A stretch of 64,000 bases of DNA from Lentimicrobiaceae bacterium (lineage in GTDB: Bacteria > Bacteroidota > Bacteroidia > Bacteroidales > F082). The stretch covers positions 186,001 to 250,000 of the forward strand of contig SUWV01000001.1 of assembly GCA_015061315.1 (NCBI GenBank), given 5' to 3'. Below, piece after piece: positions 1 to 64,000 of the stretch. The notes beneath the pieces are model-generated. The model was not told the DNA's origin. It saw nothing but the letters and a program-made list of their open reading frames with translations, and made no database searches. The stretch's first letter is position 1. Every line of letters starts with the position of its first letter. A program made the translations under genes and the position numbers.

Positions 1-1
1 G

Positions 2-1309
2 AACATGAATGAATACAACAACGACTCTTTAAGTTCGGAAGATGCTAAGAATCAATTTGATGAGTTGTCGAAAGAGTTAGATTCCATTATGGAAAAGAAT
101 AAAGGTCTACAAGAGCCTTTCAACATTTCCAAAGACGAAAAGACTGAGGAAGAAATCAACAGCGATTTGGAAGAAGCCGGCGAGATGGAGAAAAGCGGCG
201 ATGATTCCGGAGCGAGCCAGAAGAAAAATGCGGCTGGCAAGAAGATGAAGGAGATGGCTGACAAGCTCTCAATGGATATGATGATGGGAGGAATGGAACA
301 ACTTGGTGAAGATGCGCATTTAATTCGTATTCTGTTAGAAAACGTCGTCCGCTCATCTCATGATGAAGAAAAGTTGATGAATGAAGTCGGCAATATGAAG
401 AAAGATGATCCGACACTTTCGGAAAAGATAAGTCGCCAGAAAGAAATCAGCGACAATTTTGCAATGGTTGAAGACTCTTTGAGAAAGATGGCGATGCGTC
501 AGCCTAAGATTAAAAACTTCGTATTCAACGAATTGCAACTCATCGACCAGCAATTAAATCAGGCGATGAAAGAAATGAACGAGATGATGTTAAGCTCGGC
601 AAGTTCTCGTCAGCAAAGAGCTATGATGTCGATGAATAATTTGGCATTGATGTTGGCAGAATCTCTTAACGATATGAATGAGAGCATGATGGAAGCGAGC
701 GGCTCATGTTCGAAGCCAAAAAACAGCAAAAAGCCAAGTCAAGGGAAACAGAGCATGAAGAAGATGAAAGACTTGCAGGAGCAACTTGGCAAGCAGCTGG
801 AACAGATGAGGAAAGAGATGCAGCAACAACAGAAAGAAGGAAAGCCGCAACAGTCGATGAGCGAGGAATTTGCTCGTATGGCAGCCCAACAAGAAATGCT
901 GCGCGAACAGATGCAGAAGATGTTAGATGAGATGAAGAAAGAAGGAATGACAGGCGACGACGGCGTCAACCAAATCATAAAAGATATGGAGAAATTGGAA
1001 GAAGATTTGGTGAATAAAAAAATCAATAATCAGACAATTAAACGCAATCAGGATATTTTGTTGAGAATGTTAAAAGCACAGAATGCGCAAGAAGAACGCG
1101 AGAAAGAAGAGAAACGCAAGTCGGAGGAATTTAAAGGCACCTATGAAAAACGCAAGATTGACGAGATAGAATACCAGGAAAACTTGAAGAAACAACAGGA
1201 ATTTTTAAGAATGAACAGCATAGAATATCAACCATTCTATAGAACAAAAATCAACGATTATTTCTTCAAAAAGAATTTAAATAAAGAGAATACAGATGAT
1301 AAAAATTGA
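2..1309 (+). CDS. DUF4175-like coiled-coil protein, C-terminal part (5' end outside window)
   Basis: The frame is open to the window edge: the codon before the first Met (position 5) is Asn. The true start therefore probably lies upstream and this is the C-terminal ~435 residues of a larger protein. The visible part has no membrane segment and is very rich in Met, Lys, Glu and Gln, as in a long helical or coiled-coil domain (about residues 180-385). It ends in a charged stretch with a Tyr-Arg...Tyr-Phe motif (YRTKINDYFFKKN). A Gln/Met/Glu-rich tail next to ybeY matches the DUF4175-type proteins of Bacteroidota, which have N-terminal membrane segments and unknown function. The stop overlaps the start of ybeY by 14 bases, so the two are probably translated from one transcript. 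The family call rests on composition and neighbourhood. Confidence 0.6.
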   Translation, partial: NMNEYNNDSLSSEDAKNQFDELSKELDSIMEKNKGLQEPFNISKDEKTEEEINSDLEEAGEMEKSGDDSGASQKKNAAGKKMKEMADKLSMDMMMGGMEQLGEDAHLIRILLENVVRSSHDEEKLMNEVGNMKKDDPTLSEKISRQKEISDNFAMVEDSLRKMAMRQPKIKNFVFNELQLIDQQLNQAMKEMNEMMLSSASSRQQRAMMSMNNLALMLAESLNDMNESMMEASGSCSKPKNSKKPSQGKQSMKKMKDLQEQLGKQLEQMRKEMQQQQKEGKPQQSMSEEFARMAAQQEMLREQMQKMLDEMKKEGMTGDDGVNQIIKDMEKLEEDLVNKKINNQTIKRNQDILLRMLKAQNAQEEREKEEKRKSEEFKGTYEKRKIDEIEYQENLKKQQEFLRMNSIEYQPFYRTKINDYFFKKNLNKENTDDKN

Positions 1310-1715
1310 TTTCATAGATACTGACATTTTAACCGAAGAGATGTTTGGCGTGAAAGAATGGATAAGAGACTTTGTCAAATCTTACGGCAAGGAAGTTGGA
1401 GAATTGTATTATTCATTTTGTAGCGACGAATATCTTTATAAGATGAATGTAGAGTTATTGGGACACGATTTTTACACCGACATTATCACTTTTCCTTTGA
1501 ATGAATGCGAGACGATTTTGTCGGCAGAGTTTCATATAAGCATTGATCGAATCAAGGAAAATGCTGTCACTTTCAATCGTAGTTTCAGAGACGAATTACA
1601 TCGAGTCATGGCACATGGAGTATTACATTTAATCGGCTTTGACGACTTATGTGAAGATGATGAGAAGCAGATGAGAGAGGAAGAAGAAAAATGTCTTATG
1701 ATGAGAGTTAAATGA
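1296..1715 (+). CDS. ybeY: YbeY endoribonuclease (rRNA maturation)
   Basis: A 139-residue protein with the UPF0054/YbeY signature. The metal-binding motif HGVLHLIGFDD spans residues 107-117; His107 and His111 are the first two ligands. The third ligand, His in E. coli YbeY (HGxLHLxGYDH), reads Asp here, a variant I recall from other Bacteroidota. YbeY is a cytoplasmic single-strand endoribonuclease needed for 16S rRNA 3'-end maturation and ribosome quality control. The length is usual for the family. The start overlaps the preceding gene. A ParB-site-like palindrome follows 24 bases after the stop, before mnmG. Confidence 0.92.
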   Translation: MIKIDFIDTDILTEEMFGVKEWIRDFVKSYGKEVGELYYSFCSDEYLYKMNVELLGHDFYTDIITFPLNECETILSAEFHISIDRIKENAVTFNRSFRDELHRVMAHGVLHLIGFDDLCEDDEKQMREEEEKCLMMRVK

Positions 1716-1739
1716 TGATAATTAGAAAGTTATAAAATA

Positions 1740-1755
1740 CGTTTCACGTGAAATA
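1740..1755. promoter_or_regulatory. parS-like ParB-binding palindrome, left copy
   Basis: The 16 bases CGTTTCACGTGAAATA match the widely conserved chromosomal parS consensus TGTTTCACGTGAAACA at 14 of 16 positions, including the whole core GTTTCACGTGAAA. It lies between ybeY and mnmG. That ParB nucleates on this sequence in many phyla is established; binding here is inferred. Confidence 0.75.
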
Positions 1756-1768
1756 ATAAACAAAAGAT

Positions 1769-3643
1769 ATGATATTCGACAAATACGATGTTATTGTTGT
1801 AGGCGGAGGTCACGCCGGATGCGAGGCTGCAGCAGCTGCCGCAAATATGGGAAGCAAGACACTTCTCATCACAATGAACATGAACGCAATGGCAGCCATG
1901 TCGTGTAACCCCGCTGTTGGAGGAATAGCCAAAGGTCAGATTGTTCGCGAAATTGACGCTCTCGGCGGGCAGATGGGTATTGTTGCCGACAAGACAATGA
2001 TACAATTTAGAATGCTTAATAAATCAAAAGGACCAGCAGTGTGGAGCCCACGAGTCCAAAGCGATAAATTTGAATTTGCAGCAGAATGGAGAAACGTACT
2101 TGAAAAGACTAATAACTTAGAATTTTGGCAAGATCATGTCGATTCTCTTATCGTTGAAGGTGACATTATTCGCGGCGTACACTGCCAGATGGGAGGCGAT
2201 ATTTATTCAAAAACCGTCATTTTAACCAACGGAACTTTCTTGAATGGAAAAATATTTATTGGAGAAAAATCGTTTTCTGGTGGCAGAATATCCGAAAGCG
2301 CAAGCTACGGAATTACAGAACAACTCGTCTCTTTAGGATTTGAAGCCGACAGAATGAAGACGGGGACTCCGATGAGAATAGACGGAAGAAGCATCGACTT
2401 TAGTAAACTCTCGGAACAAAAAGGCGACGATGACGTAACAGGATTTTCATATTTAGAAATAGAAAAGCCTAAACAACAACGTAGCTGTCATATTGCTTAC
2501 ACTTCATTAGAAGTACACGATATTTTAAGAAAAGGATTTGAAAAATCTCCGCTGTTCACAGGCAGAATAAAAGGAATAGGACCAAGATATTGTCCAAGCA
2601 TCGAAGATAAAATAGAGCGCTTTGCCGACAAAGATTTTCATCAGTTGTTTGTCGAGCCAGAAGGCAGGACAACTGTGGAATACTACCTTAACGGATTCAG
2701 TTCTTCCCTGCCTGAAGATATACAATATGAAGCATTGCGCCATATAGAAGGTTTTGAAAACGCTAAGATTTTCCGTCCAGGTTATGCTATAGAATACGAC
2801 TTCTTCCCTCCTAACCAGCTTTATCATAGCTTAGAAACACATCATATTCATGGCTTGTTTTTCGCAGGACAAATCAACGGAACTACGGGTTACGAAGAAG
2901 CCGCTGCTCAAGGCCTGATGGCTGGCATCAACGCACACAGATCTATTCACGATTTAGAACCTATAGTTTTGCGCAGAGATGAAGCTTATATCGGAGTTTT
3001 AATTGATGATTTAATTACAAAGAGCGTCGATGAGCCATACAGAATGTTTACAAGTCGCGCAGAATATCGCATCTTATTACGTCAAGATAATGCAGACGCT
3101 CGTCTTACAGAAAAAGGATATGAGATAGGTCTCGCAACAGAAGAACGCTTGAATCATTATAAAAACAAATATGAAAGAATTAACGAATTAGTTGATTTCT
3201 TAAAAAACACCAATATCAGTCCAGACAGAATTAATGGATTGTTAGAATCGAAAGGCACTCCTGGCATTGCTAATAAAATGCGCTTGGCTCAGATCCTTAC
3301 TCGTCCTCAAATAAGTCTAACTGATATGATAAATGTTATAGACAATCTTAAAAACGAATATGATTTAAGCAATGAATCTATAAGAAACATTGTTGAAGAG
3401 GCTGAGATTATAGTCAAATATGAGGGTTATATCGACAAAGAAAGAGAGGTCGCTGATAAGTTAAACAGACTCGAAAACGTAAAACTAAGTCCAGATTTCG
3501 ATTACTACGCCTTAAATTCATTAACAATGGAGGCGAGAGAAAAATTGACAAAACATAAACCACAGACTTTAGGTCAGGCAAGTAGAATTAGCGGCATCTC
3601 TCCTGCTGATATTTCTGTTATCGCTGTTTATCTCGGCAGATAG
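1769..3643 (+). CDS. mnmG: MnmG (GidA), tRNA U34 carboxymethylaminomethyl modification enzyme
   Basis: A 624-residue FAD protein of normal length. The dinucleotide-binding loop GGGHAGCEAA begins at residue 12. Further family motifs are SCNPAVGGIAKGQ near residue 45, the flavin-binding GTFLNGKIFIG and the late SRAEYRLLLR-type motif (here SRAEYRILLR). The C-terminal helical domain contacts the partner MnmE. With MnmE it adds the cmnm5 group to wobble uridine in tRNAs reading NNA/NNG codons. The gene is bracketed by two parS-like palindromes, the second overlapping its stop codon. mnmG is often near the replication origin in bacteria, which fits parS sites here. Confidence 0.97.
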   Translation: MIFDKYDVIVVGGGHAGCEAAAAAANMGSKTLLITMNMNAMAAMSCNPAVGGIAKGQIVREIDALGGQMGIVADKTMIQFRMLNKSKGPAVWSPRVQSDKFEFAAEWRNVLEKTNNLEFWQDHVDSLIVEGDIIRGVHCQMGGDIYSKTVILTNGTFLNGKIFIGEKSFSGGRISESASYGITEQLVSLGFEADRMKTGTPMRIDGRSIDFSKLSEQKGDDDVTGFSYLEIEKPKQQRSCHIAYTSLEVHDILRKGFEKSPLFTGRIKGIGPRYCPSIEDKIERFADKDFHQLFVEPEGRTTVEYYLNGFSSSLPEDIQYEALRHIEGFENAKIFRPGYAIEYDFFPPNQLYHSLETHHIHGLFFAGQINGTTGYEEAAAQGLMAGINAHRSIHDLEPIVLRRDEAYIGVLIDDLITKSVDEPYRMFTSRAEYRILLRQDNADARLTEKGYEIGLATEERLNHYKNKYERINELVDFLKNTNISPDRINGLLESKGTPGIANKMRLAQILTRPQISLTDMINVIDNLKNEYDLSNESIRNIVEEAEIIVKYEGYIDKEREVADKLNRLENVKLSPDFDYYALNSLTMEAREKLTKHKPQTLGQASRISGISPADISVIAVYLGR

Positions 3644-3657
3644 TTTCACGTGAAATA
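3642..3657. promoter_or_regulatory. parS-like ParB-binding palindrome, right copy
   Basis: AGTTTCACGTGAAATA matches the parS consensus TGTTTCACGTGAAACA at 14 of 16 positions and shares the 14-base stretch GTTTCACGTGAAAT with the copy at 1740. Its first two bases overlap the TAG stop of mnmG. I saw no other TTTCACGTGAAA in the window. Confidence 0.75.
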
Positions 3658-3685
3658 GAAGTATAAATTATTGAAATAAAATATT

Positions 3686-4567
3686 ATGAGCAAAAAATGT
3701 CTATGGTGCAACTCAGAAAATAATCATCAATTTTTACAACTTAAAGATTATTTTCTCACACAAGAAGATTTTGAAATCCTTGAATGTAATGATTGTAAAC
3801 TTTTGTTTACAACCCCATGCCCTGCCCCAGATAAAATCGGAGATTATTATAAATCGGAAGAATATCTAAGCCATAATGATGAGAAAAGAAGTTTGTTTGC
3901 AAGGATATATAATATCGTAAAAAAGACTAACATCAAGAACAAATTTAATATAGCAGTCGGCAGTCAACAGTCAGCGGTTAAAATATTAGATATTGGCTGC
4001 GGTGTAGGTGATTTCCTTAACTATGCAAAAGAAAAAGGCTGCGATATAATAGGTATCGAACCAAACGATGATGCAAGAAAAATTGCAGAAAAGAAATTAA
4101 ATACTGAAGTCCTCTCCCCTGCCGACTTAAAAAATCTACCCGACAATTCATTTGATATAATTACAATGTGGCATGTTCTCGAACATGTGGCAGATCTCAA
4201 AACAGAAATTCATCATCTACAAAGATTACTCAAAAATGACGGCAGACTAATTTTAGCTCTTCCAAACTATAAATCTTACGATGCAGAATATTATAAAGAT
4301 AAATGGGCGGCCTACGACGTTCCACGACACTTAAATCACTTCTCAAGAACATCTATTGAAAATATTTTTAAAGAAACTCAGTTTCAACTCGCTGATATTA
4401 AACCACTTAAATGGGATAGCTTCTATATATCAATGCTCAGCGAACAATATTTAGGTAATGGCAATTCGTTTATAAAAGGTGCAATAATAGGCTGGAAATC
4501 AAATAGAAAAGCCAAAAAATCAGGCGAATATTCAAGCTTGGTGTACATATTAATTAAGAATGCATAA
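3686..4567 (+). CDS. Class I SAM-dependent methyltransferase with N-terminal Cys4 motif
   Basis: A 293-residue protein. Two CxxC pairs (CLWC at residue 5 and CNDC at about 34) look like a small zinc knuckle. The Rossmann methyltransferase fold follows: motif I ILDIGCGVGDFL, an acidic residue at the end of beta-2 (IIGIEPN), and post-motifs DIITMWHVLEHV. This pattern is typical of Methyltransf_23 proteins of Bacteroidota and many sugar or lipid methyltransferases. The substrate cannot be told. Just before motif I an extra stretch AVGSQQSAV is encoded by a 7-base tandem array (3953-3979), so it looks like inserted repeat DNA in a surface loop. The stop codon lies in another heptamer array. Confidence 0.85.
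   Translation: MSKKCLWCNSENNHQFLQLKDYFLTQEDFEILECNDCKLLFTTPCPAPDKIGDYYKSEEYLSHNDEKRSLFARIYNIVKKTNIKNKFNIAVGSQQSAVKILDIGCGVGDFLNYAKEKGCDIIGIEPNDDARKIAEKKLNTEVLSPADLKNLPDNSFDIITMWHVLEHVADLKTEIHHLQRLLKNDGRLILALPNYKSYDAEYYKDKWAAYDVPRHLNHFSRTSIENIFKETQFQLADIKPLKWDSFYISMLSEQYLGNGNSFIKGAIIGWKSNRKAKKSGEYSSLVYILIKNA
3953..3979 (+). repeat. Heptamer array inside the methyltransferase gene
   Basis: Imperfect 7-base units (GCAGTCG, GCAGTCA, ACAGTCA, GCGGTT) are translated as AVGSQQSAV directly before methyltransferase motif I. The pattern is like the intergenic arrays elsewhere in the window. Confidence 0.6.
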
Positions 4568-4592
4568 TTCATAATTAAGAATTAAAATTATC
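4555..4592 (+). repeat. Heptamer array at the methyltransferase stop codon
   Basis: Units of seven (ATTAAGA, ATGCATA, ATTCATA, ATTAAGA, ATTAAAA) run through the end of the coding sequence and supply the TAA stop. The rest of the gap to 4760 is AT-rich, and I see no gene, RNA or clear promoter in it. Confidence 0.6.
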
Positions 4593-4760
4593 AAAAAGTG
4601 AAAATAAGCAATTTTAAGGCGTTTTAAGCGATTTTTATACTTTAATGAAGTAAGAGTCAGAAAAATCAAAAAAGTCGATTAGAACGAATGAAATTTTAAA
4701 AGCTGTGATTTAATGCTAAATGGTTGATTTATAACAGAAAAACTAAATAACACTGATTTT

Positions 4761-7700
4761 ATGAAGAAAAATAGTATTTATAAGGATTACGTAAGCCTAT
4801 TTTTACTTGTCTTGATATTTATTTCAAGCAACATTATCATAAAATCAAAAAATAGCAAAGAAAGAATAGCTGACGAAATTTCATCGTCACTTATAACATT
4901 ACAAAACAAACACGACAGCATAGCATCTTACTTTAAGCAACATTATGAAATAATCATAAAGGATCCTAAAAAATTCTTTCCGACAAAAGATGAAAATAAT
5001 ATAGCGGCTTATTTCTTCAAAAACGACAGCCTTATATACTGGAATTCCGACATAAACGACCCAAGGTCGTTACTGCAACTCAACTCAAAAAATAATATCT
5101 ACAAACAAGGTCATTACGATTATTACGTCGCAATGTCTTCCTGCGATTCATTAAAAATTTTCACCTCTACCCCACTCTGCCATCACAATCCTTATTTAGA
5201 GAAGCACGACAATTATATTCCCGAGAAAATTAACGGCTCTTATAATATTAACTTCTGCCTCGAAAATGAAAAATTGTCGTACCACATCGATTATCACGCA
5301 AAGATGAACGATTTAGAGTCGTATATCTTAGGATTATTGTTAATAATAATTTTCACAAAATCGCTTGCATTATTATGGTACAAAATATCAGATAAAGCCA
5401 AACATAAATATCTGATGTTTTTAATCACCAGCATAGGCTTATACTTTATAATCATATTTTTACAGAAAAATCTATTTATTTCAACTTCCAATTTATTCGG
5501 AAAGTCGTGCCTGATAGAAAGCTGCAGATATTCAATCAGCCTCGGCTCGCTTGCGGAATTTGCAATATTATTCTTTGGCAACAGCATCATCTTTTCTTCA
5601 ACAATCAAAGAAAAATCTACATTAAAACAATCGTCTCGAATATTTATCAGCTCAGCTATCTTAATAATATTCATACTCTTATACACCTTTCTCATATTTG
5701 AACTCATCTCAAATATCAACATTCCATTTTCATTCCTTCAAATATATAACACCACTACAGGCAGCTACATCTTTCTATTCATAATTGTAGTATTTACGTG
5801 TGCTATCATACAGATGCTCAATAATATAATGAAAATTATCATTACAGAAGAGCAATCTTATATGTGGTCGATAATATGTCTGCTTGCACTCGGTGCAATA
5901 TTTGAAATCATATCAAATCAATTTATCGAACTGCATTATTCCATTCTTACAAATATTGTTTGCTTAACTTATTATCTAATAACTATTTGGGAGAAAAAAA
6001 GTAAAACAAGAGCAAAAACAATCATTAAAGAGCTGTGCATCATAACATTGATGTCGATACAATTGACTTACATACTTTATCTCATTAATGAGACGAAAGA
6101 AAAGGAAGAGATGGAATGGTTCGCAAATGTTGTGGGCGACGAATCGGACAAGACTTTTGAAAAATCGATGATAAATATTTCCGAGAAAATTAAGAATGAC
6201 GAGTATATTATCAATTGGCAGAAAGACAACAATTTCCCTTCGGACGACAGTATCTTAAATTATCTTAACCAAAAATATTTTAACACAAAGGAGATCAATG
6301 TTTATAACAAAGTCGTTACGTTATGCGACACAAATACGATATTGATTTTAAAAGATATAGACGATTTTGAGATTAACTGTAACAATTTATTTAATGAAAT
6401 ATTAGAAGTAAATAACACAGTGAAAATCAACGAGGAGCTAACATTAGTCGATGACCCGACAACAGACAGCTATTATATCTTAAAACTCGACCTCTCCCCT
6501 ATCGACTCCACGCATCGGAACATAATGTACATCGAGTTCTACAAAGAATACATATTATATTATATAGGTCTGCCTGAGCTTGTAAGTTCGCACGAAAATA
6601 TCATAATGCCGAATCTCGTGAATTATTCGTTCAGTAGCTATAACGGTGATATTCTGCAATATAAATATGGTTTCTATAACTATCCGAGCGAGCTTAGCAA
6701 TTTCAGATATAAGAACGAAGAATACGTAAAAACAAGAATTTTCAAACATCTGACAAAAACCTTTGGCGACAAAACTATTATAGTCACCATCGAGAAACCA
6801 CGTTTCATCGACATCGTTGCTCCGTTTTCATACATATTTCTGATACTATCTCTGATACATTTCTTCATCTGGAAAGTGTCTAAAAAACGAGAAAACAAGA
6901 TAATCAAACAGAGCTTCCACGGAAAAATGCAGATGACAATCATCTTGACTTTGAGTTTCTCATTTATGGTTGCAGGAGTTACATCATTCTTGTTTATGAG
7001 AAATTCATTGAATAAGAAGACATTTGAATTTCAATATGAAAAGAATAAAACTATAGTTAAAAATATCGAGGACGATTTTAAACGTAACGACATCAACGAT
7101 ACAGATTATCTTAAAAATTATAAAGAAAACTATTTTACCGATATCAATATTTACGATTTAGACGGTAATTTGATAAACACTACACAGCCAAAACTTTTCG
7201 AAGAACATAAGTCAAAAATTATTAACAGAAAGGCTTATGAAGCGATTAAACTGCGAAACAGATTGTTTTATTCTTGCGAAGAAAAGATTGACGAGACGAC
7301 TTACAACTCGTCATATTTCCCACTGAAAGACAATGACGGAATCACTTACGCCATCATCAATATTCCGTATTTCGACAATACGATGACCAACAAAAGCAGT
7401 ATGTCGAATTTCGTCATAACTTATCTTAATATTATTTTAGTTTTGATGGGATTGTCGGCATTGATAGTAATTTTGATGACGAGGAAGACAATAAAGCCTT
7501 TAGAGATAATACAAGATAAGATGCAGAAAATCAATCTTGGAGAGAAAAACGAGATTATAGAATGGAAAAGCAACGACGAGATTGGGGATCTGATTGAGAT
7601 TTATAATAAACTGATTAAGGAATTGGAAATCAGCGCCAACAAACTGATGCGTTCGGAGAGAGAGACGGCTTGGAGAGAGATGGCACGTCAGGTAGCGCAT

Positions 7701-8324
7701 GAGATAAAAAATCCGCTGACACCGATGAAACTCAACATTCAATTTTTGCAGATGGCGTGGGACGAGAAAAATCCTGACATCGACAAGAAATTGCGTGAGA
7801 CGACAAAATCGACTTTAGAACAGATTGAAATACTTTCAAATATTGCAAGCGCGTTTTCAGATTATGCGAAACTGCCAAAGAAAAACATCGAATATTTCAA
7901 TCTTAAAGAGCTTATTCTTAACACTATAAATCTTTATGACAATAATGAAAACATAAAGATAAAGCTCGTTGTGGAAAACGAAAGCGATTTCAATATCAAT
8001 TCAGATAAAAACAATTTAGGCATCGTTTTTGGTAATATCATCAAAAATGCAATACAAGCTATTGGCAAAAATGACAATGGTGAAATCTTAATTAAAATTA
8101 ACGATTGGGAAAATTCATTTAATATTTCAATTAGCGATAATGGCTGCGGAATTGCTGAAGAAGAAAAGAAAAAAATATTCATGCCTAATTTCACCACAAA
8201 GTCGAGCGGTATGGGAGTCGGATTATCAATAGTTTACGATATTTTGGAGACATTAGACGGCAAGATAAACTTTGAAAGCGAAGTCGGGAAAGGAACGACG
8301 TTTATAATAAATATTAAGAAATGA
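4761..8324 (+). CDS. Large membrane sensor histidine kinase, NtrY-like, orphan
   Basis: A 1187-residue kinase. One N-terminal membrane helix and a ~150-residue extracytoplasmic part are followed by a block of hydrophobic helices (about residues 185-450), a second sensor segment, a helix near 690, another near 735, a third sensor segment and a helix near 890. A HAMP-like linker (about 905-960, with NDEIGDL) leads to the kinase core: H-box VAHEIKNPLTPMKL with His980, N-box NIIKNAIQAI near 1095, G1 DNGCGIAEEE near 1125 and G2 GMGVGLSIV near 1150. The AWREMARQVAHEIKNPL sequence is characteristic of NtrY-type kinases. No response-regulator gene is adjacent, so its partner must be elsewhere; the signal is unknown. 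The first 190 bases upstream hold no gene. Confidence 0.9.
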   Translation: MKKNSIYKDYVSLFLLVLIFISSNIIIKSKNSKERIADEISSSLITLQNKHDSIASYFKQHYEIIIKDPKKFFPTKDENNIAAYFFKNDSLIYWNSDINDPRSLLQLNSKNNIYKQGHYDYYVAMSSCDSLKIFTSTPLCHHNPYLEKHDNYIPEKINGSYNINFCLENEKLSYHIDYHAKMNDLESYILGLLLIIIFTKSLALLWYKISDKAKHKYLMFLITSIGLYFIIIFLQKNLFISTSNLFGKSCLIESCRYSISLGSLAEFAILFFGNSIIFSSTIKEKSTLKQSSRIFISSAILIIFILLYTFLIFELISNINIPFSFLQIYNTTTGSYIFLFIIVVFTCAIIQMLNNIMKIIITEEQSYMWSIICLLALGAIFEIISNQFIELHYSILTNIVCLTYYLITIWEKKSKTRAKTIIKELCIITLMSIQLTYILYLINETKEKEEMEWFANVVGDESDKTFEKSMINISEKIKNDEYIINWQKDNNFPSDDSILNYLNQKYFNTKEINVYNKVVTLCDTNTILILKDIDDFEINCNNLFNEILEVNNTVKINEELTLVDDPTTDSYYILKLDLSPIDSTHRNIMYIEFYKEYILYYIGLPELVSSHENIIMPNLVNYSFSSYNGDILQYKYGFYNYPSELSNFRYKNEEYVKTRIFKHLTKTFGDKTIIVTIEKPRFIDIVAPFSYIFLILSLIHFFIWKVSKKRENKIIKQSFHGKMQMTIILTLSFSFMVAGVTSFLFMRNSLNKKTFEFQYEKNKTIVKNIEDDFKRNDINDTDYLKNYKENYFTDINIYDLDGNLINTTQPKLFEEHKSKIINRKAYEAIKLRNRLFYSCEEKIDETTYNSSYFPLKDNDGITYAIINIPYFDNTMTNKSSMSNFVITYLNIILVLMGLSALIVILMTRKTIKPLEIIQDKMQKINLGEKNEIIEWKSNDEIGDLIEIYNKLIKELEISANKLMRSERETAWREMARQVAHEIKNPLTPMKLNIQFLQMAWDEKNPDIDKKLRETTKSTLEQIEILSNIASAFSDYAKLPKKNIEYFNLKELILNTINLYDNNENIKIKLVVENESDFNINSDKNNLGIVFGNIIKNAIQAIGKNDNGEILIKINDWENSFNISISDNGCGIAEEEKKKIFMPNFTTKSSGMGVGLSIVYDILETLDGKINFESEVGKGTTFIINIKK

Positions 8325-8340
8325 ATAAAGAGTAAATTAT

Positions 8341-8348
8341 TATATTTG
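8341..8348 (+). promoter_or_regulatory. Bacteroidota -7 box for the subtilase gene
   Basis: TATATTTG fits TAnnTTTG and lies 22 bases before the start codon. No clear TTG -33 element is seen. Confidence 0.5.
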
Positions 8349-8370
8349 CAAAAATGAAAATCCATAAATT

Positions 8371-11319
8371 ATGAAAAGGAATATTTTAACATTAATCCTA
8401 ATTTGCATTATAGGAACAGCAGCCTTTGCGCAAAATATCATCGAGCCAGAATTACAAGAATTTATGAATCAAAACAACGACGAGAAAATCAGCGTAAATA
8501 TAATTTTCAAGTCGCAGTTAGATGTTAAGGAACTAAGAACAAATTCTAATAATTATTTAGATAAAGAGACTAAGCGACAAGCTGTGATTAAAGAGTTTAA
8601 AGAATTCTCAGAAGCATCGCAACAAGAAGTCGTTTCCTTTATCAAGTCGCAGGAAAGCAAAGGAGCTGTCACTGATATGGTTTGCCATTGGCTTTCAAAT
8701 TCAATCACTTGCACAACGACAAAAGACGTTATCGAGGCATTATCGAAACGCGATGACATTCTATTAATAGGATTGAATGCTGAAAGAAAAGTGATTTTAG
8801 GAGACAACAAGTCAACGAGTCAACGAGACGACAAGATGGAAATCACGTCTAACGTATTGCAAGTCAATGCTGACAAAGTCTGGGATTTAGGATATACGGG
8901 AGAAGGCGTTTTAGTCGCGATATTAGACTCTGGTGTTGATTATGAGCAAGTAGATTTAGCAGATCATCTCTGGGACGGTGGCGTAGAATTTCCAAAACAC
9001 GGATATAACTTTGCCGATAACAACAACGATCCTATGGATGGAACAGGACATGGAACTCATTGTTCTGGAATTATTTGCGGCGATGGCAGTAGCGGCACAC
9101 GAACAGGAGTCGCGCCAGACGCCACATTGATGTGTGTGAAAATCATAAACAGTACGGGCAACACCGACGCTGGCAAAATCGTCTCGGGAATGGAGTTCGC
9201 CGTAGAACATGGAGCCGATGTTTTGAGCATGTCGGTCGGAATTGCCAGTTCCTCGACATCAGAAAGAGAGATGTTACGAGAAGCTTGTGTCAAGACATTA
9301 GAAGCTGGCGTAATTGCCGCAGTGGCAGCAGGCAACGATGGTAATTCACTTAACAAGAATCCGATACCAAACAACGTCAGAGTGCCAGGCAGCTGCCCAG
9401 CTCCATGGATTCACCCTGACCAACAGGAAAATAGCGGAGCTACATCATGCGTCGTTTCGGTCGGAGCCGTAGATAAAAATGATAAACCTGCCGCATTTTC
9501 GTCACAAGGACCAGTGACATGGCAAGAGACTTCTTACGCCGACTATCCTTATGATCCAGGCATCGGCTTGATACGTCCCGACGTCTGTGCTCCAGGTGTA
9601 GATATTATCTCGTTAGGGAACAACAGCGAAGATTATGTAAAAATGAACGGTACATCACAGGCAACTCCTTGCGTAGCAGGTATCATGAGCCTCATGCTGT
9701 CGAAAAATCCAGAATTGACACCAGAACAAATCAGCATGATTTTAGAGACGACAGCAGTAAAATTAGAAGAGAAGAAAAATAACAAAACAGGCTCGGGTAG
9801 AGTAGACGCTCTCGCTGCAATAAATGCCATCGACATGGGCGATATCATCTTTAAAGAATTGACATTCACCGATAAAAATAATAACAACAAGATAAATGTT
9901 GGCGAAGAAATTGAACTCGACATCACTTTTGAAAATATTTCCGACGATAGTTTCGACAACGTGAAAGCTGTATTAAAATGCACCAACGATTTAGTTAATA
10001 TCACTAATGGAAATGTCGAAATAAATAACATAGCTGCAAATCAAATATTTAACATCAATGAATTTAGCTTTATAGCCGGTAATGATATTAAAGACCAAAC
10101 CACATTGTTCTTCGACATAGAATTTTACAAAGACGATAATGTTATTTCCACTACGAGATTTTCCGTCGTGACATTCGACAAAGACTTATTGTTCTCGGAA
10201 GTCATTGTGAAAAACGACGACAATAACAACGGCATTCTCGAAGCAGGCGAGACGGCAGACTTAGGCGTTGTCATAAATAACAGAGGAAGGGAGATAGCAT
10301 TAAATGTTAATGGAATTTTAACAAGTAACGATAACAACATCACGATAAATAAAAGCGAAGCTGAGTTCGGTTCAATAGCTCCAAATAGTTCCGTTACAGC
10401 ATACTACAATGTCACATTATCGAATAACGTATCTGATAATAGCGACATCACTTTCAATCTTGAGATAAAAGATAAATATAACTTCACAAAAGCTTTTAAC
10501 ATAAATTATATTAACACTTGCGATATAATTTACAATTTAAAAGACGATTTCGGTGATGGCTGGGGTGGAGCTAAAATCATCGCAAATTATAATGATGGTT
10601 CAGAATCTGACAGTTATACAATAACTAAAGGTAAATCGGAGACCTTCACAAAGACATTGAACACTGGAGTTGAAGTGTCGTTGGAATGGAAGAAAAGCTA
10701 TGCTGACGCTGAATGTAAATATTCTATAAACTATGATAATGGCGTCGAGATTTTCAGTGGTTCTGGCTCTCAAAGCGGTACTTTCTTCAGCTGGACTCAG
10801 AATTGTTCTACACAAGATATGATTATTGAGACATGCGAAGGCGTGAAAAACTTCAACGTGAATGTTGGCAGCAACTCAGTGAATCTATCTTGGGAAGCTC
10901 CAGAAAAAGAAGGCGTTATCAATTATGAAATATATCGTGAGACAACACTCATCGCCACTACAGAAGAGTTAAGCTACGTGGATAACAATCTCATCAGCGG
11001 TTCTTATACCTATAGCGTGAGACCTGTTTATGAAAGTTGCAATGGTAATACTTCTTCAGAAGACATCGCTATTTGCGTTGGCGTTGCGGAGAATATCATT
11101 CCAGATGTGACTATTTATCCTAATCCTTCGAAGGGAATCTTCACAATAAAACATGATAACATAGAAAGCATCACATTATATAATGTTGTTGGAGCTAAGA
11201 TTTTTGAAGCTAATATCGATGACAGAGAATATGTCATAAGCGATTTAGAATCGGGAATATATTTCGTTAATATCAAGACTAACGAAGGAAGTGTCATCAA
11301 GAAAATAGTTAAATATTAA
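8371..11319 (+). CDS. Secreted subtilisin-like (S8) serine protease with T9SS sorting domain
   Basis: A 982-residue protein with a signal peptide (1-21, ending AFAQ) and an inhibitor-like propeptide to about residue 150. The S8 catalytic domain has all three catalytic residues: Asp186 (ILDSGVD), His227 (GHGTHCSG) and Ser429 (NGTSQATPCVAG). After it come two Ig/CARDB-like segments (about 490-705), a segment with DDFGDGWGGA (about 725), a fibronectin-III-like domain (about 825-905) and a T9SS sorting domain (from IYPNPSKGIFTI, about 912). It should be exported by Sec, cross the outer membrane by T9SS and act at the surface or outside. A repeat-derived octamer array encodes the linker NKSTSQRDDK between propeptide and catalytic domain, near where maturation cleavage is expected. 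Confidence 0.93.
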   Translation: MKRNILTLILICIIGTAAFAQNIIEPELQEFMNQNNDEKISVNIIFKSQLDVKELRTNSNNYLDKETKRQAVIKEFKEFSEASQQEVVSFIKSQESKGAVTDMVCHWLSNSITCTTTKDVIEALSKRDDILLIGLNAERKVILGDNKSTSQRDDKMEITSNVLQVNADKVWDLGYTGEGVLVAILDSGVDYEQVDLADHLWDGGVEFPKHGYNFADNNNDPMDGTGHGTHCSGIICGDGSSGTRTGVAPDATLMCVKIINSTGNTDAGKIVSGMEFAVEHGADVLSMSVGIASSSTSEREMLREACVKTLEAGVIAAVAAGNDGNSLNKNPIPNNVRVPGSCPAPWIHPDQQENSGATSCVVSVGAVDKNDKPAAFSSQGPVTWQETSYADYPYDPGIGLIRPDVCAPGVDIISLGNNSEDYVKMNGTSQATPCVAGIMSLMLSKNPELTPEQISMILETTAVKLEEKKNNKTGSGRVDALAAINAIDMGDIIFKELTFTDKNNNNKINVGEEIELDITFENISDDSFDNVKAVLKCTNDLVNITNGNVEINNIAANQIFNINEFSFIAGNDIKDQTTLFFDIEFYKDDNVISTTRFSVVTFDKDLLFSEVIVKNDDNNNGILEAGETADLGVVINNRGREIALNVNGILTSNDNNITINKSEAEFGSIAPNSSVTAYYNVTLSNNVSDNSDITFNLEIKDKYNFTKAFNINYINTCDIIYNLKDDFGDGWGGAKIIANYNDGSESDSYTITKGKSETFTKTLNTGVEVSLEWKKSYADAECKYSINYDNGVEIFSGSGSQSGTFFSWTQNCSTQDMIIETCEGVKNFNVNVGSNSVNLSWEAPEKEGVINYEIYRETTLIATTEELSYVDNNLISGSYTYSVRPVYESCNGNTSSEDIAICVGVAENIIPDVTIYPNPSKGIFTIKHDNIESITLYNVVGAKIFEANIDDREYVISDLESGIYFVNIKTNEGSVIKKIVKY
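8803..8835 (+). repeat. Octamer array (GTCNACRA family) inside the subtilase gene
   Basis: Units GACAACAA, GTCAACGA, GTCAACGA and GACGACAA follow one another with an exact 8-base period. They are the same units as in the gap at 40671-40707. They are translated in frame as a polar linker. Confidence 0.7.
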
Positions 11320-11324
11320 AAGCG

Positions 11325-12830
11325 ATGAAGAATCCTATCAAGGCGTTAGCGGGGCAGACAGTGATTTACGGTCTCGGCACTATAGTACCGAGGCTGCTAA
11401 ATTATTTACTTACGCCTTTTTATGTGCGCGTCTTCGTCTCGGGAGAATACGGACAGATCTCTGAGCTTTATGCTTGGATTGCCTTGCTGCTCGCCGTCTT
11501 GACATTCGGAATGGAGACGACATTCTTCCGTTTCTCACAAAAAGAAGACAGCAGCAAAGTCTTTAACAATGCCGAGACGATAGTGCTTTTAATCACAACG
11601 CTTTTCCTTTTGTTTTACTGTTTCTTCTACAAGTCGTTCGCTGCCTTAATACATTACGAATTTAACACTCATTACGTTCTTCTGTTAGGAATTATAGTAG
11701 CGATTGATGCAGCAGCGGCTATTCCTTTTGCGATGCTGAGAAAAGAAAACAAGGCAGGACGCTTCAGTTTGATAAAGACAATCAACGTCTTGACAAACAT
11801 CTTCTGCAATATCTTATTCTTAGTCATCATTCCAGAAAAGTCGATGATGATAGCAGAGAGCATCTTCGGAGAACAAACGTCATTGCTTATCTGGGTCTTC
11901 ATTTCCAATATCATAGCAAGTCTTCTAAATCTGATATTACTTTTCCCTCAGCTTTCAAAATTAAGATTAAGTCTGAACAAAGATTTAATCGTCCCGATGC
12001 TGAGATATTCATTTCCAATATTGTTGATAAGTTTGGTCGGCATGGTGAATGAAGTGGCCGACAAGATTTTAATCAAGTATCTTGTCAGCATTCCTGATGA
12101 AGCTACGTTGTTGAGCATGAATATAACAGGCGAGGAGTATGCCATGCAGCAGCTTGGTATTTATTCTGCTAACTTCAAGCTCGGCGTACTGATGACGATT
12201 TTCATACAGATGTTCCGTTTCGCCTCGGAGCCGTTTTTCTTCAGTCACGCCAAAGACCGCAACGCTCCCAATTTATACGCCAAAGTCATGACATACTTCG
12301 TCATCTTCTGTCTGCTGATTTTCTTAGGCGTGATGTTTTATATGGACATATTACAGCATTTCGTCGGAAGAAACGGCAGCGACTATCGCGAAGGTCTCAG
12401 AATAGTCCCGATAATCTTAATCGCCAATATGTTATATGGCATCGTCTTCAACCTCTCTATATGGTTCAAGCTGTCGGACAAGACATATTATGGCACAATC
12501 ATCGCCATCATAGGCTCCATCGTAACTTTGATATGTTTCTTCACTTTGATACCGAAAATCGGTTATATGGGAGCTGCCATCGCGCATCTCGCCTGCTACA
12601 TCGTCATGATGCTCGTTTCTTATTTCTGGGGACAGCGCGTCTTGCCGATACCTTATCAAATAGGCAGAATAACAATATATTGCATAATAGCTTTCGCTTT
12701 ATTTATCGTAAGTAATATGATAATAGATTTTAACATTGTCTTAAAACTTACAATAAATACTTTGATGTTAATATCATATATCGCGATAGTTTACGTTTTA
12801 GAAAGAAAAAATCCACTAAAAATAGAATAA
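11325..12830 (+). CDS. Polysaccharide/lipid-linked sugar flippase (MOP superfamily)
   Basis: A 501-residue integral membrane protein with 12-14 hydrophobic helices and no signal peptide. The N-terminus ([20 protein letters not shown]) is typical of the Wzx-like polysaccharide biosynthesis proteins of the MOP family, which flip undecaprenyl-linked sugars across the inner membrane. It starts 5 bases after the subtilase stop and ends 2 bases before dut, so it is likely cotranscribed. In Bacteroidota such a flippase is commonly next to dut. The sugar substrate is unknown. Confidence 0.88.
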
Positions 12831-12832
12831 TT

Positions 12833-13270
12833 ATGACAGTAAAAATCGTTAATAAATCTGATAACAATTTACCTGTTTACGAGACAGCGAGTTCGGCAGG
12901 CATGGACTTAAGAGCTTATTTACCAGAAGGTTCGATAACTTTGAAACCAATGCAGAGAATGTTGATTCCAACCGGACTTTTCATGGAGATTCCTGAAGGC
13001 TATGAAGGACAAGTGAGACCACGCAGCGGCTTGGCAATAAAAAGCGGCATCACTGTCTTGAACACGCCGGGAACCATCGACGCCGACTATAGAGGTGAAG
13101 TTAAGATAATACTTATCAACTTATCTGACAGCGACTTCGTCATCAACAGTGGCGACAGAGTAGCACAGATTGTCTTCGCCAAATGCGAACAGATGGAAGT
13201 AGTGAACGTGGAGATGTTGAGCGACACAGAAAGAGGCGCCGGCGGTTTCGGACACACAGGGAAGAATTGA
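12833..13270 (+). CDS. dut: dUTPase (deoxyuridine 5'-triphosphate nucleotidohydrolase)
   Basis: A 145-residue trimeric-type dUTPase with all five motifs: AGMDLRAYL (1), [12 protein letters not shown] (2), [18 protein letters not shown] (3), GDRVAQIVF (4) and [11 protein letters not shown] (5). Motif 5 has His where Ser is usual (GFGSTG). It hydrolyses dUTP to dUMP and PPi, which keeps uracil out of DNA and feeds thymidylate synthesis. The stop codon TGA lies in the first unit of a heptamer array (AATTGACAATT). Confidence 0.97.
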
Positions 13271-13355
13271 CAATTAACAGTTGACAATTTACAATTAACA
13301 GTTAATAGTTATTTATTACTCGTTGACTTGTAGACTCGTAGACTTGTTGACTTTA
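13265..13355 (+). repeat. Heptamer array followed by reverse octamer array after dut
   Basis: Bases 13265-13310 are heptamers of the GACAATT/AACAATT/AACAGTT type and include the dut stop codon. Bases 13318-13354 are octamers which on the minus strand read GTCAACAA, GTCTACGA, GTCTACAA, GTCAACGA. The array fills almost the whole gap between dut and the TPR gene. Confidence 0.75.
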
Positions 13356-13366
13356 AAAAAATCGCA

Positions 13367-15073
13367 ATGAATAGAAACAAATTATTTTTCTTGACATTAT
13401 CATTGTTCTTGACAAGTTCTATTGCATTTTGTCAGGATACGATACAGCCTAAGATGAGCTTGGCTCAGAATGCGGAATATTTCTCGAAAGGCATTGAAAA
13501 TAAATACAACGAAAATTACGACGTGGCGATAGAATGTTTCGAGAACGCATTGAAAGCATTTCCTGAAGATCATGCGAGCATGTATGAACTCAGTGCGCTT
13601 TATGCTAAGAAAGGCTTGCAGGAAAAAGGATTTGAGATGATAGAGAATGCCGTCGCTCTCGACAGCACCAACAAATGGTATCAGATACGACTTGCAGACT
13701 TCTATAAACAAAGCTACGATTACGAGTCATTCGTGAATATCTACAGCAAACTACTCGAGAACGAGCCAAATAACCTTGAATATCTTGAAGTATATATCGA
13801 CGCCTTGCTTCATCTTGAACGTCATGAAGAGCTGATAGAAAAGTTGAACGTCTTTGAAGATAATGTCGGCGTGAATGAATATCTCTCTATGATGAAAATA
13901 GAGATTTACAATATGCTCGGCGATGGTGATAATGTGATAAAAGAACTTGAGAAACTGTCGAATGCTTTTCCTTATGAGACGAGATATTTGTCGATGTTAG
14001 CAGAGGTTTATAATCAAAGTGGCAGAGAGAAAGACGCATACGAGAAGTATCTTGAAATTAAGGAGTTAAATCCTGAAGACCCATATATCAACACTTCCTT
14101 GTTAGAATATTATCAAAAACAAGGCGAACTTGACAAGGCTTTCGAGGAGTTTGTCCTTTCGATAAAAAACAAGAATTTGGATTATAACACCAAATTGCAG
14201 ATTTACGAATATTGGTTCAACGATAGAGAAGATAACGAGAATACCATCAGAGAAGCTGAAGTGGCTGGCAAGACTTTCATCGAGGTGCATCCCGACAAGG
14301 AACTTGGATATTATGTTATTGGCACCGTGCATTATAACAATGAAGATTATGCTGAAGCCAAGAGATATTATTCGGAGGCAGTGGCGAGAGACAGCAGCAG
14401 CTTCATGAGTTGGTATCAGTTAATAATCACAGATTTAGAACTGAATGCTGTTGAAGATTTATATGAACATACTGTAAAGGCGCAGCGATTTTATCCTGAG
14501 CAGCCGCTGTTTTATCTCTTCAACGGATTGGCTCTTATCGATATGAAAAGATATGAAGAGGCTATAAAAGTCTTGGAAAAAGGAAGGTTTATGTCGGCTG
14601 ACAAAAAACTCACCGCCGACTTCGACACTTATATCGCTGACGTATATCATGAACTCGGTAATAAGGAGATGATGTATAAATATTACGACAGAGTCCTTAA
14701 AAATAATCCGGAAAATGTTTACGTGTTAAATAATTACGCTTACTTCCTTTCTGTTGATGGCGCGAGGTTGGAAGACGCATTGAAAATGTCGGCGATAACG
14801 ATAGAGAAAGAACCTAAAAACGTCACTTTCTTAGATACTTACGCTTGGGTGTTATATAAATTAGGACGCTACAAAGAAGCAAAGAAATGGATGGAAAAAG
14901 TCTTCTCCTACGATAAAAATGCTGGAGGTGTCAACTACGAACATTACGGCGATATTCTGTATAAATTAGGTGAAAAAGATAAAGCGGTTCAGAATTGGAA
15001 GAAAGCTAAGAAGTTGGGAGATGCTTCGGAATTTATCGAGCAAAAGATTAAAGATGAGGAGATTTATGAATAA
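13367..15073 (+). CDS. Secreted tetratricopeptide-repeat protein
   Basis: A 568-residue protein with a signal peptide (about 1-22, ending AFCQ). It then consists almost wholly of tetratricopeptide repeats with the usual Ala/Gly/Tyr spacing (for example YNENYDVAIECFENALKAFP and GRYKEAKKWMEKVF). It probably works in the periplasm as a protein-binding scaffold. The neighbourhood dut, TPR, DUF4292 lipoprotein, EnvC-like is conserved in Bacteroidota and suggests a role in envelope or outer-membrane upkeep. The stop overlaps the start of the lipoprotein gene. No catalytic motif is seen. Confidence 0.85.
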   Translation: MNRNKLFFLTLSLFLTSSIAFCQDTIQPKMSLAQNAEYFSKGIENKYNENYDVAIECFENALKAFPEDHASMYELSALYAKKGLQEKGFEMIENAVALDSTNKWYQIRLADFYKQSYDYESFVNIYSKLLENEPNNLEYLEVYIDALLHLERHEELIEKLNVFEDNVGVNEYLSMMKIEIYNMLGDGDNVIKELEKLSNAFPYETRYLSMLAEVYNQSGREKDAYEKYLEIKELNPEDPYINTSLLEYYQKQGELDKAFEEFVLSIKNKNLDYNTKLQIYEYWFNDREDNENTIREAEVAGKTFIEVHPDKELGYYVIGTVHYNNEDYAEAKRYYSEAVARDSSSFMSWYQLIITDLELNAVEDLYEHTVKAQRFYPEQPLFYLFNGLALIDMKRYEEAIKVLEKGRFMSADKKLTADFDTYIADVYHELGNKEMMYKYYDRVLKNNPENVYVLNNYAYFLSVDGARLEDALKMSAITIEKEPKNVTFLDTYAWVLYKLGRYKEAKKWMEKVFSYDKNAGGVNYEHYGDILYKLGEKDKAVQNWKKAKKLGDASEFIEQKIKDEEIYE

Positions 15074-15899
15074 GTGTCAACGGTCTACAGTCTATGGTCT
15101 ACAGACTTTTTCCAGAAAAGTTAAAACATGGAAAAAGCCTTTACTCTTTTGTCTTTTGTCATTAATCTTCATAATAAGCTCATGTTCTACGAATAAGGAG
15201 ATTTCAAGGTCGCGACTAAAACATTATTCTGCCAACCATATCATCAGAGAAATCGAAGACAACAATTTCGAGTTCGACAACTTTGAAGCTAAGTTCGATG
15301 TGAAGATGAAAGGCGATAATAAATTTGGATTGAAAGGACAGCTCAGGATGCAGAACGACAGCCTGATATGGGTTTCACTTTCACTGAAACTCGGCATAGA
15401 GATGGCAAGAGTGATGATTACTGAAGACTCCTTAAAATTTATCAACAGAAGCGATAAAACATATATAGCAGAAAACCTTGATTATGTTAATGAGATTTTA
15501 CCTGTCGAGGCTTCGATAAAAATCCTGCAAGATATTTTAGTCGGCAACAACAATCACATCGAAAGAAACGACGACTATAGAGTCGCGATAGAAAACAACA
15601 GCTACAAATTGATGTCTAACGAAAATTCTGTTCTGAGAACTGACATCTGGGTGATGCCAAAGACATTCAGGATAAGCGGATATGAGATAAGATTATTTGA
15701 CGATGACGTAAATAAGATAAAGCTTCAATACGATAACTTCCAAAAAATCAACGGGAAGTCTTTGCCTACGAAAATCAGTGTCAAATTAAATTCAGGAGAC
15801 GACATAAATCTTGAAATAGATTATTCAGAAATCAAAGTAGGGGAGAAGCCGAGCTTTCCTTTTAACATCACAAAAAAATATGAAAGGAGGAGGTTATGA
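15066..15899 (+). CDS. DUF4292-type outer-membrane lipoprotein
   Basis: The ORF is open from 14970, but the earlier Met lies deep inside the TPR gene. The Met at 15066 overlaps that gene's stop by eight bases, follows a purine-rich GAGGAG and leaves a proper lipoprotein signal: hydrophobic core then lipobox ISSC. The mature part (~235 residues) is beta-rich and resembles the LolA/LolB-like DUF4292 lipoproteins found next to EnvC-like genes in Bacteroidota; function unproven. The residues before the hydrophobic core (STVYGLQTF) are encoded by a repeat array (15076-15112), an unusual n-region. The end overlaps the next gene as ATGA. Confidence 0.8.
   Translation: MNKCQRSTVYGLQTFSRKVKTWKKPLLFCLLSLIFIISSCSTNKEISRSRLKHYSANHIIREIEDNNFEFDNFEAKFDVKMKGDNKFGLKGQLRMQNDSLIWVSLSLKLGIEMARVMITEDSLKFINRSDKTYIAENLDYVNEILPVEASIKILQDILVGNNNHIERNDDYRVAIENNSYKLMSNENSVLRTDIWVMPKTFRISGYEIRLFDDDVNKIKLQYDNFQKINGKSLPTKISVKLNSGDDINLEIDYSEIKVGEKPSFPFNITKKYERRRL
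15076..15112 (+). repeat. GGTCTAC/AGTCTAT heptamer array in the lipoprotein signal region
   Basis: GTCAACGGTCTACAG, then TCTATGGTCTACAGACTTTT, is nearly the same DNA as 50286-50320 in an unrelated adhesin gene and is related to the intergenic array at 41447. It is translated in frame. Confidence 0.7.
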
Positions 15900-17179
15900 G
15901 GCGTAAAGTCGTAGAGTCTAAAAGTAGAGACGCGTCAATGATACCTATAAAATCAATAAACATTGACACGTCTCAACAAGTTCAACGTTCAAAGTTTTTA
16001 GTTCTATTATTTCTCCTGATGATAAACATCGCGGCTTGGAGTCAGAGCACTGAGTCATTAGAGAAGAAAATCAATTCTATTCAGAAGGACATCAAGCTTG
16101 CGGAGAAGTTGTTGAAAGAGACTTCCAAAAACAAGGAGACGACTATAAATCAGGTCAGCCTGCTTCAGACACAAATAAAGCAGAGAGAGAGTCTGATAAG
16201 GACATATCAGAATCAGGTCAATGCTTTGAACAGAGATATTCAGAAGAACAAGAACGAGATTGCGGCTTTGAAAAAAGACCTTACACTTTTTCAAAAAGAG
16301 TATGCCAACTTACTATTGATAGCTTATCGTAATAAAGGTAAGACTAACAATTTACTTTTTATTTTTTCTTCGGAGGATTTTAACCAGGCGATGCGTAGAA
16401 TGCGTTACATACGCGAACTCAACGATTTGGTGAAGGTTAAAATTGAAGAGATAAAAGACACTCAGGAAAAAATCAACGAGCAGTTGGAGAAAAATGAATC
16501 CAATAGGAGAGAGATTGAGAAGGTCATGGCTAAGGAAAAAGAAGAGAACGCCTCGCTGAAGAAAGACCGCGACAAACTCAACAAAGATGTCGCTTCGTTG
16601 AAGAAGAAAGAAAGCCAGATACAAAGCGATATCAAGAAGAAGGAGAACGAGACGAAGAAGCTGAAGAAACAGATAGAGAAGATTATAGCAGAAGAAATCA
16701 AGAAGGCTAAGGAAAGAGAAGAGCTCGCCAAGAAAAACAACACTAAATCTGTCGATTATAATCTGTCGAGCAACTTCGCGCAGAACAAAGGCAAGCTGCC
16801 ATATCCTGTTGAACAAGGTATCATTACGGGGAAATACGGTCTGAGTCCGCACCCGACACAGAAGAAAGTCACTGTTAATAACAATGGTGTTGATATAAGC
16901 ACAACAAAAGGAGCTAAGGCACGTTCCGTATTTGATGGTGAAGTCAGCTACGTCATGCTTCAAGGCAACAACAACGTCATCTTGATACGTCACGGATTGT
17001 ATTTCACCTTGTATTCAAATCTTGAAAAAGTCTTCGTGAAGGCAGGGGAGAAGGTGACGACAGGGCAGGAGATAGGACGTGTCCACACCAACGTCAGCGA
17101 CGGCAAGACGATACTGCATTTTGAGATATGGCAAGAAAACAGAACGACAGTAAACCCAGCACTATGGATTAAGAAGTAG
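15896..17179 (+). CDS. EnvC/NlpD-like murein hydrolase activator with degenerate LytM domain
   Basis: A 427-residue protein. The start at 15896 follows a strong purine-rich AAAGGAGGAGG and overlaps the previous stop as ATGA, so I keep it although it gives an odd 33-residue n-region before the signal core (FLVLLFLLMINIAAWSQ). Residues ~50-285 form a long coiled coil, and the C-terminus is a LytM/M23 fold. The M23 zinc ligands are partly lost: HxGxD reads NNNGVDIS (Asn for His near 329) and the HxH pair reads SNL (Asn375) before LHFEIW (His408). This fits an EnvC-type activator of amidases at the division site rather than an active peptidase. The n-region is made by an inserted palindromic repeat. 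Confidence 0.9.
   Translation: MRRKVVESKSRDASMIPIKSINIDTSQQVQRSKFLVLLFLLMINIAAWSQSTESLEKKINSIQKDIKLAEKLLKETSKNKETTINQVSLLQTQIKQRESLIRTYQNQVNALNRDIQKNKNEIAALKKDLTLFQKEYANLLLIAYRNKGKTNNLLFIFSSEDFNQAMRRMRYIRELNDLVKVKIEEIKDTQEKINEQLEKNESNRREIEKVMAKEKEENASLKKDRDKLNKDVASLKKKESQIQSDIKKKENETKKLKKQIEKIIAEEIKKAKEREELAKKNNTKSVDYNLSSNFAQNKGKLPYPVEQGIITGKYGLSPHPTQKKVTVNNNGVDISTTKGAKARSVFDGEVSYVMLQGNNNVILIRHGLYFTLYSNLEKVFVKAGEKVTTGQEIGRVHTNVSDGKTILHFEIWQENRTTVNPALWIKK
15924..15974 (+). repeat. GTAGAGACG palindrome, copy A (in coding sequence)
   Basis: This imperfect inverted repeat starts GTAGAGACGCGTCAATG and ends CATTGACACGTCTC. The same element is at 17205, 17518, 41114 and 51496. It is preceded by GTCGTAGAGTCTA and followed by CAACAAGTTCAACG, both related to the octamer arrays. 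Here it is translated as the front of the EnvC-like protein. Confidence 0.8.
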
Positions 17180-17204
17180 AATCTGAGAATCTGAAAAAAA
17201 TATT

Positions 17205-17255
17205 GAGACGTATCAATGTGTATTTATGTTTAAGGTGTCATTGACGCATCTCTAC
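17205..17255 (-). repeat. GTAGAGACG palindrome, copy C
   Basis: On the minus strand it starts GTAGAGATGCGTCAATGACACC and ends ACATTGATACGTCTC. It is preceded on that strand by octamer-like CAGTCATCAA. It lies 25 bases after the EnvC-like gene. Confidence 0.8.
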
Positions 17256-17264
17256 TTGATGACT

Positions 17265-17341
17265 GGTTGAACTCTGAACTTTAAACTTTAACCCTATATA
17301 ACTAACCCTTTAACCCTTTAATCCTTTACACCTTTAATCCT
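17265..17341 (+). repeat. Octamer/heptamer array before the small lipoprotein
   Basis: GAACTCT/GAACTTT heptamers are followed by a clear octamer run (AACCCTTT, AACCCTTT, AATCCTTT, ACACCTTT, AATCC). The array ends seven bases before the ATG at 17348. Confidence 0.65.
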
Positions 17342-17347
17342 AAAAAA

Positions 17348-17476
17348 ATGAAAAGCAGAAAAATAATATTAGCATTGATGGTCATAGCGATATTGCTATC
17401 ATCATGTTCGAGGGCATATCAGCCGACTAATGTACAGAAAAGAAAAGGCAACTGCGGAACCTGCTCGAGATGGTAA
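17348..17476 (+). CDS. Small lipoprotein, 42 residues
   Basis: This short ORF has a complete lipoprotein signal: MKSRK, a hydrophobic core (IILALMVIAI) and the lipobox LLSSC. The mature peptide is only ~22 residues, basic, and ends NCGTCSRW, with a CxxC pair. Very short lipoproteins with a Cys-rich tail are seen in other Bacteroidota genomes, but I do not recognise a named family. It stands alone, with a copy of the GTAGAGACG palindrome on each side in the same orientation. No promoter box is evident. A functional gene is supported by the precise signal architecture; a chance ORF cannot be excluded. Confidence 0.65.
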   Translation: MKSRKIILALMVIAILLSSCSRAYQPTNVQKRKGNCGTCSRW

Positions 17477-17479
17477 TTC

Positions 17480-17511
17480 GGGACTCTGAACTCAGAACTT
17501 TGGACTCTGAC
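17480..17511 (+). repeat. ACTCTGA heptamer array
   Basis: Units ACTCTGA, ACTCAGA, ACTTTGG and ACTCTGA follow the small lipoprotein gene and lead into the next palindrome copy. Confidence 0.65.
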
Positions 17512-17517
17512 ATGTTT

Positions 17518-17567
17518 AGACGTGTCAATGTTGTTTGATAGGGTAGGTATCATTGACGCGACTCTAC
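17518..17567 (-). repeat. GTAGAGACG palindrome, copy D
   Basis: On the minus strand it starts GTAGAGTCGCGTCAATGATACC and ends ACATTGACACGTCT. Copies A and D share a GCGTCAATGATACCTA stretch. It is entered on the minus strand from an octamer array (17568-17601). Confidence 0.8.
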
Positions 17568-17601
17568 TTGGTGACTTGTTGTCTTGTTGTCTTGTAGACT
17601 C
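17568..17601 (-). repeat. Octamer array (GTCNACRA family)
   Basis: On the minus strand the units GTCTACAA, GACAACAA, GACAACAA and GTCACCAA run into the GTAGAG of palindrome copy D without a gap. Confidence 0.75.
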
Positions 17602-17634
17602 AAAAAACCGTAGACTTTTGACTTAAATTAATTC

Positions 17635-17664
17635 TTTGTAGTATGAATTAATTTCATATTTTTG
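17635..17664 (+). promoter_or_regulatory. Promoter of the ornithine carbamoyltransferase gene
   Basis: TTTG at 17635 and TATTTTTG at 17657 with 18 bases between fit the Bacteroidota -33/-7 pattern. The start codon is 38 bases beyond. Confidence 0.7.
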
Positions 17665-17702
17665 CATCATTAGAAATTACAAACAAAAAAAATCATAACA
17701 TT

Positions 17703-18704
17703 ATGGCATTCAACTTAAGAAACAGAAGCTTTTTGAAGTTGTTAGACTTCACTCCAAAAGAAATTCAATACTTTTTAGATTTAGCTCGCGACCTCAAACG
17801 CGCTAAATATGCAGGTACAGAACAACAAAGATTAAAAGGCAAGAATATCGCTTTGATATTTGAAAAGACTTCAACACGTACACGTTGTGCTTTTGAAGTA
17901 GCTGCTTACGACCAAGGCGCTCATGCAACATACTTAGGACCTTCAGGCTCACAAATCGGTGTTAAAGAATCAATGAAAGACACAGCACGCGTTCTCGGCC
18001 GCATGTATGATGGTATCGAATATCGTGGCTTCGACCAAGCTACTGTTGAAGAATTAGCAAAATACGCTGGCGTACCAGTATGGAACGGCTTGACAAACGA
18101 ATTCCACCCAACACAAATCCTTGCTGACTTCTTAACAATGTCAGAACACACCGACAAACCTTTGAACAAAGTTACTTTCGCTTACGTTGGCGACGCTCGT
18201 TTCAACATGGGTAACTCTTTGATGGTCGGTGGCGCTAAGATGGGTATGGACGTAAGAATCGTAGCTCCAAAAGAATTACAACCAGACGCAGAACTCGTAG
18301 CAACATGTAAAGAAATAGCTAAAGAAACAGGCGCTATAGTAACAGTTACAGATAATGTTGAAGAAGGCGTTAAAGGCTGCGACTTCATCTACACCGACGT
18401 TTGGGTATCAATGGGCGAACCAGCAGAAGTATGGGCTCAACGTATCAGCATGTTGAAACCTTACCAAGTAAACGCTGAAATGATGAAGATGACTGGCAAT
18501 CCAAAATGTAAGTTCATGCACTGCTTGCCAGCTTACCACAACTTAGAAACACAAGTCGGTCGTGACGTTCACAAACAATTCGGTCTCGATGGCATCGAAG
18601 TAACAGAAGAAGTTTTCGAATCAGAAAATTCTATAGTTTTCGACGAAGCAGAAAACAGAATGCACACCATCAAAGCTGTTATGGTTGCAACATTAGGTGA
18701 CTGA
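17703..18704 (+). CDS. argF: Ornithine carbamoyltransferase
   Basis: A 333-residue protein of usual OTC length. Carbamoyl-phosphate motif STRTR is at 57-61, the HPTQ motif ([11 protein letters not shown]) near 138-142, and the ornithine/Cys loop HCLPAYH begins at 273. It makes citrulline from ornithine and carbamoyl phosphate in the arginine pathway, or works in reverse in arginine fermentation. Many Bacteroidota use the N-acetyl/N-succinyl-ornithine enzyme instead; this one reads as the classical E. coli ArgF/ArcB type. It has its own promoter and terminator, and no other arginine gene is adjacent, so whether it is biosynthetic or catabolic is open. Codon use is strongly biased (ACA, CAA, GAA), as for a highly expressed gene. 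Confidence 0.93.
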
Positions 18705-18705
18705 T

Positions 18706-18748
18706 TTGACAATTGACAATTAACAATTTACAATTGACAGTTAATGGT
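18706..18748 (+). repeat. GACAATT heptamer array after argF
   Basis: Units TTTGACAATTGACAATTAAC and related heptamers start two bases after the argF stop and run up to the terminator. Confidence 0.7.
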
Positions 18749-18757
18749 TAAGAATGA

Positions 18758-18787
18758 GGGACGTAGTTTGTACTGCGTCCCCTTTTT
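18758..18787 (+). terminator. Intrinsic terminator of argF
   Basis: GGGACGTAGT pairs with ACTGCGTCCC (one G-T pair) around a 4-base loop, and a run of T follows. Confidence 0.85.
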
Positions 18788-18871
18788 ATATTACCTAGTA
18801 GCCTGAAGAGCTTATACATATATAGCGTATGGCGCGCCGTACTGATTAAGTATAAAAAATTAAAAAAATAA

Positions 18872-18902
18872 TTGGAATTTTGAAATAAATACATTAAAAT
18901 TG
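18872..18902 (+). promoter_or_regulatory. Possible promoter of the Omp28-like gene
   Basis: TTG at 18872 and TAAAATTG at 18895 (seven of eight consensus bases) are 20 bases apart, 29 bases before the start codon. Confidence 0.45.
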
Positions 18903-18931
18903 CAAGCATGAAACTGTAATATTTTTATGTC

Positions 18932-21900
18932 ATGTTTAAACGTTTTTTCTTCATTCTAACTTTATTTTTTGCAACTGCTTTTGCAGTAATGGCACAAGAT
19001 TTTAAGAACCAGATCAATGTAATTAATCCCGAAACCATAGCATACGATTGGGACTTCAATGTAATTCCCGATGGAACCACACTCACGGCTTGGAACGGTC
19101 CTGGCGTTAATGGTAATGGCATCGCAACTTATTTCAATATTCATGATAAGGACGGTAACAGTATTTTCCCTGATGGCGCAATGCTTGTCGATGAACTTCC
19201 ATCAAAGCTTTATACTACGGCAAAGCAGCTGTCGCTCATAGACAGAGATAACAATACCATCATTGCATACCAGACTCTCGATAATGCTGTCGATGCTGGC
19301 TTGGAATCGAATGTGAACGAGAATTATCGTCTTTATAAAATATCTCCTGAAGGTGAAATGCTTTGGGGTGAACATGGCATCGACCTTAACAGAGGAAAAT
19401 ATTCGGAGGCTACACAAGGCTGTCTCTCGATGGTGCAAATAGAGGACGGCTCTTATTATTTTGCTTGGGTGGAGTATACATGGAACGGCGATTATGAGAT
19501 AGGTACCATTCATTTAGAACGTGTTTCGCAAGATGGTGAAATGTTATGGGATGAACCTGTCATATTGGGAGATGGCGTCACTCCTATGACTTTCCCTTAT
19601 CTCGTCAATGCTGGCAATAATCAAGTTATTATGGTTTATGCAAAGGGTTCGGGACAAGAACTTAATGCCAAGAAACTCGATTTCGACGGCACTGAAGTAT
19701 GGAACAGCGATACTCGTATTTATAGAAACGGCTTCGGCTCAATACCGATCTGGACTTTCCTGAAAGTGCAAGCTGATGGCGAGGGCGGCGTTTTTGTTGG
19801 CTGGTATGACGACCGTAACGGAACAAATTTTGAAAGGACTTACCTCGCTCATGTCTTGTCAAACGGAGAACATGGTTTCGTATCTGAAGAAGGTGGCGAG
19901 GCTATCGCTTATACCGACACTTTGAGAAGCTTCGCACCTTCAATATATTACGACAAAGAAAATCAATATGTCTATGTGCTTCGTCGTGAGACGTCTTACG
20001 GACAAGGCTACTCCAGACTGATGCTTCAGAAAATGTCGATGTCGGGAGAATTGCTTTGGGACTCGGAAGGCGTGGAAGTGTATCCTTATGAAGAGACATA
20101 TTTAGGCTATGAAAATATCAGCGACGACGGCGAAGGCAATATCGCTATCTTCTTCATGAAAAACAAAAAGACTTCCGATAGTGATAACGTTGTGAACCTG
20201 TTTATGAAGGTAAGTAAAGAGGACGGCTCTGTGGTATTGGATCCGATAGCATTCTCTCCAACAACAGAAAACAGAGCTAATCTTAAAATCAGCAAGCTCA
20301 TCAATAATGAATATTGGATCGCGATGTGGGAAGACAAGAGAATACTTCCAACCGACGACACTAATGTCGATATTACTGAGTTGCCAAGCCGTTTGTATAT
20401 GCAGAAGATTTTAAAAGACGGAACTGTCGAAAGCAATGATTTCAACGTAAGCACAAAACCAGAGAATAAGAAATTCTTGATAGAAGAGTTTACGGGAATA
20501 CAATGCGGCAACTGTCCCGATGGTCACGCCATGGCGAAAAATCTTAAGCTTGCAAAAGAAGGCGAAGGCTTCATCATAGCTATTCATGCTGGATATTATT
20601 CGAATCCAGCTCCCGATCAAATCAATCTCAACACCGATGACGGCTTGACGATTCACAACTTCTATGGCGCCAACAGCTATCCTTCAGGAATGGTGAACCG
20701 CAGAGAATATTACGATAACATCATTGTTGGCAGATCGTCGTGGGTGATGATAGCGAGAGAGACAAACTCAGAAACTGCTCCTGTAAACCTCTGGCTCGAC
20801 TGCCAATATGATGATTTCTATGAAGAACTGACGATAAATGTTGAAGGCTACTGGACAGCCGATTCGCCGAGCGATGAGCCAAAACTTTCTGTGGCATTAC
20901 TGCAAAATAACATTCAAGGCTATCAGGCTGGCAGCGGTGTCGGCGATGAATATATGCACCAACATGTGCTCCGCGATTATATCACCGATGCCTTGGGCGA
21001 TACTATCAGCAAAAACAAAAAAGGAGATTTCTTCAGTAAAACATATAAATACGTTTTGCCTTCCGACTATAATGGCGTTGTAGTAGTGCCAGAACAATTG
21101 GAAATAATAGCTTTCGTTTCGGAAACAGAATCGAATATCCTTAACGTGACAGGAAAGAAACTTACGCATCCTTCCTTCGAGCTTCCTTTAGAAGCCACAA
21201 TATCGGAACCTAAAATTCCAATCAGGAAAAATTATTTCTATTCTTTCGTGGAATTATATCTCGATAACAAATCGACAGAGACAATAACAAAAGCAACCTT
21301 CGATGTGGAACTTAACGGCATTACAAAAGAAGTGGAATGGACTGGTGAAGTCCCTGCTTTATCAATGAAACAAATTGCTGTTCCTGTCGATTGGACAACG
21401 ACGCAAACAGAAGAAAACGACTGGTCGGTGACACTCGCTTCCATCAACGGAGAAGAATATAAGGGCAATAAGATAAAAGGCTCGTTCAACAAACCGACAC
21501 TCGTCACAGATAATGTCAGGATAAAGATTAAATCAGACAGCTATGCTGACGACAATCGTTTTATGCTTAAAGATCAAGATGGAAACATAGTTGAAGAATT
21601 TGAGGGTTTTGTCAATGGCGAGGCTAAGGAACTGGAGTTTGAATTAAGCCTTGATCAAGGGAAAATCTATTGCTTTGAAGTTACTGATGTCTGGGGCGAC
21701 GGAATAACTTCGCCACGCGGTCATGTTAAAATTTATTCAGATGAAGACAAGCTTCTCACTCAGAATATGGAAATCAAGGACTTCGGATGGCGAGTTTTCC
21801 TTGAAGTAGAAAAAGGAGAAAGCATAGATGAACTCAGCGATGATGAGATAAAAATGACATACATCAACGATTGTATCATTATTGACGAAAGCCGTGATTT

Positions 21901-22048
21901 CAAAGTGGCAATCTATGACCTCGCAGGAAGATGCGTCTTGAAAGCTGAAAATGTCAATAATATCAGTACGGCAGATTTCAGCAAGGGAACGTATCTCGTC
22001 AATGTCATGACATCTGAATCAAATAAAACTTTTAAACTAATCAAATAA
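18932..22048 (+). CDS. T9SS-secreted protein with Omp28-like thioredoxin-fold domain
   Basis: A 1038-residue protein with a signal peptide (1-22, ending AVMAQ). Residues ~30-500 resemble a beta-propeller-like surface domain and are clearly paralogous to the next gene (shared blocks include SPEGE.LWGE and DTRIYR.G.GSIP.WT). Residues ~510-760 look like an Omp28/thioredoxin-type domain: LIEEFTGIQCGNCPDGH with the redox pair Cys525/Cys528. A DVWGDGITSP segment near 925 resembles the subtilase's DDFGDGWGG. The C-terminus is a T9SS sorting domain (FKVAIYDLAGRCVLK). The CxxC suggests a thiol-disulfide or metal-binding role at the cell surface, unproven. It starts a tightly spaced set of three T9SS genes. 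Confidence 0.85.
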   Translation: MFKRFFFILTLFFATAFAVMAQDFKNQINVINPETIAYDWDFNVIPDGTTLTAWNGPGVNGNGIATYFNIHDKDGNSIFPDGAMLVDELPSKLYTTAKQLSLIDRDNNTIIAYQTLDNAVDAGLESNVNENYRLYKISPEGEMLWGEHGIDLNRGKYSEATQGCLSMVQIEDGSYYFAWVEYTWNGDYEIGTIHLERVSQDGEMLWDEPVILGDGVTPMTFPYLVNAGNNQVIMVYAKGSGQELNAKKLDFDGTEVWNSDTRIYRNGFGSIPIWTFLKVQADGEGGVFVGWYDDRNGTNFERTYLAHVLSNGEHGFVSEEGGEAIAYTDTLRSFAPSIYYDKENQYVYVLRRETSYGQGYSRLMLQKMSMSGELLWDSEGVEVYPYEETYLGYENISDDGEGNIAIFFMKNKKTSDSDNVVNLFMKVSKEDGSVVLDPIAFSPTTENRANLKISKLINNEYWIAMWEDKRILPTDDTNVDITELPSRLYMQKILKDGTVESNDFNVSTKPENKKFLIEEFTGIQCGNCPDGHAMAKNLKLAKEGEGFIIAIHAGYYSNPAPDQINLNTDDGLTIHNFYGANSYPSGMVNRREYYDNIIVGRSSWVMIARETNSETAPVNLWLDCQYDDFYEELTINVEGYWTADSPSDEPKLSVALLQNNIQGYQAGSGVGDEYMHQHVLRDYITDALGDTISKNKKGDFFSKTYKYVLPSDYNGVVVVPEQLEIIAFVSETESNILNVTGKKLTHPSFELPLEATISEPKIPIRKNYFYSFVELYLDNKSTETITKATFDVELNGITKEVEWTGEVPALSMKQIAVPVDWTTTQTEENDWSVTLASINGEEYKGNKIKGSFNKPTLVTDNVRIKIKSDSYADDNRFMLKDQDGNIVEEFEGFVNGEAKELEFELSLDQGKIYCFEVTDVWGDGITSPRGHVKIYSDEDKLLTQNMEIKDFGWRVFLEVEKGESIDELSDDEIKMTYINDCIIIDESRDFKVAIYDLAGRCVLKAENVNNISTADFSKGTYLVNVMTSESNKTFKLIK

Positions 22049-22059
22049 ATTTTATCCTT

Positions 22060-23784
22060 ATGAAAAACTTAGTCGTTACACTATTTTTATTTTTCGGTAT
22101 GCTGAGCGCATACGGACAATGGATAGAAAATCAAGGTATTCCTATTGTCACAGAAGGAACTTCTATCTACGACAATAAAACTGTTGTCGGGAAAGACGGT
22201 ACTACTTATTTCCTTGGTTATTGTCCTAACTTAAAGGAAGCAGAAGATGAGTACGACACCGATAATGTTGTTTATGAATATCGTCTTCAGGCGATAGATA
22301 AGAATGGCGTAAGGAAATTCGGTGACTTAGGTCTGTTGATTTCCGATTATCCAAATCGTTCTTATTGTGTTGTGAACGATTATCTCTATCTCGACAAAGA
22401 AGGCAACATTATTGTTGTGGTTTTTGATGCACGTGCTCATGAATATGAAGACCTTATGGGAGCATACGCCTATAAGATTTCTCCAGAAGGCGAGAAGCTT
22501 TGGGGAGAAGACGGCGTTTTGCTTGGTAACGGAAGAGACTTGGTTGCTGCCATGAGAATGGTGGAGCTCACTGACGGAAGTATCGTATTCGCATGGATGC
22601 GTTCTCACGGACAGCTCTTGGCTATCGACCTTCAACGTATCACAGCTAAAGGCGAACCTCAATGGGAACCAACAGAAGTAGGATTGAACGATGAAACAAT
22701 CACTTACCAATATCCGTATTTGGTCGATGCTGGCATGAATCAATTTATTCTTGTTTATGCTAAAGGCGGCGCTCAGGATTTATATGCCCGCAAGATGGAT
22801 TTCGACGGCACCTCGGTATGGAGCGAAGACACCCGTATCTATCGTGGCGGCTGGGGTAGCATCCCATTATGGACAATCTTAGATGTGAAGCCTTCGGGCG
22901 ACGGCGGCGTGATATTAGGTTGGAACGACGACAGAAGCATGACAAATATTGAAACAGCATATATGTCTTACGTTACCAAAGACGGAGAAATAGGCTTTAG
23001 CGGAGCATCAGATAATGGCGACGTGAAATTAAACTACAGTGAGTTTAGAAATTTCAACTGTAAGGTCATGGCAGACCCTGCTGGCGACGGATTCCTCGCA
23101 TTCTGGAGAGAGACAAGCGAAGGTCAGAGCTGGCAAAGAATGGTGATGCAGAAAGTGTCGAAAGAAGGTGAACTTCTTTACGGTGACGAAGGCGTCATGA
23201 TAGCTGATTTTGAAGAGACAAACTTCGGATATAACTCTATACAGCCTGGCAATGAAGGCGAAGCAGCTTTGTTCTATATGAGACAAAACGCTGGCTACGG
23301 CGATGTCGATGTCCTTTATATCACATTCAAAACAGAAACAGGTGAATTCTTAATGGAAGAACCTCACCGATTGATAGCAGGAACAAAAGAACGCTCAAGT
23401 ATGACATCGCACGTATGCCAAGAAGAAGGATTCTGGATCCTGAAATGGAAAGAAGATTATAAAGACGAAAATAATAACACTCAAGAAAAACATTTACTCT
23501 ATCGCTTAGACTATAGAGTGAACGACACTACAAGTGTTGAAAATATAATAACTATATCAGATAACTTCTATCATTCAAACGAACAATTTATGGTAAAGGT
23601 CGCAAATGCAGGCAAGGCGCAGATAGAAATATTCGACCTTATGGGAAGAAAGATAGACGATATTAATAATGTAGAACTTAACGCAGGTTTAAACACCATC
23701 GCTTGGACTAACAAAAGCGGTGCTTATATCGCTAAAATGACTGTTAATAACGAAGTGTTGAATTGCAAAATTTTAATCAAATAA
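22060..23784 (+). CDS. T9SS-secreted protein paralogous to the Omp28-like gene's N-terminal half
   Basis: A 574-residue protein with a signal peptide (1-20, ending AYGQ). Residues ~25-495 align along their length with residues ~30-500 of the preceding protein (SPEGEKLWGEDGV, DFDGTSVWSEDTRIYRGGWG, GGVILGWNDDR). The repeated G-G-W-D-D-R pattern suggests beta-propeller blades. It lacks the thioredoxin-like part and goes directly to a T9SS sorting domain (IEIFDLMGRKIDD). It starts 11 bases after the preceding stop. The pair looks like a tandem duplication with loss or gain of the CxxC domain. Function unknown. Confidence 0.85.
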   Translation: MKNLVVTLFLFFGMLSAYGQWIENQGIPIVTEGTSIYDNKTVVGKDGTTYFLGYCPNLKEAEDEYDTDNVVYEYRLQAIDKNGVRKFGDLGLLISDYPNRSYCVVNDYLYLDKEGNIIVVVFDARAHEYEDLMGAYAYKISPEGEKLWGEDGVLLGNGRDLVAAMRMVELTDGSIVFAWMRSHGQLLAIDLQRITAKGEPQWEPTEVGLNDETITYQYPYLVDAGMNQFILVYAKGGAQDLYARKMDFDGTSVWSEDTRIYRGGWGSIPLWTILDVKPSGDGGVILGWNDDRSMTNIETAYMSYVTKDGEIGFSGASDNGDVKLNYSEFRNFNCKVMADPAGDGFLAFWRETSEGQSWQRMVMQKVSKEGELLYGDEGVMIADFEETNFGYNSIQPGNEGEAALFYMRQNAGYGDVDVLYITFKTETGEFLMEEPHRLIAGTKERSSMTSHVCQEEGFWILKWKEDYKDENNNTQEKHLLYRLDYRVNDTTSVENIITISDNFYHSNEQFMVKVANAGKAQIEIFDLMGRKIDDINNVELNAGLNTIAWTNKSGAYIAKMTVNNEVLNCKILIK

Positions 23785-23794
23785 ATCTAGGCTT

Positions 23795-26700
23795 ATGAAA
23801 AAATTTTTATTATCGCTCGCTACGGTGCTATGTCTCGCCGTGACAGCAAACGCACAGGCAATTTTCGGCTATGGTCTTTCTCTTAACGAAGAAGGTACAT
23901 ATACAGCCATCGCTGATGGAACAGTAATCGCATCAGGAACCAATGAGGCTATTCAAACCTCAGTCGATGAATGGGGCGATCCTCAGAACAATTTTAACGA
24001 TAAAGTGATATTTCCTTCTGGTATCTTTGCCGAAGAAACAACAGCAGAAGCTTATCCTATCGGTTTCGATTTCACTTACAACGAAAAGACTTTCACATCT
24101 TTCGCTGTTGCTACAAATGGCGTTATCTACTTAGGTAATGAAACAGTTACAGCATATACCGACGGCAGATACACATTTACAAGCGGTAGCGGCAGCAATC
24201 TCATCGGATTTGTCAGCAATCGCGGTAATATTTGTAATGATGAAACTGTCATAAGTTATAAAACAGAAGGCACAGCTCCTAACCGCGTGCTCGCAGTCGA
24301 GTTCAAAGAATTGGGTTTCCTCCAAGGATATTGGGGAACAGAAGCTTATTTCTTCGATGTCCAATTACGTTTGTATGAAGGAACTAATGCTATCGAATTT
24401 GTTGTAAATAACGCTGATGAAGCAATGACAAGCGTTGACGACGAAGGCAATACTGAAACATATAACACTCTCGTCACTATCGGTATCAAAGGCGAAGGCG
24501 ATGATGTTACAAAAGTATTTGCCGGCGAATTAAGCGAATGGAATGCTGAAAACGCTACATCAAATGAATTCTCTATCGACAGCAATATCAAAGACGGAAC
24601 AACTTTCACTTTCGCATATCCTCAAGATGTGGTAGCTCCTACAGCGCAAGCAACAGAATTTGTTGTCAATAACTTCTCTACAGAATTGAAAGGTTCTTTC
24701 AAAAAAGTTGAAGGCGTAGATACTTATCTCTTGGTTTATCAAGAAGGTAAAGAAATAACAACACTTCCTGTCGACAAAACATCATACGCTCCTGAAGATA
24801 AAATCGGTGAAGCAACGGTAATTGAATACAACGAATCATGGGAATATGAAGACGTATATGAATTTGAACTCTGGGATCTTCCAACTGCAACCGACTACAC
24901 ATTCGCTGTTTATGCCGTTAATTCTTTTGGCTTGAACGGACCTCTTTACAATACCGTCGATGTTCCTACTGTAGTGACATTTACCAATCCAGCAGCTCCT
25001 GCTACATTCAATATCGTTAATACAACAGATTCGACAGCAGTTATAAATCTTGAAGCAAACGATAAAGCTAACAAAATATTGGTCGTCTATAACACAGAAC
25101 TCGTTCGCAGCATATATGGCGATTATCCTCTCATCGGCGAATTGTCGGGCGAATATGAAGCTGGTCAGAAAATAGATACTGCAGGTTATGTGGCTTATTT
25201 CGGCGAAGCTAATGAGAATATAGTAGTGACAGGTTTAGAACATTCTAAAGGCTATTTCTTTGAAGCTTACAGCTATGACCCAACATACGGTTATTCTACA
25301 GATAAATTATCAGCCGACGCAGCTACAATAGCACATCTTCCTTATACATTAGATTTGAATGCGGCAAAGACATACGGACTGCCAGCAGGCTGGACAAAGA
25401 ATGAAGACGGCAGATTTGAACTTCCTAGCTCGGTGCCTGGCTATACCACAGAAGACAATCCTCATGTCCTATGGTGTAAAGAAACTCGTAAAGATGCAGA
25501 AAATGGTGTGATAAATCAACTTACAAGCTGCCCTATTGTCGTCGATCAACGCGATGCTGTCGTGAAATTCGACTTCGCTATGTATTATCAACCAAGCCGT
25601 TTCGGCACTGATGCTTACAACGATTGGGCTGAAGGCGATGTCTTCGCAGTGCAAGTAAGTACCGATGGCGAGACTTTCACAGATTTGGCAACATATACTC
25701 CAGAAAATCATCCTGAATTTATTTACAATGATACTGTTAAGTCATTCGCTCAGTTTGAAGGTGAAATAGCACAATATGAAGGACAGCAAATTTGGGTTCG
25801 TATCCACTGGCATTTGTTCAGTACAAGCTTCGTACCTGGTATTCTCGTTCTCGATAATTTTATCGTTGAAGGTCGTGAAATTCCAGTGATACCAGTCGTG
25901 AAAGTGGAAGATATTACACATGTCTCAGCAAAAGTGGCATGGCGTGGCGAACAAGAAAATTATGAGGTGGCATACGCAAAGACAGGTGAAGAATTTACAA
26001 CTCAAGTCGTTGAAGCTGCTACTGAGTTAGAACTTGCAGAACTCGAAGCAGAGACAGAATATCAAGTGAAAGTACGTGGCATCGTTTCTGAAGAAGAGTA
26101 TTCAGATTGGTCAGAAGTCGTTACATTCACAACAACGGCATGGCCTAAATGTGAAGCTCCTGTAAACCTTGTGTCTGAAATAACATTTACTCCGGGAGAA
26201 ATTTCAGCTACACTCACTTGGGAACTCAATGAAGAACATCTTACATGGGAAGTGAGATACCGCGACGGTAACTCAACAGAATGGACAACAATAAATAAAT
26301 TGGAACAACCAGGATTGATACTCAAAGGTCTTGAAGAAGGCACCACATACTTATGGAATGTCCGCGCTAACTGTACTGCAGATAGAGTGACAGACTGGTC
26401 GGCTCAGGCTTCATTTGAAACTCCGGTAACACCAGAAGCTCCTAAAAACTTGGTGGCTACTGCAACAAGCTCAAGTGCTATTACATTGACATGGGATCCT
26501 GTTGAAGGCGCTATAGCTTACGGAGTCTCAGTATTCGGCGAATATGTAGGTGCTGTCGATAAACCAACAGCAGGCTTTACAAAAATGGATCCTGATACTG
26601 AATATTGCTTCTCGGTGTTCGCAATTATGGAAGTTAATGCTGAAGGCGTCATAACACTATATTCTGAAGATTCTGAAGAAGTCTGTGCTACAACATTACC

Positions 26701-26956
26701 AGATGCTGTGGAAGAAATTGAAACTGCTTTCAACATCTATCCAAATCCTGTTGAAAACGAATTATTCATCGAAACAGAAATGAAAGTAAAAGAAATCTCT
26801 ATTTACGACATCTACGGACGTCAGACTTTGATTCAACAAGTTAATGAATCAATGAGTCAACAAGTGATAGATGTCGCTGATTTGAACAGTGGCGTCTACT
26901 TCGTAATGATAGTTACAAGCGAAGGTGAAGTTGTGAAGAGATTTATTAAAAATTGA
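23795..26956 (+). CDS. T9SS-secreted multidomain protein with fibronectin-III repeats
   Basis: A 1053-residue protein with a signal peptide (1-20, ending ANAQ). The first ~260 residues form a beta-rich domain (ATNGVIYLGN). Fn3-like domains follow (about 285-400 and 400-520), then a cleaved-adhesin-like jelly roll (about 525-700, YGLPAGWTKNEDGRF and LVLDNFIVEGR), three more Fn3-like domains (about 705-970) and a T9SS sorting domain from IYPNPVENELFI. The sorting domain carries the repeat-like stretch QTLIQQVNESMSQQVI. It starts 10 bases after the preceding gene and likely shares its transcript. The closest relatives in the window are the adhesins at 46-64 kb. A surface adhesin or binding role is inferred. 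Confidence 0.87.
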   Translation: MKKFLLSLATVLCLAVTANAQAIFGYGLSLNEEGTYTAIADGTVIASGTNEAIQTSVDEWGDPQNNFNDKVIFPSGIFAEETTAEAYPIGFDFTYNEKTFTSFAVATNGVIYLGNETVTAYTDGRYTFTSGSGSNLIGFVSNRGNICNDETVISYKTEGTAPNRVLAVEFKELGFLQGYWGTEAYFFDVQLRLYEGTNAIEFVVNNADEAMTSVDDEGNTETYNTLVTIGIKGEGDDVTKVFAGELSEWNAENATSNEFSIDSNIKDGTTFTFAYPQDVVAPTAQATEFVVNNFSTELKGSFKKVEGVDTYLLVYQEGKEITTLPVDKTSYAPEDKIGEATVIEYNESWEYEDVYEFELWDLPTATDYTFAVYAVNSFGLNGPLYNTVDVPTVVTFTNPAAPATFNIVNTTDSTAVINLEANDKANKILVVYNTELVRSIYGDYPLIGELSGEYEAGQKIDTAGYVAYFGEANENIVVTGLEHSKGYFFEAYSYDPTYGYSTDKLSADAATIAHLPYTLDLNAAKTYGLPAGWTKNEDGRFELPSSVPGYTTEDNPHVLWCKETRKDAENGVINQLTSCPIVVDQRDAVVKFDFAMYYQPSRFGTDAYNDWAEGDVFAVQVSTDGETFTDLATYTPENHPEFIYNDTVKSFAQFEGEIAQYEGQQIWVRIHWHLFSTSFVPGILVLDNFIVEGREIPVIPVVKVEDITHVSAKVAWRGEQENYEVAYAKTGEEFTTQVVEAATELELAELEAETEYQVKVRGIVSEEEYSDWSEVVTFTTTAWPKCEAPVNLVSEITFTPGEISATLTWELNEEHLTWEVRYRDGNSTEWTTINKLEQPGLILKGLEEGTTYLWNVRANCTADRVTDWSAQASFETPVTPEAPKNLVATATSSSAITLTWDPVEGAIAYGVSVFGEYVGAVDKPTAGFTKMDPDTEYCFSVFAIMEVNAEGVITLYSEDSEEVCATTLPDAVEEIETAFNIYPNPVENELFIETEMKVKEISIYDIYGRQTLIQQVNESMSQQVIDVADLNSGVYFVMIVTSEGEVVKRFIKN

Positions 26957-26983
26957 AAACCTTAGAAATCTAATTTAAATATT

Positions 26984-27934
26984 ATGGCACATACATATTC
27001 TATAGGCGTTGATATAGGCGGCACAAATACCGACATCGGATTGGTTCGCGAAGACGGCAAAATCGTCGCTCGTCATAACATTCCTACTAACAAATATTTC
27101 GACATCGAAGTCTATCTTAAAGATATTGTCGAGCATGTCAAGGCAATGATGAAAGAAAACGAAGTCGAGACGATTGATGGTATCGGCATCTGCGCTCCTA
27201 ACGGCAACACTTACAACTGCACTTTCAGTGGTGCTACCAACCTCAATTTCAAAGGCGAATTCAACGTACAAGAAATCGTCAATAAATATATGGACGTGAA
27301 AGTCGTTGTCTCTAACGATGCTAACGCCGCTGCTTTTGGCGAAATGATATACGGTGGCGGTAAGGGTATGAAACATCTCATCATGTTCACCTTAGGAACA
27401 GGCGTAGGGACAGGCATCATCGTTGATGGTAAGTTGTTGCTCGGTGCTACAGGCGGAGCTGGCGAGTTGGGACATTCTATCGTGATTCCTGGCGGACGTC
27501 AGTGCGGTTGCGGACTAAAAGGCTGCTTAGAGACTTACACCTCTGCTACAGGCATTCGTCGCACCGCGATAGAGATGTTAGAGAAAAACCCAGAATATGA
27601 CGGCGTGCTTTCTAAGATTCCTGCAGAAGAACTCACAAGTAAGGCTGTCGGCGACGCTGCCAACGCAGGCGACCCATTAGCACTTAAGATATTTGAAGAG
27701 ACAGGTTATATTCTCGGCTTAGCCATGGCTAACGCTTGCTCTTTCTCATCACCGGAAGCTGTCTTCTTGATGGGCGGTCCTGTCAAAGCCGGCGACGTGC
27801 TCCTCAACCCGGTGAGAAAGTCTTTCGCAGAAAATCTGCTCTTTGTCTACAAAGGCTCCGTCGATGTGAGAGTGTCAGAGCTCCCAGATAATGACGTGGC
27901 GATTTTAGGTGCAGCAGCGACGGTTAATAATTGA
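26984..27934 (+). CDS. ROK-family sugar kinase (glucokinase-like)
   Basis: A 316-residue cytoplasmic kinase. The ATP-binding motif VDIGGTNTDIG is at residues 9-19; the sugar-binding GELGH motif is near 160; the ROK zinc cluster CGCGLKGCLE is near 174-183. Normal length. ROK kinases of this type phosphorylate glucose or a related hexose with ATP; I cannot tell the exact sugar. It follows the T9SS gene by 27 bases. The TGA stop lies in the first heptamer of an AACAATT/GACAATT array. Confidence 0.92.
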   Translation: MAHTYSIGVDIGGTNTDIGLVREDGKIVARHNIPTNKYFDIEVYLKDIVEHVKAMMKENEVETIDGIGICAPNGNTYNCTFSGATNLNFKGEFNVQEIVNKYMDVKVVVSNDANAAAFGEMIYGGGKGMKHLIMFTLGTGVGTGIIVDGKLLLGATGGAGELGHSIVIPGGRQCGCGLKGCLETYTSATGIRRTAIEMLEKNPEYDGVLSKIPAEELTSKAVGDAANAGDPLALKIFEETGYILGLAMANACSFSSPEAVFLMGGPVKAGDVLLNPVRKSFAENLLFVYKGSVDVRVSELPDNDVAILGAAATVNN

Positions 27935-28025
27935 CAATTAACAATTGACAATTAACAATGTACAGTTGATAATTAACTACTAATAAAATAATTATTAATT
28001 GTTCATTGTTAATTGTTAATTTTTC
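27929..28025. repeat. Inverted heptamer arrays after the ROK kinase; possible terminator
   Basis: Heptamers of the GACAATT/AACAATT type (27929-27976) are followed by the opposite orientation (27996-28020). ACAATTAACAATG at 27948 is exactly complementary to CATTGTTAATTGT at 28004, and a T-rich stretch follows. A long hairpin is possible. The right arm also supplies the -33 TTG of the tRNA promoter. Confidence 0.65.
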
Positions 28026-28034
28026 TTATCTTTG
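28006..28034 (+). promoter_or_regulatory. Promoter of tRNA-Gln
   Basis: TTG at 28006 and TATCTTTG at 28027 are 18 bases apart, and the tRNA begins 11 bases later. Confidence 0.7.
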
Positions 28035-28044
28035 CACTCGCAAA

Positions 28045-28117
28045 TGCCCAATGGTGTAATTGGCAACACGACTGACTCTGGATCAGTAAAGTCCAGGTTC
28101 GAACCCTGGTTGGGCAA
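28045..28117 (+). tRNA. tRNA-Gln (anticodon CUG)
   Basis: All four stems fold: acceptor TGCCCAA/TTGGGCA, D stem GTGT/ACAC, anticodon stem ACTGA/TCAGT with loop CTCTGGA, and T stem CCAGG/CCTGG with loop TTCGAAC. The anticodon is CTG at 28078-28080, which reads CAG. No CCA is encoded. 73 bases including the discriminator. Confidence 0.96.
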
Positions 28118-28158
28118 CTTTTTGGAGTGTCGATTGTTATTCAATTGACACTTTTTTT

Positions 28159-28166
28159 TATCTTTG
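28159..28166 (+). promoter_or_regulatory. -7 box upstream of rnr
   Basis: TATCTTTG is 59 bases before the rnr start. A TTG lies at 28134, 22 bases upstream of the box, slightly long for a -33 element. Confidence 0.5.
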
Positions 28167-28179
28167 TAAATTCCAAAAC

Positions 28180-28212
28180 GATTATGCATTATGAATTATG
28201 CATTGTGAATTA
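28180..28212 (+). repeat. ATTATGC/ATTATGA heptamer array
   Basis: Four to five units (ATTATGC, ATTATGA, ATTATGC, ATTGTGA, ATTAAAA) form the 5' leader of rnr, ending 14 bases before its ATG. Confidence 0.65.
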
Positions 28213-28225
28213 AAAAAAATCTACT

Positions 28226-30406
28226 ATGTCAAGAAAGAAATCTAAAAACAGCCTCAGTACTTTTGTAAATACCATACTTGCTATATTTGGGGAACATCCT
28301 TTCAAACCTCTTAATTATAAGCAGATAGCCAAGATGATGTCGGTGCGCGACGCCGCTGGCAAAGATGTGATATATCAGATTCTCATCACTCTTTTCAACG
28401 AAGGAAAACTCATTGAAGATCGACCGTATCGTTATCTTCTTCACCCTGATTATATACGCGAATACGGTCCTAAGCCTCAGTATGTCATCGGCACTGTCGA
28501 TATGAAAAATACGGGCAAGGCTTACGTCATTCCTGACGAGGAAGGCGAGGATATTTTCATCGCTGCTAACAACACAGGCAAGGCGCTTCATGGCGATAAA
28601 GTCAAGGTCTCGATGTTTCCTAAACGTAAGAGCAAGAAAAACGAAGGCGAGATCGTCGAGATTATCGAGCGCGCCAAGACCGATTTCGTCGGTATCTTCA
28701 GCCTCTCTCACGGCTTCGCCTTCGTGGTGCCTGACCGTGTCTCCATGCCTCTCAGCATCTATATCCCGAAAGGTAAATATAAAGGAGCTAAAGACGGACA
28801 GAAAGTCATTGTGCATCTCACCGACTGGCCCGACAACGCCAAGAATCCTTTCGGCGAGATAGTGAAAGTGCTCGGCAATCCAGGAGAAAATAACGTAGAG
28901 ATGCAGTCGATTCTCGCGGAATATGAATATCCTCTCGACTTCCCTAAAGCCGTAGAGAAAGAAGCAAGAGCCATCTCAGATAAGATAAAATCATCGGAGA
29001 TAAAGAAACGCCGCGACTTCCGCAATGTCTTCACCGTCACCATCGACCCGCACGACGCCAAAGACTTCGACGACGCTCTTTCGTTACAATATCTGCCAAA
29101 CGGCAATTATGAAGTGGGCGTCCATATCGCCGACGTCTCGCATTACGTGCAGCCAGGCTCCGCCATTGATGTCGAGGCTCAAGAACGCGGAACGTCAGTC
29201 TATCTAGTTGACAGAACAATTCCGATGTTGCCTGAAAAACTATGTAACATGGTATGTTCATTGCGTCCCGACGAGGAGAAACTTGCTTTCTCTGTCATCT
29301 TTGAATTGAATGAAGATGCCGATATTGTCAATAAATGGATTGGCAAGACTGTCATAAAATCAAATCGTCGTTATGCTTACGAAGAAGTGCAGGAGATGAT
29401 AGAAGGCGCTGATGGCGATAATAAAAAAGAACTTATGACGCTCAACGACTTGGCTACGAAGCTGCGTGCCAAGAGAATGAAAGAAGGCTGCATCAACTTC
29501 CATTCGGAAGAAGTGAAATTTATTCTTGACGAGAACGGAAAACCTATCGACACCTACGTCAAGGTGCAGAAAGAAGCTAATATGCTGATAGAAGATTTCA
29601 TGCTTCTTGCTAATAAGACGATAGCCGAGACTATGTCGAAATCGAGTAAATATAAGGACTACACCTTCGTCTTCAGAATACACGACGAGCCTAATCCTGA
29701 GAAGCTTTCTAACTTCATACAGCTCGTCTCTAAACTCGGTTATTCGATGAATATCAGTTCGAGGGAGAAACTCGTGAAGTCGTACAACGCTTTGTTCGAT
29801 GCCGTCAATGGCAAAGGCGAGAAGAACTTGGTGGAGTCTGTCGCTATCAGGACGATGGCGAAAGCTGTTTATAGCACGACCAACATAGGTCACTACGGAT
29901 TGGCATTCCCATATTACACACATTTCACCTCGCCGATACGTCGTTATCCCGACTTGATGGTTCATCGTCTGATAGAACGTTATCTTATAGAAAATCAGCC
30001 GAGTGTTGATAAAGAAGAATACGAAGAGTTATGTCTTCATGCCAGCGAGATGGAGAAACGCGCCGCTGAGATGGAACGTGAGTCGGTGAAATATAAGCAA
30101 GCAGAATATATGCAAGATCATATCGGCAAGACCTTCGACGGCTTGATTTCAGGAGTAAGTAAGTGGGGAATTTATGTCGAGTTGAAAGGCAGCAAATGCG
30201 AAGGCTTGATACGTTATGCCGACTTAAACGACGACTTCTATTATTTAGACGATGAGAACTTCCGCGTCATAGGGCAAGACTATGGCAACATCTATCAGTT
30301 GGGTGATGAGGTGAAGGTAAGAGTCAAGAGCGTAAATCTCATCAAGAAGCAATTAGATTTTGAGATGGTGACGAAGGTAAAACAAAAGACCAAGATAAAG
30401 GCATAA
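28226..30406 (+). CDS. rnr: Ribonuclease R
   Basis: A 726-residue RNase II/R-family exoribonuclease. In order: a short N-terminal winged-helix-like part, two cold-shock OB domains (about 75-240), the RNB catalytic domain and a C-terminal S1 domain (about 640-720, DGLISGVSKWGIYVEL), then a short basic tail. The catalytic motif DPHDAKDFDD is at 274-283, with the metal-binding aspartates at 274, 277, 280, 282 and 283. It degrades structured RNA 3' to 5'. The length fits RNase R (~700-800). It is transcribed apart from the tRNA gene just upstream. Confidence 0.96.
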   Translation: MSRKKSKNSLSTFVNTILAIFGEHPFKPLNYKQIAKMMSVRDAAGKDVIYQILITLFNEGKLIEDRPYRYLLHPDYIREYGPKPQYVIGTVDMKNTGKAYVIPDEEGEDIFIAANNTGKALHGDKVKVSMFPKRKSKKNEGEIVEIIERAKTDFVGIFSLSHGFAFVVPDRVSMPLSIYIPKGKYKGAKDGQKVIVHLTDWPDNAKNPFGEIVKVLGNPGENNVEMQSILAEYEYPLDFPKAVEKEARAISDKIKSSEIKKRRDFRNVFTVTIDPHDAKDFDDALSLQYLPNGNYEVGVHIADVSHYVQPGSAIDVEAQERGTSVYLVDRTIPMLPEKLCNMVCSLRPDEEKLAFSVIFELNEDADIVNKWIGKTVIKSNRRYAYEEVQEMIEGADGDNKKELMTLNDLATKLRAKRMKEGCINFHSEEVKFILDENGKPIDTYVKVQKEANMLIEDFMLLANKTIAETMSKSSKYKDYTFVFRIHDEPNPEKLSNFIQLVSKLGYSMNISSREKLVKSYNALFDAVNGKGEKNLVESVAIRTMAKAVYSTTNIGHYGLAFPYYTHFTSPIRRYPDLMVHRLIERYLIENQPSVDKEEYEELCLHASEMEKRAAEMERESVKYKQAEYMQDHIGKTFDGLISGVSKWGIYVELKGSKCEGLIRYADLNDDFYYLDDENFRVIGQDYGNIYQLGDEVKVRVKSVNLIKKQLDFEMVTKVKQKTKIKA

Positions 30407-30470
30407 TTTTTTTTTGAGATAGATTTTTTGTTTTTTGTAAAATCATGGTGATGAACTCAGGAAAAAATAT

Positions 30471-30478
30471 TATCTTTG
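30471..30478 (+). promoter_or_regulatory. -7 box upstream of ileS
   Basis: TATCTTTG lies 36 bases before the ileS ATG. I see no clear -33 TTG at the right distance. Confidence 0.5.
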
Positions 30479-30514
30479 TCGCTTATTAATAATTCATTAA
30501 ATTTTAGGTGATAT

Positions 30515-33500
30515 ATGAAAGGTTCATATAAAGAGTATAAAAACTTAAATCTCACCAATATAGCTAAAGAGATTCGTAAGTACTGGGAAGATAATGACAT
30601 CTTCCAAAAGAGTTTAGATAACCGTAAAGATGGTCCGGCATACGTGTTCTACGAAGGACCACCGTCAGCAAACGGAACTCCAGGTATCCACCACGTAATG
30701 GCTCGTACCATCAAAGATATTTTCTGCCGCTATCAGACTTTGAAAGGTAAGAAGGTATCGCGTAAGGCTGGCTGGGACACTCACGGTCTTCCAGTGGAAC
30801 TCGGCGTAGAAAAGAAACTCGGCATCACCAAAGAAGATATAGGCGTGAAGATCAGCGTCGATGAATATAACAAGGCTTGCCGCGAAGAAGTCATGAAATA
30901 TAAAGACCTCTGGGACGAACTCACTCGTACTATGGGTTATTGGGTCAACCTCGACGATCCTTATATCACTTTCACCAACGAATATATCGAAACCTTATGG
31001 TACCTTCTCTCTGTGATCTACAAGAAAGGTCTCCTCTATAAAGGCTACACAATTCAACCTTATTCACCAGCTGCTGGAACAGGATTGAGCTCACACGAAC
31101 TTAATATCCCAGGCTGCTACCGCGATGTTAAAGACCTCACATGTACAGCCTTGTTCCGCGTCAAGGCAGAACAGACAACAGTGAAAAACAATCCTTTCGG
31201 CGTTGACGTTCCTTTCAACGATATTCAAATCGCAGCATGGACAACAACACCTTGGACTCTGCCTTCAAACACAGCATTGTGTGTCGGCAACAGCATCGAC
31301 TATAACTTGGTGAAGACTGTAAATCCTAACAGCGGCGAACTCGCTTATTACGTCATCGCAACTCCATTGATGGGCGCATTCTTCCCAAGCGAGGCAGATA
31401 AGCCATCATTCGAAGATTATAAAGTCGGCGACAAGAAACTCCCTTACGAAGTTCTCGGAACATGTAAAGGTAAAGACTTAGTTGGCTTAGAATATGAACA
31501 ACTCATTCCATGGGTCAATCCAGGTGAAGGCGCATTCCGCGTAATCCACGGTGACTACGTCAGCACAGAAGACGGTACAGGTATCGTCCACATCGCTCCT
31601 ACCTTCGGTGCCGACGACGACCGCGTCGCAAAACAAAGCGGCATACCTCCACTCCAAATGATAGACAAAGACGGCAAGGCTCAGCCAATGGTCGACAAGA
31701 CAGGTAAGTTCTTCAAGATAGAAGACTTAGACGAAGAGTTCGTGAAGAACTTCATGAACGTAGAAGCCTATCGTCCTTACGCTGGTCAGTTCGTGAAAAA
31801 CGCCTTCGACCCAACAAAGACAGAGAAAGACAAATCGTTAGACGTCGACATCGTCATCTTATTGAAAGAAGAAGGCAAACTCTTCAAGAGCGAGAAACAT
31901 ACTCACAACTATCCACACTGCTGGCGTACCGACAAACCTGTTCTCTATTATCCATTAGACAGCTGGTTCATCCGCAGCACCGCTCTTAAAGACAGAATGA
32001 TAGAACTTAACAAGACTATCAACTGGAAGCCAGAAGCAACAGGAACAGGACGTTTCGGCAACTGGTTAGAAAACTTAGTTGACTGGAACTTGTCACGTTC
32101 ACGTTATTGGGGAACACCGCTTCCAATCTGGAGAACCGAAGACGGCACAGAAGAAGTATGTATCGGCAGCGTCGCTGAGCTCCGCGAGAGAATCGACGAA
32201 GCAGTGAAAGCCGGTTTCATGACAGAAAACCCATATGCTTCAGAAGATTATAACAGCTTCGACTTACACAGACCTTATATCGATAACGTAATATTAGTCT
32301 CATCCGACGGACGCAAGATGTTCCGTGAGCCAGACCTCATCGACGTTTGGTTCGACTCAGGAGCTATGCCTTACGCACAGATACATTATATGGGCGAGGA
32401 AGGCAAACTCAACGCTGAGACATTCCCAGCCGACTTCATCGCAGAAGGCGTCGACCAGACACGCGGTTGGTTCTTCACACTCCACGCCATCGCTACCATG
32501 ATTTCAGACTCTGTCTCTTATAAGACTGTTATCTCTAACGGCTTGGTGTTGGATAAGAACGGCAACAAGATGTCGAAACGTCTTGGCAATGGCGTCGATC
32601 CATTCGAGGCAATAGAACAATACGGTGCCGACGCAGTACGTTGGTATATGATAACAAACTCACAACCTTGGGATAACCTCAAGTTCGACAAAGAAGGCGT
32701 CGATGAAGTACGTCGTAAGTTCTTCGGAACATTATATAACACTTACGCATTCTTCGCTTTGTATGCTAACATCGACAAATTCGATTTTTCAGAGGCTGAG
32801 ATTCCTTACGAAGAGCGTCCTGAGATAGACAGATGGATTCTCTCAGAATTGAATTCCTTGATAGCAGAAGTTGATGAGCATTTCAACAATTACGAGCCAA
32901 CAAAGGCAGGTCGCGCCATAGCAGAGTTCGTCGATGCACACTTGAGTAACTGGTATGTACGTCTCTCACGTCGTCGTTTCTGGAAGAGCGATGCCTCTAC
33001 AGACAAGACATCAGCATATCAGACATTATACACATGTTTGAATGTCTTGGCAAAGATCTCAAGCCCTATAGCACCATTCTTTGCAGAACGTTTATATCAA
33101 GACTTGAACGAAGCTACAGGTCGTGAAGCTGCTGAGTCAGTACACCTCACCGACTTCCCAGTAGCCGACAAGAACTTAATCGACAAAGATTTGGAAGAAA
33201 GAATGGAGATGGCACAACTCGCATCATCGATGGTATTGTCGTTGAGAAAGAAAGCCAACATCCGTGTTCGTCAGCCATTATCAAAGATTATGATTCCTGT
33301 CAAGACTGATAAATTCCTCGAACAATTCAATAAGGTGGAACAACTCATCCTTTCGGAAGTCAATGTCAAGGAAATAGAATATCTCACAGCAGATAAGAAT
33401 ATCTTGGTGAAGAGAGTCAAGCCAAACCTTCCAAACTTAGGACGTCGTTACGGCAAGATGATAAAACAAATCACTAAGTTCTTTGCTGAGATAGATCAAG

Positions 33501-33931
33501 AGACAGTAAGAACTTTGGAAAACGTCGGTTATTTGGATGTCACATTAGACGGACAGGAATTACATCTCGAGTTGTCAGATGCTATCATCACAACAGAGGA
33601 CATTCCAGGTTGGGCTGTCGTCACACAAGATGATTCAACAGTTGCCTTAGACATCACCATCACACCTGAATTGGCAGAAGAAGGTTTGGCAAGAGAGATT
33701 GTCAATAGAATTCAGAACATGAGAAAAGACGCTAATTTCGAGGTCACTGACAATATCATCTTGACAATAGAAAAGAACGACAATATTAATAATGTAGTTA
33801 AGAAGTATGAAGAATATATCTGTTCAGAGACTTTAGCTACATTGAATATGGTCGATAGTATTGATGAAAATATTGAAGCTACAGAGCTTATCGACAATAT
33901 TTCTGTTAAGATAAAAATTAACAAGAAATAA
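30515..33931 (+). CDS. ileS: Isoleucyl-tRNA synthetase
   Basis: A 1138-residue class I synthetase. The HIGH motif reads GIHH (57-60) within FYEGPPSANGTPGIHH, and KMSKR is at 685-689. The editing domain lies between, with WTTTPWTLPSN near 245. The anticodon-binding and C-terminal domains follow. The length and lack of a clear C-terminal zinc finger fit the longer, eukaryote-like type, which Bacteroidota commonly carry and which is often linked to mupirocin insensitivity (family knowledge, not tested). Codon use is strongly biased, as expected for high expression. Confidence 0.97.
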   Translation: MKGSYKEYKNLNLTNIAKEIRKYWEDNDIFQKSLDNRKDGPAYVFYEGPPSANGTPGIHHVMARTIKDIFCRYQTLKGKKVSRKAGWDTHGLPVELGVEKKLGITKEDIGVKISVDEYNKACREEVMKYKDLWDELTRTMGYWVNLDDPYITFTNEYIETLWYLLSVIYKKGLLYKGYTIQPYSPAAGTGLSSHELNIPGCYRDVKDLTCTALFRVKAEQTTVKNNPFGVDVPFNDIQIAAWTTTPWTLPSNTALCVGNSIDYNLVKTVNPNSGELAYYVIATPLMGAFFPSEADKPSFEDYKVGDKKLPYEVLGTCKGKDLVGLEYEQLIPWVNPGEGAFRVIHGDYVSTEDGTGIVHIAPTFGADDDRVAKQSGIPPLQMIDKDGKAQPMVDKTGKFFKIEDLDEEFVKNFMNVEAYRPYAGQFVKNAFDPTKTEKDKSLDVDIVILLKEEGKLFKSEKHTHNYPHCWRTDKPVLYYPLDSWFIRSTALKDRMIELNKTINWKPEATGTGRFGNWLENLVDWNLSRSRYWGTPLPIWRTEDGTEEVCIGSVAELRERIDEAVKAGFMTENPYASEDYNSFDLHRPYIDNVILVSSDGRKMFREPDLIDVWFDSGAMPYAQIHYMGEEGKLNAETFPADFIAEGVDQTRGWFFTLHAIATMISDSVSYKTVISNGLVLDKNGNKMSKRLGNGVDPFEAIEQYGADAVRWYMITNSQPWDNLKFDKEGVDEVRRKFFGTLYNTYAFFALYANIDKFDFSEAEIPYEERPEIDRWILSELNSLIAEVDEHFNNYEPTKAGRAIAEFVDAHLSNWYVRLSRRRFWKSDASTDKTSAYQTLYTCLNVLAKISSPIAPFFAERLYQDLNEATGREAAESVHLTDFPVADKNLIDKDLEERMEMAQLASSMVLSLRKKANIRVRQPLSKIMIPVKTDKFLEQFNKVEQLILSEVNVKEIEYLTADKNILVKRVKPNLPNLGRRYGKMIKQITKFFAEIDQETVRTLENVGYLDVTLDGQELHLELSDAIITTEDIPGWAVVTQDDSTVALDITITPELAEEGLAREIVNRIQNMRKDANFEVTDNIILTIEKNDNINNVVKKYEEYICSETLATLNMVDSIDENIEATELIDNISVKIKINKK

Positions 33932-33942
33932 GGAAATAAAAC

Positions 33943-33973
33943 TTGTACTATACGATATTTATTATTAACTTTG
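33943..33973 (+). promoter_or_regulatory. Promoter of the dksA-like/lspA/atpD set
   Basis: TTG at 33943 and TAACTTTG at 33966 are 20 bases apart. The first start codon is 38 bases beyond. Confidence 0.6.
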
Positions 33974-34011
33974 ACGGCGACAATTGAGATTAACAAATAA
34001 ATTCAAGAGAT

Positions 34012-34409
34012 ATGGAAGGTAATGTAAATAATGTTCCAGAAAAAGTCAGATATAATGACGAGGAACTTGCTGAATTTAAAGAATTGATTTTGGAGAAATT
34101 GGCAAGAGCTCGCAAAGATCTTGAGATGTTGAATGAGAATGTGTCGCGTTCAGGCAATAATGCCAACGATACAGCTCCTACCTTCAAGGTCTTGGAAGAA
34201 GGCTCCAATGTTTTGTCGAAAGAAGAAAACAGCCAGTTGGCAGCCCGTCAATATAAATACATTCAGAATTTAGAGAATGCATTGATTCGTATAGAAAACA
34301 AAACTTACGGAGTATGTCGTGTGACAGGCAAGTTGATTCCTAAGGAGAGACTACGTGCCGTGCCACATGCTACCCTAAGTGTTGAGGCAAAAATGGGACA
34401 GAAGAAACA

Positions 34410-34413
<4 letters not shown>
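34012..34413 (+). CDS. DksA/TraR-like protein without the zinc cysteines
   Basis: A 133-residue protein with an N-terminal helical hairpin (about 10-100, Glu/Lys-rich) and a C-terminal TraR/DksA finger-like motif YGVCRVTGKLIPKERLRAVP. Classical DksA has four zinc cysteines; only one Cys is present here, so it probably binds no zinc. This form is usual in Bacteroidota from what I recall. DksA-type proteins act in the secondary channel of RNA polymerase; the role of this one is inferred by similarity. It overlaps lspA as ATGA and both follow ileS. Confidence 0.85.
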
Positions 34414-36603
<2,190 letters not shown>

Positions 36604-36638
36604 GATGTTATTTTAATGAATGTACGCTGCGTTTAGGT

Positions 36639-37655
36639 ATGAATTTCAGAGATTTTCTTAAGAAGAAAGATGTCAATATTACGGCGAAGGCTTACTTTCT
36701 CGATGCTCTTGGAGCTATGGCTTTCGGTCTTTTCGCCTCATTGCTTATAGGGACTATCTTTACCACCTTAGGTGATAAGCTTGACGTTCCTCTTTTTCTT
36801 GAGATAGCGAAATATGCGAAGCAGGCTACCGGTGCTGCCATAGGTGTGGCAATAGCATATTCGCTTCATGCACCTTCTCTTGTTATCTTCTCAGCCGTCA
36901 CTGCCGGTATTGCGGGTAACGCTCTTGGAGGTCCTGTAGGTGCATACGTTGCTACTGTTGTAAGTACAGAATTAGGCAAGATGGTATCTAAGGAGACTAA
37001 GATTGATATTCTCGTTACGCCTTCTGTCGTGATAATAAGCGGCGTGCTTCTTGCCATGTTTGTCGGTCCCGGCATAAACGCTTTCATGGAGGCTTTCGGA
37101 CGTTTCATAGAAAATGCTACGGAAATGCGTCCTTTTATCATGGGAATAATAGTGTCTGTCTCGGTAGGAATGGCTCTTACGTTACCTATCAGCAGTGCGG
37201 CCTTGTGTATTGCAATAGGATTATCGGGTATAGCTGCTGGTGCCGCTACGGCAGGATGCTGCGCTCAGATGGTGGGTTTCGCCGTGATGTCGTTTAGGGA
37301 AAACCGCTGGTCTGGTATTATATCACAAGGCTTAGGAACGTCGATGCTGCAGATGCCTAATATCATAAAAAACCCTCTTACATGGCTTCCTCCTACATTA
37401 GCGTCAGCTATCACAGGTCCTATATCCACTTGCGTGTTTCAGCTCGAGAATGTGCCAATAGGTGCAGGAATGGGTACATGCGGACTCGTCGGTCCTTTCG
37501 GAATAATAACGGCAATGCCTGAAGGAGGTGCAATGATGTGGATAGGAATAGCGTTGGTATGTTTTGTGTTGCCAGCATTACTGACTTGGCTCTTAGGCGA
37601 GATGTTCAGAAAACTAAATTGGATTAAAGAAGGAGACTTGTCAATTAACAATTAA
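36639..37655 (+). CDS. PTS EIIC-type membrane transporter, lone
   Basis: A 338-residue integral membrane protein with about ten hydrophobic helices and Gly-rich loops (AGIAGNALGGPVGAYVATVV, IGAGMGTCGLVGPFG). It reads as a PTS_EIIC_2 family protein, the membrane component of a phosphotransferase-type transporter. No EIIA, EIIB, HPr or EI gene is nearby, and such PTS parts are uncommon in Bacteroidales, so it may transport without phosphorylation; its substrate is unknown. Its codons are richer in CTT, GCT and GTC than those of ileS or fba, which is compatible with transfer but not proof. The last residues (LSINN) and the stop are encoded by a heptamer array. Confidence 0.75.
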   Translation: MNFRDFLKKKDVNITAKAYFLDALGAMAFGLFASLLIGTIFTTLGDKLDVPLFLEIAKYAKQATGAAIGVAIAYSLHAPSLVIFSAVTAGIAGNALGGPVGAYVATVVSTELGKMVSKETKIDILVTPSVVIISGVLLAMFVGPGINAFMEAFGRFIENATEMRPFIMGIIVSVSVGMALTLPISSAALCIAIGLSGIAAGAATAGCCAQMVGFAVMSFRENRWSGIISQGLGTSMLQMPNIIKNPLTWLPPTLASAITGPISTCVFQLENVPIGAGMGTCGLVGPFGIITAMPEGGAMMWIGIALVCFVLPALLTWLLGEMFRKLNWIKEGDLSINN

Positions 37656-37684
37656 CAATTAATAATTAACAATTGATAATTATC
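37640..37684 (+). repeat. AACAATT heptamer array ending the PTS gene
   Basis: TCAATTAACAATTAACAATT and further heptamers overlap the last codons and stop of the PTS gene and continue 29 bases beyond. Confidence 0.75.
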
Positions 37685-37724
37685 TTTAATTGAATACTTG
37701 ACTATTTTGCTTTTCTGCCACTTT

Positions 37725-37752
37725 TATCTTTGGATTTTTTTTATTATCTTTG
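37725..37752 (+). promoter_or_regulatory. Two -7 boxes upstream of the antiporter
   Basis: TATCTTTG occurs at 37725 and again at 37745, 48 bases before the start codon. The second is the more likely one; either could be used. Confidence 0.5.
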
Positions 37753-37799
37753 CAAAACTCGCTTAGGAGATAATTGTTTTACGATAAAATCCCGATGAT

Positions 37800-39308
37800 A
37801 TGGTTTTTACTCCGGAAAATGTACTTTTAGTAGGATCCTTAATATGGTTTGTTAGTATAGTGTTAAGTAAGACTGGATATAGGTTCGGCATTCCAGTCTT
37901 GTTGGTGTTCCTGCTTGTTGGTATGTTGCTCGGCGTTGATGGCATAGGTATCAAGTTTGATAACTATAAATATGCTCAGATTATAGGTATGGTGGCGTTG
38001 AGCATTATATTGTTCACTGGCGGTATGGATACCAAATTCTCTGACGTGAAACCTATCCTCGCTCCTGGTACTGTGCTGTCGACCTTAGGAGTCTTGTTGA
38101 CGACCTTATTCACCGGATTCTTTATTTACGGCATATCGCATACTTTCTCTCATGTTATTCAGATTCCTCTGACTTTTGCTCTCTTGCTCGCAGCCACTAT
38201 GTCGTCAACCGACTCGGCTTCTGTGTTTAATATCCTTAGGTCGCAGAAGATGGGACTGCGTAACAAGCTGCAGCCCTTATTGGAGTTTGAGAGCGGTAGT
38301 AACGACCCTATGGCGTATATGCTTACTATAGTGATGATACAGATCATCAACGGAGGTGAGACGTCTGACGTGAATGCGTGGAACATAGTCCTGGATTTTC
38401 TTGTGCAGTTTGGCTTTGGCCTCGGCTTCGGCTTCGCTTTAGGTAAGCTGTGCGTTTGGGTTATAAATAAGATAGACCTGCAAAATAAGTCGTTATATCC
38501 AATATTGATGTTGAGCGTCATCTTCATCATTTTCTCGCTTACCAACTTGTTTAATGGCAACGGCTACTTGGCGGTTTATGTAGCAGGTATAGTGATGGGA
38601 AATTCTAAGTTGGTTGAAAATAAGAACATCAATTCTTTTTTAGACGGCATAACGTGGTTTGTACAGATTGTGATGTTCTTGGTCTTAGGATTACTCGTTA
38701 ATCCGCACGAGATGTTCAAGATCGCATTGCCAGCTCTTATAGTAGGTCTCTTCGTTATCTTTATCGGACGACCTCTTGCAGTATGGCTCTGTCTCCTGCC
38801 TTTCAAAGGAATAAGACGTCGCGCAAAGACTTTCATCTCGTGGGTCGGATTGAGAGGAGCAGCTCCTATCATATTCGCCACGTATCCTGTGGTGGAAGGC
38901 GTGGAAGGCGGCGAGTTTATTTTTAATATGGTGTTCTTCATCACTCTGACATCATTGATAATACAAGGCACCACAATACCAAAAGTTGCTAACTGGCTTA
39001 GGTTAAGTACGGAGAAAGACGACGGTCCTGAAAACTTCGGCGTCGATATTCCGGAAGAACTAAACACTGTATTACAACAGCAGATAGTGGTGAATGAGGC
39101 TTATCTTAAAGACTATCCGCTGCCAGAAGGAACATTGGTGATGATTGTGGAAAGAAGGAATAAATACATAGTGCCGAACGGTCAGCTGTTCTTGAAAAAA
39201 GGCGATAAGCTGCTTTTGATATCAGCTAAGAAAGACGAGACAGAAGAATCACAAAAGACATTCACTTTCTTGGATAGAATATCAAAAATACGTAGCAAGA
39301 GAAATTGA
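37800..39308 (+). CDS. Cation/proton antiporter of the NhaP2 (CPA1) type with TrkA-C domain
   Basis: A 502-residue protein. The first ~400 residues form a Na_H_Exchanger domain with 12-13 helices, including the conserved SSTDSASVFN and the ion-binding Asn168-Asp169 (SGSNDPMAYML). A TrkA-C/RCK-C regulatory domain follows (about 410-490; VLQQQIVVNEAYLKDYPLPE, PNGQLFLKKGDKLLLI). This architecture matches the K+/H+ antiporters NhaP2/CvrA of the inner membrane, used in potassium and pH homeostasis. Start chosen at 37800, directly after the promoter. It is a single-gene unit. Confidence 0.9.
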   Translation: MVFTPENVLLVGSLIWFVSIVLSKTGYRFGIPVLLVFLLVGMLLGVDGIGIKFDNYKYAQIIGMVALSIILFTGGMDTKFSDVKPILAPGTVLSTLGVLLTTLFTGFFIYGISHTFSHVIQIPLTFALLLAATMSSTDSASVFNILRSQKMGLRNKLQPLLEFESGSNDPMAYMLTIVMIQIINGGETSDVNAWNIVLDFLVQFGFGLGFGFALGKLCVWVINKIDLQNKSLYPILMLSVIFIIFSLTNLFNGNGYLAVYVAGIVMGNSKLVENKNINSFLDGITWFVQIVMFLVLGLLVNPHEMFKIALPALIVGLFVIFIGRPLAVWLCLLPFKGIRRRAKTFISWVGLRGAAPIIFATYPVVEGVEGGEFIFNMVFFITLTSLIIQGTTIPKVANWLRLSTEKDDGPENFGVDIPEELNTVLQQQIVVNEAYLKDYPLPEGTLVMIVERRNKYIVPNGQLFLKKGDKLLLISAKKDETEESQKTFTFLDRISKIRSKRN

Positions 39309-39316
39309 TTTTTTAT

Positions 39317-39324
39317 TACTTTTG
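39317..39324 (+). promoter_or_regulatory. -7 box upstream of fba
   Basis: TACTTTTG starts nine bases after the antiporter stop, 78 bases before the fba start. No TTG at the usual distance. Confidence 0.45.
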
Positions 39325-39338
39325 CAAATCAAAAAATG

Positions 39339-39385
39339 CTAACAGCCAAAAGCCAATAGCTAATAGTCAAAGAAACATTAACAAT
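39339..39385 (+). repeat. AGCCAAT heptamer array in the fba leader
   Basis: Units AGCCAAA, AGCCAAT, AGCTAAT and AGTCAAA form the middle of the fba 5' leader. Confidence 0.6.
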
Positions 39386-39401
39386 TAAAACAAATATAAA
39401 A

Positions 39402-40400
39402 ATGATAAATTATAAGACATTAGGACTTGTCAACACTCGTGAGATGTTCAAGAAAGCCGTGAAAGGCGGTTATGCAATCCCTGCATTTAATTTCAATAAT
39501 ATGGAACAATTGCAAGCTATAGTTAAAGCTTCTGTTGAGACCAAATCACCTGTTATCTTGCAAGTCTCTAAAGGCGCTCGCGACTATGCTAACCAGACTT
39601 TGTTACGTTATATGGCAGAAGGCGCAGTAGCATACGCAAAAGAATTAGGTTGCGAGAAACCAGAAATCGTTCTTCACTTAGATCATGGCGACAGCTTCGA
39701 GACATGTAAGTCATGCATCGACATGGGCTTCTCATCAGTCATGATAGACGGCTCACATCTTCCTTACGAAGAAAACGTAGCTTTGACAAAGAAAGTCGTT
39801 GAGTATGCACATCAATTTGATGTCACAGTAGAAGGCGAACTCGGAGTCTTGGCAGGCGTGGAAGACGAAGTCAGTGCAGAAGAAAGCCATTATACAAAAC
39901 CAGAAGAAGTAGTCGATTTCGTCACTAAGACAGGCTGCGACTCATTGGCAATCTCTATCGGTACATCGCACGGCGCTTATAAATTCACTCCAGAGCAATG
40001 TACATTAGATCCAGAGACAGGACGTTTGCTTCCTCCTCCATTGGCATTCGATGTCTTGGCAGCTATTGAGAAAGAGCTCCCAGGATTCCCTATCGTGCTT
40101 CATGGCTCATCATCAGTGCCACAAGACGATGTCGATACAATCAACAAATACGGCGGTAAGATGGTAGCAGCTGTCGGTATCCCTGAAGAGCAACTTCGTA
40201 AAGCAGCTAAGTCGGCAGTATGTAAGATCAACATCGACTCCGACAGCCGTCTCGCTATGACAGCAGCAGTACGTAAGACATTGGCAGAGAAACCAGGCGA
40301 ATTCGATCCACGTAAATATTTAGGACCAGCACGCGATAGCATGCAGAAACTCTACGAGCATAAGATTATCAATGTCCTTGGTTCGAATGATAAACTTTGA
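39402..40400 (+). CDS. fba: Class II fructose-1,6-bisphosphate aldolase
   Basis: A 332-residue class II aldolase of normal length. Signatures are HLDHGDS near 92-98 (with the catalytic Asp and a zinc His), GFSSVMIDGSHLPYEENV, the zinc motif GTSHGAYKF and HGSSSVP near 232. It splits fructose-1,6-bisphosphate into DHAP and glyceraldehyde-3-phosphate in glycolysis and runs the reverse in gluconeogenesis. Codon use is strongly biased, as for an abundant enzyme. It stands alone with its own promoter and a strong terminator. Confidence 0.97.
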   Translation: MINYKTLGLVNTREMFKKAVKGGYAIPAFNFNNMEQLQAIVKASVETKSPVILQVSKGARDYANQTLLRYMAEGAVAYAKELGCEKPEIVLHLDHGDSFETCKSCIDMGFSSVMIDGSHLPYEENVALTKKVVEYAHQFDVTVEGELGVLAGVEDEVSAEESHYTKPEEVVDFVTKTGCDSLAISIGTSHGAYKFTPEQCTLDPETGRLLPPPLAFDVLAAIEKELPGFPIVLHGSSSVPQDDVDTINKYGGKMVAAVGIPEEQLRKAAKSAVCKINIDSDSRLAMTAAVRKTLAEKPGEFDPRKYLGPARDSMQKLYEHKIINVLGSNDKL

Positions 40401-40408
40401 TATAAAAT

Positions 40409-40470
40409 CTGAGAAACTGAAAATCTGAGAAATTAAAAAATCTCAGGTTTTCAGTTTTTCAAATTCTCAG
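40409..40470. terminator. Terminator-like hairpin made of inverted CTGAAAAT arrays
   Basis: CTGAGAAACTGAAAATCTGA, then GA, faces TCTCAGGTTTTCAG and the rest of its complement to CTCAG at 40470 across an A-rich loop. Both arms are octamer arrays. It lies eight bases beyond fba. Confidence 0.7.
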
Positions 40471-40485
40471 TTTATAAAAAAAATG

Positions 40486-40493
40486 TATCTTTG
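40486..40493 (+). promoter_or_regulatory. -7 box upstream of tRNA-Pro
   Basis: TATCTTTG lies 92 bases before the mature tRNA 5' end. Transcription would then start about 40500, inside the 12-base tandem repeat. Confidence 0.5.
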
Positions 40494-40494
40494 C

Positions 40495-40530
40495 AGTCCA
40501 CGAAATAGTCCACGAAATAGTCCACGAAAT
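40495..40530 (+). repeat. Three exact 12-base tandem repeats
   Basis: AGTCCACGAAAT occurs three times without a gap. Looser copies of CACGAA/CGTGAGGATTAGTG follow to 40580. The whole block is in the presumed 5' leader of the tRNA-Pro precursor. Confidence 0.85.
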
Positions 40531-40585
40531 TACGCGAATAGGCACGAAAAGATTTAGTGAGGTTTCGTGAGGATTAGTGGGCAGA

Positions 40586-40659
40586 CGGGATGTAGCGCAG
40601 TCCGGTAGCGCGCTTCGTTCGGGACGAAGAGGCCGCAAGTTCGAATCTTGTCATCCCGA
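40586..40659 (+). tRNA. tRNA-Pro (anticodon CGG)
   Basis: Acceptor CGGGATG/CATCCCG, D stem GCGC/GCGC, anticodon stem CTTCG/CGAAG with loop TTCGGGA, and a T arm with loop TTCGAAT. The anticodon CGG is at 40620-40622 and reads CCG. No CCA is encoded. 74 bases including the discriminator. Confidence 0.96.
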
Positions 40660-40670
40660 CTTTTTTAAAG

Positions 40671-40773
40671 TCAACAAGTCTACAAGACAACGAGACAACG
40701 AGACAATAGGAATTTATCTCGTTTTTTTATTATCCCTTATCTCGTAGACTTGTAGACTCGTAGACTCGTAGAC
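40671..40773. repeat. Inverted octamer arrays (GTCNACRA family) between tRNA-Pro and mntP
   Basis: The left arm, 40671-40707, reads GTCAACAA, GTCTACAA, GACAACGA, GACAACGA, GACAATAG. The right arm, 40740-40773, is the reverse orientation (CTCGTAGACTTGTAGACTCG and on). They could pair into a hairpin with a T-run near the loop. Confidence 0.8.
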
Positions 40774-40782
40774 TCAAAAAGC

Positions 40783-41445
40783 ATGGACCTAATATCACTC
40801 ATAACTATCAGCATCGCACTCTCGATGGACGCTTTCTCGGTCTCCATCTGTCAGGGTCTGTCAACAAAGAGATTCTCTCTCAAGATGGCTTTGTCGTGCG
40901 GGCTGTGGTTTGGTTTCTTCCAGGCTTTGATGCCGCTGATAGGATATTTCCTCGGAGCTCAGTTTGAACATTTCATTACGCATATCGACCATTGGATAGC
41001 TTTCGGATTACTTAGCGTTATTGGTGGTAATATGATTAGAGAGTCAATAAGTCAACGAGATAACGAGACAACGAGTGAAGAGTCGCCAAGTCACCGAGTC
41101 ACCGAGTCCCCGAGTAGAGACGTGACACATTACACCGATGAAAATAAACACGATGTAATTGGTGCGTCTGAGCAAGTCACCGAGTCGAAATCGGCGTCAA
41201 TGTTGATATTAGCGATTGCCACGAGTATCGATGCTCTTGCGGTGGGAGTGACGTTTGCCTTCTTAAAAGTCAATATCTGGAAGTCGATACTTATTATAGG
41301 AATAACGACATTTATGTTTTCTTTCGTCGGTGTCAAGATAGGACATGTCTTTGGCTCGCGATATAGTAAGGCTGCCGAGATAGTCGGAGGCGTGATATTG
41401 ATAGTGTTGGGAATTAAAATCTTGATAGAGCATCTTTTCTTTTAG
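40783..41445 (+). CDS. mntP: MntP-type manganese efflux pump with repeat-derived loop
   Basis: A 220-residue membrane protein with six hydrophobic helices in two homologous halves. The paired motifs SMDAFSVSICQG (near 14-25) and SIDALAVGVTF (near 147) carry the conserved aspartates of the MntP/UPF0059 family. It exports Mn2+ across the inner membrane. The E. coli protein is ~188 residues; the excess lies in the central cytoplasmic loop (about residues 86-138), polar and rich in Ser, Thr, Glu and Arg. That loop is encoded by GTCNACRA octamers and a whole GTAGAGACG palindrome (41114-41169), kept in frame. The flanking helices look intact, so the pump is probably functional. Confidence 0.9.
   Translation: MDLISLITISIALSMDAFSVSICQGLSTKRFSLKMALSCGLWFGFFQALMPLIGYFLGAQFEHFITHIDHWIAFGLLSVIGGNMIRESISQRDNETTSEESPSHRVTESPSRDVTHYTDENKHDVIGASEQVTESKSASMLILAIATSIDALAVGVTFAFLKVNIWKSILIIGITTFMFSFVGVKIGHVFGSRYSKAAEIVGGVILIVLGIKILIEHLFF
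41043..41113 (+). repeat. Octamer array inside mntP
   Basis: Units GTCAATAA, GTCAACGA, GATAACGA, GACAACGA, then GTCGCCAA, GTCACCGA, GTCACCGA, GTCCCCGA lead directly into palindrome copy B. Confidence 0.8.
41114..41169 (+). repeat. GTAGAGACG palindrome, copy B (in mntP)
   Basis: It starts GTAGAGACGTGACACATTAC and ends GATGTAATTGGTGCGTCT, two complementary arms. It is followed by the octamer CAAGTCACCGAGTC. The copy is in frame and free of stops in the mntP frame. Confidence 0.8.
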
Positions 41446-41446
41446 A

Positions 41447-41604
41447 GACTAAAGACTACGGTCTACGGTCTACGGACTGTGGATAATGAAAATCTGAAAA
41501 TCTGAGAAATTAATTTAATCTATGGTTGATATTGACATCACTCGCAAAGTTCTAAGTTCAGAGTTCATAAAAAATCCTTAGACCTTAGACCGTAGTCTGT
41601 TGAC
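41447..41604. repeat. Inverted GGTCTAC arrays between mntP and pth
   Basis: GACTACGGTCTACGGTCTAC at 41454 faces CCTTAGACCTTAGACCGTAG at 41576. Between them are CTGAAAAT octamers (41488-41505) and GTTCTAA/GTTCAGA heptamers (41550-41567). There is no gene in this stretch. Confidence 0.7.
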
Positions 41605-41610
41605 TTTTCT

Positions 41611-41618
41611 TATCTTTG
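41611..41618 (+). promoter_or_regulatory. -7 box directly before pth
   Basis: TATCTTTG ends only four bases before the pth ATG at 41623, so the transcript may start at or next to the start codon. Confidence 0.55.
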
Positions 41619-41622
41619 CATC

Positions 41623-42186
41623 ATGAAATATCTAATAGCTTGTCTCGGAAACATCGGTGCTGAATATGATAACACAAGGCACAATATCGGCTTTAAGGTT
41701 GCTGATTATCTTAATGAGGATTTAAAAGGAACTTTTACCACACAGCGTCTTGCTCAGGTGTCGGAGCTACGTTATAAGGGCAGAACAATGGTGGTTATAA
41801 AGCCTACTACTTATATGAACCTTAGTGGCAAGGCAGTGAAATATTGGATGCAGCAAGAAAAGATTCCTATTGAGAACATACTAGTAGTCTTAGATGAAAT
41901 AGCTCTTCCGCTTGGTACCTTGCGCATGAGGAAGAAAGGTAGTGACGCGGGTCATAACGGACTCGCCAATATCATAGAAAGCTTAGGAACTAATGTGTTT
42001 CCGAGATTACGTTTCGGTATTGGCGACGATTTCCCTAAAGGAAAACAGATAGATTTTGTTCTTGGCAAATGGAAACCTTCTGAAGCGGATATTGTGAACT
42101 CACGTTTGGATGTAGCTGCAAGTTTCATTAAAAGCTTCGTGACACAAGGCGTCGATAATACAATGAATCAGTTTAATAATAAATAA
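41623..42186 (+). CDS. pth: Peptidyl-tRNA hydrolase
   Basis: A 187-residue Pth of normal length. The N-terminus MKYLIACLGNIGAEYDNTRHNIGF carries catalytic His20 and Asn10; the usual GLGNPG reads CLGNIG. The second acidic motif is VLDEIALPLG near 90, followed by GSDAGHNGLANI. It releases peptides from peptidyl-tRNA that drops off the ribosome. The start is fixed by the conserved N-terminus, and the -7 box is so close that the mRNA may be leaderless. A hairpin terminator shared with the converging gene follows at once. Confidence 0.96.
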   Translation: MKYLIACLGNIGAEYDNTRHNIGFKVADYLNEDLKGTFTTQRLAQVSELRYKGRTMVVIKPTTYMNLSGKAVKYWMQQEKIPIENILVVLDEIALPLGTLRMRKKGSDAGHNGLANIIESLGTNVFPRLRFGIGDDFPKGKQIDFVLGKWKPSEADIVNSRLDVAASFIKSFVTQGVDNTMNQFNNK

Positions 42187-42222
42187 GAGGCTCTGAATTT
42201 TAAAACTCAGAGCCTCTTTTTT
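42185..42222. terminator. Bidirectional intrinsic terminator between converging genes
   Basis: AAGAGGCTCTGA and TCAGAGCCTCTT form a perfect 12-base stem with a 10-base AT-rich loop and T-runs on both strands. It serves pth on the plus strand and the surface protein gene on the minus strand. Confidence 0.93.
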
Positions 42223-42239
42223 GGTGTCGTGGTGATTTG

Positions 42240-45200
42240 TTATCTCACGACTGAAACACGTTTCACAGCAACACCGTTTTCTGTTACTATACGAACCATA
42301 TAGATTCCTGTTTCATATTGCGACATATCGATGATTTCGTTGTCGGAAGCGACTTCTTGATCATAGACGATTTGTCCTAATGTATTGACGATGGTGATGC
42401 GTTTCATTGCTTCTACATTGACATTTAAGTTGCCCTTTGTAGGGTTAGGGTAAATCATCACACCACTTACGCCGTTCTCTTCTATCGCTGTGACTTCAAC
42501 AACTACATAATCTTGCGAGTCGTTGTCATAAGACTTAGCTGGTTCAGATTCACATTCCATACCGTCTTCTTCATAGACTGCTGTCACTTGATAGTAGTAA
42601 GTTCCTTTTTCGACTTCATCAAAATAAGATCTGCTTGTTGTTTCTGCCACGATTTCAACATTGTCTAATGAAGTACCGCGATAGATATTATAGTTCTTTA
42701 ATGTAAGTGCTCTTGATGAAGGATTCAAGGCTTTAGACTCACCTCTTTCGTTTGTCAAGAAAGCACGTATCATGAATGTTCCATCGAGACCATAGTCTAT
42801 TGCGTCTTCCCAATTTATACCGTCCATCGAGATCCAGCGAGAGTTCTTATCGCCGCAATCTTGTGACATAGCAGCAGGATAGAGGTCGCCGTCGACAGTC
42901 TTCATTATAATCCAGATGCTTTCATCGCCGCTTACTGGAAGAGGATATGAGAGCTCCACTTCTGTAAATCCTTGTGTCATGCCTTCGCCTTCGTATGGCT
43001 GGCTATGTACCAAAAGCTCAGGTGCATTTTCGCCACCATAATAAATATTGATGGTTCCAGTGTGTTTCTTAGGTTCTGGATATGTAGCATCGAAGAACGC
43101 AATTTTAGTAATGTCAGTGCCTGCATAATTTTCAAGTTGTTCTGCTGTAAACATGATACCCCAAGAAAATTCTTCAACACCACCGATACCTGTCATAAAC
43201 TGACCGTTATCATAGTTCATCCATTTTGATGTTGGAGGAACGTAAGGATACATCAACATTGTTCCGATTTTGCCATCTTGTATTGTAGAGTATGCTTTGA
43301 GGTCTCTTGGAGATGGACATGAAAGTACTGAAGTGACAGTCTGTGGGCATGAGATAGCATAATAAGTAACATCTTTTTCACCGCCATATACTAATCTTAC
43401 TGTATATTCGTCTGCTGCACTTGTGTTTTTAACCACATACGATTCGCCTTCGATAAGTTTTTTAGAGACGAGTTCGCCATTGCGATATAACATCACGCCT
43501 AGTTTTTCTGCTGATGAATTATCAACTACTTCGTTTTCATCATCTGTGACGTATGCACGGATCATCCATGTAAATGCAGGCATTGAAACCATTGCATTGT
43601 CTAACCAGCCGTATCCTTCATAATAAAGCCAGCGACCGTTGGCACCACCTTGGTCGGCGCAACCAGCAGCAGGTTGTTTGCCGTTTCCTGAGTTAAGAAC
43701 TACCCAAACATTTTTGTTGCCACTTACTTCCACTGATTTTGTCAATGTTACTTCTATCATGTCATTAACGCCAGTGCATGTATATGATTGTGAATGTAAC
43801 AATGTTTCAGGAGCTGTGCTTCCGCCTTCGTAGATAGAAACTTCACCAGTGTAGGCTTCACAGTCATAGAGAGCGATTTTTGTAATATTATGACCTGTAT
43901 ATTTTGCTACGTCAGCAGCTGGGAACATAATACCCCACATGAATTGTTCAAAATTTTCTCCGTCGTATGTAAGACCTATTTTTTCGACATAAGTATCATC
44001 GTCATACTTAAGCCATTCGCCTGCTCTTGAAGCTCTGCTCTTAGCCTCAGCCTCTGGCAATGTCCACTCTACGCTTGTCTCGCCATTGTTGTATTTTGCT
44101 ACGAGATCTGATACGCCTTCAAATTCGTCGCAAGCCACTTTAGTCCAAGTGTATGATGTAGCAGGACCTTCGCCTGATGAATAAACAGGAATTATTGTTG
44201 TTTTATAAGTATTTCCATCGGTGAGGTTTTCAAATTCATAGTTAGCATTTGTGACGTTTTCTGCCACCAATTCATCGTTGAGATATACCTTATATGATTG
44301 TAAGGCTCTGCTGCTTCTATTTTCGGTTTCCAAAGAGATGTCATCGACATTGATATAGAACTGGTCGGTACAGTTGAAGTGACGCAATGCGATATGGATT
44401 TCCTGACCTGCATATTGGCTGAGGTCGATGACTTTTTCGTACCAGTTGCCTTGACGTGTGCCGCGAGTAGCTTTTGAACCTCCCGACTTAGCTGTCAATG
44501 TCTCTTCCCAGATTGTAACGAAATCGGCAGCATCTGTATTGCTTCCTAATGAGATAGCTACGCCATAATGTTCTGCCGCGAAGCTTTCATCTTGTGCGCA
44601 GACATAGAATTTAAACTTCGAGGTCTCATCAATTTTATATTTCTTCTCTGTGACGAGATAGTTGTCTGGATGAAGAACTAATTGGTAAATATAAGACATT
44701 GATGTTACGCAAGCGAGACTTGAGTTATGTCCTGAACCTGGAGATAATATTTCGATAGAGTTCATCCAGTTGTAGTTGTCGCCGTCAGCGTCTATTGTTA
44801 CCCAGCCGTCTATGTTGCCTTCTTCAAAGTCGTAGTAGAACTCATCGCCGGCACCGATAGCAGCGCCTTCCCACATAGCATAACCTGTTGGAGAGACATA
44901 TAATTCTGTAACAGGATAAAGCTCTTCTACGAGTTCACATTCTATTGTTGTAGCGTCCCAGATTTCTACTGTTTTATTGTCATATTCTGAGCTGTAGCCT
45001 TTTTTGGTGATACTTACTTCATAAACACCTTTATGGAAATCTTCGAAAACAAATGTGTTATCGAGAGCTAATACTGTGCTGTAAACATATTCGCTTTCTA
45101 CTGTATTTTTCAAAGTGATGGCAGTACCGGTAATAGGATCTTCATTATTCATGTTCACTGTTACGGTGACTTTTGTCGCCATATCTTTGTCGATAGCTTT

Positions 45201-46460
45201 TGTCCAGACTATTTCAGATTCGCCTTCATCGTATACTGCTGCCACGCCCCATTTGTAGGCTCCGACTTCAGCTGTCTGCCATGTGTTGTCGACATATTCT
45301 GTGGCTGTAGTATTTTCCGCTACGAGCTCTATAGTGTTTTTATAGAGGTCTTTTTTATAGACGTTATATTTTTCTGAGAATGCAGCTTTCGACAATGTTC
45401 TTGTTTTGCCGTTAGCGTCTTCAACATAACCTCTCAACATGATTGTTCCGTACAAACCAGATTCTTGAGCATGCACCCATGTGGTACCGTCGAGAGAAAG
45501 CCAGTCGGTGGTGAGATATTCTGATTGTGCGCATAATGGAACAGGATAAGCCAATTTGTCGCAATATAATGTGATCCACAATGGCTGTGTTCCGTCGAGT
45601 GTTACAGGTGTTGTAAGCTCAACTTCTTTCATTGCGTCAACACCGCTGAGGTTGAATTTTTGTGTAGATACCAATGTCTCTGGCACTGTGTCGCCGCCGA
45701 GATAGATATTAGCTGTGTATTCAGCTTCGCCACCGCTTTTTGCGTCGAACACTGCTATCTTTGACAATGTAAGTCCAGCGTATTGTACTGTTGTTGGGAA
45801 ACTGATACCGAAGTATGTAGGATTAGGATTGCCTGTACCTACTGATGTTGCCCAAACGTTATCATCGTAGCCTATCCAGCCTTCCTTAACTTCGATTTCT
45901 TTATGGAAAGTGATGTCGTCAACGAAATATGCGTCATCGAACATATTTGTCAGATAGTCTTTTGCGTATTCCCATTTGTAGGTATGTGTTCCTGCCTCGA
46001 CATAAACTTCTACATATCTCCAGTCGTGATTGCCTGCGATAGAAGTCTGCAAAACACCGTCGATATAGAAATTACCGAAATCGCATTTTGTCTCCGACGA
46101 CACTCTGTGATTAAAACTCAAGAAGCCGTTTTCAGGTACATTGACTTCCAATTCTATTGCAGAGACACCATCATCGACTTTCTCGCATGTTGATTTCATG
46201 GCGAAACTGCCGTTACAGCTTTCTTCTGTGATAACCCATGGATGTTTCGCATCGTGTTTCCAGTCTCTTGTGGTAAAATCACCGGTTTCAAAGCCTTCAA
46301 AAGCTGTCTCTGAGAATCCCATGCCCCATGTGACATTGACAGATGTCTCGTTTTCTTCTGCATAGACCCATCTCACTGGATCCAATACATTTTCTGTTTG
46401 TGCATAGAGCGATGTTAGCCCGAGTATGCACAACATTGCGTAAAGAAATAGTCTTTTCAT
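42240..46460 (-). CDS. T9SS-secreted multidomain surface protein with three copies of a ~150-residue module
   Basis: A 1406-residue protein with a signal peptide (1-21, ending LYAQ). In order: a cleaved-adhesin-like domain (about 45-190), module 1 (about 196-350, from WIGYDDNVW), a carboxypeptidase-regulatory-like domain (about 428-510), a second cleaved-adhesin-like jelly roll (about 540-710), an Fn3-like domain, module 2 (about 816-970, WLKYDDDTY), module 3 (about 1078-1230, WMNYDNGQF), an Fn3-like domain and a T9SS sorting domain from about 1330 (MIYPNPTKGNLNV). The modules share the W.xYD, WGIMF, T.I..FD and WMIRA.xT positions. This layout recalls the hemagglutinin and gingipain adhesins of Porphyromonas. 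It is the only gene of the cluster on the minus strand. An adhesive or binding role is inferred. Confidence 0.88.
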   Translation of the reverse strand: MKRLFLYAMLCILGLTSLYAQTENVLDPVRWVYAEENETSVNVTWGMGFSETAFEGFETGDFTTRDWKHDAKHPWVITEESCNGSFAMKSTCEKVDDGVSAIELEVNVPENGFLSFNHRVSSETKCDFGNFYIDGVLQTSIAGNHDWRYVEVYVEAGTHTYKWEYAKDYLTNMFDDAYFVDDITFHKEIEVKEGWIGYDDNVWATSVGTGNPNPTYFGISFPTTVQYAGLTLSKIAVFDAKSGGEAEYTANIYLGGDTVPETLVSTQKFNLSGVDAMKEVELTTPVTLDGTQPLWITLYCDKLAYPVPLCAQSEYLTTDWLSLDGTTWVHAQESGLYGTIMLRGYVEDANGKTRTLSKAAFSEKYNVYKKDLYKNTIELVAENTTATEYVDNTWQTAEVGAYKWGVAAVYDEGESEIVWTKAIDKDMATKVTVTVNMNNEDPITGTAITLKNTVESEYVYSTVLALDNTFVFEDFHKGVYEVSITKKGYSSEYDNKTVEIWDATTIECELVEELYPVTELYVSPTGYAMWEGAAIGAGDEFYYDFEEGNIDGWVTIDADGDNYNWMNSIEILSPGSGHNSSLACVTSMSYIYQLVLHPDNYLVTEKKYKIDETSKFKFYVCAQDESFAAEHYGVAISLGSNTDAADFVTIWEETLTAKSGGSKATRGTRQGNWYEKVIDLSQYAGQEIHIALRHFNCTDQFYINVDDISLETENRSSRALQSYKVYLNDELVAENVTNANYEFENLTDGNTYKTTIIPVYSSGEGPATSYTWTKVACDEFEGVSDLVAKYNNGETSVEWTLPEAEAKSRASRAGEWLKYDDDTYVEKIGLTYDGENFEQFMWGIMFPAADVAKYTGHNITKIALYDCEAYTGEVSIYEGGSTAPETLLHSQSYTCTGVNDMIEVTLTKSVEVSGNKNVWVVLNSGNGKQPAAGCADQGGANGRWLYYEGYGWLDNAMVSMPAFTWMIRAYVTDDENEVVDNSSAEKLGVMLYRNGELVSKKLIEGESYVVKNTSAADEYTVRLVYGGEKDVTYYAISCPQTVTSVLSCPSPRDLKAYSTIQDGKIGTMLMYPYVPPTSKWMNYDNGQFMTGIGGVEEFSWGIMFTAEQLENYAGTDITKIAFFDATYPEPKKHTGTINIYYGGENAPELLVHSQPYEGEGMTQGFTEVELSYPLPVSGDESIWIIMKTVDGDLYPAAMSQDCGDKNSRWISMDGINWEDAIDYGLDGTFMIRAFLTNERGESKALNPSSRALTLKNYNIYRGTSLDNVEIVAETTSRSYFDEVEKGTYYYQVTAVYEEDGMECESEPAKSYDNDSQDYVVVEVTAIEENGVSGVMIYPNPTKGNLNVNVEAMKRITIVNTLGQIVYDQEVASDNEIIDMSQYETGIYMVRIVTENGVAVKRVSVVR

Positions 46461-46514
46461 AATAAATAAATTTGTTAATAATGATTTGTCTTTGTCTTAA
46501 AGAATTCTTGGGAA

Positions 46515-46545
46515 CAAAATTACGTTTTTTCCACCTGCAAGTCAA
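46515..46545 (-). promoter_or_regulatory. Promoter of the minus-strand surface protein
   Basis: On the minus strand TTG (46543-46545) and TAATTTTG (46515-46522) are 20 bases apart; the gene starts 54 bases on. Confidence 0.6.
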
Positions 46546-46624
46546 GAATTTTTTTGAGTTTCCAAGAGCTCTTTTTTGCATGCGATTGCTGTTTTTTTTT
46601 CTTCTCACATATAAAAAAAAGATA

Positions 46625-46632
46625 TATTTTTG
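46625..46632 (+). promoter_or_regulatory. -7 box of the 46.7-kb adhesin gene
   Basis: TATTTTTG lies 54 bases before the start codon. No good TTG at the -33 position. Confidence 0.5.
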
Positions 46633-46686
46633 TAGACCATTACAAAGGATGTTTTATCTGAATTATCAACATTAAAATTTATAAAT

Positions 46687-49600
46687 ATGAAAAAGATTTT
46701 ACTTTTAACAGTGATGTGTTTTTTTGCCTTATTCGGCAATGTTAAAGCACAAGAAACCATTGAAGTAGGAGAGTCTTCCGTTATGTCGTGGAGTAATCCT
46801 ATCGTCGATTACTATAGCTATAGCGTTTGTCAGCAGATCTACACAGCTGAGGAATTGCAAGGTAAAGCTGGTTCTATCAACAGCATTACTTTTGAACATG
46901 GCAACGGTGCTCCAAACACTCGTAACATTGTAGTCTATATGAAAAACATAGACAAGAAATCTTTTGATTCGAATAGTGATTTCGTTGCTGTAAGTGATGA
47001 AGATATTGTTTATGAAGGTGAATGGACTTTGATTGGAACTACAGGTAATGTTATTCCAATGACCATTAATTTACAAAAGAACTTTGAATACACAGGCGGC
47101 GATATGCTTTTATGTATGTACGACAAAACCGGTGTAGGAGTAACAGCAACCTATTATTATAATCAATTCTATTGCTATAAAGATAATGAAAATTACAGAT
47201 CGTTGTATGTGGCAAATGATAACTCTTCAATTGACGTGAACAATTTATCATCTCTAAATGGAACTCGACAAAAAACTATCAACTACTTAAAACTCACTTT
47301 CACAGGTTCGGGTGAGACTCCAGTGGACCCAACAACTATAGCAGCTCCTCAAAATTTGACAGCTACTGCAGCAGGTACAACATCAATTGCTTTGACATGG
47401 GACGCTGTTGATGGCGCAACAGGATATAAAGTATACAGCGGAACAAATGTCATCGCTGAGCCAACAACAACAAATTATACAGTAAATTACCTCACAGCAG
47501 GAACAGAATATTGTTTCACAGTCACAGCATTTAATGCAACAGAAGAATCGGAAGCCTCTGAACAGGCATGCGCTAAAACAAATAGCGAAGGCGAAGATCC
47601 AGAACAGCCAATCGACCCTGAATTGCCAATCGATCCAGAACAACCTGCAGATTTGACAACAGTTGAAATAGGCGAAGATAAAGAACCATTCGCTGCTAAC
47701 AACTTCTATCTTCCAGTTTATGATTTCGCACAATATGCTCTTTCACAACAAATCTATACCGAAGAAGATTTTGAGGATAACCTCGGCGCAATTCATAGCG
47801 TTTCGTTCAAATTAGGTAATCAAAGAGATGCTGTGGTAAGACAATATGAAGTCTATATGAAACATACAGATCTTGATGTCTTTAACGCAGCTTACGTCAC
47901 TATGACAGAAGAAGATAAGGTGTTCGACGGTAGCGTAGACATTTCAGGACAAATGGATTCATGGTATAAAATCACTTTCGACAAACCTTTCGATTATGCA
48001 GGCGGTAATGTGGTGCTTTGCGTCTATGACAAAACAGGCGTGAAACTTCAAACTACTTATCATACTTTCTACAGATATAATGTAGAAGGCAGCAGAGCGA
48101 TGTATAGTCAAGGTCCGGATCCATACGATTTCAGCACATTGATTTCAGGTGTTGCCTTAAATTACGTTAACCAAGTTAAATTTGAAGTAGAAAGCAAATC
48201 TATCGTTAAAGTCGTGCCAGAGACAATAGATCTCGGTGAAGCTATGCTCGGTAACTATTGGACAGAAAAGAAAGCTGCTCAGACAGTCAGCGTGAAAGCT
48301 GTAAGTACAACGATAACAAAGATAGAATGCGACAACGATTTCTTTGTATTGCCAGAAGAAATAGATTACACAGCAAATCCTGTTACATTTGAAGTTAATT
48401 ACGACACAAACGCTCAAGTTGATGGCGAGGTTACAGCTAATCTCGTTGTCACTTATGAAGATGGTGTTGTTGAAATTCCTATGACAGCATCAGCCTATAC
48501 TCCACAAGAAGGCGATGTTTTTGAACTTGCAAAAGAAATAACTTTAGAAAACGGTAAATTCAACGACAACCTCACATTCTCAGAATTGCACGACAACTAC
48601 GTCATGCCAAGAGAAGTGAACGATGGCAAAGCTAACGATGCTGTCTATAGCTTTGAATTTGAAGAAGAGACAATCATCATCGCAACAGTGAAAGGTACTA
48701 ACGCCAACTTGTCGATTTATGACGAGACATTCTCAGGTAAAGGCGGTCCTTCAAACGACAATAGTTTCAAAGGCAGTGTGGCTGTATCTTCAGATTTCTT
48801 CTACGATTTCAACGATGGTTTCTTGATCGACTGGGTCGCTAAAGATTATGACGGTGACGGTTATAGCTGGGAAAATATTTCTAATTATGGAGTTGATGGT
48901 TCAAATTGCGTTATCTCTTATTCGTCAAATACAACCAACGGAATCTTGAGAGCTAACAATGTGTTGATGACAGAAAATGCCTATCTCATTACAGAAAATT
49001 CACAGTTGTCGTTTAGAGCTGAATGTTTCGACCATTCACAATATGGAGTAGACCATGTTAAGGTAGAAGTTTCTAAAGACGGTGAAACATTTACATTTAT
49101 CGAAGAGATAACTCCAGGTTCATTGACATACGAATATTTCACTATCGACCTCGGCGCTGAATTTGAGACATTAGGACTCGAATACGGCGACTATCATATC
49201 GCATTACGTCATCAAGAAAACGATAAAATGTATGTCTGCGTCGATAATATTCAATTGACAAACAACGCTAAATCAAAGACAAGAGCTGATGAAGTATCTA
49301 TCTACGCTGTTCCTTATCCAGCTGGTAAATATTACGCTGTCGTAGCAGCAGAAAGCGATTTTACTTTCGAGATGATGACAGTAAATCCTGATGAATTGCC
49401 ATTGGCTCCAACAAATGTAGTAGCTACAACTATCGACGAGTTCTCTATCGAACTCACTTGGGAAGCTTCAGCAAATTCAACAAGTTACAATATCTATCGT
49501 GATGATGAGTTTGTTGCCAATGTGAAAGAACTTTCATATACCGACAAAAACTTGACTCATAATACAGATTACTGTTATGTAGTTAAAGGTTACAATGATG

Positions 49601-50415
49601 TTTTGGAATCAGTGCCTTCAGCAAAGGCATGTGCTAAGACCGACAAACTCGTTCTTGATACTCCAACCAATGTGACAGCTGTAGCAGGAAGCACAACAAC
49701 AATTATCTTGTCGTGGGACGCTGTTGAAAAAGCAGCAGGATATAACATCTATTGGGGCGAAGAAATCATCGACATCGTGGCAGAAACAACTTACACTGTT
49801 GAAGGCTTGGAACCAAGTACAGAATATTGCTACATGATTTCAGCTATTAACAAAGACGTCGAATCATACGAAAAATCGGATGTCGTATGCGCAACAACAT
49901 TAGATCTTTCTCCATCTGTTCCAACAAACTTAAAAGCTGAAGCAACAAGTGCTTCTTCTATCAAATTGTCATGGACAGCATCGGAAAATGCAAAACGCTA
50001 TTATATTTACAGTGGCGATTCATTGGTGGCAAAAACATCTTACACTGAATATAATATCGTGAAGTTGGAGCCAAATACAGAATATTGCTACACAGTGACA
50101 GCTGTCAATGGCGAGATTGAATCAGAACCTTCTGATGAAGCATGTGTTAAGACCTTGGGCGATGGCATCGAAGAATTAATCTCTTCAATCAACGTCTATC
50201 CAAATCCTGTTGAAAATGAATTGTTCATCGCAACAGAAATGAATGTTGAAGAAATTGCTATTTACGATATTTACGGAAGAACGACTACAGTCTACGGTCT
50301 ACAGACTACAGACTTTGTCCACAGCATTGACGTGGCTGATTTAGAGGCAGGCGTTTATTTCGTGAAGATAGTAACAAGCGAAGGTGATGTCGTGAAGAGA
50401 TTCGTTAAGGAATAA
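46687..50415 (+). CDS. T9SS-secreted modular adhesin-like protein (1242 residues)
   Basis: Signal peptide 1-22 (ending VKAQ). Next comes the N-terminal module common to this cluster (about 23-210; YYSYSVCQQIYTAEELQGKA through FEYTGGDMLLCMYD), an Fn3-like domain (~218-300), a Pro-Glu-Asp linker, and a second copy of the module (~325-500). An Ig-like domain follows (~505-605, DLGEAMLGNYWTEKKA), then a cleaved-adhesin-like jelly roll (~695-870), three Fn3-like domains (~900-1150) and a T9SS sorting domain (IYPNPVENELFIATEMNVEE). The sorting domain carries TTTVYGLQTTDFVHSI, encoded by a GGTCTAC array, where paralogues have SQQVNETTSQQVV. It should be anchored at or released from the outer surface; the ligand is unknown. 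Confidence 0.88.
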   Translation: MKKILLLTVMCFFALFGNVKAQETIEVGESSVMSWSNPIVDYYSYSVCQQIYTAEELQGKAGSINSITFEHGNGAPNTRNIVVYMKNIDKKSFDSNSDFVAVSDEDIVYEGEWTLIGTTGNVIPMTINLQKNFEYTGGDMLLCMYDKTGVGVTATYYYNQFYCYKDNENYRSLYVANDNSSIDVNNLSSLNGTRQKTINYLKLTFTGSGETPVDPTTIAAPQNLTATAAGTTSIALTWDAVDGATGYKVYSGTNVIAEPTTTNYTVNYLTAGTEYCFTVTAFNATEESEASEQACAKTNSEGEDPEQPIDPELPIDPEQPADLTTVEIGEDKEPFAANNFYLPVYDFAQYALSQQIYTEEDFEDNLGAIHSVSFKLGNQRDAVVRQYEVYMKHTDLDVFNAAYVTMTEEDKVFDGSVDISGQMDSWYKITFDKPFDYAGGNVVLCVYDKTGVKLQTTYHTFYRYNVEGSRAMYSQGPDPYDFSTLISGVALNYVNQVKFEVESKSIVKVVPETIDLGEAMLGNYWTEKKAAQTVSVKAVSTTITKIECDNDFFVLPEEIDYTANPVTFEVNYDTNAQVDGEVTANLVVTYEDGVVEIPMTASAYTPQEGDVFELAKEITLENGKFNDNLTFSELHDNYVMPREVNDGKANDAVYSFEFEEETIIIATVKGTNANLSIYDETFSGKGGPSNDNSFKGSVAVSSDFFYDFNDGFLIDWVAKDYDGDGYSWENISNYGVDGSNCVISYSSNTTNGILRANNVLMTENAYLITENSQLSFRAECFDHSQYGVDHVKVEVSKDGETFTFIEEITPGSLTYEYFTIDLGAEFETLGLEYGDYHIALRHQENDKMYVCVDNIQLTNNAKSKTRADEVSIYAVPYPAGKYYAVVAAESDFTFEMMTVNPDELPLAPTNVVATTIDEFSIELTWEASANSTSYNIYRDDEFVANVKELSYTDKNLTHNTDYCYVVKGYNDVLESVPSAKACAKTDKLVLDTPTNVTAVAGSTTTIILSWDAVEKAAGYNIYWGEEIIDIVAETTYTVEGLEPSTEYCYMISAINKDVESYEKSDVVCATTLDLSPSVPTNLKAEATSASSIKLSWTASENAKRYYIYSGDSLVAKTSYTEYNIVKLEPNTEYCYTVTAVNGEIESEPSDEACVKTLGDGIEELISSINVYPNPVENELFIATEMNVEEIAIYDIYGRTTTVYGLQTTDFVHSIDVADLEAGVYFVKIVTSEGDVVKRFVKE
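50283..50320 (+). repeat. GGTCTAC array inside an adhesin sorting domain
   Basis: The stretch from GACTACAGTCTACGGTCTAC to GACTTTGTCC is nearly identical to 15082-15112 in the lipoprotein gene. It replaces the octamer-like stretch that paralogous sorting domains have at the same place. Confidence 0.7.
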
Positions 50416-50437
50416 GATCTGAAAATCTGAAAACTTT

Positions 50438-50481
50438 AAAACCTGAGAATCTGAAAATATGTCAAGTTCTCAGGTTTTTTT
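50438..50481 (+). terminator. Terminator of the 46.7-kb adhesin gene
   Basis: AAAACCTGAGAA pairs with TTCTCAGGTTTT, and a T-run follows. It sits in a CTGAAAAT octamer array that starts four bases after the stop. Confidence 0.8.
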
Positions 50482-50542
50482 ATGGACTCAGTGACTTGGT
50501 GACTTTTTTTTAATCACCTCTGATTTTTCCAAAAATTAATCG

Positions 50543-50550
50543 TATATTCG
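50543..50550 (+). promoter_or_regulatory. Possible -7 box of the 50.6-kb gene
   Basis: TATATTCG matches seven of eight consensus bases, 46 bases before the ATG. Confidence 0.4.
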
Positions 50551-50596
50551 CAGACTGTTTGCTATAGAAAAAATTAATAATTAAAATTTAATAAAT

Positions 50597-51478
50597 ATGA
50601 AGAAACTTTTACTCATTACATTATGTGTTTTCGGCATGTTCGGAGCACTCAAAGCACAAGAAACAGAAGTCGTTATAGACGGTACTGTAGGTTCGTATGA
50701 TGAAAGTATGAATAGATACGCACCTATCTTTGTTGCTTATCAATATTCAATTTCACAGCAATATTACTTAGCAGAAGAGATTGGTATGGAAGCTGGCACT
50801 ATCACAAGCCTTTCTTTCAAAACAGATATGACTTGGTATGAAACAGCACCACGCAGACTCGATGTCTTTTTAGTGAACACAGAGAACAGTTCTTTCAATG
50901 GCTTGAATATGGAGCAACTTACTCTTGATGACATTCATTTTTCAGGCAATGTTACTTTTGCACCAAGCGCATGGGTGGAAATAAAATTAGATAAAGCGTT
51001 TAATTACACTGGCGGTAATATCTTGATTTGTGTCAGCGATATGACAGGAACACAAGGATTTTTTGACGGATATTTCACAGGTTTCGTATTGCCAGAAGGC
51101 AGCCCTGCTAGATGTGTATGGCACAGAAATGAAACTCTTCCTTTCGATCCAATCGCTAAGGTGGAAGTCGCTAACGAAGTGTCTTACTGCATTCCTTTCA
51201 TAAAATTCGTATTCTCAGAAACAGATGCTATTGAAGAGAACGCTGCTTCTTTCAACGTCTATCCAAATCCTGTTGAAAATGAATTGTTCATCGCAACAGA
51301 AATGAATGTTGAAGAAATCGCTGTTTACGATGTTTACGGTCGCCAAGCTTTGAGTCAACAAGTCAACGAGACAACAAGTCAACAAGTTGTCAATGTTGCT
51401 GAGTTGAACGAAGGCGTTTATTTCGTGAAGATAGTAACTGACAATGGTGAAATAGTAAAACGATTCGTTAAGAAATAA
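50597..51478 (+). CDS. Minimal member of the adhesin cluster: one N-terminal module plus T9SS sorting domain
   Basis: A 293-residue protein: signal peptide (1-21, ending LKAQ), one copy of the cluster's N-terminal module (about 23-210; YQYSISQQYYLAEEIGMEAG, FNYTGGNILICVSD) and a T9SS sorting domain from FNVYPNPVENELF. It lacks the Fn3, Ig-like and jelly-roll domains of its neighbours, so the module can stand alone. The sorting-domain DNA is nearly identical to that of the preceding gene except for the 48 bases encoding QALSQQVNETTSQQVV, an octamer array. It ends 88 bases before the next gene, with palindrome copy E between. Confidence 0.87.
   Translation: MKKLLLITLCVFGMFGALKAQETEVVIDGTVGSYDESMNRYAPIFVAYQYSISQQYYLAEEIGMEAGTITSLSFKTDMTWYETAPRRLDVFLVNTENSSFNGLNMEQLTLDDIHFSGNVTFAPSAWVEIKLDKAFNYTGGNILICVSDMTGTQGFFDGYFTGFVLPEGSPARCVWHRNETLPFDPIAKVEVANEVSYCIPFIKFVFSETDAIEENAASFNVYPNPVENELFIATEMNVEEIAVYDVYGRQALSQQVNETTSQQVVNVAELNEGVYFVKIVTDNGEIVKRFVKK
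51350..51390 (+). repeat. Octamer array inside a T9SS sorting domain
   Basis: Units GTCAACAA, GTCAACGA, GACAACAA, GTCAACAA encode SQQVNETTSQQV. The same units are in the intergenic array at 40671. Similar tracts lie at 26832-26874, 59196-59232 and 61778-61815. Confidence 0.7.
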
Positions 51479-51495
51479 TAAAATTGGTAATAATT

Positions 51496-51525
51496 GTAGG
51501 AGACGCCACAATGTGACGTCTCTAC
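51496..51525 (-). repeat. GTAGAGACG palindrome, copy E (short form)
   Basis: On the minus strand it starts GTAGAGACGTCACATTGTGG and ends CGTCTCCTAC, a near-perfect 30-base palindrome. On that strand it is entered from octamer-like GTCAATAA, GTCAATGC, GACAATAA (51526-51550). It may also act as a weak terminator. Confidence 0.8.
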
Positions 51526-51566
51526 TTATTGTCGCATTGACTTATTGACATTAAATAAAATAAATC

Positions 51567-54500
51567 ATGAAAAAGTTTTTAGTACTTACATTAATGTGTG
51601 TGTTAGGATTATTTAACCTCAGCGCACAAGAACCAGAAACCATAGTAATTGGTAATGGAGGAAATGCAATTAATTATTCTCCAAGTTATATTGACAGTTA
51701 CACATCAGTTACACAACAGATTTTTGTTGCAGAAGAAATGCAAAACAAATCTGGAAAAATACAAAGCGTGTCTTTCAAATGTACAAGTAGAACAGCAACA
51801 CGTACTTTCAAAGTTTATATGGTAAATACTAATAAAACATCATTCAGTGGTGTTTCAGATTGGGTTGCGCTTACTTCTCAAGATTTAGTTTTTGAAGGAA
51901 GCGTATCGTTTAGTGCAGACAACTGGACAACGATTACTTTCCAAACACCTTTTACATATAAAAAAGGAATGAATGTTTTGTTGTGTGTAAATGATGTAAC
52001 AGGAACAAGTTCTTCTTTAGTGACAAAATTTGCTTCTGATACTAAATCTGAAAACAGAACTCTTCATGCAAGAGCATGGAATTCAAATTACGGCGATGCA
52101 ACAAATATAACAGAGGAAGGTACACTTTCAACAAGCACAAACCACGTTGAGTTCACTATCGTTAATGATGGCTCTGGAGAAGAGTTAGATCCAGCTCCAG
52201 CAGCTCCAACAAACTTGGCAACTGAAGCATTAAGCGACTCACAAATTCGATTGACATGGGACGCTTCAGAAAATGCAACAAGCTATAAAGTATATCAAAG
52301 AGACATTGAAGAAGCTATTGCTACAGTGACAACTACAAGTTATGTTGTTGAAGGCTTGGAAGCAGAAACAGGTTATTGCTATACAGTGACAGCTGTTAAA
52401 GACCAAGAATCAGAAAAGTCGGATGAAGTTTGTCAAGTAACACAGGCTAAACCTGCAGCACCATCGACATTCGCATTCGATTTCAACGGCGGAACAAGTG
52501 CAGGCTTCCGCGTATTCCAAGGTAACGAAGCAAGTCACTTATGTCCTAACTGGGGAACACCAAGCGAACATAGCACAATCCTCGAAGCTCAACTTAAACT
52601 TCAATATTTTGGCGTCGACGGCTCTGTAGCAGTATATTCAACAACATACGATATGTTGGAAGATACTTACCATACTCCAGATAACTACATTGTAACAGAA
52701 AATGCTTATCTCATTACAGAAACATCAACTCTTGAATGGGACGTAAGACAAAGAGAAGCTGGCAAAGAAGACCAATATGCTATCGTGGTTTCTGAAGATA
52801 ACACAAACTTTGAAATGGTATGGTTTGAAAGATACAGCAACACAACAGGCGAAACAAAAGCTTATTCTTTGAAAGATTACGCAGGTAAAGAATTATATAT
52901 CGGTTTCCGTCATTACCAACAAACAAACGGCGATGCTATCATTATCGACAATATCAATTTGGTGACAGAATCATCAATAACACCAGTGGACCCAATAGAC
53001 CCAACAGCTCCAACAATTCCAGATAACGTGAAAGCTTTTGCACTCGGTGATTCGAAAATAAAATTGACCTGGGACGCTTCTGAAAACACAACAAAATATA
53101 ATGTCTACAAAGGCGAGGAAGTTATCGCAACAGTAACAGAGACAAATTATACAGTTGAAGGTTTGGAAGCAGAAACAACATATTGCTTCACAGTGACAGC
53201 TGCTAACGAAGAAAAAGAATCCGCTAAGTCGTCGGAAGTCTGTGCAACAACAGAAGAAGCTGCACCTCTTGAAGCTCCAGCAGCTCCTGCTAACCTCAAG
53301 GCAACCCAAGATACAGAAACAACATTAAGATTAACATGGGACGCTGTGGCAAACGCTGACACATATAATGTATATCAAGATGCAGAAAAAATCATCACCG
53401 TAACTGAGACAACTCATTTGGTGACAGGCTTGCAAGCTGATATAGAATATTGCTTCACAGTGACAGCAGTTAATGCAGCTGGAGAATCAGCAAAATCAAA
53501 TGAAGTATATGCTACAACAACAGGTAACGGCAACGAAGACCAAGAAGTCGTTTTGGTAGCAGAAGATTTTGAGGATTATATTGAAGGTGATTACTTGGCA
53601 CAAACAGGCGCTTCATATTGGACAACATGGAGCAACAAACCTGGTACAAAAGAAGATGCAAAAATTGCTGTTTTAGACGGTAACAAATGTGCTTATATGA
53701 CATACGGTGTCGACCAAGTTCTTTTACTCGGCGGTTATCAATCAGGAACCTTCGATTTGGAATTTGAAGTCCTCGTTCCAAATGGTAGCACAGGTTATCT
53801 CAATGTTCTTCATGAATTTGCTGGCAATAACTCAAAATGGGCTTTGCAAGCATACCTTCAAGCAACAGACACTGGCGATGGTAACCCAGTAATGGCTCCA
53901 GGTCACGGTTCTGTTCATGCAGGCTCAGCTGAAACCGCTGATATTCCATGTGTTTATGATGCTTGGATGCACTTCCGCATACATGTTGATGCTGATACTG
54001 ATGTCGCACAACTTTACTACACAATGCCAAATGGCGAAGAAACAAAAGCTTGTGAATGGCAATGGAGCCAAGATACATTCGGTGAGGCTATAGCAGGTCG
54101 TAAACTCGATGCTATGAACTTCTTCCCAATGAATGCTCAATCAGAATATTATGTCGATAACATCTCTCTTACAAGAATTGGTGGTGAAACATCGGCTGAA
54201 CTTACTTTCGACAAAGAATCAGTGGAAGTGACAGTGGCAAAGAATGACATGACAACAGTTGAATTGACAGTAGAAAACACAGGTAATTCAATTGCTGAGT
54301 ATGTAGCATGGGTCGATTATGGCATGGGCGAAAACAGCAGTAAAGATGAAGTAGTGTCATATTCTGATGAAGAAATGGCAAACGCATCATCTTTCGGTTT
54401 CAACTCAAGTGATAACGCTCCAGTGACATTAGAGATTGCAGCATTCTTCCCAGCATCAGCGTATGCAAATTCTGTAATGGGAACACGTATATCACAAGCC

Positions 54501-55346
54501 GCTTATTTCTTGGGTGAGTTCGTTGATGAAGCAGGTAACTTGGTGCCATCACTCGAAGAAGGTACTGGATTCACATTCCGTATCTATGGACAAGGCTCTA
54601 ACGGTTATCCTGGAAAAGTATTGGCAGAAAAAGAAATCCCAGCAGAAGAGGTGAAGTTAGATTGGAACGTAGTATCTTTCGATGAACCAGTAGAATTGAC
54701 AGGTTTCGACTTCTATCTCGCAGTAGAAATGACACAATGTGTTGGTGGAGCTTCATTGGTATGTGACGGCAGTAAAGACGCATCATTAAAAGGCATCTCC
54801 GACCTTGTACGTTTCGGACAAGGCGCTTTCAGATCTGTGACAAGCTACACAGTGGATGGCCAATTTTATGGTAACTGGCATCTTATGTTATACTGTGTCG
54901 GAAATCCAGTAGTAGGCGGATGGGCAGAATTGAACGAAAAAGAAATCTACTTGCCAATAGGAGAAAGCACTAAAATCAGCTTCGATGTGACAACAGTAAG
55001 CCTTAAAGCTAACCAAACCTATAATGCCGATCTCGTATTGTCATCATTAGCAGAAGAGGAAGATATTAGAATCCCTATCACACTTAATGTGGGTACTGAA
55101 GATGTAGAAGAATTATTAAGCAATACCTACAGTATATATCCTAACCCAACAAAAGGCATGGTGACAGTAGAAGGCGAAAACATAGATTATATCGCAGTAT
55201 ACAACTCGGTGGGTCAGTTGGTGAAGGTTGTTAAAACACAAAGCAATGTTGTTGATATGAGCGAATGCGAAAACGGCGTTTACTTCTTCAACATTGTGAA
55301 CTATAACAAAGAAATTTCCATTCAGCAGGTCATAGTCAATAAGTAA
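51567..55346 (+). CDS. T9SS-secreted modular adhesin-like protein (1259 residues)
   Basis: Signal peptide 1-20 (ending LSAQ), N-terminal cluster module (about 22-205), Fn3-like domain (~210-292), cleaved-adhesin-like jelly roll (~297-470), two Fn3-like domains (~478-655), a concanavalin-like segment (~660-870; EDFEDYIEGDYLAQTG, VDNISLTRIGG), then an Ig-like region and a T9SS sorting domain (IYPNPTKGMVTVEGENIDYI). The sorting domain differs from those of its neighbours (SVGQLVKVVKTQSNVVDMSE) and has no repeat-derived stretch. The Fn3-like units share long DNA blocks with neighbouring genes (LTWDASENATSYKVY). No -7 box is seen in the 88 bases upstream, so it may be read through from the previous gene. 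Confidence 0.88.
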   Translation: MKKFLVLTLMCVLGLFNLSAQEPETIVIGNGGNAINYSPSYIDSYTSVTQQIFVAEEMQNKSGKIQSVSFKCTSRTATRTFKVYMVNTNKTSFSGVSDWVALTSQDLVFEGSVSFSADNWTTITFQTPFTYKKGMNVLLCVNDVTGTSSSLVTKFASDTKSENRTLHARAWNSNYGDATNITEEGTLSTSTNHVEFTIVNDGSGEELDPAPAAPTNLATEALSDSQIRLTWDASENATSYKVYQRDIEEAIATVTTTSYVVEGLEAETGYCYTVTAVKDQESEKSDEVCQVTQAKPAAPSTFAFDFNGGTSAGFRVFQGNEASHLCPNWGTPSEHSTILEAQLKLQYFGVDGSVAVYSTTYDMLEDTYHTPDNYIVTENAYLITETSTLEWDVRQREAGKEDQYAIVVSEDNTNFEMVWFERYSNTTGETKAYSLKDYAGKELYIGFRHYQQTNGDAIIIDNINLVTESSITPVDPIDPTAPTIPDNVKAFALGDSKIKLTWDASENTTKYNVYKGEEVIATVTETNYTVEGLEAETTYCFTVTAANEEKESAKSSEVCATTEEAAPLEAPAAPANLKATQDTETTLRLTWDAVANADTYNVYQDAEKIITVTETTHLVTGLQADIEYCFTVTAVNAAGESAKSNEVYATTTGNGNEDQEVVLVAEDFEDYIEGDYLAQTGASYWTTWSNKPGTKEDAKIAVLDGNKCAYMTYGVDQVLLLGGYQSGTFDLEFEVLVPNGSTGYLNVLHEFAGNNSKWALQAYLQATDTGDGNPVMAPGHGSVHAGSAETADIPCVYDAWMHFRIHVDADTDVAQLYYTMPNGEETKACEWQWSQDTFGEAIAGRKLDAMNFFPMNAQSEYYVDNISLTRIGGETSAELTFDKESVEVTVAKNDMTTVELTVENTGNSIAEYVAWVDYGMGENSSKDEVVSYSDEEMANASSFGFNSSDNAPVTLEIAAFFPASAYANSVMGTRISQAAYFLGEFVDEAGNLVPSLEEGTGFTFRIYGQGSNGYPGKVLAEKEIPAEEVKLDWNVVSFDEPVELTGFDFYLAVEMTQCVGGASLVCDGSKDASLKGISDLVRFGQGAFRSVTSYTVDGQFYGNWHLMLYCVGNPVVGGWAELNEKEIYLPIGESTKISFDVTTVSLKANQTYNADLVLSSLAEEEDIRIPITLNVGTEDVEELLSNTYSIYPNPTKGMVTVEGENIDYIAVYNSVGQLVKVVKTQSNVVDMSECENGVYFFNIVNYNKEISIQQVIVNK

Positions 55347-55366
55347 TTTGACTGTGACATTTTCCC

Positions 55367-55400
55367 GGAGGCGGTTATTAATTTAATCGCCTCCTTTTTT
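55367..55400 (+). terminator. Terminator of the 51.6-kb adhesin gene
   Basis: GGAGGCGGTTA pairs with TAATCGCCTCC (one G-T pair), and six T follow. Confidence 0.9.
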
Positions 55401-55422
55401 AATTTAATTCATAAATATTACA

Positions 55423-55430
55423 TATCTTTG
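55423..55430 (+). promoter_or_regulatory. -7 box of the 55.5-kb adhesin gene
   Basis: TATCTTTG lies 43 bases before the start codon, right after the terminator of the gene upstream. Confidence 0.55.
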
Positions 55431-55473
55431 AAACCGTATTTGTCTCGATGAAATTAACTTAAAAATTAATATT

Positions 55474-58400
55474 ATGAGAAAATTTTTACTTTTAACAATG
55501 ATGTGCTTCTTCGCATTATGCGGAACATTGAATGCACAAGACACAATTCAGGTGGGAACGAAAACCAATACCGATGCAAGTTTCCCTATGAATACCTATT
55601 ACAATTATTCCTATTCGCAGCAGATCTTCACTGCGGAAGAAATTAATCATGCTCCAGGATTTATCTCCGAAATAGCTTTCTTTACAAATAATACTAAATA
55701 TAATCGTGAAGTGACGATTTATATGATTAATACAGATAAGGAAAGTTTCTCTTCGAGAGAAGACTGGGTTTATGTCGGAATTTCTGATATAGTTTATGAA
55801 GGCTTCGTAAGCTGTAATTCGACATTGAGTATTCCTCTTACAAATAATTTTGAGTACACTGGCGGAAATATATTATTATGTTTGCAAGACCGTACTGGTA
55901 AATATGATAATTATACTTCCTTTGATGTCGTCAGCGCTGCAAATGATTATACCATATACATGTATACTGATAACAGCATGATTACTCCAGAGAATGTCAG
56001 TACAAGAATTAATGAGCAACACTGGGAGGTCGTTTTGGGCAAAAATGTCGTTCAATTGATATTTGCCGCTGAAGAAAAACCTGTTGAAGGCGCTCCTGCA
56101 ACTCCAACGAATGTTACAGCAGAAGCTATCAGCCAAACAGAAATAGCTTTGTCGTGGGACGCTGTTCAAGATGCAGTTTCTTATAATGTCTATGATGATA
56201 AAGGTACTGTTTTAGATAACGTGACAGAAACTTCATACACAGTCGAGGACTTGGAAGCAGAGACAAACTATTGCTTCAAAGTGTCGGCTCTCAACGACAG
56301 TTTGGAATCTCCAGCTTCAGTGAAAGTATGCGCAACAACATTACGTAATCCTGAAATTATTGTAAATCTCGAAGAAGTAGAACTCGGTGATATTATCCTC
56401 GGCGACTTCTGGTCAGAAAACAACGACAAATCTGTTGCATTATCGTTGGAATGTATTGAAACAGAAATTACAAATGTTGAATGTGATAACGAATTTTTTG
56501 TTTTGCCAGAAGTAATTGATTTTACAGCAAATCCTGTAACATTCGATATTACTTATAACAAAGAAACTATTGCCGTAGGTGAAAAGACAGCTGAGCTTGT
56601 AATTACACATACACACGGAAATGTGACAATTCCAATGTCGGCAAATGTCTATGCTCCAGAAACACCAGACGTGTTTGAACTTGCACAAGAAATCACATTG
56701 CAAGATGGTACTTTTAGTGCAACCCCAGATTTCGAGAACTTGCACGACAACTATAACCTTCCTAATGAAGTCAATGTCGGTAACACTCCAGATGCAGTCT
56801 ATTCTTTTGAGTTGGATAAAGAGCAGGCAGTAACTGTAGATGTTACAGGAACAAACGCCATCTATGCAATATATAAAGCCGAAGATTTGGAAAATGCCGG
56901 ACCTAAAGCCGATAATAATTACGCAGGTGAAAGCGGTGCATCTTCAACATTCTTCTATGACTTCAGCGAAGAAAACGTATTAGATAACTTCACATTGTTG
57001 GATAAAGACGGAGACGGTTATAATTGGTTCATAATGAATAATGGTATTGATGGAAAGAGTGTGGTTTCAGAATCATGGAGGTCGGGAGCAGGCGCCTTGA
57101 ATCCTAACAACTATATCGTAACAAAAGAAAAATATGTTATCAAGTCTACTTCAAAATTATCATTTGAATATTTCAGTGCATACGATGAAAAAATCGGCGT
57201 GGAAATCTCTACTGATGGCGTTACCTTTACCAATATATGGAGCGATGCTGGAAAATTTTCTTCTAAAGAAGCTGAAATCTCATTGGCAGAATATGAAGGA
57301 CAGGAGTTGTATATAGCATTGCGTCACTATGAATGTTCAGACGGAATGACAGCTGTTGTCGACAATTTCAGTTTGGAAAACAGCGACGGCGACTTCGTTA
57401 CATTCCCAGCAGGAAAATATTATTTAGTAGCAGCAGCAGAAAACGCCTTCACAGTCAATATGACAGTCGGCGCTAACCCAGCAGATCTTCCTGCAGCTCC
57501 TCAAAACCTCAGAGTCGATAAAGTGACAGCAACATCAGTAACATTATCATGGGATGCCGTTGCTGAAGCTCAAAGCTATAACGTATACGAAGGAACAAAA
57601 TTAGTGGCAGATAATATCATTGCTACAACATATACAGTCGAAAATCTTGAAGCATTCACAGAATATACATTCTCAGTGAGAAGCTTCGACGGAGAATATA
57701 CTTCATTCTCTTCTGCAGAAGTTCATGCCACAACAATTGACTTCGCGATAACAGCTCCACAGAACGTTGCGGTTACAGTCCTCGATGCTTTCTCGGTGAA
57801 AGTAAGTTGGGACGCTGTTGAAAATGCAACAAGCTATAACGTATATCAAGATGATGTTAAAATTGGAAGCGGATTGACAGTGACTACATTAACAGTAGAA
57901 AATTTGGATCCTGCAACAGAATATTGTTTCGTGGTATCAGCCTTACGTCGTGATATAGAAGAAAAAGCAGCTGCTGTATGTGGCACGACATCGGCCATCG
58001 ACTTCAATGCCGACAACTTGGAAACAGAATTCATGTTCGACTTCAACGACCAATCTTTCGAAGGTTTGAGAACAATAGATGCTGACGGCGACGGTAACAA
58101 CTGGAAATTGACAACAGCTGAGCAAGGTTATGAAAATACATATGCCGCAAGATCTTATTCATATTATGGTCAGGCATTTAATCCTGATAACTATTTGGTG
58201 ACAAAAGCACCTTATATGATAGATGCTACTTCAATGGTTTCTTTGAACGCCAGAATAGGATATGAAATGGATATGTTTAAAGGCGAGCATTATGCTGTTG
58301 TGGTATCCGAAAACGGCAAAGACTGGACTGTTGTCTTTGAAGAGACGTTAGAACATACAGATTGGACAAATACGTCAGTATCGCTTGAAGCATACGCGGG

Positions 58401-59319
58401 AAAAGCTGTTCTAGTCGGTGTTCGCCACTACAATTGTACGGACCTTTCTTTCTTGCGCGTTGATAATTTCGCATTGACAAGCGATGTGGAACCAATAGAA
58501 CCAGTCGTTGTTCCAAATGCACCAACAAACTTGAAGGCTGAGGCTATTAACGCAACATCAATTAAATTGACATGGGACGCTGTTGAAAACGCAACTTCTT
58601 ATAAAGTATATCGCGGAATGATAGACCTCGGCGAAGTTTTTGAAACGTCTTGTATCGCAGTAGGCCTAAGTCCAGAAACAAACTATTGCTTCACAGTGAC
58701 AGCTCTCAACGAAGCTGGCGAGTCAGCTCCATCAGAACAAGTTTGTGAAGAGACCTTGGAAGGAAGCGTGACACCAGATAAACCAGAAGCACCAAAGAAC
58801 TTAGTGGCTGAAGCAACAAGCCCAACAACGATAACATTGACATGGGATCCAGTGGAAGGCGCAATAGGCTACGGTATCAATTTCTTTGGAACATATCTCG
58901 GCTCAACATCTGATGTCACTGCAAAAGTTACCAATTTAGAACCTGAAACAGAATACTGTTTCACAGTGATAACAATTACTGAGATGACAGAGATAGATGG
59001 AGAAAACTTCATTACAGGTTGTTCCGACGACTCAGAAGAAGCTTGTGCAACAACACCTAAGGAGGACGCTGTTGAAGAACTCGCATCATTGTTCAACATC
59101 TATCCAAATCCTGTAGAGAATGAATTATTCATCGAAACAGAAATGATCGTTGAAGAAATTGCTATTTACGATGTTTATGGTCGTCAGACTATGTGTCAAC
59201 AAGTCAACGAGACAACAAGTCAGCAAGTTGTTGACGTGGCTGATTTAAAGGCTGGCGTTTATTTCGTGAAGATCGTTGCAGATAATGGCGAAGTTGTAAA
59301 ACGTTTCGTGAAGAAATAA
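55474..59319 (+). CDS. T9SS-secreted modular adhesin-like protein (1281 residues)
   Basis: Signal peptide 1-22 (ending LNAQ), N-terminal module (about 23-205; YYNYSYSQQIFTAEEI), Fn3-like domain (~209-292), Ig-like domain (~295-395; ELGDIILGDFWSENND), a pre-jelly-roll segment (VFELAQEITL), jelly roll (~490-650), two Fn3-like domains (~670-845), a second jelly roll (~850-1005), two more Fn3-like domains (~1010-1195) and a T9SS sorting domain (IYPNPVENELFIETEM). The Ig plus pre-jelly-roll plus jelly-roll order matches the 46.7-kb and 59.6-kb genes closely, which points to duplication and shuffling of whole blocks. The sorting domain has the octamer-derived QTMCQQVNETTSQQVV. Confidence 0.88.
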   Translation: MRKFLLLTMMCFFALCGTLNAQDTIQVGTKTNTDASFPMNTYYNYSYSQQIFTAEEINHAPGFISEIAFFTNNTKYNREVTIYMINTDKESFSSREDWVYVGISDIVYEGFVSCNSTLSIPLTNNFEYTGGNILLCLQDRTGKYDNYTSFDVVSAANDYTIYMYTDNSMITPENVSTRINEQHWEVVLGKNVVQLIFAAEEKPVEGAPATPTNVTAEAISQTEIALSWDAVQDAVSYNVYDDKGTVLDNVTETSYTVEDLEAETNYCFKVSALNDSLESPASVKVCATTLRNPEIIVNLEEVELGDIILGDFWSENNDKSVALSLECIETEITNVECDNEFFVLPEVIDFTANPVTFDITYNKETIAVGEKTAELVITHTHGNVTIPMSANVYAPETPDVFELAQEITLQDGTFSATPDFENLHDNYNLPNEVNVGNTPDAVYSFELDKEQAVTVDVTGTNAIYAIYKAEDLENAGPKADNNYAGESGASSTFFYDFSEENVLDNFTLLDKDGDGYNWFIMNNGIDGKSVVSESWRSGAGALNPNNYIVTKEKYVIKSTSKLSFEYFSAYDEKIGVEISTDGVTFTNIWSDAGKFSSKEAEISLAEYEGQELYIALRHYECSDGMTAVVDNFSLENSDGDFVTFPAGKYYLVAAAENAFTVNMTVGANPADLPAAPQNLRVDKVTATSVTLSWDAVAEAQSYNVYEGTKLVADNIIATTYTVENLEAFTEYTFSVRSFDGEYTSFSSAEVHATTIDFAITAPQNVAVTVLDAFSVKVSWDAVENATSYNVYQDDVKIGSGLTVTTLTVENLDPATEYCFVVSALRRDIEEKAAAVCGTTSAIDFNADNLETEFMFDFNDQSFEGLRTIDADGDGNNWKLTTAEQGYENTYAARSYSYYGQAFNPDNYLVTKAPYMIDATSMVSLNARIGYEMDMFKGEHYAVVVSENGKDWTVVFEETLEHTDWTNTSVSLEAYAGKAVLVGVRHYNCTDLSFLRVDNFALTSDVEPIEPVVVPNAPTNLKAEAINATSIKLTWDAVENATSYKVYRGMIDLGEVFETSCIAVGLSPETNYCFTVTALNEAGESAPSEQVCEETLEGSVTPDKPEAPKNLVAEATSPTTITLTWDPVEGAIGYGINFFGTYLGSTSDVTAKVTNLEPETEYCFTVITITEMTEIDGENFITGCSDDSEEACATTPKEDAVEELASLFNIYPNPVENELFIETEMIVEEIAIYDVYGRQTMCQQVNETTSQQVVDVADLKAGVYFVKIVADNGEVVKRFVKK

Positions 59320-59320
59320 A

Positions 59321-59500
59321 ACCTGAAAATCTGAAAACCTGAAAACCTGAAAAACCTGAGAATTTGAGATATTCAAGTTCTCAGGTTTTTTATTGTCTTG
59401 TAGATTTCTGTCTCCACGTATCGCAGGTATCTGCACGTATCTTTTTTGCTTGTAGACTTGTAGACTCGTTGACTCATTGACTTGTAGTCTCGTAGACTTT
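59321..59500. repeat. Composite array: CTGAAAAC octamers, GTATC decamers, reverse GTCNACRA octamers
   Basis: CTGAAAAC octamers run from 59321 into the terminator at 59351. ACGTATCGCAGGTATCTGCA then CGTATC (59415-59441) repeats GTATC about every 10 bases and recurs at 61999. Reverse octamers (TTGTAGACTTGTAGACTCG and on) fill 59450-59500. No gene is present in the 264-base gap. Confidence 0.75.
59351..59391 (+). terminator. Terminator of the 55.5-kb adhesin gene
   Basis: AAAACCTGAGAA and TTCTCAGGTTTT form the stem; the last bases of the right arm are part of a T-run. Same design as at 50438 and 61933. Confidence 0.8.
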
Positions 59501-59511
59501 AAAAAATCCTC

Positions 59512-59542
59512 TTGACTTTTTGAGAAATAAATCATACCTTTG
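59512..59542 (+). promoter_or_regulatory. Promoter of the 59.6-kb adhesin gene
   Basis: TTG at 59512 and TACCTTTG at 59535 are 20 bases apart; the ATG is 41 bases beyond. Confidence 0.65.
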
Positions 59543-59583
59543 CAAAGATTGTATTCGATTTATTAACTTTAAAATTTTACAAT

Positions 59584-61902
59584 ATGAAAAAGAATTTACT
59601 GCTTACAATTATTTGTGTGTTAGGATTATTCGGAAGCCTCAGCGCACAAAAGACTATCACTTTAGGAGAAGGTGAAGATTATTCTTCAGATCTTCCTTAC
59701 AACAACTCATGGTGTTATTCCGCTTCACAACAACTTTACAGATCTGATGAATTGAACATTGAAGATGTCGCTAAGATAGAAAGCGTAGCATTCAAATCAG
59801 CTTCAGAGAACTTGAATGAGAGCTATATTCAAATCTACATGAAGAATACTTCAAAATCATCATATATTGAAGCAGCAGAATGGGTGCCAGTCACAGCCAA
59901 CGATAAAGTGTATGAAGGTTATATCCGCACAACAGGCTTAGATGAATGGAGCACTATTGAATTGACTACACCTTTCATTTATACTGGCGGTCACGTATTG
60001 GTATGTGTAAACATTGGTGTCGAATATTATCTTTCATCAAATGAACAAGATCAATTCTACACATATTCTCCTTCAACAACAAGTGCTTATTCATGCACTA
60101 TACGTTCAAATGAAAGAATCGACATTCCAAATGTGCCAACAGAATTGTTAGAAAACGGAAGCGTAGGTCCACAAAAGAATCAAATTAAATTTGTTTATTC
60201 ACAGAAGAAAGAAAAAATCAATGCTAATTTTGAAAGCATCGACATGGGCGAAGTCGTATTAGGTGAATATTGGACAGAAAGAGAAGATAAATCTGTTATC
60301 GTATCAGCAGCTTCATATTATACAAAATTAGAAAGCGTCACTTGCAGCGATTCTTTCTTCGTATTGTCAGAAATAGATTATAATGCAAGTCCATTGCAAT
60401 TTGTTGTGTCGTACGACAAAAATGCTACAGCCGGTGAAAAATCAGCAGAAATCACAATCAAAGATGAAGATGGCGCTGAAGTCGTTATTCCTATTACAGC
60501 CACAGCTTATACTCCTGTAGAACCAGACGTTGTAGAACTCGCTAAGGAAGTTACATTCACCGACGGCGTTTATACCGATAAGCCTGACTTCGCAACATTA
60601 CACGATGATTATCTGTTGCCAAATGAGAATCTTTTAAATATAGCTCCAGATGCTGTTTATTCTTTGCAATTGGAAGAAGATGCTCTCGTCTTGGTTGATG
60701 TAGAAGGTAAGAATTCTAAATTCGCTCTTTATGCAGAAGACTTCGGTGCTAATGAAGGACCAACCTCAGATAACGTTGTGACAGGTGAAGAGACAATTAT
60801 CGCTACTACATTCTCATACGATTTTGAAGATGGAAAACTCGATGACTTCACTATCGTAGATTATGATGAATTTAAAGATTATACTTGGACAGTAGAAGGT
60901 AATTCTGAAAACCATTATTTGACATCTTATTCTTACAAATGGTTGGGCGACGATCCTTTATATATCAATGATGCTGATGAACGTATCATTACAAAGACAG
61001 CTTATCCTATTACACCTAATTCGGTCTTGACATTCCAGATGACCAAAGGTGAATATGATTTTGAAGAAGTTTTGATAGAGGTAACTAAGGACGGTGAAAA
61101 CTTTATAGAAATAGAGAAAGTTACTTATCATGATTATACAATGAACTGGAAATCATGCAGAGTTGATATGGGAGTTAGATTCGCTGCTTTAGGTATAGAA
61201 TACGGCGAATACCAAATCGTATTGCACCATGATTTGCCAGGCGTAGGTCAGATTGTAATTGATAACCTTTCACTGACTGAAAGAACAAATGTGGTTCCAG
61301 CTGGTAACTATTATTTGGTTGTCGCAGCAGAAGACGCTTTCAATGTAACAGTTTCATTAGGTGAAATTCCTGAAGAAGAAAAACCAGGAGCACCAACAAA
61401 CTTAGTCGCAGAACCATTGAGCGATAGCACAGTCAGATTGACATGGGATCCAGTGGAAGGCGCTTTGGGTTACGGAATCTTAGTCTATGGCGAACCATTG
61501 GGTGTAACTCTCGAAACAACAGCAATAATTTCAGAGTTGACCCCTTATACTGACTACTGCTTCACGGTGGTATCTATTATAAAAGTAGATGAAAATAATT
61601 TCCCAGAAGAAATCTCTGAACAATCGAATGAAGCTTGTGTGATGACAATGGGCGTTGAAGAACTTACATCTTCATTCAATATCTATCCAAATCCAGTGGA
61701 AAATGAATTGTTCATCGAAACAGAAATGAACGTTGAAGAAATTGCTATTTACGATGTTTACGGTCGTCAGACTATGTGTCAACAAGTCAATGCGACAACA
61801 AGTCAACAAGTTGTTGATGTGGCTGATTTGAAGGCTGGCGTTTATTTCGTGAAGATCGTTGCAGATAATGGCGAAGTTGTAAAACGTTTCGTGAAGAAAT
61901 AA
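59584..61902 (+). CDS. T9SS-secreted modular adhesin-like protein (772 residues)
   Basis: Signal peptide 1-21 (ending LSAQ), N-terminal module (about 23-212; WCYSASQQLYRSDELNIEDV), Ig-like domain (~215-315; DMGEVVLGEYWTERED), pre-jelly-roll segment (VVELAKEVTF), jelly roll (~415-595), one Fn3-like domain (~598-690) and a T9SS sorting domain. It is a shortened relative of the 55.5-kb gene. The last ~170 bases of the two genes are nearly identical, including silent sites, so recent duplication or gene conversion is likely. It has its own promoter and terminator. Confidence 0.88.
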   Translation: MKKNLLLTIICVLGLFGSLSAQKTITLGEGEDYSSDLPYNNSWCYSASQQLYRSDELNIEDVAKIESVAFKSASENLNESYIQIYMKNTSKSSYIEAAEWVPVTANDKVYEGYIRTTGLDEWSTIELTTPFIYTGGHVLVCVNIGVEYYLSSNEQDQFYTYSPSTTSAYSCTIRSNERIDIPNVPTELLENGSVGPQKNQIKFVYSQKKEKINANFESIDMGEVVLGEYWTEREDKSVIVSAASYYTKLESVTCSDSFFVLSEIDYNASPLQFVVSYDKNATAGEKSAEITIKDEDGAEVVIPITATAYTPVEPDVVELAKEVTFTDGVYTDKPDFATLHDDYLLPNENLLNIAPDAVYSLQLEEDALVLVDVEGKNSKFALYAEDFGANEGPTSDNVVTGEETIIATTFSYDFEDGKLDDFTIVDYDEFKDYTWTVEGNSENHYLTSYSYKWLGDDPLYINDADERIITKTAYPITPNSVLTFQMTKGEYDFEEVLIEVTKDGENFIEIEKVTYHDYTMNWKSCRVDMGVRFAALGIEYGEYQIVLHHDLPGVGQIVIDNLSLTERTNVVPAGNYYLVVAAEDAFNVTVSLGEIPEEEKPGAPTNLVAEPLSDSTVRLTWDPVEGALGYGILVYGEPLGVTLETTAIISELTPYTDYCFTVVSIIKVDENNFPEEISEQSNEACVMTMGVEELTSSFNIYPNPVENELFIETEMNVEEIAIYDVYGRQTMCQQVNATTSQQVVDVADLKAGVYFVKIVADNGEVVKRFVKK

Positions 61903-61905
61903 AGA

Positions 61906-62075
61906 CTGAAAATCTGAAAATCTGAAAATCTGAAAACCTGAGAATTTGAGAGTTGTTCAAGTTCTCAGGTTTTTTATTGTCATGGTGACTTCTATCTCCG
62001 CGTATCGCGGGTATCTGCACGTATCTTTTTACTCGGTGACTTGGTGACTTGGCGACTTGGTGACTTGGTGACTCA
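61906..62075. repeat. Composite array between the last two adhesin genes
   Basis: CTGAAAAT octamers (61907-61940) lead into the terminator, GTATC decamers lie at 61999-62025, and five octamers GGTGACTT (one GGCGACTT) at 62034-62073. The 303-base gap holds these arrays, a terminator and a promoter, and no gene. Confidence 0.8.
61933..61975 (+). terminator. Terminator of the 59.6-kb adhesin gene
   Basis: AAAACCTGAGAA pairs with TTCTCAGGTTTT and T-rich sequence follows. Confidence 0.8.
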
Positions 62076-62094
62076 AAAAAAATCTCCTTTTCTC

Positions 62095-62125
62095 TTGCAT
62101 TTTAAAAAAATAAAATATACTTTTG
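62095..62125 (+). promoter_or_regulatory. Promoter of the 62.2-kb adhesin gene
   Basis: TTG at 62095 and TACTTTTG at 62118 are 20 bases apart; the ATG is 80 bases beyond. Confidence 0.65.
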
Positions 62126-62205
62126 TTGCCTTGACTTATTGGGTGAGATTATTTGAATTTAAAATTATAATTATCAACTTATTACTAACTAAAATTTTTT
62201 ACATT

Positions 62206-64000
62206 ATGAAAAGGATTTTACTTTTTACAATGATGTGCCTTTTCGGGCTGTTTAGCCTGAATGCACAAACGACTATCACGGTAGGTGATGGTGCTGATGA
62301 GAGCTCTTGGGCTTCAAGCAACAATACACCCGTTGATGTCTATGCTAATTATGGTATGTCTCAGCAGATATACTTGGCTGATGAAATTGCATCTGCAGGT
62401 GGTGCTGCCGGTACAATAACACAAATAGCCTTTAAACGCGCTCCAAATAGCGGTATCCCAACCAGAAATTGGTCGATATATTTGACTAATATTACGGAAG
62501 GTGTATTTGACAATGAACAAGATTGGACTGCATCTTCTTTCATTGTATCGGAGTCTGACAAAGTATATAGTGGTAATTTTGATATAGCTCCTGATTGGAA
62601 TGTATTTGACTTGTCAGATTTTGAATACACTGGTGGTAATTTGTTGGTGACTGTTGTTGATAATACAGGAACCAATGGAGGTGATGTATTTTGGTATAAT
62701 CATGCTAATACATCCTATGCAATAGCAGCAACAGGTGGTCAATTTTCCCCTGAAAACAATAGCTATTCATTAAGCAAAGCCAATAGATGCTACATTCAAC
62801 TTACATTTGCTGAAGGTGGTGAAGGCGGCGAAACTCCAACTCCATCTATCGCTGCTCCTCAAAACTTAGTTGCTACAGTGAACGGACAAAATTCTATCAC
62901 CGTCACATGGGATGCTGTTGAAGGCGCAGAAGATTACTACGTTTATAAAGATGGTCAGTTGTGGGCTAATACAAGCGGCGCTACAACTTACACAGAAAAC
63001 GGTCTCGCAGCAGGTACAGAATGCTGCTTCGCAGTTCAAGCTGTTGGCGCAGCTGGCGAATCAGAACTCTCAGCTGAAGTTTGCGCTACAACAGAATCTG
63101 TTCAATTAGCAGAAAACGAAATCGTTATCGGTACAGCAACAACAAAATACTATTCTCCATTCTTGACAATCTTAGGCGGCGGCTCATGGTTCGAAGCAAT
63201 CTACAAGTCAGAAGAAATAGGAAAAGCTTGTACAATCAGCGAACTCGCATTCTCATACAAAGATGGTAATGAAACATCAGCTGACATCAACATCTATCTC
63301 GCTGAGACAACAAAAGATGAGTATGCAAATCCTAACGATGCAACAGCAGAAAGCGAATTGACATTGGTCTACTCAGGAACAGCAGTAACACTCTGTGACG
63401 AAGAATGGGAAACATTCGTATTGAACGCTCCATTCAACTACAGCGGCGAAAATAATCTTGTAGTTGTAGTAACAACAGCAAATACCGGCTTGGCAAACAA
63501 CTGGAATTGCTATGAAGATGCTAACTCTGTATTGATAAAGGATGTTTTCTTAGATTCTAAGAAACCAGTCTTGAAGCTTACATTGGGTGAAGGCGGCGAA
63601 ACTCCAGATCCAACTCCAGATCCAGAACCAGTCGCTCAGCAATATCGTATCAAATATGTTACAGGTGGAACATATCTCAATATTGAAAACAATACAGTTC
63701 ACACAAATGGTGCTTACGGTGGCGTAGGTCTCGCAGCATACGCAGAAAGCAATGCTCAAATCTTCACTATTGAAGACGCCGGTAATGATTTGGTTTATCT
63801 CCGTTCAGCTGACGGATATTACATCTATTGCCAACAATGGAATGTCGACGCTTATAGCACAACAGAAAAAACTGCATTAGGTATGCACGACTTAGGTGAT
63901 GGTACATTCTACTTGATGAATGGTACTAACTATTTCAAGGTCGGTTTAGCTGATGGCACTTATGATTCATATTATCCTTATTGTGATGCATCTCTTAGTG
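62206..64000 (+). CDS. T9SS-type modular adhesin-like protein, 5' part (runs off window)
   Basis: The frame is open from the ATG at 62206 to the window end (598 complete codons). Signal peptide 1-22 (MKRILLFTMMCLFGL, ending LNAQ), N-terminal module (about 23-205; NYGMSQQIYLADEIASAGGA, FEYTGGNLLVTVVD), a GEGGETPTPS linker, an Fn3-like domain (~213-300), a second, diverged copy of the module (~305-460; YYSPFLTILGGGSWFEAIYK) and another linker (GEGGETPDPTPDPEP). A different domain then begins (~475 on; YRIKYVTGGTYLNIEN, LRSADGYYIYCQQWN) that resembles a beta-trefoil or lectin-like fold; this last call is weak. The sorting domain would lie beyond the window. Export by T9SS is inferred from its paralogues. 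Confidence 0.85.
   Translation, partial: MKRILLFTMMCLFGLFSLNAQTTITVGDGADESSWASSNNTPVDVYANYGMSQQIYLADEIASAGGAAGTITQIAFKRAPNSGIPTRNWSIYLTNITEGVFDNEQDWTASSFIVSESDKVYSGNFDIAPDWNVFDLSDFEYTGGNLLVTVVDNTGTNGGDVFWYNHANTSYAIAATGGQFSPENNSYSLSKANRCYIQLTFAEGGEGGETPTPSIAAPQNLVATVNGQNSITVTWDAVEGAEDYYVYKDGQLWANTSGATTYTENGLAAGTECCFAVQAVGAAGESELSAEVCATTESVQLAENEIVIGTATTKYYSPFLTILGGGSWFEAIYKSEEIGKACTISELAFSYKDGNETSADINIYLAETTKDEYANPNDATAESELTLVYSGTAVTLCDEEWETFVLNAPFNYSGENNLVVVVTTANTGLANNWNCYEDANSVLIKDVFLDSKKPVLKLTLGEGGETPDPTPDPEPVAQQYRIKYVTGGTYLNIENNTVHTNGAYGGVGLAAYAESNAQIFTIEDAGNDLVYLRSADGYYIYCQQWNVDAYSTTEKTALGMHDLGDGTFYLMNGTNYFKVGLADGTYDSYYPYCDASLS

Follow-up and report, generated by a model that had tools for sequence, protein, structure and literature searches.

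Tandem blocks of degenerate octamers and imperfect hairpins with a GTAG foot are physically linked in the genome of this Lentimicrobiaceae bacterium, the array preceding the hairpin on the same strand and the GTAG following the last octamer in register. Order, strand and register proved genuine at the GTAG side, and the initial annotation, which had proposed such a link from the 64,000-nt stretch analysed here (the window), was right about it. A clade shared by both repeats and hairpin-free arrays at orthologous slots were likewise observed. We tentatively favour the reading that the arrays are landing sites for an orphan REP-like hairpin over that of one compound unit. Two clade-specific repeat classes would then be joined physically. 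The first would be a block of degenerate GWCNMYRA octamers, mostly four, which may exist and turn over independently at intergenic sites and in permissive gene slots. The second would be a GTAG-foot hairpin of ~45–57 nt, a putative orphan REP-like element settling at the 3′ edge of the block, with GTAG directly after the last unit. The arrays would probably come first and serve as the landing site, and a Y1/HUH-type enzyme, perhaps lost or unrecognised here, would have moved the hairpin in single-stranded form.

The junction was searched in the bacterium's own genome, a 49-contig draft of 2.47 Mb (95% complete) that contains the window. The sequence GTAGAGACG occurs there in 184 copies, as against 41 for the backwards pattern, while the in-register joint motif (an octamer unit plus GTAGAGACG; GWCNNYRAGTAGAGACG) gave 79 matches against none backwards. 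Among 392 other genomes of the order, two had the same in-register junction, with a single copy each; this sample includes four other members of the genus, none from the clade. The loci read were the stretches round the first 100 listed of the 184 GTAGAGACG places, and together with the window they provided 60 long hairpins with distinct surroundings. Among the 59 long hairpins with 32 nt on both sides, an octamer unit ends exactly at GTAG in 37, compared with 2.9% of random places in the same loci. The other 22 carry no octamer unit at the foot, and several of these lie within heptamer arrays. Palindromes without an array on the GTAG side, which had been named initially as evidence against a compound element, were therefore found, but as a minority of the copies. 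A tandem array of any word, called at a threshold reached by 5% of random places, was present on the left of 42 of the 60 hairpins, on the right of 26, on both sides of 18 and on neither side of 10, some of the last keeping one or two octamer units. Further words found next to hairpins were RACAATT, GAAGAAT, GTCTAAA and GGAGTGAT. A common 7-mer was shared by the flanks of 32 of the 60 hairpins versus 28.5% when these were dealt anew, and the same heptamer or octamer words stand on both sides at loci L051 and L040, and at locus L133 of the related genome G009. Locus L040, at the end of contig 14 of the own genome, is also a dense cluster in its own right, with twelve GTAGAGACG starts and two hairpin types repeated with GGAGTGAT arrays.

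The fixed order proposed initially was confirmed in the clusters of the own genome in which a single hairpin is combined with a single octamer array, three units being the minimum (n = 21): the array leads into the hairpin on the same strand in 18, the order is reversed in 2 and the hairpin is on the opposite strand in 1. Most hairpin clusters, in a total of 102 clusters, have a single hairpin, and one cluster consists of two facing hairpins alone. Counted from the side of the arrays, 47 of 113 in the fetched loci and the window directly precede GTAGAG[AT] and 66 do not, a count that is biased towards hairpins because the fetched loci were chosen around GTAGAGACG; the class of 47 also includes a few sites other than the long hairpin. 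Complete four-unit blocks account for 29 of these 47 arrays. Of the proposed association, the order, the common strand and the phase stood, but a single compound element was not supported, in view of the 66 arrays without GTAGAG[AT] after them, the 22 hairpins without an octamer at the foot and the identical hairpins with differing left arrays in the relative G008 (see below).

In the window itself, all five palindromes described initially are present, at 15924, 17205 (17206 in our reading), 17518, 41114 and 51496. Octamer-phase sequence adjoins the GTAG foot at each of them, weakly so at 15924 and 17206. The octamer phase of the proposed unit held, but strict GTCNACRA (43 occurrences in the window versus a shuffle mean of 15.5) was too narrow, and GWCNMYRA was adopted as the working consensus. 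The type C hairpin at 15924–15973 (plus strand) lies within the coding sequence of an M23 peptidase gene (15896–17179), in its 5′ part, and follows two weak units, GTCGTAGA GTCTAAAA, at 15908..15923 (plus strand). Two hairpins of the minus strand are intergenic: one at 17206–17255 (GTAGAGATG), preceded by the weak unit CAGTCATCAA, and one at 17518–17567 (GTAGAGTCG), abutted in register by a four-unit array at 17568..17599 (minus strand). The short hairpin at 51496–51525 (minus strand, intergenic) has a GTAG foot at each end and is abutted by three diverged units, GTCAATAA GTCAATGC GACAATAA, at 51526..51549 (minus strand). Altogether, three of the five window copies are intergenic and two lie within ORFs.

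The type A hairpin at 41114–41169 (plus strand) lies within an MntP-like gene (PF02659; 40783..41445, plus strand), the frame of which is open through the hairpin. The loop segment of the encoded protein has 58 residues here versus 23–46 in the 22 relatives with a loop that were read, and by eye the loop is made up of array, hairpin and octamer remainder. A four-unit array (GTCAATAA GTCAACGA GATAACGA GACAACGA) is found at 41043..41074 (plus strand). A second one (GTCGCCAA GTCACCGA GTCACCGA GTCCCCGA) at 41082..41113 (plus strand) abuts the hairpin in register, the adjoining units being of the form GTCRCCRA/GTCCCCGA. Past the hairpin, octamer sequence (GAGCAAGTCACCGAGTCG; GAGCAAGTCACCGAGT) at 41170..41185 (plus strand) has one unit in phase at +6. 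In the MntP loop of relatives, ACAACRG heptamers were seen by eye in G029, a serine-codon array in G008, and an inverted pair of GTGGAAA heptamers in G048, which is outside the clade. The spacer between the tRNA and MntP-like genes contains a palindrome of octamer arrays with no hairpin, its left arm consisting of five units at 40670..40709 (plus strand) and its right arm of four units at 40742..40773 (minus strand). Octamer palindromes of the form T-run/array/loop/array/A-run were observed by eye in this spacer in several clade species, with differing unit consensus; the spacer is short without a palindrome in G008 and G010, and short with at most a remnant in G021. A separate 12-mer, AGTCCACGAAAT, occurs in three perfect copies at 40495–40530, between the aldolase and tRNA genes.

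The properties of the octamer unit were derived from 94 arrays with a minimum of three units, 396 units in all. Positions 1, 3 and 8 of GWCNMYRA are nearly fixed and position 6 is C or T, while positions 2 (T/A), 4 (any), 5 (A/C) and 7 (A/G) are variable. Position 5 is homogeneous inside arrays, with 94% alike between neighbours versus 53% between arrays. At positions 2, 4 and 7, neighbours (68, 54 and 43% alike) are hardly more alike than units of different arrays (61, 49 and 50%), and adjacent units are no more alike than non-adjacent units of the same array. The 113 arrays of at least two units in the fetched loci and the window comprise 16 of two, 15 of three, 59 of four, 15 of five, 7 of six and 1 of seven units, so that four is the mode. 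When perfect units alone were counted among the matches listed from five species, 80 arrays comprised 46 of four, 27 of three and 7 of at least five units. A four-unit mode as a general rule for heptamers was rejected, as RACAATT runs among the matches listed (n = 62) number 35 of three, 17 of four and 10 of at least five units; the backwards control of this search is a rotation of the same array and hence no control. For the octamer word YTCAGMAA, the runs among the matches listed (n = 31) are 14 of three, 14 of four and 3 of at least five. In the own genome, the octamer array pattern was matched 439 times.

The window contains 14 arrays of at least three units, seven of which have exactly four by script, and two more have a poor fifth unit (GACTATGT). 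Four-unit arrays with no hairpin were located at 8803..8834 (plus strand, in the linker of a subtilase gene), 13320..13351 (minus strand, intergenic), 51354..51385 (plus strand, within a T9SS sorting-domain coding region), 59195..59226 (plus strand, near the 3′ end of ORF 55474–59319) and 61778..61809 (plus strand, within a T9SS sorting-domain coding region), the script adding a poor fifth unit to the last two. Intergenic arrays of six units at 59450..59497 and five units at 62033..62072, both on the minus strand, are also without a GTAG hairpin. The arrays at 51354, 59195 and 61778 form a similar four-octamer block near the 3′ coding end of three genes, two of which have a detected T9SS sorting domain. 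Octamer arrays are immediately followed at 59411–59449 and 61993–62032 by another array-edge partner, a period-10 element (minus strand: GTAAAAAGATACGTGCAGATACCCGCGATACG..., or GCAAAAAAGATACG... in the first case), and similar elements were seen at the array edge in loci L042 and L062. Besides, the window has a palindrome with 36-nt arms of RACAATT-like heptamers (27940–28024) and array palindromes of AATCTGAG-like octamers (40406–40465, 59350–59390, 61933–61973 and 50438–50478). Array palindromes were nevertheless discarded as a general form, the own-genome loci having just five convergent pairs and no divergent one. On contig 6 of G015 (9251–26571), octamer arrays were noted at seven listed places, several of them ~2.1 kb apart, as if there were one per repeated gene. 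A known RNA family was also rejected, since the Rfam matches in the window are two tRNAs and nothing else.

On the far side of the hairpin, an octamer unit starts 6 nt past CGTCT in 14 of 59 cases versus 2.7% of random places, which is the spacing expected if an AGAGACG...CGTCT element sat between GT and C of a unit with no loss or duplication. Any unit within the 15 right-hand offsets was found for 23 of the 59 hairpins, and as 36% of random places have one, this total is at chance level. Right-hand arrays of at least two units are at +6 in seven of eight cases, resuming without gain or loss. Five of those seven begin with TAATRA, and such a start may be the normal beginning of a new block and not a continuation. 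Octamers of the same position-5 subtype occur on both sides at 41114, L025 and L043; in six hairpins with TAATRA directly past CGTCT, at least three differ in subtype between the sides (by eye). A right flank of a T-run and AGTTGTGGAGTGATGG recurs past several hairpins (by eye), with the T-run directly after CGTCT in 8 of 60, and in L053 chained copies were found in the order array-hairpin-TAATGA-array-hairpin.

The long hairpin pattern, GTAGAGACGN{26,44}CGTCT, has 106 matches in the own genome and none in the control. The length is mostly 45–57 nt in 58 distinct own copies, the search pattern allowing 40–58. Stem pairs 1–5 are fixed by the search pattern and uninformative on pairing. Positions 6–12 are paired at 0.836 in 34 hairpins of the own genome other than type A, chosen regardless of pairing; when their arms were re-dealt 500 times, the mean was 0.798 and the maximum 0.824, none of the 500 reaching the observed value. 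A set of 51 B/C-type hairpins from own and related loci, which was chosen by pairing, is paired at 0.863 and exhibits several standard pair types at positions 7, 12, 13 and 15. Position 6 is unpaired in 33 of these 51, with a C·A mismatch being kept. By its structure as predicted from sequence, the hairpin is a GTAG-foot, REP-like element, as indicated by the foot together with stem pairing beyond that of re-dealt arms. By an ungapped hairpin score, type A hairpins were not separable from random sequence.

A mover in trans of the REP/RAYT kind, which had been suggested initially, found no support. No Y1_Tnp gene (PF01797) was detected in the own genome at its 95% completeness, so a REP/RAYT system as such is not what is encountered here, and the family is absent in five of the 11 clade genomes (own, G008, G009, G021 and G029). 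Eight Y1_Tnp genes were found in the clade, and around the seven with surroundings that were read, no GTAGAGACG hairpin lies within ~4.3–4.4 kb. A different sequence, the foot GTAGGGACG, is found within 200 nt of two of the clade Y1_Tnp genes (in G015 and G022). A RAYT acting in trans was searched for in the own genome and the genus and rejected, the own genome having none. Reverse transcriptase was also discarded as a common factor: RVT_1 occurs once in the own genome and is absent in four of the 11 (G009, G015, G033 and G035), three of which are just 79–84% complete. No parent transposon was found in the search for Y1_Tnp and RVT_1.

The distribution was examined in relatives, the compared genomes being separate species. 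The long hairpin pattern has at least 28 matches in 11 of 99 genus genomes and at most 12 in the rest; in those same 11, the octamer array pattern has at least 11 matches, with at most 6 in the rest. On a tree of the MntP protein without the loop (29 genomes), the 11 genomes form one side of a branch with support 84/96, the bootstrap being not settled. As they group together, the co-occurrence of arrays and hairpins may go back to a single origin and lends no independent weight to their linkage. Relatives named through MntP, among them Lentimicrobiaceae SIG106 and a roe deer colon genome, are uncultured Bacteroidales, and several come from gut samples. A run of three YTCAGMAA units was found in six of the 11 clade genomes, the own genome not being one of them, and is absent from the 88 other genus members.

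For the M23 gene, whose 5′ coding part carries the two weak units and the hairpin in the own genome, no hairpin was seen by eye in this slot in any relative read. Arrays without hairpin were seen by eye in five of the nine relatives read (G009 lying outside the set): four YTCAGCAA units in G015, YTCAGAAA-like octamers in G029, G021 and G022, and four GTCAAYR-like heptamers in G010. None was seen by eye in the other four, G035, G028, G033 and G008. In the subtilase linker, the four octamers of the own genome are matched by an ACAGTCA-like run in G010, and no array was seen in eight other relatives. The two repeats also part company within single genomes. An identical hairpin occurs at four loci of G008, where the right-hand words are similar and the left arrays differ: two loci have a long left flank in common, a single octamer unit is kept at the third and different units stand at the fourth. 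In G009, one identical hairpin at five loci (L123–L127) has CATNGC hexamers with one variable position on the right and no left array. From these loci it is evident that arrays and hairpins are separable.

As the hairpin is often exactly in register at the block end, it is suggested that the blocks may act as landing sites. In favour are the 79 junctions versus 0, the 37 of 59 feet, the 14 of 59 units at +6, the array subtypes and words shared by both sides, the M23 slot, the G008 loci, the GTAG foot with its stem pairing and the 84/96 branch. Nevertheless, random insertion into four-unit arrays would leave between one and four units to the left of the hairpin and any others to its right, yet 29 of the 47 arrays before GTAGAG[AT] are complete four-unit blocks. 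It is above all this placing of hairpins behind complete arrays that sits badly with simple insertion. These complete blocks are better explained by one mobile unit composed of four octamers, a GTAG hairpin and perhaps the T-run or a TAATRA start; this unit would have spread in trans and left hairpin-free arrays as decayed copies. The 18 of 21 clusters with the array ahead of a same-strand hairpin, the chained copies of L053 and the recurrent T-run and AGTTGTGGAGTGATGG flank agree with such a unit. We still consider it rather unlikely, as arrays without the hairpin foot outnumber those with it (66 versus 47), one hairpin has different arrays in G008, hairpins lie within heptamer arrays, and hairpin-free arrays occupy orthologous slots in five species. 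The landing-site reading, which we prefer with the reserve stated above, has further counts against it: the five TAATRA starts in seven, the 23 of 59 right-hand units at chance, the 22 of 59 feet without octamer, the 10 of 60 hairpins without array, the array on the other side in G009, and no enzyme found.

The remaining explanations are given much less weight. Arrays could grow at the hairpin, where a stalled polymerase would slip and expand any short sequence beside the GTAG foot. The several different words beside hairpins, commoner on the GTAG side (left 42, right 26 of 60), are in line with this, but many arrays have no hairpin, slippage predicts a falling spread of copy numbers where 59 of 113 have exactly four, adjacent units are no more alike than non-adjacent ones at positions 2, 4 and 7, and local slippage would not give 439 array matches in the own genome; we regard it as improbable. 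Slightly more improbable is a functional nucleic-acid module of putative binding or folding sites (e.g., for a regulator or transcript ends) put together by selection. The mode of four units, the nearly fixed positions 1, 3 and 8 and the tRNA-MntP spacer palindromes, present in several species with differing words, would be expected from it, whereas the free variation at positions 2, 4 and 7, the arrays within unrelated genes and the lack of Rfam matches in the window besides two tRNAs would not. That two unrelated repeats met by chance, both being common in the own genome, is barely credible; it was rejected as contradicted by the phase (79 versus 0 backwards) and the order (18:2:1).

Among known systems, the hairpins resemble GTAG REP elements in the GTAG foot on an imperfect hairpin, more than 100 copies, compensated stem changes and some copies within genes. 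REP elements are given as 20–40 bp in PMC3733652 (Di Nocera 2013), compared with mostly 45–57 nt for our hairpin, and section 7 of that article states that most REPs are not associated with other repeats, unlike the hairpin docked in register to tandem octamers. The same section already has a few REP families sitting in defined target palindromes, so the mere existence of a landing site has precedent. In PMC6006769, GT[AG]G REPs of long and double-foot form are reported together with TnpAREP subclass 2.4 from Cyanobacteria and Bacteroidetes, and the 51496 copy with a foot at both ends is like these double-foot REPs. Dispersed, largely intergenic arrays are described in PMC4679880 for TAACTGA heptamer direct repeats, also in five Bacteroidetes, and in PMC4692102 for the G-rich heptamers of Xanthomonas and Nostoc. 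Ours are likewise dispersed short-word arrays, but where each of these studies has one word, several are used here depending on the species, the octamer has a four-unit mode, genes contain arrays too and the arrays have a hairpin partner. In contrast to TnpAREP/RAYT systems, the own genome has no Y1 transposase, and no such REPs were found beside the fetched clade Y1 genes. Unlike in REPIN/BIME, inverted pairs are not the main arrangement (one two-hairpin facing cluster of 102). MITEs are similar in being small, non-autonomous and without coding capacity, and may differ in lacking a target duplication, none being seen in the in-register cases; no parent transposon was found with Y1_Tnp and RVT_1 searched. 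The small dispersed repeats of Nostoc that Elhai treated in 2008 are reportedly tiny structured repeats often embedded in tandem heptamers, and are said to be 21–27 nt long and cyanobacterial. Our hairpins are likewise embedded in tandem repeats (left 42, right 26 and both 18 of 60), but are mostly 45–57 nt long, belong to Bacteroidales and are associated with octamers, mainly on one side and in register. Among the matches listed from the open-licence literature on octamer arrays in Bacteroidales, REPs and tandem heptamers, none dealt with such arrays and hairpins combined.

The arrays are the stranger and more interesting half of the finding. In a speculative extension, which we hold to be doubtful, some process would write blocks of ~32–36 nt, mostly of exactly four degenerate octamers, at recurrent slots with species-specific words; the arrays would be no product of slippage but a dispersing class of their own, and an orphan REP-like element in single-stranded form would dock at their 3′ edge. 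If the proposed reading is true, there would be a REP-like element with a tandem array as its landing site, together with a class of short tandem arrays that has a set commonest length and words changing by species at one slot. Moreover, the origin of dispersed 7–8-mer arrays would become testable through strain comparison.
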